Source of the DNA: a virus
Length of the DNA stretch: 31,555 nucleotides
IMG/VR virus record: IMGVR_UViG_3300013093_000171
Location: 1 to 31,555 of that record
Strand: one strand, 5' to 3'
The number at the start of each line of letters is the position of its first letter. Position 1 is the stretch's first letter. Under the pieces are notes generated by a model, which was given only the letters and a program-made list of their open reading frames with translations, did not search any database and was not told where the DNA came from. Positions 1 to 31,555 of the stretch are shown in pieces. A program made the translations under genes and the position numbers.

Positions 1-1038
1 ACCGGTGACTTTGGCCAAATATTTCCGGGCTTCATCAAGGTGCCCTTGTGCTGTCACAGTCATTTCTTCATGTTTATGATCATGTAGCTGTTGTTCACAA
101 GCGTGACAGGTCTTATTAGCCAATTTGGCGAGCTCGCCGTCATACTTCGTGACGCTCCGCTCCGCTTGCGCTGTCGCGCTATCTAACGTAGCACGTTCCT
201 TATTTAGGCTTTTCAGCTTCGCTGCCTTTTCTTCATAGGCTTTTAGCTCCGCATGCTTCGCAAGCTCAGCTTCGATATCTACGCCTTCAAGTTCTACAAT
301 ACTTTTGCCCAGCTTTTCAAGGTCTTGTGCATGCTGATTACGCCATGCACTTTGTCTTGTTAAAATACCATCGATGCTTTTTTGTATGTTTTCATTACTG
401 CGTTTAATTGCTTCTATATTAGCGGTTTCTTGAGTAATTGATTCTTTAGTTATTCGGATTTGTTCTTTTAATAGTTCGGCTTTTTCACTTAAAAGGGTAA
501 TACCTAGTAGTTGTTCAATGATTACTCTTTGATCATTGGTACGCATACTAAGAAACGGCTCTGTGTAAGTGTTTAGTGCTACAATATGCTTGAACATATC
601 GTGGCTCATACCAATTAGATCATCTAAATCTTTTTGTGTTTCACGCACATCACCTTGTGCATCATCGGTTTCTTCTACATCCTGTGCTTGATCGTTTACA
701 AAGAATTGTAATATGTTAGGTTTACGTCCTCGTTCTATACGATAGTCTATTCCATTTTTTTCAAATGCTAAGGTAACTAACATATTTTTAGTATTGATCT
801 TATTGATAAGATTATCTTTTTTGATGTTAGTTAATGCTTGGCCAAACAAGGCAAAACTTAACGCATTGACAATAGTGGTTTTTCCTGTACCATTTCTGCT
901 ACCTGCGTCATCGCCGCCTTGATCTAAGTTTTCACCTAGTACAAGCGTTAAGTTTTCTTGTGCAAAATTCACTGCTTGGGTTTGGTTACCCACACTCATG
1001 AAGTTTTTTACTGTTAATTCTTTAAGATTTATACTCAT
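1..1038 (-). CDS. gp46: Recombination endonuclease subunit gp46 (Rad50/SbcC-like ATPase), partial
   Basis: The first 346 residues are visible; the gene runs off the left edge. It is an SMC-type ATPase that partners gp47 to resect DNA ends for recombination-dependent replication. An N-terminal ABC half has a Walker A loop at about residues 35-55 (GEN, an 11-residue insert, then NGTGKTT with K53). A charged coiled-coil arm covers about residues 185-305, and a zinc-hook CHAC motif (C311, C314) lies at 108-97. The cut falls shortly after the hook, so the return coil and the signature/Walker B half are missing. The start codon overlaps the gp47 stop (ATGA, 4 bp) with no clear Shine-Dalgarno, suggesting translational coupling. 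The stretch encoding the arm just before the hook is much more GC-rich than its surroundings. T4 gp46 is 560 aa. The family call is firm. Confidence 0.95.
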   Translation of the reverse strand, partial: MSINLKELTVKNFMSVGNQTQAVNFAQENLTLVLGENLDQGGDDAGSRNGTGKTTIVNALSFALFGQALTNIKKDNLINKINTKNMLVTLAFEKNGIDYRIERGRKPNILQFFVNDQAQDVEETDDAQGDVRETQKDLDDLIGMSHDMFKHIVALNTYTEPFLSMRTNDQRVIIEQLLGITLLSEKAELLKEQIRITKESITQETANIEAIKRSNENIQKSIDGILTRQSAWRNQHAQDLEKLGKSIVELEGVDIEAELAKHAELKAYEEKAAKLKSLNKERATLDSATAQAERSVTKYDGELAKLANKTCHACEQQLHDHKHEEMTVTAQGHLDEARKYLAKVTG

Positions 1039-2048
1039 AGGTCGTTATAAATTGCTAGTAATGTATTTTTGTCGTAAGTGTCGCTATCAATATTAATAAT
1101 CTGACTGCTAACAATTTGATCAACACTTTCAAAACTCTGTACATCGATATTGGTATTAATTTCGATATCTTTCTTTTCTGCTATTAAAATCAATTCACGA
1201 ACATCATAATCTGCCATAAACTTTTCTTTAACAAAGCTAGCTTCTTCGTAACTGATGTCTATATCCAGTGTAACACGTAAATGTTGCTTGGGCAATATAA
1301 TTTGATCTGCACGATCAATCAATTCGCTTAGTTTGATAGTTCTAAATGTAGGTTGATTGGGCCACGTATGATATTCCGGGATTCCTCCCCATTCTAATAC
1401 CATCATGCCGCGCTCATCGTCCCATGCATCGGCATAGTTATGCGGAAATGCATTACCGATATAGATCATATTCTTTTGTTGTTGTCGTTTGTGAAAGTGT
1501 CCACTGAATCCTAGTTCGTATCCTGTAAAACTATCAAGTTTTATCTCTCCATGATCCGGCATCTGTACCATTGCGTTCATGAAGAAGCTAGGTAGTTCGA
1601 AGTGTCCGAAGATGTATTTGCCGCCTTTTTTGCCGATACTTCGCCACTCTTCGCCCACCAGCCACGGACAAAGTGTGACATCTCCAATAGTAGTAGGCTC
1701 GTGTACCACAGTAACACCAGGAATATATTTTCCAAACTCCACAGAGTGTATGTCTCGTTTATCTTTATAATACAAATCATGATTACCAGGAAAGAAGTAG
1801 AACTGATCAAACGCTTGTCCCAACTTCTCCAAGGCCCTAAGGCTATAATCCATTGTAGTAATGTTAAGGCTATTACGATTATGATGCCAATCACCCATAA
1901 AGATACCTGTATCACAACCTTCCTCCTTTGCTTTAGCAATATACCAATCTACAAAGTCCTCACAGTCTTGGTTGTGAACGCTACTGTTAGACTTTAATCC
2001 AAAGTGGATATCTGTAAAACATGCTACTTTTTTGAATAAATTACTCAC
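1035..2048 (-). CDS. gp47: Recombination endonuclease subunit gp47 (Mre11/SbcD-like nuclease)
   Basis: A 337-residue metallophosphoesterase, almost the length of T4 gp47 (339 aa). The metal-binding motifs are present in order: DIHFG (D13, H15), GDWHH (D53), GNHD (N89, H90, D91), GHFE (H149) and SGHFH (H184, H186). Together these form the two-metal active site of Mre11/SbcD nucleases. Residues beyond about 240 form the divergent C-terminal region that in the family contacts the Rad50-like partner, here gp46. The gene overlaps the 3' end of gp55 by 8 bp and the start of gp46 by 4 bp, so the three genes form one operon. A GAGG sequence lies about 15 nt upstream of its ATG, inside gp55. No active-site residue appears to be missing. 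Confidence 0.95.
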   Translation of the reverse strand: MSNLFKKVACFTDIHFGLKSNSSVHNQDCEDFVDWYIAKAKEEGCDTGIFMGDWHHNRNSLNITTMDYSLRALEKLGQAFDQFYFFPGNHDLYYKDKRDIHSVEFGKYIPGVTVVHEPTTIGDVTLCPWLVGEEWRSIGKKGGKYIFGHFELPSFFMNAMVQMPDHGEIKLDSFTGYELGFSGHFHKRQQQKNMIYIGNAFPHNYADAWDDERGMMVLEWGGIPEYHTWPNQPTFRTIKLSELIDRADQIILPKQHLRVTLDIDISYEEASFVKEKFMADYDVRELILIAEKKDIEINTNIDVQSFESVDQIVSSQIINIDSDTYDKNTLLAIYNDL

Positions 2049-2880
2049 TACTCATATCCTCATTGTTGCGTTTCATTGCGGCCGCATGCTCTCCAGCACC
2101 GGTACGACTATAACTAGGATTCATTCCGTTCATTTCTAAAATGTCATCGCGGATGTTTTGATTACGTTTTTCTGTATTAATAACACGAACGAAGCTGTTG
2201 GTAACAGCCGCAGTAAAGTATGCAAACGGATTATCTGATTTTGATTCATCAAATTGCAGACCAATCTGCGTTAATTGCAAGATAGCCATGCCTTTCATTT
2301 CGTCGTTGTATGTGTAGCCACGTACATTTCCACGGGTAGCATACCTTTCGCACAGTTTTATCATCATGCGAGCAAGTGTATCTGTAATTTGTCCTGCATC
2401 TTTATCAAAATGGCCTTTTTCTAAAGTACCTTTCCAGTGGCTTTTACCTACACAGATCAGTTTCTCGGGATCGTCATTATCAAATTTCCAGTGTTGGAAT
2501 GGCGGGAAATTGACCTTGTCCCTATGGTCAGCAAGGCTTTTGGGATTCTTTTTACGAGTATTATTAAGTGGAATGTGATCAAAAGTCATAACTCTGAATA
2601 TCACATCTGTTTTAGCAATTTTTTTATAGTCAACTTCGCAATCGGCTAGTTTTATCTTTTCTCCTGCTTTCTTTCTACGTTCAAACTCCTGTTGACCTAA
2701 TCGTTTAGCCTGTACACGTTTGGCTTCCGCTATAGTTCTTATATTGATTTTGTCTAAACTGGGTACTATTAGATCATATTGGTGATATTCTTTTTTGGTA
2801 AAAACACAATAAGATGTTTTTGATCTATGTATTTCTAACAACATATCCTTGTTGTTTAGGTAATTTACTTTCGCTGTCAT
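2041..2880 (-). CDS. gp55: Late-transcription sigma factor gp55
   Basis: gp55 is the phage sigma factor that directs host RNA polymerase to late promoters with a TATAAATA-type box. Two blocks resemble T4 gp55: the N-terminal VNYLNNKDMLLEI (residues 5-17) and a sigma region 2-like block at about 189-240 (YTYNDEMKGMAILQL, then FDESKSDNPFAYFT and INTEKRN). At 279 aa it is longer than T4 gp55 (185 aa), because about 145 residues lie between those blocks. The insert includes a basic helix-like stretch at about 52-78. The start has a good Shine-Dalgarno (AGAGGA, about 9 nt upstream) and lies about 17 nt downstream of the expected start site of the sigma70-type promoter. It is the first gene of the gp55-gp47-gp46 operon. 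Identification rests on remembered family sequence and on context. Confidence 0.9.
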   Translation of the reverse strand: MTAKVNYLNNKDMLLEIHRSKTSYCVFTKKEYHQYDLIVPSLDKINIRTIAEAKRVQAKRLGQQEFERRKKAGEKIKLADCEVDYKKIAKTDVIFRVMTFDHIPLNNTRKKNPKSLADHRDKVNFPPFQHWKFDNDDPEKLICVGKSHWKGTLEKGHFDKDAGQITDTLARMMIKLCERYATRGNVRGYTYNDEMKGMAILQLTQIGLQFDESKSDNPFAYFTAAVTNSFVRVINTEKRNQNIRDDILEMNGMNPSYSRTGAGEHAAAMKRNNEDMSSE

Positions 2881-2903
2881 CCTGTAGAGTCCTCTAATGA
2901 TTA

Positions 2904-2932
2904 ATTATAAACTACGCACTTAACAAAGTCAA
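2904..2932 (-). promoter_or_regulatory. Sigma70-type promoter for gp55-gp47-gp46
   Basis: Read on the minus strand, this holds TTGACT (2932-2927), a 17-nt spacer and a perfect TATAAT (2909-2904). Transcription should begin near 2897, leaving a leader of about 17 nt that contains the AGAGGA ribosome-binding site before the gp55 ATG at 2880. Match and spacing are near ideal for a housekeeping bacterial holoenzyme, as expected for a gene made before late transcription. The spacer holds the 14-mer that is repeated upstream of gp6, and the -35 hexamer shares base 2932 with the late-type box on the other strand. Confidence 0.75.
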
Positions 2933-2939
2933 ATAAATA
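2910..2939 (+). promoter_or_regulatory. Two-part late-type promoter A (tail operon)
   Basis: AACTACGCACTTAA (2910-2923) is followed by 8 nt and then AATAAATA (2932-2939). The second box resembles the T4-family late box TATAAATA recognised by gp55, and would place the start near 2946. The tail-tube initiator ATG follows at 2964, preceded by GGAG at 2951-2954. The same 14-mer, spacing and box recur at 8574-8603. The upstream element would sit at about -36 to -23, where classical T4 late promoters have no conserved sequence. Confidence 0.65.
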
Positions 2940-2963
2940 ATACATCAAAAGGAGTATTTTATT

Positions 2964-3974
2964 ATGGCTTTAGGCGATAGTTTCATCCAAACTGCAACTG
3001 CTTCACAGAATCTAATCGGTGCCGCTAGCCAAGGTGTAAATGTGGCCAGTAATTTGGCCAGCGCACTCGGCACAGGATACAATAGCGATCCTGGCGGTGT
3101 AATGAGCGCACTTCGATCAGTTAATTTACCTGAAGCAGGTGAAGCAGTTGGCGATATTGTCAGTGCAGTTAGTAGTTTTGGGGGTGATGCGGCAGCAAAT
3201 GATTGGCGTGTAAGATTAAGTCTTGCAAACTGGACCAGTTTCAAAAGTAGTCCAGTTCTTAAGCCCTTAAAAGATGCAGGTGGTCTCATATTTCCTTATA
3301 CTCCTTCAATTACTATTGCAAGTACTGCCACATATAGTGCAGTTCCTACAGTACATACCAACTATACATTCCAGGCGTTCAAAAATAGTGAACCAGGGCA
3401 GATAACAATCACTGCTCCTATGAACGTTGAAGATGCTACACAAGGGTTATACTGGATTGCCGCAGTTCATTATTTACGTAGTCTTACCAAAATGTTTGCA
3501 GGAAATGACCCTAAGGCCGGTAATCCTCCTCCTGTAGTTTTCTTAAACGGATATGGCAACTATGTTTTCAAGAACATACCCGTTGTTGTGACTAGTTTTA
3601 ATACAACATTAGACGCACAGTCTGATTATATAGGAGTAAATGTAGTAGGTAGTGCTGCCGGTGACATACAGGGTGTATCTGACAGCATAGGAGGACTAGC
3701 AGGCGCAATCGGAGGGTTAGGTGATCCAGGAGGAGCACTGTCAGACATAGCAGGCGGAATAAGTAGCATAGCAGGCGGAGTAGGACAAATTGCAGGACTA
3801 GCCGGATCTCTTGGGTTAGGCGGAAGTACTAGCGGCGGAGTTAGCCACGTACCGACAAAGAGCAGTTTTAACGTAACACTACAGCCTATCTACAGTAGAA
3901 ACAGTGCTAAGAACTTCAGTCTTGATAGATTTGTTGGCGGCGGCTATCTTAATAACTCGTTTGGATATATTTAA
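2964..3974 (+). CDS. Baseplate tail-tube initiator/cap protein (gp48/gp54 family)
   Basis: First gene of the rightward structural operon, 336 aa (T4 gp54 is 320, gp48 is 364). The core at about residues 80-227 resembles the aquatic T4-like tail-tube cap/initiator family: WRVRLSLANW, then LIFPYTPSITI, VHTNYTFQ, GLYWIAAVHYLRSLTKMF and the PPPVVFLNGYG loop. These proteins have a tail-tube-like fold, sit on the central hub and nucleate tube polymerisation. Residues about 228-292 are an insert very rich in Gly, Ala, Ser and Ile, with repeated GG and AGG steps. The last 40 residues return to a folded-looking segment (FNVTLQPIYSRNS). The ATG has GGAG 9 nt upstream. I cannot decide between the gp48 and gp54 roles, and only one such gene is visible here. 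Confidence 0.7.
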   Translation: MALGDSFIQTATASQNLIGAASQGVNVASNLASALGTGYNSDPGGVMSALRSVNLPEAGEAVGDIVSAVSSFGGDAAANDWRVRLSLANWTSFKSSPVLKPLKDAGGLIFPYTPSITIASTATYSAVPTVHTNYTFQAFKNSEPGQITITAPMNVEDATQGLYWIAAVHYLRSLTKMFAGNDPKAGNPPPVVFLNGYGNYVFKNIPVVVTSFNTTLDAQSDYIGVNVVGSAAGDIQGVSDSIGGLAGAIGGLGDPGGALSDIAGGISSIAGGVGQIAGLAGSLGLGGSTSGGVSHVPTKSSFNVTLQPIYSRNSAKNFSLDRFVGGGYLNNSFGYI

Positions 3975-3977
3975 TTT

Positions 3978-4280
3978 ATGGCTGTTTACTATTCTAATAC
4001 TACTCCTTGGTATAATACTCCTATAACTAACAATTATTTAGATGTGTTAGTGATACGACCTGTGCCTGCAGAAGTGGATGATTATCTATACACAATTGAA
4101 CCACAATATGCTTACAGACCAGATTTGTTAGCAGCCGATTTGTATCAAGATCCTAATCTGTGGTGGATTTTTATTCAGCGGAATTTAGATGTCTTACAAG
4201 ATCCTGTTTTAGATTTTGCTCCAGGTACACAAATCTATATCTGTAAAAAAAGTTCCTTAACGTCTCTTTTAGGTTTATAA
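3978..4280 (+). CDS. gp53: Baseplate wedge protein gp53
   Basis: A 100-residue protein matching the conserved core of the gp53 baseplate wedge family. The hallmark run, YRPDLLAADLYQDPNLWWIF at about residues 46-65, is followed by QRNLDVLQDP and PGTQIYI. The PGTQIYI end resembles a LysM-like fold. gp53 helps join wedges around the hub during baseplate assembly. It is about half the length of T4 gp53 (196 aa), but small forms are expected in aquatic T4-like phages. It begins 3 nt after the upstream stop and ends 1 nt before the next ATG. I see no strong Shine-Dalgarno, so translation probably depends on coupling to the preceding gene. Confidence 0.82.
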   Translation: MAVYYSNTTPWYNTPITNNYLDVLVIRPVPAEVDDYLYTIEPQYAYRPDLLAADLYQDPNLWWIFIQRNLDVLQDPVLDFAPGTQIYICKKSSLTSLLGL

Positions 4281-4281
4281 T

Positions 4282-6543
4282 ATGGGATTGCCAAGTCTTG
4301 ATAATATAAGTGGCACTATAGATTCTGCTACAGCATCGGTTTCAGATACAATTAGTAATGGGTTATCGGACCTTGCAAATTTTAGTCCTGCAAGCGCACT
4401 GTCGTCGGTTGGAGATCTAGTATCTGGTGTGGTCAGCGGTATAGGAAGTTTTTTCAAGCCTTTATCGGGCGTAAAACTTCCGTTAAAAAATCCTCTTTTT
4501 GATTATGCTAGTTATGATTATGTTATAGGACTTGCGGTATTGACGTCAGATCAGTTTAATAATCCAGATAAAAGTTATATGAAAGGCGGAAAATTAAATT
4601 ACATTCTTAAAGATGCTAACGCAGATCCATCCAATAGAATTAAAACACCGTTTGGACAATTTGATTATATCATAGATAATTTAGAAATTACCAGCAATAT
4701 AGGTTTTGAAAAAAACAATACAACTAATATGTTCAAAATGTCGTTTGACATAATCGAACCATACAGTATGGGTACGTTTATTATGTCTTTACAACAAGCG
4801 GCATGGAATGTAAAACAAGACAACTATACTAAAGCGCCTTATCTCTTAACTATAGATTTTAGAGGATCTAAAGAAAATGGAACTATGGCAAATATTCCAA
4901 ACACTAGCCGGAAAATACCATTCCATTTCCAAAATATTACAATGACAGTTGACGAACGAGGTGCCGTTTATCGTTGCGACTGCTACCCATGTAATGCTCC
5001 TGCGTTAAGTCAGCAACATGGAACAGTTAAAACAGATGCAAGTGTTAAAGGTACAACTGTGCAGGAAGTTTTGCAAACAGGAGAAAAAAGTCTTCAAGTA
5101 GTCCTAAATAAAAGACTACAACAATTAAAAACAGAAAAAGTAGTTAATATTCCAGATCAGATTGTAATTTTGTTTCCTAAAGATGTTAGTAGTGCAGGAT
5201 CTAGTAAAAGCGGAGCGACAGAAGATTCTACAGGTGCAACTGCATCAACTAAGTCTAATTCTTTAGATGCAATTACACAGCAGTTAGGTTTAGTAAAAAG
5301 CACGATTCCGGCCAATAACACCTATGTACAGGATCCTGCAAATGTTAACGACATAGGCAAGGCCAAGATGGGCTATGGAGAAACACGTAAAGGCGATGCT
5401 CCGGTGGGTAAAGATCAAAAAGTTATTGTTGGTGGAGATGTTATTAGGAGCAATAACGGTGTTAATCCAACTATCAGTGATATTAAATTTAGCCAAGATA
5501 CAGATATTCCTACTGCTATAGAAGCAGTTATACTAAACAGCGACTATGTTACCACACAATTAAAACAAGGCAATATTGATAGCAAGGGACAAAGACAGTG
5601 GTTTAGGGTTGATACTCAATTATATCAACAAGGTTCTGGCAATGTTGATACTGCAACAGGTGATATTCCAAGAGTAATTGTATATCGAATAGTGCCTTAT
5701 ACAGTGCATACTAGTAGCGGTCAAGTTGAAGCAAACAAAAAAGCTCCGGGGTTTGCTGAACTTGAAAAACAATGTGTTAAAGTTTATGACTATATCTATA
5801 CTGGCAAAAATGTCGACGTATTAAAATTCCATATAGAATTCAAAACCGGATTTGTAGCCAAGATGGCAGCTACAACTACAAAGAAAACACAAGATAATAA
5901 GAGTCAAGCGCAAACTAGTGGAGCTGAAGGCACAGATAAAGCTAATGTAATTCCTGTAGGTGATGGTAAAGCACCTGAAAAAAAATTAGGTGTTACTCCT
6001 ACTAGTGTAAACTATGGCGGAACACAAACATCTTCTGATAATAAAGGCGGAGGAGGAATTGAAACAGAAGGCACTAGAGTTGCAAGACAATTTCACGAAG
6101 CTATTACTAGTGCATCTGGAATGATGCAATTGGATCTACAGATAATAGGAGATCCTTATTGGATAGCACAGAGTGGAACAGGAAACTATACATCTTCACC
6201 GACTCAGTATCAAAACTTAAATCATGACGGCACAGTAAATTATCAAAACGGTGAAGTAGATATCAAGGTTAATTTTAGAAGTCCTGTCGATATTAATCAA
6301 ACAACTGGATTGTACGATTTTGGAAAATCAACAAAAAGCGCTCCGGTACTGGCTTGGAGTGGTATCTACAGAGTCATACAAGTTGTCAGTAGATTTTCCG
6401 GAGGACAATTTACACAATCACTTTCAGGACCCAGGCGTAATGGACAAGAATTGTCTGGTAGCGGTGATAAATCTGCAACAATAAACGTGTCAAATGAGAA
6501 AAAAGATCCAGCACCAACTTCAGGATCGGCAGCCGTGGAATAA
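4282..6543 (+). CDS. Large baseplate structural protein, probable central hub subunit
   Basis: A 753-residue protein whose exact T4 counterpart I cannot name. The first about 70 residues are Ser/Ala/Gly-rich with regular hydrophobics. Residues about 75-250 look like a folded domain (FDYIIDNLEITSNIGF, PYSMGTFIMSLQQAAWNV, PYLLTIDFRGS) ending in a C-x-C-x-x-C cluster (C232, C234, C237). A Thr/Ser/Lys-rich linker at about 295-390 precedes a second folded part. Near the C-terminus, YRVIQVVSRFSGGQFTQSL resembles the closing segment of gp27/gpD-type hub proteins. A position immediately before the gp5 spike fits a gp27-like role, forming the ring the spike is mounted on. The last about 35 residues look disordered. 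The hub role is inference; structural status is well supported by context. Confidence 0.55.
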   Translation: MGLPSLDNISGTIDSATASVSDTISNGLSDLANFSPASALSSVGDLVSGVVSGIGSFFKPLSGVKLPLKNPLFDYASYDYVIGLAVLTSDQFNNPDKSYMKGGKLNYILKDANADPSNRIKTPFGQFDYIIDNLEITSNIGFEKNNTTNMFKMSFDIIEPYSMGTFIMSLQQAAWNVKQDNYTKAPYLLTIDFRGSKENGTMANIPNTSRKIPFHFQNITMTVDERGAVYRCDCYPCNAPALSQQHGTVKTDASVKGTTVQEVLQTGEKSLQVVLNKRLQQLKTEKVVNIPDQIVILFPKDVSSAGSSKSGATEDSTGATASTKSNSLDAITQQLGLVKSTIPANNTYVQDPANVNDIGKAKMGYGETRKGDAPVGKDQKVIVGGDVIRSNNGVNPTISDIKFSQDTDIPTAIEAVILNSDYVTTQLKQGNIDSKGQRQWFRVDTQLYQQGSGNVDTATGDIPRVIVYRIVPYTVHTSSGQVEANKKAPGFAELEKQCVKVYDYIYTGKNVDVLKFHIEFKTGFVAKMAATTTKKTQDNKSQAQTSGAEGTDKANVIPVGDGKAPEKKLGVTPTSVNYGGTQTSSDNKGGGGIETEGTRVARQFHEAITSASGMMQLDLQIIGDPYWIAQSGTGNYTSSPTQYQNLNHDGTVNYQNGEVDIKVNFRSPVDINQTTGLYDFGKSTKSAPVLAWSGIYRVIQVVSRFSGGQFTQSLSGPRRNGQELSGSGDKSATINVSNEKKDPAPTSGSAAVE

Positions 6544-6548
6544 CTTAT

Positions 6549-8135
6549 ATGACAGATCAAAACGAACTATATTCATCGCAACCTAAAGAAGGAAAACCTG
6601 GTCCATTTCTTGCAAGAGTTGTAAGTAATCTCGATCCCACTTATATGGGAATTTTAGAAGTTGAAATATTACGAGCAGTTGGTGCCAGCAGTTCTGAAAC
6701 GCAGTTACATCAGGTAAAATATCTAAGTCCTTTTTATGGAGTAACTAGTGTTGCCTTTACAGGCGAGAATAATGACTACAATGATACACAAAAAAGTTAT
6801 GGTATGTGGATGGTTCCTCCCGATGTAGGAGTGACAGTTGTAATTATTTTCATTGACGGTGATCCTAAACGTGGTTATTGGATAGGCTGTGTTCCCGATG
6901 ACAACATGAATTTTATGATGCCAGGGCTAGCCGCTACTCAACAGTCGGTAGAAGGGCCAGTGACAACTAGCACAGGAGATTCAGCAAGTAGAGTTCCAAC
7001 TGCTGAATATGATAAGTCGTATTCAGGCAATAACAATACCGGAGATCCTGAAAAAAATCTTAAACCAACACATCCTTTCTCTCAAGTTTTAGATCAACAA
7101 GGATTGTTGTTAGACGATATACGAGGAATTACAACTAGTAGTTCTAGAAGAGAAAGTCCTAGTAACGTGTTTGGTATAAGCACTCCCGGTCCTCTTGATA
7201 AGCAACCTGATGCTAAAAAAGGAGATATAGGAAAAGCTGAATGGAAGGTAACAGATGCATGGGTAAGTAGACTAGGCGGCAGCACGTTTGTAATGGATGA
7301 TGGAGATGCTAACTGGTTGAGAAAAACAGATGCCAGCAGTGGCCCGCCAACGTATGCTAGTATCGACGCAGGAGATAAAGATGGTGATGTCACTAAGCCT
7401 GCTAATGAATTGATTAGATTGCGAACACGCACCGGACATCAGATTCTATTACATAATACTGAAGATCTGATCTACATTACTAACAGTAGAGGAACTAGTT
7501 GGATTGAACTGACTAGCGATGGTAAAATAGATATCTATGCTCAAGATAGTATTAGTATCCATACAGGCAACGACTTAAATTTTTATGCAGACAGAGATAT
7601 TAACATAGAAGCAGGTAGGAATTTTAATCTTAAGGTAGCAGAAAGACACCAGACAGAAGTCGGCAAAGATAAAATAACTATAGTTGACGGAAAAGTAGCT
7701 ATCAAAGTAGCCGGCACCCATGACGAACAGATAGCAGGAACAACAAAAGTTACTGTTACCGGAGGAGATTTTGACCTTAATACTTCTGGAGGTAATAATC
7801 TTACCAGCGGCGGCAATATGAATATCAAAGCCGCAAATACCAGTATCGATGGCGGAGATATCAATTTGAATTCAGGCGTGTCGTCTGCTTCTGATACAGC
7901 TAGCCCGCCCGATCCGCTTAGTACGTTTGATAATCCGGCACAAGACGGCAGTACTATTACTAGCATTATGTTACGTATTCCTACAACTGAACCTTATCCA
8001 GGACATGAAAACTTAGATCCTTCTAGTTACAAAACAGATAAGACAGATAGAGAATCTGGAAGTGCTATTTCTCCACCCGATGCCTGGAAAACTTACAGTT
8101 GTCCAATGGACACATTCTTAAAAGGAAATGGATAA
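6549..8135 (+). CDS. gp5: Baseplate central spike protein gp5-like, no lysozyme domain
   Basis: A 528-residue spike protein. Residues about 19-125 form the gp5/VgrG-type OB-fold (FLARVVSNLDPTYMGILEVE, then GMWMVPPDVGVTVVIIFIDG and YWIGCVP). A linker follows to about 225. Residues about 226-445 read as a needle of short beta-strands (LIRLRTRTGHQILLHNTEDL, then IDIYAQDSISI, LNFYADRDINI, NLTSGGNMNIKA), typical of the trimeric beta-helix that punctures the outer envelope. T4 gp5 (575 aa) has a lysozyme domain between OB-fold and needle; none is visible here. The C-terminal about 75 residues are Ser/Pro/Asp-rich with no motif I recognise. GGAA lies about 9 nt before the ATG. The neighbours, probable hub and gp25, fit. 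Confidence 0.88.
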   Translation: MTDQNELYSSQPKEGKPGPFLARVVSNLDPTYMGILEVEILRAVGASSSETQLHQVKYLSPFYGVTSVAFTGENNDYNDTQKSYGMWMVPPDVGVTVVIIFIDGDPKRGYWIGCVPDDNMNFMMPGLAATQQSVEGPVTTSTGDSASRVPTAEYDKSYSGNNNTGDPEKNLKPTHPFSQVLDQQGLLLDDIRGITTSSSRRESPSNVFGISTPGPLDKQPDAKKGDIGKAEWKVTDAWVSRLGGSTFVMDDGDANWLRKTDASSGPPTYASIDAGDKDGDVTKPANELIRLRTRTGHQILLHNTEDLIYITNSRGTSWIELTSDGKIDIYAQDSISIHTGNDLNFYADRDINIEAGRNFNLKVAERHQTEVGKDKITIVDGKVAIKVAGTHDEQIAGTTKVTVTGGDFDLNTSGGNNLTSGGNMNIKAANTSIDGGDINLNSGVSSASDTASPPDPLSTFDNPAQDGSTITSIMLRIPTTEPYPGHENLDPSSYKTDKTDRESGSAISPPDAWKTYSCPMDTFLKGNG

Positions 8136-8137
8136 TC

Positions 8138-8575
8138 ATGGCAATAACTCTTTATACAGGTACACCGGTTAATGCAAAAAATCCACCTCAAGGTAAAAAT
8201 ACCTCTCAGGTCTACAAGGGATTTAGCACAGTCAATACCAATACACAAAACTTTTCTCTCTATGACTTTGAATTAATTAAGCAAGATCTACTCAATCATT
8301 TTTATGTACGTAAGGGTGAACGGCTTATGCAACCAAATTTTGGAACAATTATATGGGATATGTTATTTGAGCCTTTAACTCCGGAAATTCAAAATTTAAT
8401 CATGCAAAATGTTAACGAGATTTTTAACAGTGACCCTAGAATACAAGCTAGTAATATTGTGATTACACCTTACGATACTGGTATACAGATTCAGTGTGAA
8501 CTAAAGTATTTTTTGTATAATCTTCAAGAAGCTCTGCAACTGAACTTTGATCAAGCTAACGGTCTTACTTATTAA
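8138..8575 (+). CDS. gp25: Baseplate wedge protein gp25
   Basis: A 145-residue gp25/GPW family protein (T4 gp25 is 132 aa), the sheath-proximal part of the baseplate wedge that templates sheath assembly and is conserved across contractile injection systems. Typical segments are YDFELIKQDLLNHFYVRKGE and RLMQPNFGTIIWDMLFEPL. The ATG at 8138 is chosen because it lies just past the gp5 stop (8133-8135), with AAAGGA at 8121-8126. The reading frame stays open to an upstream ATG at 8099, but that start would add 13 residues not expected in the family and overlap gp5 by 37 bp. The gene stop (8573-8575) overlaps the first bases of the promoter B 14-mer. Confidence 0.92.
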   Translation: MAITLYTGTPVNAKNPPQGKNTSQVYKGFSTVNTNTQNFSLYDFELIKQDLLNHFYVRKGERLMQPNFGTIIWDMLFEPLTPEIQNLIMQNVNEIFNSDPRIQASNIVITPYDTGIQIQCELKYFLYNLQEALQLNFDQANGLTY

Positions 8576-8603
8576 CTACGCACTTAATTAAATCCAATAA
8601 ATA
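8574..8603 (+). promoter_or_regulatory. Two-part late-type promoter B (before gp6)
   Basis: The same layout as the element at 2910-2939: the identical 14-mer AACTACGCACTTAA (8574-8587), 8 nt, then AATAAATA (8596-8603). The predicted start is near 8610, giving a leader of about 12 nt that holds the AGGA ribosome-binding site (8611-8614) before the gp6 ATG at 8622. It occupies nearly the whole 46-bp gap between gp25 and gp6 and would boost late expression of the large gp6/gp7/fibre genes. No good minus-strand sigma70 promoter overlaps this copy. Confidence 0.62.
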
Positions 8604-8621
8604 CTAAAACAGGATAGTATA

Positions 8622-11600
8622 ATGAGCTCAACGGATCGTCAAAATAATCTATTAATATCAGAAGATTGGCAAAAAATTTATCAGTCTTTCAAGAATGCAG
8701 ATTTTCAAAGCTATGATTTTGAAAATCTACGTCGTACGATGATTGAGTACATTCGTACTAATTTTCCTGAAGATTTTAATGATTATATAGAATCTAGCGA
8801 ATATCTTGCTCTTATAGATTTAATTGCCTATATAGGTCAAAGTATTGCTTTCCGTGTAGATCTTAATGCTCGCGAAAATTTCTTAGAATTAGCCGAGCGC
8901 CGAGACAGTGTGCTACGTTTAGCACGTATGATTAACTATAATGCTAAACGAAATACGCCCGCTCAAGGTTTATTAAAATTTAATTCAGTACAAACAACTG
9001 AGTCTGTCATCGATAATAACGGCAGAAATTTATCAGGGCAATATGTAACATGGAATGATCCTAGTAACAGCAACTGGTACAATCAATTTATCAGCATTAT
9101 TAATGCCGCCTTGCCTGCAACACAAAAATTTGGAAATCCAGTCGATAGTGCTACAATCTACGGAGTACCAACGGCACAATATAGATTTAATGCAAGCAAT
9201 ACTGATGTACCAGTTTATCCATTTAGTAAAACTGTATCGGGTCGTAATATGGACTTTGAGATTACTAGTACTACTTTCAAAGGTGAGACTTATGTTTATG
9301 AAGAGGCTCCTAAAGTAGGCAATAGTATAGCTTGCATTTATGCGGATGACGGTTATGGCGCAAGCAGTCCAGGTACTGGTTTCTTTTTTAATTTTACACA
9401 GGGGACTCTAAACCAGGGAACATTTACAGTGGCCCAACCTACAAGTAATCAAAGTATAGACATTAATACACAAAATATTAATGACTCTGATGTATGGTTA
9501 TATCAATTAGATCAAAGCACTGGTTTAGAAAAAACACTCTGGACACCTGTTCCTTCAACAGCCGGTAATAGTGTTATCTATAATAATCTGGATAATACAA
9601 TTCAAACTATCTATAGCATTGTTACTAGAGCTAGTGACGCTATTAGTTTAAGTTTTGGAGATGGAACATTTGGCCAACTGCCACAAGGCAATTTTAGAAT
9701 ATATTATAGAACTAGTAACGGTTTATCATACACAATAAATCCTAGCGACATAGTTAATATTATTTTTAGTATACCATATACTAGTGCCAGTAATCAAACA
9801 GAAACGCTAACAGTTAGTTTAAGTCTTGCTACAAGTGTAACAAACAGCACATCATCTGAAACTAATGCCAGCATTAAAACTAATGCTCCACAAACATACT
9901 ATACACAAAACAGAATGATAACTGGCGAGGATTATAATATTAGTCCGTTGGCTGCCAGTTTACAAGTGCTAAAAGTAAAATCTATCAATAGATCTAGCAG
10001 TGGAATCAGTCGTTATTTTGACTTAACAGATCCTACCGGAAAATACAGTTCAACGAATTTATTTGCTGATGATGGTATATTATATCAAGAAGTATATACT
10101 GATTCTATAAATTTTACATGGAACACAACTCTTGATATAGAAGGTATTATTACCAATACTGTATATGATATCTTAAAATTACCAGATCTACGAAATTTTT
10201 ATTATGCTAATTTTTTAGATTATCTGAGCGTCAGCTTGAATGTATCGTGGGTGAGTGTGACCACAGACAGCAATAGTGTTACCGGATACTTGAGTGTTCC
10301 TGGAGAGAATACTCCTTATCAGTTAGGTTCTTATACACAAACAGATCTAAAATATGTTACGGCAGGATCTTTGATAAAATTTGTAGCTCCTTCTGGAAAA
10401 TACTTTAATACAATTACTAACACACTAATGACTGGAACCGCCACAGTTCCTAATAGTTCAAGTTATCTATGGGCACAAGTAGTATCTGTGTCAGGTGACG
10501 GCACGGCTAATAATACTGGCGTATTATCTACTGGATTTGGACCAGTTGTGCTTAATAAAGTTATTCCTACTAGCGCAATAGCTACGCAAATTATTCCGCA
10601 ATTTAATACTACATTGAACTCTGCTGTTATAAACAAAATGATCGATCTGATATCGGCTAATGACAATTTTGGATTGAGATATGATACTTCTAGCCAATCT
10701 TGGCAGATTATTACTACAAATAATTTGAATATTACAGGAGCCTTTAATTTAGCTAGCCAAGGGGATGCTACTAGTTTGCAATTAGACTCTAGTTGGATGA
10801 TAGTGTTTACATCTGATACAATTCAGTATACTATTAGTACCAGAAAGCTACGCTATGTGTTTGAAAGTCAAAACGAATTAACTTTCTATTTTGATAGTAA
10901 TACAAAAATTTATGATAATACTTCATCGTCGGTGGTGTTAGATACTGTAAAAGTTCTGAGTGTAAATACACAACCTGACCAACTAATTCCATTCACACAA
11001 GATTTAACATGGCAAATTACATCGGAATATTACGGAGCAGATGGTTATATCGATCCAACTAAGATTGTAATTTCATTTGCGGATGCTACTGGTTCTGGCA
11101 TTGTAGATAACCCACAATTATTTTTAGATATAGTTAATCCTACAGTAAATGTTGCCAGTAAATATATTGTACAGCAAAAATATAATATTTCTTCTGGACA
11201 AGAAGATTACAAATACATCAGCAATAATCCTACAACAGGCCCAGTAGTTATACTACCAAGTCAAACTAGCGTAGGTTCACTTGGAGCTTATGCCGATGGA
11301 ACATATTTTTATTTTATAGACACTGCTACAGTTTTCAGATTAAGTTTATCATCTGTAAATAAATTTCAACCTACATTAGATTATCAAGTCTATATTGGTC
11401 GCGGCGGGTTAAAATTTCAGTATGTTCATAGTGCAGATTATGACAGTAGAATTGATCCAGGGTCTAGCAATATTATAGATGTTTATGTTCTAACTAAAGA
11501 CTACGATGCAGCCTTTAGACAATGGTTAGCATCTGCCGGAACCCAGCCTTTACCGCCCAGTTCGGACCAATTAAATTCATTATTATCATCTAATCTTGAT

Positions 11601-12086
11601 TTAATTAAATCTATTTCAGACGAAATAGTTTACCATCCTGTAAGTTATAAATTATTGTTTGGACCTCAGGCAGATATAAACCTGCAAGCTACATTTAATG
11701 TGATGATTAATCCTAATAGCGCAGTTTCAAATGCAGATGTACAAGCAAGAATTTTAACAGCGATCAATACGTTCTTTAGTTTAGATAATTGGAATTTTGG
11801 AGATACGTTCTATTTCAGCGAATTGAGCACTTATGTAATTAATCAGCTGACCCCCGATGTTATTAATTTTGCAATAGTGCCAATCCAGCCGAATCTATAT
11901 TTTGGAAATCTATTTGAGATTTTCTGTCCTAGCAATCAAATTTTAATTAGTTGTGCTACTACGAGTAATATTGTTATTGTAAATGCATTTACAAGTACTA
12001 ATCTAAAAACTATTACAACATCATCTACAAATAATTTAATAAGCACACAAACTGTAACAAGTTCGGCTTTTGGGAGTAACAGCTAA
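8622..12086 (+). CDS. gp6: Baseplate wedge protein gp6 (gpJ-like), enlarged
   Basis: At 1154 aa this is far longer than T4 gp6 (660 aa). The first about 115 residues are very typical of gp6 (LRRTMIEYIRTNFPEDFNDY, SSEYLALIDLIAYIGQS, LNARENFLELAERRDSVLRL). Around residues 425-480, TYYTQNRMITGEDYNISPLA and INRSSSGISRYFDL are the conserved middle signature. gp6 dimers form the continuous ring of the baseplate inner core and trigger the shape change on contraction. The extra length lies mostly in about residues 500-1000, which read as beta-rich and Thr/Ser/Asn-rich. A gp6-like C-terminal domain (INPNSAVSNADVQARILTAI) returns near 1020. AGGA precedes the ATG; the gene ends in TAATG, overlapping the next gene by one base. 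It lies directly downstream of promoter B. Confidence 0.9.
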   Translation: MSSTDRQNNLLISEDWQKIYQSFKNADFQSYDFENLRRTMIEYIRTNFPEDFNDYIESSEYLALIDLIAYIGQSIAFRVDLNARENFLELAERRDSVLRLARMINYNAKRNTPAQGLLKFNSVQTTESVIDNNGRNLSGQYVTWNDPSNSNWYNQFISIINAALPATQKFGNPVDSATIYGVPTAQYRFNASNTDVPVYPFSKTVSGRNMDFEITSTTFKGETYVYEEAPKVGNSIACIYADDGYGASSPGTGFFFNFTQGTLNQGTFTVAQPTSNQSIDINTQNINDSDVWLYQLDQSTGLEKTLWTPVPSTAGNSVIYNNLDNTIQTIYSIVTRASDAISLSFGDGTFGQLPQGNFRIYYRTSNGLSYTINPSDIVNIIFSIPYTSASNQTETLTVSLSLATSVTNSTSSETNASIKTNAPQTYYTQNRMITGEDYNISPLAASLQVLKVKSINRSSSGISRYFDLTDPTGKYSSTNLFADDGILYQEVYTDSINFTWNTTLDIEGIITNTVYDILKLPDLRNFYYANFLDYLSVSLNVSWVSVTTDSNSVTGYLSVPGENTPYQLGSYTQTDLKYVTAGSLIKFVAPSGKYFNTITNTLMTGTATVPNSSSYLWAQVVSVSGDGTANNTGVLSTGFGPVVLNKVIPTSAIATQIIPQFNTTLNSAVINKMIDLISANDNFGLRYDTSSQSWQIITTNNLNITGAFNLASQGDATSLQLDSSWMIVFTSDTIQYTISTRKLRYVFESQNELTFYFDSNTKIYDNTSSSVVLDTVKVLSVNTQPDQLIPFTQDLTWQITSEYYGADGYIDPTKIVISFADATGSGIVDNPQLFLDIVNPTVNVASKYIVQQKYNISSGQEDYKYISNNPTTGPVVILPSQTSVGSLGAYADGTYFYFIDTATVFRLSLSSVNKFQPTLDYQVYIGRGGLKFQYVHSADYDSRIDPGSSNIIDVYVLTKDYDAAFRQWLASAGTQPLPPSSDQLNSLLSSNLDLIKSISDEIVYHPVSYKLLFGPQADINLQATFNVMINPNSAVSNADVQARILTAINTFFSLDNWNFGDTFYFSELSTYVINQLTPDVINFAIVPIQPNLYFGNLFEIFCPSNQILISCATTSNIVIVNAFTSTNLKTITTSSTNNLISTQTVTSSAFGSNS

Positions 12087-15000
12087 TGGCTGGTAATAAT
12101 AAAAACGCTAACGGATCAAACGGATTCAGCGTAAATCTTCTACCTAGATTTTATCAAACTAACGCAAACAGAAAGTTTTTGCAGAGTACTATTGATCAAC
12201 TATATCAACCGGGATCGTTGACTAAAATCAGTGGCTATGTTGGACGTAAAAATGCTAAAGCTAGTACTGGTAAAGATGTTTATATTCAAGCCGCAGATCA
12301 GATAAGACAGAATTATCAATTAGAACCAGGGTTAACAATTACCGATACATTGGGAAATGTTACCTATTTCAAAGATTATATTGATTACATAAATCAACTT
12401 GATGTACTCGGTGGCAACGTCAGTCATCATGCTAGATTAAACAGTCAAGAATTTTACAGTTGGGATCCGCATATCGATTGGGACAAATTTGTTAATTTTC
12501 AAAATTACTATTGGTTACCATACGGCCCTCAAACTATAAATGTACACGGACAAATACAACCAATAGCTAGTACGTACAGTGTTGCCATCCAACAAGAAGG
12601 TGCTAATAATCAATATGTGTTTACTCCAGACGGGTCGACTCCTGATCCTGTATTAAAATTGTATCAAGGACAAACCTACACGTTTAATATTAATAGTCCT
12701 GGCAATCCTTTCAGTATTAAGACTGCAAGAAGTACAGGTGTGTTAGATCGTTATAGTAACATTGATTCTGTTAGTGCATACGGAGTTGAAGTTGGAACTA
12801 TTACATTTACAGTTCCCACTGATGCTCCTTCTATACTATATTATCAAAGCGAAAACGATATCAATCTAGGCGGAATGATACAGATTTATTCTATACTTTC
12901 AGATACTACAATCAATGTAGAAGCCGAAATATTAGGAAAAGCAACCTATACTCTGATCGACGGCACAGCTCTTAGTAACGGGATGAAACTTAATTTCGTT
13001 GGCCAAGTAACGCCTGCTATCTATGCTCAAGACGAATATTATGTTGAGGGCGTGGGAACTGCAATCAAATTAATTCCATCGAGAAGTTTAGAAATTATTA
13101 GTTCATTTACTACAAATAGCCCTATTAATTTTGATAGTGATAAGTTTGACACTGAGCCTTTTGACATTGCTTCCGGCTATCAAGGCAAGTTAGATTACAT
13201 TACTATTAATAGATCCAGTAGAGATAGAAACCCGTGGTCGAGATATAATCGTTGGTTCCACCAAGATGTAATTAACGCAAGTGCAAAATTTAATAACCAG
13301 ACTCCTGTATTAGATCAGTCAGTAAGAGCAAAGCGTCCAATTATCGAATTTAATGCTGATATTAAACTTTATAATTTAGGAACCGTTGCGATTCAAGATA
13401 TAGATCTTGTAGATGATTTTACCATCGATGCATTTTTAACTATAGAAGGTACAGCTGGTTATAATATAGATAATGTTGCACTTAGTCCAGGCATGTTTGT
13501 GTTGTTTACTGCTGACATTGATCCGCTAGTACAAAATAAAATTTTCCGTGTCGAATATGTAGATGTTAAACATTTATCTACCGGTAGCAATCAACTGCAT
13601 CTTGTAGAAGTAGCTTCACCTGAACTTAATCAGATAGTAATAGTTCGCCAAGGATCTGTTAATCAAGGTAGTATGTATTGGTACGATGGATCTAAATGGC
13701 AAAAAGGACAAACAAAAAGTTCGATTAATCAACCACCAATGTTTGATGTAGTAGATAATGATGGTATAAGTTTTGGAGATAAAACTACTTATGTCGGTAC
13801 TACATTTACCGGTACTCCAATTTTTTCGTATCCTGGTAGTTTGCCTAATAGTTCTGTTACAGGTTCCAATGACATATATTTAGGATTTCCCCTAAGCTAT
13901 CAGAATGTTAATAATATCGGTGATATTGTTTTTAATTTTAATCTTGTAACTGATTCTTTTCAGTATAAGCAAAATACCATCTTACAAAATAAAGAAATAG
14001 ATGTAGGGTTTTTATCAAGTTTAGATTATGCAGGTAATACTGTGTATGTAAACGGATGGCAAACTTGCAAGACTAAAACAGTCCAAGCCGCTGTTAGGAT
14101 TTATGATAATTCTGGAATAACAAATAATTTCAACATAGATATATTTGATGATATAAACAATCTTTCTGATTTAGTGGTTAAGATTTATATAAATGGTGTT
14201 AGATTAGATCCTAGTCTATGGACTATACAAGATACAATTTACTATAAACAAGTAATATTAACGTCTCCTATTCAATCGACTGATATATTAACTATTCGTG
14301 CGTTTGCCTCGCAACCTATCAATAGTAACGGCTACTACGAAATACCTATCAATTTACAAAATAATACTTTGAATGGTACAATGGTAGATTTTACTCTAGG
14401 AGAAGTAGCAGATCACGTAAGCAGTATAATTGACAATATAACTAATTTTTCAGGAAATTTTCCAGGCGATAGTAATCTGAGAGATCTTGGTAATGTTACT
14501 CAATATGGTACAAAATTTGTACAACATAGCGGACCTATCAGTCTATCAGCATACCATATTACTTCGGAATCTAATAACATTATTAGATCTCTACAGCAGG
14601 CCAAGGACGATTACAATAATTTCAAAAGATTGTTTTTGAATACTGCAAGTTCTTTAGGTATTGATGGTGATGCTGTAAAACTTGTAGATATCATTATGCA
14701 ACAGATTAATGCGTCTAAACCTAAAGTTGCTCCTTATTACCTCAGCGATATGGTTCCTTATGGTGCGGCCACTGTAACTGTTTTAGATGTAGTAGACTAT
14801 AGAATTAAAAATTATCCACTAAGTAAGGTTTTTAGTTTAGATTCGCTTAGTAATCAGGCAGTAGGAGTATATCATAACGGTGTACAATTGATATACGGTC
14901 AAGACTATTCATTTAATAGTCAAGGATTTATAGAAATAGATCCTAGCGTACCGTTAGTAACTGGCGACACAATTACTACTTACGAATACGACAGCACCGA

Positions 15001-18000
15001 TGGCAGTTTTGTTCCAGCCACACCAACAAAATTAGGTATGTGGCCTGCATTTGCGCCAAAAATTTATCTTGATACAACTTTAATTAATCCGGTGAAAGTT
15101 ATACAAGGACACGATGGTAGTATTGTCGCAGCCTACAATGATTACAGAGACGATTTAATTCTTGAATTAGAAAAAAGAATTTTTAACAATATTAAAGTCA
15201 AATACAATGCAGATATTTTTGATATCTATAGTATTATTCCTAGTTACACACGATTTACCGACTATTCATTTACAGAATTTAATAATGTCTTATCTAGTAA
15301 TTTTTATAGCTGGGTAAGCCTTGTAGGTAAAGATCTTACAACGCCATTGAACTATGATAGAAAGAATAGTTTTACTTTTAATTATTCTTTGAATACAGCG
15401 CCAGATGGTACAAGCCTTCCAGGCTATTGGAGGGGAGTATATCGTTGGTTATTAGGAACAGATAGACCTAATATTTGTCCTTGGGAAATGTTGGGATTCA
15501 GTCTGCAACCAAGTTGGTGGACAGCGTTATATGGTCCAGCACCATATACTAGCGATAACATTCCTATGTGGACTGATATTGCAAACGGTATAACTAGAGA
15601 ACCTAATCAACCTGCATCTGTTAATGCAAATTATGTTAGAACATTTTTATTGAATCACTTGCCGGTAGATGAACAAGGAAATTTAATTAGTCCGCAGGCA
15701 TCGGGATTAGCATCAGGAACTGTACAACCTAGTATCAATAATAATTTTGTTTTCGGTGATGGTAGTCCAGTAGAAAATGCTTGGACTCGTAGTAGTTATT
15801 ATCCCTTTAGTATTATAGCTACAGCTATATTATTAAAACCTGCCGAAGTATTTGGCAAGTTATTAGATAGAAGTAGAATTATTAGAAACAAAGCAGGGCA
15901 ACTAATTTATTCTGATACTGGATTGCGTGTTCGCCCAGCAGACATTTTATTACCTAGTGTTTATTCAAGTTCTTTGAGAGTACAAACTGCTGGATTAGTT
16001 AACTATATTGTAGATTTAATTTTTAATTACATTTTTAGTAATGATGTAGCGGCTTATAATTCTTATAAATCTGATCTAAATACTATGATCGTTCAATTAA
16101 GCTATAGAGTCGGGGCATTCACTAATAAAGAGCAGTTCAAACTAATTTTAGAATCTAAAACTCCTAGTAGTACAGGAAATGTTTTCATACCTGCTGAGAA
16201 CTACAAAGTATTCTTAAACAAATCAAGCCCTGTAAAAAAATTATCCTACAGTGGAGTAATTATTACAAAAGTTTCTACAGGATTTGAAATTAAAGGATAC
16301 AGTATAACACAACCTTATTTTAGATATTATCCTTACACAAGTTCGGGTAATACAATTAACGTTGGCGGAATAAGTGAAAGTTATGCAACATGGGCATCGG
16401 GCCAACAATACATATCAGGTAACGTTATTTTATACGAAGGTGTTTATTACCGATCGAATGCAAATTTTGTATCAGGACCTAGTTTTGATACTACAAACTT
16501 AACTAAATTACCATCGCTGCCTATGCAAGGCGGTGTTACTGCAATATTAAGAAACGGTTGGGATAAAAAAGAAATTTATACAGCACCGTATGGCACATTA
16601 TTTGCAACTATTCAAGAAGTTGTAGATTTCCTATTAGGCTACGGAGAATATCTACAAGATCAAGGATTTAGATTTGATGATTATAATAATAACTACAATG
16701 TAGTTTCAAACTGGGAAACAACTGCTAGAGAATTTCTATTCTGGACTACTCAAAATTGGAGTACTGGTCAAGAAAAATGGAGCGATTGGCAAGCCGAGCA
16801 ACCTTATAGTTATGGAAAAGTTGTAAGATATGATGGCGATTATTACAGTGCCTTATATAATCTGCCCCCTGCTGAATCGTTTGATGAAACTAAATGGTCT
16901 CTATTACCAGGCCTTAGCAATATAGGAGCCAGCGTCATTAGTCTGAGCCCGGGCGCCAATGCTCTTAATTTTACAACTACACTTTCTGTAGTCGATAGTA
17001 TTACTAACTCATTTAACCCTTACGAAATTTTCAAAGTTAATGGAACTCCTTTTGAAGTTTCGAACCTTGATAGCTATAGGCAAGGAAATTCTGTTCGATA
17101 TAATCCTAGGAATGACGAAGGCATATACGGTGCTAGTTTTTATTTGATACAAAATGAACATGTTATTATTGTTGATAATACAACTATATTCAATGATATA
17201 ATCTACAGTCCTACTAGCGGTTACAAAAGAGATAGATTAAAAATCTCAGGATATGTGACTACAGACTGGTATGGTGGATTAGATATACCGGGATTTATTT
17301 TTGACTCTGCTACTATTAACGAATGGCAGCCTTGGCAAGATTATAATACGGGCGATGTGGTTACATATCAAAGTTATTATTATAGTGCAGATGAATTTAT
17401 TCCAGGAGCACCGGCATTTGTTAATTCTAAATGGATAAAATTGTCTAGTAAACCTACACCTCAGATTCTTCCAAACTGGACTAATATTGCAACACAATTT
17501 GTTGATTTTTACAGTACAGATGTTGATAGTTTTAATACTGCACAACAAACTATGGCGCAACACTTGATCGGATACCAAAAACGACAATATCTTGATAATA
17601 TCATTCAAGATGATGTGAGCGAATTCAAATTTTATCAAGGAATGATACGTGATAAAGGAACACAAACCGTCCTTAATAATCTCTTTAATGCATTAAATTT
17701 GGACAAAGCAGAAAGTTTAACATTCTACGAAGAGTGGGCTATTCGTGTTAGTCAATATGGAGCGTCTAATGCTTTCCAAGCTATAGAATTTGTATTAGAT
17801 CAAGGAAAATATATTAGTAATCCCCAAGGAACATTGTTAACAAATACTATCAATTCTAATATTAATCCTTTTATCATACAGCAAACTCTGTCGGATATCT
17901 ATGTATCGCCTACAGGATATAACAGTCAGCCGTTTCCTGTTTTATCAGCACCAAATCAATTTTTAAGAGATGCAGGATATGTAAATCCCGCAGATGTCTT

Positions 18001-21000
18001 TGTTAGTATTGGCAGACTATCGGATCTTACAGCACAATCTGTAAATTCTATTATTCCTGGAGTTAGTTATAAAATAATAAACACTGGAACAACAGATTTT
18101 ATAGCGATAGGATCATCTTCTAACACAGCTGGTACGATATTTACTGCTACTGGTGCCGGATCAGGAACCGGAACAGTTCAATTAGATGTTACACAGATCA
18201 ACGAGGGCGCTTACATCTGGTGTGCGTTTGATGGCCCAACTAGCTGGAATGTTTATAGATTTACAGATGTGCATATTCGTGTGACAAATGTCACCTATTC
18301 AAATAATGTAATGACTATCACAGCTCAGAATAGTATTAAATTAAATGTAGGATCTTATGTAGGATTATCGCAAGTAACTGCCATCGATGGATTCTATAAA
18401 ATTACTAGCGTTATACTAAACGAATTTACCGTAGATGCTCCAGGAGTCAAAGTTCCTAGTCCATTTACTCAACAACAAAATTTAATAGTTTATGCATTAG
18501 TCTCACAGCGTACTAGTTCTATTGATGATATAGATAAGATATTGCCAGTCAACTTACAGACTGGTAACTTTGTGTGGACAGATGATGACGGTACAGGATC
18601 TTGGGCTAATTGGATCTATGCTCCAGTGTTTGTACAACAAAAATTAAATGCACCGCAGCCTGCTAATCTCACTAAGTTTGGAAATTTTGTTGCTATCAAT
18701 AAATTGGGTACAAATGCCGCTATATCAGTTGGAGCAAATCTTTTTGCTCTTTATAATAAGGTAGCTGCCGGAGTTGCTTGGACGCAACAACAACTACTGC
18801 AACCTCCTTTTAATAGCAAATCGGTTCCTTCGTCGAACACTCCAGTCTCGGTTATAGCTTTTAGTCCCGACGGAACCTGGATGGCAACTGGTAGCCCAAC
18901 AGCCGGTACGACTAGTAGTTACTTAAAAGGAAATTATAATCCTTTGTCGTCTTATCTATTTCAAGATATTGTCAAATATAACGGGTTATATTTTCAGGCT
19001 CTGTTTCCTGTTCCCGTAGGACAAACACCTTCTCAGTTGAGTCCTTTTTGGAATCAGCAATTTTATGTTCCGGTAGATACCGGGCCTTATACTACAGGAA
19101 TTTCTAACAACGGCATAGTTACAATTTATCAGAGAGATGCCAATAACATCTATCAGTTGTATGATTCATTTTTGAGTCCATCTATATCTTCGGAAAATTT
19201 TGGATCTAATCTTGTATTTGATGCAAGTAATCTTTATGTCAGTGCTGTATCTAACAACAATAATACAGGTAAAGTTTATAAACTATCTTACACAACTGTT
19301 CCTCAAATTACAGCAATCTATGATTCCGTTAATAGCTCGGGAACAATATTAAGACTAACATCTAGTGACGGCATTACAGCAGGTATGACCATTCAAGGAG
19401 TTGATTCATTAGGTATCAGCGCATTTACTAGCGGCCAGACGGTAACCGCTGTTCTTACTCGTTTGCTGTTTGTTCCGGTTCCTGGGCAGTTGAATTATCT
19501 TTATAATACTTCAACTACTGCTGTTAATATTAGCAAAATACAATCAGGTATGTCTGTGTCTTTATATAAAACTTTAGGTGGATATAATTATAATGTTTCT
19601 CAAGTAACAGTTTATACCGCAGGGTTAACATCTGTCAACGTGTTAGTTACTACTAAAACATTGACATCCGGCGGCGCTAAAGGAACTAACTATTTCTTTG
19701 TCAGCAGTAATACTAATGTTTTGGTAGGACAATTGATAGTAGGAACCGGTGTTCCTACTGGTACTTTTGTTGGCAGCATAACACTAGTAAACAGTAGTTA
19801 TGAAATTGTAATGGTAGATTTTGTAGGTGCAATACAAAATTTTATTATACAAGGATCTGGATCTTACGAGTTTTTCAATGCAGTAACTTATGGGTTTGTA
19901 GATATACAAGCACCAAAAGGTTACTCGCCAGCATCGACGAATCTTCCTATAGGCGTAGCTCAATTTAATAACGATCCTACGTTGATTTTTAATGTTTATC
20001 AAACACAGAGTACAAATAGTATTATTTTGTCAGGTGCTCCTAATCTAAATCCTGCAGGATCTATTGTCTTTTCAACTACTGACTGGACATACGCCGACAC
20101 AGTAGGATCCGGTGATGCTATAAACAATTTCTATGGCAGCCAACTGGCTTTAAGTCTAGACGGATCTACATTACTAGTATCGGCATCAGGAGGTTTAGTT
20201 GGTAAAGTTTATGCTTATAGATCCGGTACACTTATACAAACTTTGGTAGGAATTGATAACAGTTTTGGTCAAGGAATAACAGTTTCAGATGATGGTTCTT
20301 ATATTGCTATAAGTGATGATTTACAGACTTACGCTAACATAAATCAACAGGGTACAGTTGGGGTTTATCAATATAATCCTACTAGTAATTTATATGTCAG
20401 CTATCAGAGTATCACTGATCACAGGCCCGAAATTAATGGAGAATTTGGCAGTAAAATTAGTTTCATGAATGATAGCCAGACATTAATAATTTACAGTCAA
20501 AATGGCTCTAGTGTTATTAAGACTACATTTGATGGTTATACAACAGAACTTGCATCTAGCCAAGCCGCATATGGAACACCATATGTTAATGATCCTACCT
20601 CTGACACTTCGACTGCAACCACATTCGATAAACAATCGACCACATTTATAACTACACAAGTTGCAACAGGCAGGATAGATATTCATGATAGATATAACAA
20701 TAATTGGGTGTACGGAGAAAGTTTACCTAATGTTTATAATTCTGTCAGCGGATATGGACAAGGATTTGCCGTAGGATCTAATAATATTTTTATTGGTGTT
20801 CCTTATTTTACTTCTACATATACAAATGTTGGGCAAGTTAGTTTATACATTAAGCCAGCTAATACTTTATCTTGGAACAAATATAGAACACAAGCACAAG
20901 TTGTTGATGTTAGTAAAATTAAAAAAGTTTTCTTGTATAATAAATCTACAGAAAGATTACTTACCTACTTAGATGTTATAGATCCTATACAAGGTAAAAT

Positions 21001-24000
21001 TGCAGGACCTGCTGAAGAAGAAATCACCTACGAGACATTTTATGATCCTGCTACTTACAGTTACAGCGATGGAAGTGTGCAAGTAAATGCAAATAGTAAT
21101 GGCTACTGGACAACAAATCAAATAGGTCAATTATGGTGGAACCTATCAACAGCAAAATTTGTTAATCCTTATTTTACCGATGTAGCTTATAGAAATAATT
21201 CTTGGAATACGCTAGCACCCGGAGCAAGTATTGATATTTACGAATGGGTCGCTAGTCCATTGTTACCAGAACAATGGGATTCACAATCTCAGACAACAGC
21301 AGGTGTATCGTCAGGAATAACTGGAAAAACATTATATGGTAATAGTGCTTATAGTGTTACTAAAACATATAACAGTGTAACAAAGACGTTTAAGAATACT
21401 TATTATTATTGGGTAGCTAATAAAAATACGGTACCTGAGGTTATAGGTAGAAATATCTCTGCTCAGGCAGTTGCAAGTCTTATAGCTAATCCACGTGGGC
21501 AAGCCTACACCTATGCTAGTTTAATTGGCCCAGATTCATTTAGTTTGACTAATGTAAATCAATACCTAACCGATACTAATACAGTCCTAGCGGTTGAATA
21601 TTGGACAGTTAATAAAATAGATAGAAATATTCATAGCCAATGGAAACTAATCAGTACAGACACTATTGTAGAATTGCCAAAAGTTATTCAACAAAAATGG
21701 ATAGATAGTCTATGCGGAGTGGACTCAGTTGGTCGACCCGTACCTGATTATACTTTACCAGTAAAATTACAGTATGGAATTGAAAATCGCCCTCGTCAGA
21801 GTATGTTTATCAATAGAGTTGAAGCACTAAAAGAATATATCGAGGGTGTGAATTCTGTACTAGCATCTATACAAATTACCGGAAATTATAATTTCAGCGT
21901 ATTAGATTCTTATGATACACCACCTCCTTATACGGGAAGTACTGCAACAAATGATTTGTATGTGCCTAGCGGTCAGTTTGATCAAATCCTCAATACTGAT
22001 GTTGAAATTCAATATACAAATATTAACTTATTTGTAAGACCCGAGCTTACTCCTGAAATTGTAAACGGTGGGATAGTAGGAGCAACAATAGTATTAACAG
22101 GTAGAGGATATCTACAAGCTCCTTATATTACAGTAGTTGGTTCGGGTACAGGTGCAGTATTGAAGTCCACCATAGATACATTAGGTAGAATCAATTCGGT
22201 AGTTGTGGTCGCATCTGGTTATGGCTATGATGATAACACTACACTCGCTGTAAGAGATTACTCGGTATTAGTACTGAGTGATAGTCAAGCAGAAGGTGCA
22301 TGGAGCATCTATTCATTTAATCCTGACTATTATGATGTAAATCTTAAAACAGTTACAGGATTGTGGTCTAGAATCTATACTAAATCGTATGATGTAAGAA
22401 ATTATTGGTCGTATATAGATTGGTATGCTAGCGGCTACAATCAATTTGTCGCTCCAGATTTTTCTGTAGAAACATTTGTAGACCTTAATTTTATTAATGT
22501 CGGTATTGGAGGAATAGTAAAAATTCTTAAAGTCAACACCGGTGGTTGGATGCTATTAGAAAAATTTGCTAACTCATCTAGTGCTGATTGGACGCAGAGT
22601 TATAAAGTTATAGGATTACAAAATGGAACTATACAATTTAGTTCAAACTTGTATACCACTAGCTCTTCTGCGGTAGGATATGATGCTGGCACATTTGATG
22701 GGTCTGGTTTTGATATTAAAGCTGCCAAAGAACTAAGAATAATTTTAGAAACATTACAGAATAATATTCTCATTGACGAGCTGTATTCTAATTATTTAGA
22801 TCTGTTCTTTAGAAGTATGAAATATATTTTAAGCGAACAGCAATATGTAGATTGGATCTTTAAGACAAGTTTTGTAAGAGCTACACATAATGTAGGACAA
22901 TTAAGCCAGCCTGTATATTACCTAGTTGATAATTTAAGCAATTTCCAAGATTATATTGCAGAAGTTAAACCTTACAGAACAAAAGTAAGAGAGTATATAA
23001 GCAGATTTGCAGGAGTGCCTCAAACGGACGGAGTAGATCATGCTGAATTACCTATTACAGATTTTGATCTTCCTCCTATTATTATTAATGATACTTTGGC
23101 TATATTTAATACGCAAGTAGAAAATGGTAAGATAGTTGCAGACTTACCTCAGATTACAACAACTCCGTGGGTGTACTGGTTGGATAATGTAGGATTTAGT
23201 GTTTTAGAATTAAAGATTATTTCTGGCGGTTCTGGGTATGTTTCTCAACCCCGAGTGGTATTTGGTAGCGATAGCGGTAGCGGAGCCACAGCAGAAGTAT
23301 TTTACACTAACGGTATAATAAATCAAGTTATTTTAACTAATAATGGTTCGGGTTACCTTTCTGCTCCAACTGTTAGCATTGAAGGCGGACTAAGTTCAGA
23401 CGGTGTAGCCGCAAGATTAGTTGCTGTAATAGGTAATAGTGTTGTAAGATCAAATTTAATAGAGATGAAATTTGACCGTGTTGGTCAAACAACTTACATT
23501 ACAGATTTATCTTGGACTGATACATTTCCAGGTACAGGGTCAAAACTGATTTTTGATTTAACATGGGCACCTGATATTCGCCCAGGCAAGATATCTGTTA
23601 CAGTTTATGACAGTATATATAATACTACTACAACTATCCTTAGAGAAGAATATACTGTATCTGTAACTTCTACAAAATCATCGGGCTATACACAATATTT
23701 TGGACAACTAGTATTTTTATTCTCAGCTCCTAGCAAATATCAGACTGTAACTGTAAAATATATAAAGGACATCTCTGTATTAAATGCTATAGACAGAATT
23801 GAATATTATTATGATCCAGTTAGCGGAATGCCAGGCAAAGATCCTAAGCAATTAATGACGGGCATAGACTATGGTGGAGCAGTCGTTGGGGGGCTGGGAT
23901 TCGACATCAAAGGAGGATGGGGTAGTCTTCCGTTCGCAACTGACTACTGGGGAGAATTAGATTCTACCTATACAGATTACACTATAAAATTTCCTTTTAG

Positions 24001-27000
24001 CGGAGGCTCTGATCAATATCATGCAGTAATGCCATATGTGGCTCCTGCCGGCACATTAATAAACGTTTATTATCAAGAATTAATTAATTCGCCTTTTTCA
24101 GCAGATGGAATAACTTCTGTATTTTTTTACAATTATAATGTATTAGCCAAAGACATTCATCTTAGTGCAACCTCAACAACGACCAGTATTAATAGTGTAC
24201 AGACTACAGCTCAACCAAATTCTGCCACGTATCCAATTGCTATTACGGTCATAAATGTCATCCAAGCTACCGGTGGATCATCCGGTCAAGCTAGTATTGT
24301 TTTTACAGGAACACTCGATACTGATACTAAAAATCTTGCTAACGTATTAGTAGGACAATTTATATCCGGAACAGGCATCCCGTACGGTGCTTATGTAACT
24401 TCGGTTTCTGGTTTAACAGTTTCATTATCAGCTAATCTTACTGCTAATGCATCTGGGTTTTATAATTTCTTCGTGCTAGGTACGACGTTGACAGTGGCTA
24501 GTACAGCAGGTGTAACGGTGGGGTTAGGTGTAGTTGGAAATGGATTTACAACACAATCTGTGTCTAAAATTGTAAATTCGACAACATTAATATTAAGTTC
24601 TCCTCCTAATACAATTCCGTTGGTAGGAGAAAATTTAACTTTTGTAGGAAATGTTGCAGGTTCCGATACTTTAACAGTTCCGGGAGTAGAGATAGTTTTC
24701 TTTGGATTTATTACTGGTTCAACTTTAACTGTAACTACGACTCCTAACGTTCCGTTAGTTGTGGGTACGGTAATTAATCAAGTAGTAGGCTTTAGCCCGG
24801 AGCTTGGCCTAATGGTGACTGCTCAGATTTCTGGAAATTCAGGTGGCGCAGGTGTTTATACTCTCAGTAATGATTCTGTATATACAGATTTAACTCCTCA
24901 AGAATTGCAAGGAACAACGGTATTAATCAAAGTAGGAGATATTGTTACTTGCCAGGCATCGGGATTGACTTCTGCATTTGGCTATAATACATCTATTACT
25001 AATATTCAAATAGTACCCAACGCTATTGGACACTATGTATTGGTAAACATAACATTAAGCAGTATCATATATGCTAACCTACCAGATAGTACTATATTGA
25101 CATTTTCTAGACAACAGTATTCTCCTGCAGATGTGCAAATTAGTGCTACTTACGTGGTATTTTCTACTGTGCCGGCTGCCGGCATGACGGTTAATATTAA
25201 CGGATACATTAACACTGTGAGAATAGATGCAGATGATATTGATCCTAATACAGGTATCTCTCCTACAAATCCTTATGCAGTTACGCCAACTATAGTGGCA
25301 AACGGATCTACTGGAAATGTTTATGTCAATCATATCCCAGGTTATTTTAGTCCAAATGCAGGTGATATTTTTATATTTCGTGTAGCTAGTAGCGACGGGT
25401 CTATATCTAATCTAGGTCAAGATACTAATATTAGCGGCGGCGATACTAGTACACTTAACGGAGTTTATGCTACCGCTAATGGATTAACTGCCGATGATAT
25501 TATAATAGACGGCGACGGTCTCGTAACATCAACTTCAAGTCCTGCACCGGAAGAAGTCGTTCCTGGACAAGTAGTAGATACGTTAGCTATCAAAGTTTTT
25601 GATAGAAATCCTAACGGGTCTGCTCGAATTAAAGTGGACAATCATGTTACAAACGGGTCTACCACAGTTTATAAATTGTCGCAGCCTTCGACTAGTTCAA
25701 GGGGAATAATTGTAAAATTGGGAGGATCGATATTAGTATTTGGTTCCGATTATAATGTTAATTTTGAAAATCAATCTATCACCCTCACTAGCTCACCTGC
25801 GCCTAATCAAATTTTAAGTATTTTTATAATTGGCTATGCAGGTACAAACATTTTAGATTTAGATTATTTTATTGGAGATGGTGTAACTAGAGAATTTGTT
25901 ACACAGGCTCCATGGTTAACTAATATAACTGCCGGCGTCTACGTTGACGGTGTTGCAAGTTCTGTAGTGTTATTTGAAACATCGTCAGAGTACGTTTTAG
26001 TTAATTCTGTTGGCATTAGATTCAGTACTCCGCCAGCTAAAGGAGTGCTAATAAATTATATTATTGTTAGTGGTAATCAACAAACTTTTGCTATAACCAG
26101 TACAGAAACCGTACCTACGAATGGATCTAACACTTATACACTACAAAATTTAGTTGGTAACAGTTTACCTAACGAAAGTTACATGATAGTCAGAGTAGAT
26201 AACACTATTTTGTCCGCTCCGGTAAATGCATATTTTACAATTACCGCTGACACATTATCTTACACTATAGACACAGATAAGATTGCATCATATTCTATTC
26301 CTGCCAGCAACATTTCTGTTTTAGTTGATAATAATCTGTTATTAGGCGGTAGAGATTATACTGTTGATCTTTCGGGTATTACTGTTACTATAACTAATAC
26401 TGTCCTTAATAATTATTTAGGAAAATCACTTATTGTAAGTGCTTTGTTGACAAATGGATATACTTATAATGCCAGTACAAGACAAATTACTTTTTCTCAA
26501 TCTTACGATGCTACACATGTTGTAGAAATCACTAGCTCTTATCAACATGATAGTATAGATTTAGAAAGAACCAATGTCAGCGTAACTTCATCTAGTTCCT
26601 TAACTCCTAATTCCGTTATGTATTATAAAACTAGTGCTGTGCAGGGAGGAATACTTATACTTGAAAGAGCAGTTATTGATGAAAATTATGTATGGTTAAC
26701 AAAAAATAATATTTTATTAATACCAGGTGTTGACTATAAGTTAAACGATAACCGTCTTACAATTCAATTAGCAGTGATCCCTTCTGTATCTGATCAAATA
26801 GAAGTATTGACCTACGGCACTAAGGTTGTTGGTAATTCGATCGCGTATATGCAATTCAAAGATATATTGAATAATACATCTTATACGAGATTAAGTCTGA
26901 ACAAGCGTACAACATTAGCTGAACCATTAAATTGGTATGATTCTACTATAACACTTACTGATGCAAGTAATTTCCAATCTCCTAATATTGAGTTGAATAT

Positions 27001-28294
27001 CCCAGGAGTATTAGAAATTGCCGGAGAGCGCATACACTATTTTGTTAAGACGGGCAATGTGTTAAGTCAACTACGAAGATCTATATCCGGTACAGGTATT
27101 AAACAATCGAGTCCTGCTGGTAGCTATGTACAAGATATAAGTTCTGGAGAAACTATACCTTATAAAGATAATATTAATACTATTAATGCCGTCGCTCAAT
27201 CGGATAACTTGCTGATAAATCTCTATAACTATGATACATTCTATGGATACATAAATGGAAATGTACTAACAATTACAAGCGGAACATTTTTCTTTGCTCT
27301 AGCTACGGTTAATTCAATAATTACATCTTATACTATATCATTGCCATCTGGTACTAAGATTCTAAGTCAAATTTCCGGTGTACCCGAAAAAGTTGGATCA
27401 TATACTATTAACTATTCAACTAATATTGGGAGTAGTGATAGTCCTATATTATTTTATGTTACTCCTGGTAGTATTCCTGAGAGAGGAAGTTTGACTGATT
27501 TAACAGGAGTTGTTAAATGGTTTACATCTAATGGATATGTGTATGGTTCAGCCTATGATAACACAGCGGCTTATACCGTAGATACAGTTGTGTTATCTAA
27601 CGGATCGTATTATTATTCTTTAGTAAATATCCCTCCTTTAAGTGGCAGAACATCTGGTATTGATTACAGCACCAATAACAGTGCATATTGGGCTGTTTAT
27701 CCAACTACTATTCCGGTAGGATACGGACAAACTGATGGTATAGAAGTATTTGTGGGAGGATACAGCGAAGCAGGCGATTGGAGTCCAAATACAACCTACA
27801 CAGTTGACACCATAGTAAATGTAGGAAGTTACACCTATAGATGTATACAAAATCATACAAGCTCGGCGAACTTTACGACCGATTCGGCAGCATATTGGAA
27901 ATTCTTTATAGGCAATATTCGTTTGAACAAACAGCCCTATAAAGTTCACAATGTGAATGTTGCTCCTTACAGCCCTGCTGGAGATGTTTTATTTGATTCT
28001 GATTTTTCAGTAGACGGTGTACTACCTGTAGTTAGACTTACTAATCAACTAAAGGCAGGCGTTCAAGTCACAGTAGTTCAAAGAACTGGTGCAGCCTGGG
28101 ATAGCACTACAAATATACTATATGATAATAGTGAGATAGCTAATTTTATTAAAGCTGAAACAGGAATTTGGTATTCAGAATATAATCAAATAAGTAATAC
28201 AACACTGGGTCTATTGCCACCCACCCAACAATCAACGTTTGATGCCTCGGGTTCAACGTTGGATAGTACTGGCTTAACATTCGATCAAGGATAA
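12086..28294 (+). CDS. gp7: Giant baseplate wedge protein, gp7-like (5402 aa)
   Basis: A single uninterrupted 16.2-kb reading frame. The N-terminus (LLPRFYQTNANRKFLQSTID, then NQLDVLGGNVSHHARLNSQE and FVNFQNYYWLPYGP) and later blocks (WRGVYRWLLGTDRPNICPWE near residue 1116, WWNLSTAKFVNPYF near 3015) follow the gp7-like wedge proteins of aquatic T4-like phages. T4 gp7 is 1032 aa. Between conserved blocks lie probable accessory modules: six CBM5/12-like segments, a beta-propeller-like region (about residues 2199-2935), Gly-rich beta repeats (22065-22240, 23205-23395, 24300-24900) and serial strand modules (25560-26830). The C-terminal about 500 residues return to conserved-looking sequence (LRRSISGTGI, PYKVHNVNVAPYSPAGD). 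gp7 forms the wedge periphery where fibres attach. GGGAG precedes the ATG, which overlaps the gp6 stop (TAATG). Homology beyond the N-terminal third is less certain. Confidence 0.82.
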   Translation: MAGNNKNANGSNGFSVNLLPRFYQTNANRKFLQSTIDQLYQPGSLTKISGYVGRKNAKASTGKDVYIQAADQIRQNYQLEPGLTITDTLGNVTYFKDYIDYINQLDVLGGNVSHHARLNSQEFYSWDPHIDWDKFVNFQNYYWLPYGPQTINVHGQIQPIASTYSVAIQQEGANNQYVFTPDGSTPDPVLKLYQGQTYTFNINSPGNPFSIKTARSTGVLDRYSNIDSVSAYGVEVGTITFTVPTDAPSILYYQSENDINLGGMIQIYSILSDTTINVEAEILGKATYTLIDGTALSNGMKLNFVGQVTPAIYAQDEYYVEGVGTAIKLIPSRSLEIISSFTTNSPINFDSDKFDTEPFDIASGYQGKLDYITINRSSRDRNPWSRYNRWFHQDVINASAKFNNQTPVLDQSVRAKRPIIEFNADIKLYNLGTVAIQDIDLVDDFTIDAFLTIEGTAGYNIDNVALSPGMFVLFTADIDPLVQNKIFRVEYVDVKHLSTGSNQLHLVEVASPELNQIVIVRQGSVNQGSMYWYDGSKWQKGQTKSSINQPPMFDVVDNDGISFGDKTTYVGTTFTGTPIFSYPGSLPNSSVTGSNDIYLGFPLSYQNVNNIGDIVFNFNLVTDSFQYKQNTILQNKEIDVGFLSSLDYAGNTVYVNGWQTCKTKTVQAAVRIYDNSGITNNFNIDIFDDINNLSDLVVKIYINGVRLDPSLWTIQDTIYYKQVILTSPIQSTDILTIRAFASQPINSNGYYEIPINLQNNTLNGTMVDFTLGEVADHVSSIIDNITNFSGNFPGDSNLRDLGNVTQYGTKFVQHSGPISLSAYHITSESNNIIRSLQQAKDDYNNFKRLFLNTASSLGIDGDAVKLVDIIMQQINASKPKVAPYYLSDMVPYGAATVTVLDVVDYRIKNYPLSKVFSLDSLSNQAVGVYHNGVQLIYGQDYSFNSQGFIEIDPSVPLVTGDTITTYEYDSTDGSFVPATPTKLGMWPAFAPKIYLDTTLINPVKVIQGHDGSIVAAYNDYRDDLILELEKRIFNNIKVKYNADIFDIYSIIPSYTRFTDYSFTEFNNVLSSNFYSWVSLVGKDLTTPLNYDRKNSFTFNYSLNTAPDGTSLPGYWRGVYRWLLGTDRPNICPWEMLGFSLQPSWWTALYGPAPYTSDNIPMWTDIANGITREPNQPASVNANYVRTFLLNHLPVDEQGNLISPQASGLASGTVQPSINNNFVFGDGSPVENAWTRSSYYPFSIIATAILLKPAEVFGKLLDRSRIIRNKAGQLIYSDTGLRVRPADILLPSVYSSSLRVQTAGLVNYIVDLIFNYIFSNDVAAYNSYKSDLNTMIVQLSYRVGAFTNKEQFKLILESKTPSSTGNVFIPAENYKVFLNKSSPVKKLSYSGVIITKVSTGFEIKGYSITQPYFRYYPYTSSGNTINVGGISESYATWASGQQYISGNVILYEGVYYRSNANFVSGPSFDTTNLTKLPSLPMQGGVTAILRNGWDKKEIYTAPYGTLFATIQEVVDFLLGYGEYLQDQGFRFDDYNNNYNVVSNWETTAREFLFWTTQNWSTGQEKWSDWQAEQPYSYGKVVRYDGDYYSALYNLPPAESFDETKWSLLPGLSNIGASVISLSPGANALNFTTTLSVVDSITNSFNPYEIFKVNGTPFEVSNLDSYRQGNSVRYNPRNDEGIYGASFYLIQNEHVIIVDNTTIFNDIIYSPTSGYKRDRLKISGYVTTDWYGGLDIPGFIFDSATINEWQPWQDYNTGDVVTYQSYYYSADEFIPGAPAFVNSKWIKLSSKPTPQILPNWTNIATQFVDFYSTDVDSFNTAQQTMAQHLIGYQKRQYLDNIIQDDVSEFKFYQGMIRDKGTQTVLNNLFNALNLDKAESLTFYEEWAIRVSQYGASNAFQAIEFVLDQGKYISNPQGTLLTNTINSNINPFIIQQTLSDIYVSPTGYNSQPFPVLSAPNQFLRDAGYVNPADVFVSIGRLSDLTAQSVNSIIPGVSYKIINTGTTDFIAIGSSSNTAGTIFTATGAGSGTGTVQLDVTQINEGAYIWCAFDGPTSWNVYRFTDVHIRVTNVTYSNNVMTITAQNSIKLNVGSYVGLSQVTAIDGFYKITSVILNEFTVDAPGVKVPSPFTQQQNLIVYALVSQRTSSIDDIDKILPVNLQTGNFVWTDDDGTGSWANWIYAPVFVQQKLNAPQPANLTKFGNFVAINKLGTNAAISVGANLFALYNKVAAGVAWTQQQLLQPPFNSKSVPSSNTPVSVIAFSPDGTWMATGSPTAGTTSSYLKGNYNPLSSYLFQDIVKYNGLYFQALFPVPVGQTPSQLSPFWNQQFYVPVDTGPYTTGISNNGIVTIYQRDANNIYQLYDSFLSPSISSENFGSNLVFDASNLYVSAVSNNNNTGKVYKLSYTTVPQITAIYDSVNSSGTILRLTSSDGITAGMTIQGVDSLGISAFTSGQTVTAVLTRLLFVPVPGQLNYLYNTSTTAVNISKIQSGMSVSLYKTLGGYNYNVSQVTVYTAGLTSVNVLVTTKTLTSGGAKGTNYFFVSSNTNVLVGQLIVGTGVPTGTFVGSITLVNSSYEIVMVDFVGAIQNFIIQGSGSYEFFNAVTYGFVDIQAPKGYSPASTNLPIGVAQFNNDPTLIFNVYQTQSTNSIILSGAPNLNPAGSIVFSTTDWTYADTVGSGDAINNFYGSQLALSLDGSTLLVSASGGLVGKVYAYRSGTLIQTLVGIDNSFGQGITVSDDGSYIAISDDLQTYANINQQGTVGVYQYNPTSNLYVSYQSITDHRPEINGEFGSKISFMNDSQTLIIYSQNGSSVIKTTFDGYTTELASSQAAYGTPYVNDPTSDTSTATTFDKQSTTFITTQVATGRIDIHDRYNNNWVYGESLPNVYNSVSGYGQGFAVGSNNIFIGVPYFTSTYTNVGQVSLYIKPANTLSWNKYRTQAQVVDVSKIKKVFLYNKSTERLLTYLDVIDPIQGKIAGPAEEEITYETFYDPATYSYSDGSVQVNANSNGYWTTNQIGQLWWNLSTAKFVNPYFTDVAYRNNSWNTLAPGASIDIYEWVASPLLPEQWDSQSQTTAGVSSGITGKTLYGNSAYSVTKTYNSVTKTFKNTYYYWVANKNTVPEVIGRNISAQAVASLIANPRGQAYTYASLIGPDSFSLTNVNQYLTDTNTVLAVEYWTVNKIDRNIHSQWKLISTDTIVELPKVIQQKWIDSLCGVDSVGRPVPDYTLPVKLQYGIENRPRQSMFINRVEALKEYIEGVNSVLASIQITGNYNFSVLDSYDTPPPYTGSTATNDLYVPSGQFDQILNTDVEIQYTNINLFVRPELTPEIVNGGIVGATIVLTGRGYLQAPYITVVGSGTGAVLKSTIDTLGRINSVVVVASGYGYDDNTTLAVRDYSVLVLSDSQAEGAWSIYSFNPDYYDVNLKTVTGLWSRIYTKSYDVRNYWSYIDWYASGYNQFVAPDFSVETFVDLNFINVGIGGIVKILKVNTGGWMLLEKFANSSSADWTQSYKVIGLQNGTIQFSSNLYTTSSSAVGYDAGTFDGSGFDIKAAKELRIILETLQNNILIDELYSNYLDLFFRSMKYILSEQQYVDWIFKTSFVRATHNVGQLSQPVYYLVDNLSNFQDYIAEVKPYRTKVREYISRFAGVPQTDGVDHAELPITDFDLPPIIINDTLAIFNTQVENGKIVADLPQITTTPWVYWLDNVGFSVLELKIISGGSGYVSQPRVVFGSDSGSGATAEVFYTNGIINQVILTNNGSGYLSAPTVSIEGGLSSDGVAARLVAVIGNSVVRSNLIEMKFDRVGQTTYITDLSWTDTFPGTGSKLIFDLTWAPDIRPGKISVTVYDSIYNTTTTILREEYTVSVTSTKSSGYTQYFGQLVFLFSAPSKYQTVTVKYIKDISVLNAIDRIEYYYDPVSGMPGKDPKQLMTGIDYGGAVVGGLGFDIKGGWGSLPFATDYWGELDSTYTDYTIKFPFSGGSDQYHAVMPYVAPAGTLINVYYQELINSPFSADGITSVFFYNYNVLAKDIHLSATSTTTSINSVQTTAQPNSATYPIAITVINVIQATGGSSGQASIVFTGTLDTDTKNLANVLVGQFISGTGIPYGAYVTSVSGLTVSLSANLTANASGFYNFFVLGTTLTVASTAGVTVGLGVVGNGFTTQSVSKIVNSTTLILSSPPNTIPLVGENLTFVGNVAGSDTLTVPGVEIVFFGFITGSTLTVTTTPNVPLVVGTVINQVVGFSPELGLMVTAQISGNSGGAGVYTLSNDSVYTDLTPQELQGTTVLIKVGDIVTCQASGLTSAFGYNTSITNIQIVPNAIGHYVLVNITLSSIIYANLPDSTILTFSRQQYSPADVQISATYVVFSTVPAAGMTVNINGYINTVRIDADDIDPNTGISPTNPYAVTPTIVANGSTGNVYVNHIPGYFSPNAGDIFIFRVASSDGSISNLGQDTNISGGDTSTLNGVYATANGLTADDIIIDGDGLVTSTSSPAPEEVVPGQVVDTLAIKVFDRNPNGSARIKVDNHVTNGSTTVYKLSQPSTSSRGIIVKLGGSILVFGSDYNVNFENQSITLTSSPAPNQILSIFIIGYAGTNILDLDYFIGDGVTREFVTQAPWLTNITAGVYVDGVASSVVLFETSSEYVLVNSVGIRFSTPPAKGVLINYIIVSGNQQTFAITSTETVPTNGSNTYTLQNLVGNSLPNESYMIVRVDNTILSAPVNAYFTITADTLSYTIDTDKIASYSIPASNISVLVDNNLLLGGRDYTVDLSGITVTITNTVLNNYLGKSLIVSALLTNGYTYNASTRQITFSQSYDATHVVEITSSYQHDSIDLERTNVSVTSSSSLTPNSVMYYKTSAVQGGILILERAVIDENYVWLTKNNILLIPGVDYKLNDNRLTIQLAVIPSVSDQIEVLTYGTKVVGNSIAYMQFKDILNNTSYTRLSLNKRTTLAEPLNWYDSTITLTDASNFQSPNIELNIPGVLEIAGERIHYFVKTGNVLSQLRRSISGTGIKQSSPAGSYVQDISSGETIPYKDNINTINAVAQSDNLLINLYNYDTFYGYINGNVLTITSGTFFFALATVNSIITSYTISLPSGTKILSQISGVPEKVGSYTINYSTNIGSSDSPILFYVTPGSIPERGSLTDLTGVVKWFTSNGYVYGSAYDNTAAYTVDTVVLSNGSYYYSLVNIPPLSGRTSGIDYSTNNSAYWAVYPTTIPVGYGQTDGIEVFVGGYSEAGDWSPNTTYTVDTIVNVGSYTYRCIQNHTSSANFTTDSAAYWKFFIGNIRLNKQPYKVHNVNVAPYSPAGDVLFDSDFSVDGVLPVVRLTNQLKAGVQVTVVQRTGAAWDSTTNILYDNSEIANFIKAETGIWYSEYNQISNTTLGLLPPTQQSTFDASGSTLDSTGLTFDQG
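16391..17450 (+). other. Three CBM5/12-like modules within the giant wedge protein
   Basis: Three segments share the pattern W-x4-7-Y-x3-G-[DNK]-V-[VI]-x-Y-x-G/S-x-Y-Y-x-[AS], closing about 20 residues on with W-x-x-L or similar, as in small chitin/cellulose-binding modules. They start at 16391 (residue 1436, WASGQQY, GNVILYEGVYYRS), 16787 (residue 1568, WQAEQPYSYGKVVRYDGDYY) and 17324 (residue 1747, WQPWQDYNTGDVVTYQSYYY). Glycan binding is inference from the pattern; they could equally be structural spacers. Confidence 0.55.
18041..18190 (+). other. Small Gly/Thr-rich beta module common in phage structural proteins
   Basis: Residues about 1986-2035 read VNSIIPGVSYKIINTGTTDF, then IGSSSNTAGTIFTATG and GSGTGTV. 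I recognise this compact motif as one that recurs as an inserted unit in many large marine phage structural proteins. Only one copy was seen here. Function unknown; the identification is from memory of the pattern. Confidence 0.5.
18680..20890 (+). other. Beta-propeller-like (FG-GAP/WD-like) region within the giant wedge protein
   Basis: Residues about 2199-2935 contain about seven repeats of the form F-x-x-x-[LI]-x-[LF]-[ST]-x-[DN]-G-x-x-[LIM]-x-[VI] followed by G-x-V-x-[VIL]-Y. Examples are VIAFSPDGTWMATGSP, FGSNLVFDASNLYVSAV, YGSQLALSLDGSTLLVSASG, FGQGITVSDDGSYIAISDD, FGSKISFMNDSQTLIIYS and YGQGFAVGSNNIFIGVPY. Two loops are enlarged: a CBM-like module at 18926-19065 and an about 800-nt beta-rich insert at 19300-20100. 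The fold is inferred from the repeat pattern only. Confidence 0.55.
18926..19065 (+). other. CBM5/12-like module inserted in the propeller region
   Basis: Residues 2281-2327 follow the same aromatic pattern as the modules near 16.4-17.5 kb: YNPLSSYLFQDIVKYNGLYF, then FPVPVGQTPSQLSPFWNQQF. It sits between two predicted propeller blades, as a loop insertion. Binding activity is inferred. Confidence 0.5.
27560..27920 (+). other. Two CBM5/12-like modules near the C-terminus of the giant wedge protein
   Basis: Residues about 5159-5210 (NTAAYTVDTVVLSNGSYYYS, closing SAYWAVYP) and 5231-5279 (DWSPNTTYTVDTIVNVGSYT, closing SAAYWKFF). They are closer to each other (both YTVDT-[VI]-V) than to the earlier modules, suggesting local duplication. 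They flank a conserved-looking segment (YGQTDGIEVFVGGY). Confidence 0.55.
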
Positions 28295-28298
28295 AAAT

Positions 28299-30692
28299 AT
28301 GGCGTTACAATTAATAAACACAGGAACAGTGACTAATGACGGCACTGGAGATTCACTCCGTCAGGCCGGCTTAAAAATTAATTCAAATTTTACTGAACTA
28401 TATGCCTACTTGGCCACTCCATTAAGTTTACCTATCGCAGGTGCTACTAGTTCTGGCAGTTTGGGAGGAGTCAAAGTAGACGGTACAACTATTACTATAA
28501 ATCCAAATACAGGAGTTATAAACGCTAACTATACAAACTATTCACTGCCAACAGCAGTCCCATACACTATTGGAGGTGGAACTAAAGGCGGAGTTATCCC
28601 CGATGGTACAACTATCACTATCAACGGTGGAATTATTAGCGCACCATATTCTTATGCATTGCCAACTGCTAGTACAACTACATTAGGAGGCGTTAAAGTA
28701 GACGGTTCGAGTATTACTGTTAGCAACGGCATAATTAGCGCAAACTATTCTCCTTATAATCTCCCAACTGCAACTACAAATACATTAGGCGGAGTCAAAA
28801 TTGATGGTACAACAGTTACTATTAGTAATGGTGTAATTAGTTCTGTTTACAATCTTCCTCAAGCTACAACTAGTATTCTTGGCGGAGTTATGGTTGATGG
28901 ATCGACTATTAGTTCTACTAGCGGTATGATCGGTATAATACCAAGTGCCATAAAAGCCGCGGCAGCCGCTATGCTTACTGGTGGCACACAAACAGGTATA
29001 ACTTTTACATACAATTCTGGAACAGGATTGATGTCGACTACTGTAACTGGTGGCGGAGGTGGCGGAGGAATCACCGGAGTAACTGTTCAAAATTCTGGAT
29101 CAACTCAGGGTACTGCTACCGCAATAACTACATTGAATTTTACCGGTACAGGTGTAACTACAACTGCTAGCGGTAGTGTTGGGACAATAACTATTAATTC
29201 AGGAAGTTATACTTTGCCTACTGCATCTTCTAGCACATTAGGAGGAGTAAAAATTGACGGCACAAGTATTACGATCAACAACGGAATGATTAGTGCAGTG
29301 CTACCTACAGCAACCACTTCAACATTAGGCGGTGTAAAGGTTGACGGTACTAGCATTGCTATTAGTAACGGAGTAATTAGTGCTACCTATAGTTTGCCTA
29401 CAGCAAGTTCGAGCGTGTTAGGTGGAGTCAAGCCAGACGGGTCAACAATAACAATTAATCCTACTACAGGAGTTATTACAGCTAACTATACCAATTATAC
29501 TTTACCAATAGCAAGTACCAGCACAATCGGAGGAGTTAAGGTAGATGGTACTACAATTACGATTTCTGGAGGAGTAATTACCGCTCCTTATAGTTTTACA
29601 TTACCTACAGCAAGCACAAGTGTATTAGGCGGCGTAAAAATAGACAATAGTACAATTACTATTAATGGTAATGGAGTGATAAGTGCCGCACAGTATTCTT
29701 TACCAACAGCAAGTACCAGCACACTCGGAGGAGTTAAGGTAGATGGTACTACAGTTACTATTTCTGGTGGAGTAATTACTGCTCCTTATACATATAGTTT
29801 ACCAACTGCGGTGGCCGCAACTATTTCAGGCGGCGTAAAAGGCGGAGTCATTCCTGATGGTGTTACTATAACTGTAAGTGCTGGAGGAATTATTAGTAGC
29901 ACAAGCGGATATACATTACCAACTGCAAGCACTAGCGTATTGGGAGGCGTCAAAGTAGATGGCACAACTATCACTATAAATGGCAGTGGAGTTATCAGTA
30001 ATAGTTATGCTTACAGTTTACCAACCGCAAGTCTTGGCACATTGGGCGGGGTCAAAGTTGATGGATCAACTGTAACTATCAATAATGGTGTAATTAGCGC
30101 CCCATACACTTATACACTACCAACCGCAAGTTCAAGTGTATTAGGCGGTGTCAAAGTGGACGCTAGCACAATTACTGTAAATGGTAGTGGCGTGATCAGT
30201 GCTCCTCAATATAGTTTACCAACAGCAACTACAAGCGTATTAGGTGGAGTAAAGATTGACGGTACTACTATTACTATTAGCGGAGGAACAATCAGTGCTA
30301 GTGGCGGCGCTTTAAGTAGTCGATCAACAGTGGCAACAACTACTACAAGTTTAACAAATCAAGCAAGTGCAACTGCTACAGTTACAGCCGCTAAAGGATA
30401 TGCACTATACAGCATACAAGTCAGCGCAGGCGCATGGGTAACAGTATATACAAGTTCAACAGCGCAGTCAAATGACAGCACTCGAGCAATTACAACTGAT
30501 CCTACCCCAGGTAGCGGTGTAGTTGCAGAGGCAATTACAACTACTGCAACTACAACATATTTTACTCCAGCAGTGTTTGGTTTCAACGGTGATGGAACAC
30601 CAAGTACAAACATGTATTTGAAAATTTACAATAACAGCGGTTCGACTACTGCTATTACAGTGACAATAACTTACTTAAAATTAGAAATCTAA
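28299..30692 (+). CDS. Repeat-built tail fibre-like structural protein
   Basis: A 797-residue protein in three parts. Residues 1-42 (LINTGTVTNDGTGDSLRQAG, then NSNFTELYAYL) match an N-terminal cap seen on fibre/structural proteins of aquatic T4-like phages and likely attach it to the baseplate. Residues about 43-669 hold sixteen copies of a 30-38-residue unit, roughly LPTA-x-x-x-x-LGGVKVDGTTITI-x-x-GVIS, interrupted once by a Gly-rich non-repeat segment (about 208-304, with seven Gly in a row). Residues about 670-797 form a distinct Thr/Ser-rich C-terminal domain (GYALYSIQVSAGAWVTVYTS, closing ITYLKLEI) that looks like a beta-sandwich tip. Repeats of this type usually form trimeric beta shafts. 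AAGGA precedes the ATG, 4 nt after the wedge gene stop. Receptor binding is inferred; I do not recognise a specific named fibre. Confidence 0.72.
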   Translation: MALQLINTGTVTNDGTGDSLRQAGLKINSNFTELYAYLATPLSLPIAGATSSGSLGGVKVDGTTITINPNTGVINANYTNYSLPTAVPYTIGGGTKGGVIPDGTTITINGGIISAPYSYALPTASTTTLGGVKVDGSSITVSNGIISANYSPYNLPTATTNTLGGVKIDGTTVTISNGVISSVYNLPQATTSILGGVMVDGSTISSTSGMIGIIPSAIKAAAAAMLTGGTQTGITFTYNSGTGLMSTTVTGGGGGGGITGVTVQNSGSTQGTATAITTLNFTGTGVTTTASGSVGTITINSGSYTLPTASSSTLGGVKIDGTSITINNGMISAVLPTATTSTLGGVKVDGTSIAISNGVISATYSLPTASSSVLGGVKPDGSTITINPTTGVITANYTNYTLPIASTSTIGGVKVDGTTITISGGVITAPYSFTLPTASTSVLGGVKIDNSTITINGNGVISAAQYSLPTASTSTLGGVKVDGTTVTISGGVITAPYTYSLPTAVAATISGGVKGGVIPDGVTITVSAGGIISSTSGYTLPTASTSVLGGVKVDGTTITINGSGVISNSYAYSLPTASLGTLGGVKVDGSTVTINNGVISAPYTYTLPTASSSVLGGVKVDASTITVNGSGVISAPQYSLPTATTSVLGGVKIDGTTITISGGTISASGGALSSRSTVATTTTSLTNQASATATVTAAKGYALYSIQVSAGAWVTVYTSSTAQSNDSTRAITTDPTPGSGVVAEAITTTATTTYFTPAVFGFNGDGTPSTNMYLKIYNNSGSTTAITVTITYLKLEI
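28425..30305 (+). repeat. Sixteen-unit in-frame tandem repeat (fibre shaft)
   Basis: Units of about 90-115 nt encode LPTA...LGGVKVDGTTITI...GVIS. Five lie before the interruption at about 28920-29210 and eleven after it. Variant units recur in matching form: units 1 and 8 both read ITINP-[NT]-TGVI and end ANYTNY; units 2 and 12 both read LPTAV...KGGVIPDG. This suggests blocks of several units have been duplicated together. Confidence 0.85.
29512..29788 (+). repeat. Near-identical duplicate units inside the fibre array
   Basis: 29512-29590 and 29710-29788 (offset 198 nt) are almost identical at DNA level, for example GGAGTTAAGGTAGATGGTAC in both, with only a few mostly silent differences. Neighbouring units have diverged far more in their codons, so this points to a recent two-unit duplication or gene conversion. 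Confidence 0.7.
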
Positions 30693-30693
30693 T

Positions 30694-31555
30694 ATGAATT
30701 TTACTCCAGCTCATTTAATTCCAATAGATCTAGTTCAACCAGAAGTAGGAATGACTCCAGATGGTCTTGGTGCTTACATACCTTCATATTTGGCACCACC
30801 GGCGATAGCCACAGCATATAGTATTCCTGCAAGTACAGGTTATGGAGTAAAGATTGCAATTTTTAGTTTTGGCGGAGGATTTTTGCAAAGTGATCTTAAT
30901 AAATCATTTGCTGATCTACAATCCGCCGGACTCTTAAACTCGTCCCTTACAGTGCCAACAATTCGTCAAGTATTATTAGATGGGCAAACTGGAAATTGGA
31001 CTAATGGCGGTGCAGACGGCGAAAATACAGTTGACATATACTGTACGGCAACAATGGCTCCACAAGCACAAATTTCTATCTATATAGGAAGTTATCTATC
31101 AAGCATGGTAACGCAGGCTTTAGCAGATCAAGTACATATTTGTACAATGAGTTGGGGAAGCGGCGAGTATACATCGGACGAGCCCAATCTCCAAGCCTTG
31201 GCTAATGCCAAGATAACTTTTTTAGTATCATCCGGTGATTACGGTGATGTTGTGAGTGAAGGCAGCACAAGCGAAGCAGTAGTTTATCCTGCCTCAAGCC
31301 CCTACGCTATAGGTGTTGGTGGAACTCATCTTTATCTAAATAGCAGTTACGTTAGAATTTCTGAAACAGATGACAATGGCGATGCTAATTTTCCTTCTGG
31401 ATGGGGTGGCGGTGGCGGAGTTAGTACAACATTTAGTTTACCTAGTTGGCAAACTGGATTGTACTTTACTCCGGTCGTATCGGGCGTTACGGGAAGTCCT
31501 AGAGCATTAACCATGCGTGGCGTGCCAGATTGGGCCGCACCTATGAGTGCTTATG
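30694..31555 (+). CDS. S53 family (sedolisin/kumamolisin) serine-carboxyl peptidase, partial
   Basis: The first 287 residues are visible; the window ends inside the gene. Sedolisins are subtilisin-fold endopeptidases with a Ser-Glu-Asp triad, usually active at acid pH. The catalytic Glu and Asp appear as E110 and D114 in GADGENTVDIYCTATMAP, and the oxyanion Asp as D182 in FLVSSGDYGD. Further family segments are CTMSWGSGE, VYPASSPYAIGVGGTHLY, a GGGGGVSTTF loop and MRGVPDWAAP. In the family, MRGVPD leads into the GTSA motif with the catalytic Ser, which would lie just past the right edge. Only about 30 residues precede the catalytic domain: no pro-kumamolisin domain and no signal peptide. It starts one nucleotide after the fibre stop, with no clear Shine-Dalgarno, so it looks co-translated. 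A tail-associated role is inferred from position. Confidence 0.88.
   Translation, partial: MNFTPAHLIPIDLVQPEVGMTPDGLGAYIPSYLAPPAIATAYSIPASTGYGVKIAIFSFGGGFLQSDLNKSFADLQSAGLLNSSLTVPTIRQVLLDGQTGNWTNGGADGENTVDIYCTATMAPQAQISIYIGSYLSSMVTQALADQVHICTMSWGSGEYTSDEPNLQALANAKITFLVSSGDYGDVVSEGSTSEAVVYPASSPYAIGVGGTHLYLNSSYVRISETDDNGDANFPSGWGGGGGVSTTFSLPSWQTGLYFTPVVSGVTGSPRALTMRGVPDWAAPMSAY

Follow-up and report, generated by a model that had tools for sequence, protein, structure and literature searches.

Kumamolisin-type peptidases encoded next to tail fibres suggest a protease mount in large bacterial viruses

Introduction

Why would a bacterial virus carry the gene of a sedolisin-type peptidase directly behind a tail fibre gene? 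The question is raised by IMG/VR record IMGVR_UViG_3300013093_000171, whose full length of 31,555 bp is the stretch analysed here (hereafter the window). An earlier note had pointed to S53 peptidase hallmarks in a T4-like tail operon, and proposed that the enzyme could cut host surface protein at adsorption, or process the fibre or the giant wedge protein. To our knowledge, the enzymes described on phage fibres are nearly all depolymerases that cut sugars. The results below suggest that phage fibres are fitted with proteases of exchangeable type, which cut proteins on the host surface.

Results

The window encodes a kumamolisin-type peptidase

The gene is located at 30694-31555 on the plus strand (codons 30694-31554). 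It starts with ATG and encodes 287 residues that correspond to residues 1-287 of about 409 in a prodomain-less type of enzyme. Its 3' end is open because the window is the whole record, so the gene is truncated at the contig end. The hallmarks listed in the earlier note (E110/D114, D182, SWG and RGVPD) all lie where it had placed them. Glu E110 (codon 31021-31023) and Asp D114 (codon 31033-31035) are part of a GENTVD motif, and the E-xxx-D spacing is also present in the members of the lineage that we inspected. The oxyanion residue D182 (codon 31237-31239, SGDYG motif) aligns with AAGDSG of kumamolisin and is followed by SWG, PASSPYAIGVGGT and RGVPD. A phmmer search against PDB chains matched kumamolisin with an E-value of 1e-19 (residues 30-281) and sedolisin with just 1.6e-5. 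The protein is thus an S53 peptidase of the kumamolisin type.

The sole Pfam match of the window protein is Peptidase_S8 (PF00082, clan SB; E 4.9e-7, above the curated cut-off), which reflects the clan-SB core shared by S8 and S53. We rejected a filing as subtilase: the HGT motif of the S8 catalytic histidine (HGTxVAG) is absent, a GENTVDI Glu/Asp pair is present instead, and both catalytic residues and predicted fold are those of S53.

The catalytic serine, the calcium site and a C-terminal tag are expected past the contig end, and a search of IMG/VR for an exact copy of the window's end returned none. Relatives were gathered from IMG/VR in a single scan (8 loci) and a profile scan (38 loci); adding a second, prodomain-bearing branch to the search raised the yield to 54 loci. 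Dozens of IMG/VR contigs carry the lineage, including ones of 338-355 kb. The serine motif that the earlier note had hoped to see downstream occurs in these relatives: the first eight (53-76% identical to the window) carry GGTSLxxP together with a GWDxVTGLG calcium-site region, and the intact L001 (76% identical over the window's length, 409 aa) reads GGTSLACP. The C-terminal Ca2+ site of the relatives reads FYDITVG...GWDPVTGLG, and the corresponding stretch lies past the window's end. Members that reach far enough keep E-xxx-D, GDxG and GTS (ATS in L034), and mostly end in a WDxxTGLG-type motif with few variations. One locus (L030:10001-11267) has a frameshift that splits the gene into two ORFs, probably an assembly or recent error; the gene is intact (407 aa) in L060, another, near-identical contig. 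A truncated or decaying pseudogene was rejected for the window, as the gene breaks off where the contig does and intact relatives are numerous.

The S53 assignment is also borne out by the predicted structure of L001 (AlphaFold2, pTM 0.86, mean pLDDT 79). In a Foldseek search of the PDB, ranks 1-12 are all kumamolisins (kumamolisin-As 4ne7, TM 0.74/0.85; best E-values about 6e-24 to 7e-24), and subtilisins reach about 0.45 TM. As judged on this model, the fold is that of sedolisins.

Three S53 queries searched by tblastn against 50,697 phage genomes gave zero S53 matches. As a positive control, the same query recovered bacterial S53s on plasmids and chromids (about 36% identity, E-values down to 5e-31), and an S8 query on the phage genomes recovered cyanophages. 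We thus rejected the idea that S53 is already known in cultured phages, there being none among the 50,697 phage records, and our literature search found no paper on a phage S53 or on a fibre-tip/peptidase cassette. In a viral structure library, phage entries score lower, at the subtilisin level. The predicted structures of the BFVD giant-virus entries A0A3G5A7D9, A0A3G4ZQ87, A0A3G5AIP2 and A0A3G4ZQN5 (Homavirus, Barrevirus, Sylvanvirus, Terrestrivirus) are S53-like, and they resemble the phage S53 more than any phage entry of the library does.

The gene follows a fibre that is probably anchored in the baseplate

The tail-operon setting described in the earlier note is confirmed by the genes upstream, all on the plus strand. 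Structural proteins, a gp53-like wedge, a gp5-like hub and a gp25-like wedge (2964-8575) precede a gp6-like baseplate wedge protein (phrog_10646, 8622-12086). The closest reference phages of this gp6-like protein are the jumbo myoviruses Phosso, Atu_ph07, SCTP-2 and the GAP32/K64-1 group (about 35%), and it is 43-69% identical to proteins of the S53-bearing contigs of 338-355 kb. By its gp6, the window appears to come from a very large, jumbo-myovirus-like bacterial virus. A host gene or contaminant was rejected, given the phage tail operon, the grouping of the phage S53s into a single clade among the sequences sampled, and the lack of matches in two pattern-based scans of GTDB genome contigs (see below).

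Directly upstream of the fibre is a giant baseplate-region protein of 5402 aa (12086-28294), with homologues in the same place in related contigs. It takes up about half of the contig. The cyanophages S-CREM1 and S-H38 also encode a protein of ~5400-5500 aa directly before their tip gene; BLASTP gave no match to the C-terminal part of the window's 5402-aa protein.

The fibre protein (797 aa, 28299-30692) consists of an N-terminal baseplate adaptor, a shaft of LPTATTSVLGGVKVDG repeats and a C-terminal tip domain. Because its N-terminus matches the baseplate connector families phrog_958 and phrog_677 (Pfam T4_gp9_10_N in the relative L001), the fibre is probably anchored in the baseplate; the S-CREM1 and S-H38 counterparts start alike by eye (NDGTGDTLR...). 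The tip domain (30306-30689, the last ~128 aa, phrog_15343 region) is one conserved C-terminal unit of ~125 aa that is found before both S53 and S8 peptidases, on differing shafts (GGVKVDG repeats, collagen-like GxQG and others). It is predicted to form an 8-stranded beta-sandwich (pLDDT 94), and the fold search returned weak matches (HFTV1 turret, TM 0.43/0.47).

The peptidase gene almost touches the fibre gene, as had been claimed: the fibre ends at 30692, the S53 ATG starts at 30694, and the junction TAA-T-ATG (30690-30696) comprises the fibre stop, one base and the S53 start. The window thus has a tip-ending fibre with a peptidase a few nucleotides downstream. Related phages retain S53 beside fibre genes, another point raised in the earlier note, and the gap is 1 nt in 57 of 62 non-redundant S53/tip pairs. 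S53 is also found in contigs whose other neighbour genes are unrelated. Several S53s adjoin fibres without the tip domain, so this mount is not universal.

Subtilases occupy the same slot in cyanophages

The tip domain is widespread in cyanomyoviruses, and the next gene there is an S8 subtilase, usually with the same junction. The gap is 1 nt in S-H9-1, S-CREM1, ACG-2014h, S-CAM1 and S-WAM2, and the S8 start overlaps the tip gene in S-H38 (Pfam S8 matches, 3e-10 to 3e-29). Marine contigs, too, have S8 rather than S53 after the tip domain. Overall, 25 of 47 S8/tip pairs have the 1-nt gap. In a broader sample, the gene after the tip is an S53 in 34 cases, an S8 in 50 and another gene in 14; all S8 proteins were found via the tip domain, so the S8 set contains tip-linked members alone. 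Two cyanophage S8s (L044:5314-7320 and L046:5314-8238) have a cupredoxin-like C-terminal extension beyond the tag, based on weak Pfam Copper-bind matches (L046 also has weak esterase/dienelactone-hydrolase matches), which may represent extra domains on the fibre tip.

A C-terminal tag is common to both peptidase families

Intact S53 relatives end in PKxNYGFRPxTGxxYPRxTxGAR. The tails of the S8 proteins resemble this tag (TGNVFPKKNMKSRPTSGQTWPRPR in L091), and the consensus common to both families is PKxNxxxRPxxGxxYPR. Bacterial S53s, which end 12-24 residues past TGLG, are without it. At E<0.01, an HMM built solely from 22 S53 tails detected 11 of the 44 S8 proteins and two of 2228 other ORFs; at E<1, the figures are 31 and six. 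The low-E matches outside the peptidases are small proteins with the terminal motif near tip genes (PSS2 gp090, L044, L106, L112, L125, L129). Among complete S53s, the tag is present in 59 of 60 that adjoin a tip and in none of six without a tip; since S53 sequences supplied both the tag regex and the HMM, these S53 counts are partly by construction, which does not apply to the counts for S8 and background. The sole untagged tip-linked S53 (L031) ends early and its frame looks broken. On the tree, tip and tag change jointly in three of four independent pairs and in opposite directions in none, which is not significant; L177 is scored as tip-less just because its contig starts at the S53 gene.

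The tip-less S53s have other C-terminal ends. Those of L032, L036 and L037 have tails with KTxxTWxxV repeats, and the adjoining fibres end in GDIWY-like sequence. These fibre ends (GAIGDIWI/GNIGDIWY; loci L032:9968-11374, L036:9905-11311 and L037:9923-11212) perhaps belong to a second mounting system. The S53s of L024 (fused to Ig-like domains, 1413 aa), L185 (1327 aa) and L041 (912 aa) have long C-terminal parts. L024:9971-14212 (without prodomain) and L185:7899-11882 (with prodomain) are on separate S53 branches, each with a fused form of >1300 aa, and their C-terminal ends are similar (FNFNQLNFTIDRVIIASTL and FDFNHFEFYIDRITIESTL); in L024, Pfam Ig-like/cadherin-like domains lie between the S53 and this end.

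Small proteins with RPxxGxxYPR-like ends (L044:4194-4427, L051:7278-7706, L125:7690-7893), including ORFs of ~88 aa (L106:3989-4255, L112:3986-4252, L129:4236-4499), are located in or near a second tip-gene cassette, where the next gene encodes a non-peptidase 'MAVTKxEYLVNxGNTGW' protein. They may be a third kind of cargo on the tip mount.

These observations bear on the alternative that S53 and S8 are maturation proteases: produced together with the fibre, they would cleave it, its tip domain or the giant baseplate protein as the particle is assembled, with no need to reside in the virion. The tight coupling of peptidase and fibre genes and the termination of the fibre exactly at the tip domain would suit such a role, and T4-like phages have prohead-type maturation proteases. 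However, a long conserved tag common to two peptidase families and to small non-peptidases fits stable docking better than transient cutting, the Ig-like or glycine-rich fusions (L024, L185, L041) fit a structural part, and the tip domain occurs with S8, with S53 or with neither. We consider this alternative rather improbable, and the shared docking-like tail and the exchange of S8 and S53 on one tip lead us to favour a virion enzyme acting at the host surface over one that processes the fibre or the giant wedge protein.

The sampled phage S53s group in one clade, probably with a single loss of the prodomain

The Pro-kuma_activ prodomain, usual in cellular S53, is absent from the window protein (PF00082 being its only Pfam match) and from its clade. 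In a tree with seven bacterial S53s, a branch with SH-aLRT 100 sets 66 phage S53s apart; within them, another branch (SH-aLRT 100) separates the 27 prodomain-less members, window included. Sister phage S53s (L052, L053, L056, L090 and L105) do carry Pro-kuma_activ (Pfam, 2e-9 to 8e-16), and presence or absence of the prodomain corresponds to one change on the tree. The simplest reading of this tree, which includes few cellular sequences, would be one capture by phages and one prodomain loss. Two pattern-based scans of GTDB genome contigs gave zero matches, such scans being insensitive to divergent cellular S53s.

An S53 fold could also have become catalytically idle and serve as a receptor-binding (adhesin) head, its residues kept by descent. 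Clan SB folds could act as binders, and the activity of the phage S53 is itself read from sequence. The glutamate, aspartate, oxyanion aspartate and serine are, however, kept across a long-branched clade, one lineage keeps the pro-kumamolisin activation domain, and two different peptidase families fill the same slot. We regard an idle adhesin as unlikely. A soluble or secreted accessory protease (lysis aid, counter-defence or nutrient release) whose position in the tail operon is accidental is very improbable: cellular S53s are mostly secreted enzymes, but the phage forms have no signal-peptide-like N-terminus by eye, lie 1 nt after the fibre gene across unrelated gene neighbourhoods, and have a tag confined to tip-linked members.

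Tip and tag proteins are detected in virions of P-SS2

Mass spectrometry of purified P-SS2 particles detected gp087 (on average 11 peptides), gp088 (17.5), gp089 (6) and gp090 (4) (PMC2784084 Table 2). By sequence matches, gp087 carries the tip domain and gp090 the tag, so virions contain proteins of both kinds. No peptidase adjoins the P-SS2 tip gene. The main text of the S-CREM1 and S-SCSM1 virion-proteome papers reports mass spectrometry and does not name an S8 or S53 peptidase.

Discussion

We favour, with moderate confidence, a catalytically competent virion S53 that is docked by its tag on the baseplate-anchored fibre and cuts host surface protein at adsorption. The peptidase, made without secretion signal or prodomain, would be co-translated with the fibre, and its C-terminal tag would dock it on the beta-sandwich tip in which the fibre ends. 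During adsorption, it could then cut host protein layers (S-layer, pili, outer-membrane protein or a protein capsule). The S53 identity is near certain, the association of S53 with the fibre is probable, and action at the host surface is plausible, with about even chances. We infer the activity, the tag docking, the virion location of the S53 itself and the substrate from the observations above. As sedolisins generally work best in acid, it is uncertain whether the enzyme would be active at the near-neutral pH of a cell surface, and the loss of the prodomain raises the question of how the phage S53 folds.

In the favoured scheme, tip and RPxxGxxYPR tag would form a general mount for swappable proteases, with S53 in jumbo phages and S8 in cyanophages and other marine phages. 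It is possible, at less than even chances, that the mount is widespread, that its proteases serve as protein depolymerases, and that the peptidase family follows the chemistry of habitat or host surface (acid-type S53 in one set of phages versus the S8 of marine cyanophages).

If true, the fibre tips of many phages would hold a conserved place for a peptidase that cuts host surface protein for entry, the widespread cyanophage subtilases now labelled hypothetical would gain a function, and a short tag for attaching proteins to fibre tips would be defined. S53 also becomes an enzyme family of phages, and its naturally prodomain-less branch could serve to study sedolisin folding. New here are the S53 lineage in phages, the 1-nt junction to a fibre that ends in the conserved tip domain, the exchange of S53 and S8, the common tag, and the single clade with one probable prodomain loss.

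Among known systems, the phage S53 is most like kumamolisin and kumamolisin-As (MEROPS S53) in its catalytic E/D, oxyanion D, GTS serine and GWDxxTGLG calcium-site region, and in having the same fold in the L001 model (TM 0.74/0.85 with kumamolisin-As) at about 30% identity. It differs from them in that a secretion signal is absent, the prodomain is lost in the window's clade, a phage-specific C-terminal tag of about 30 residues is present, and the gene lies in a baseplate/fibre operon. The S8 proteins of cyanomyoviruses (S-CREM1, S-H38, S-WAM2, S-H9-1) share the upstream tip domain, the tag, clan SB and, in most, the 1-nt junction (S-H38 overlaps), but have a D/H/S triad in place of the E/D/S of S53 and an N-terminal I9-like stretch (weak Pfam match). 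They are annotated just as subtilisin-like protease, peptidase or hypothetical, and peptidases in syntenic places are mentioned for P-HM1 and P-HM2 (PMC3037559). Depolymerases on jumbo T4-like tailspikes and fibres, for which the branched fibres of Klebsiella phage phiKp24 are an example (PMC9700779), are likewise enzymes on baseplate-linked fibres, presumed to clear a way for the phage across a surface layer. Polysaccharide is the substrate of these depolymerases, which are fused to the spike, whereas the phage S53 is a separate peptidase, apparently clipped on by a tag. In T4 gp37-gp38 and Tfa-type tip adhesins, a small gene directly follows the fibre gene and its product caps the tip. The likeness to the S53 cassette is one of gene position and of the proposed place on the tip; gp38 and Tfa are an adhesin or chaperone without peptidase activity.
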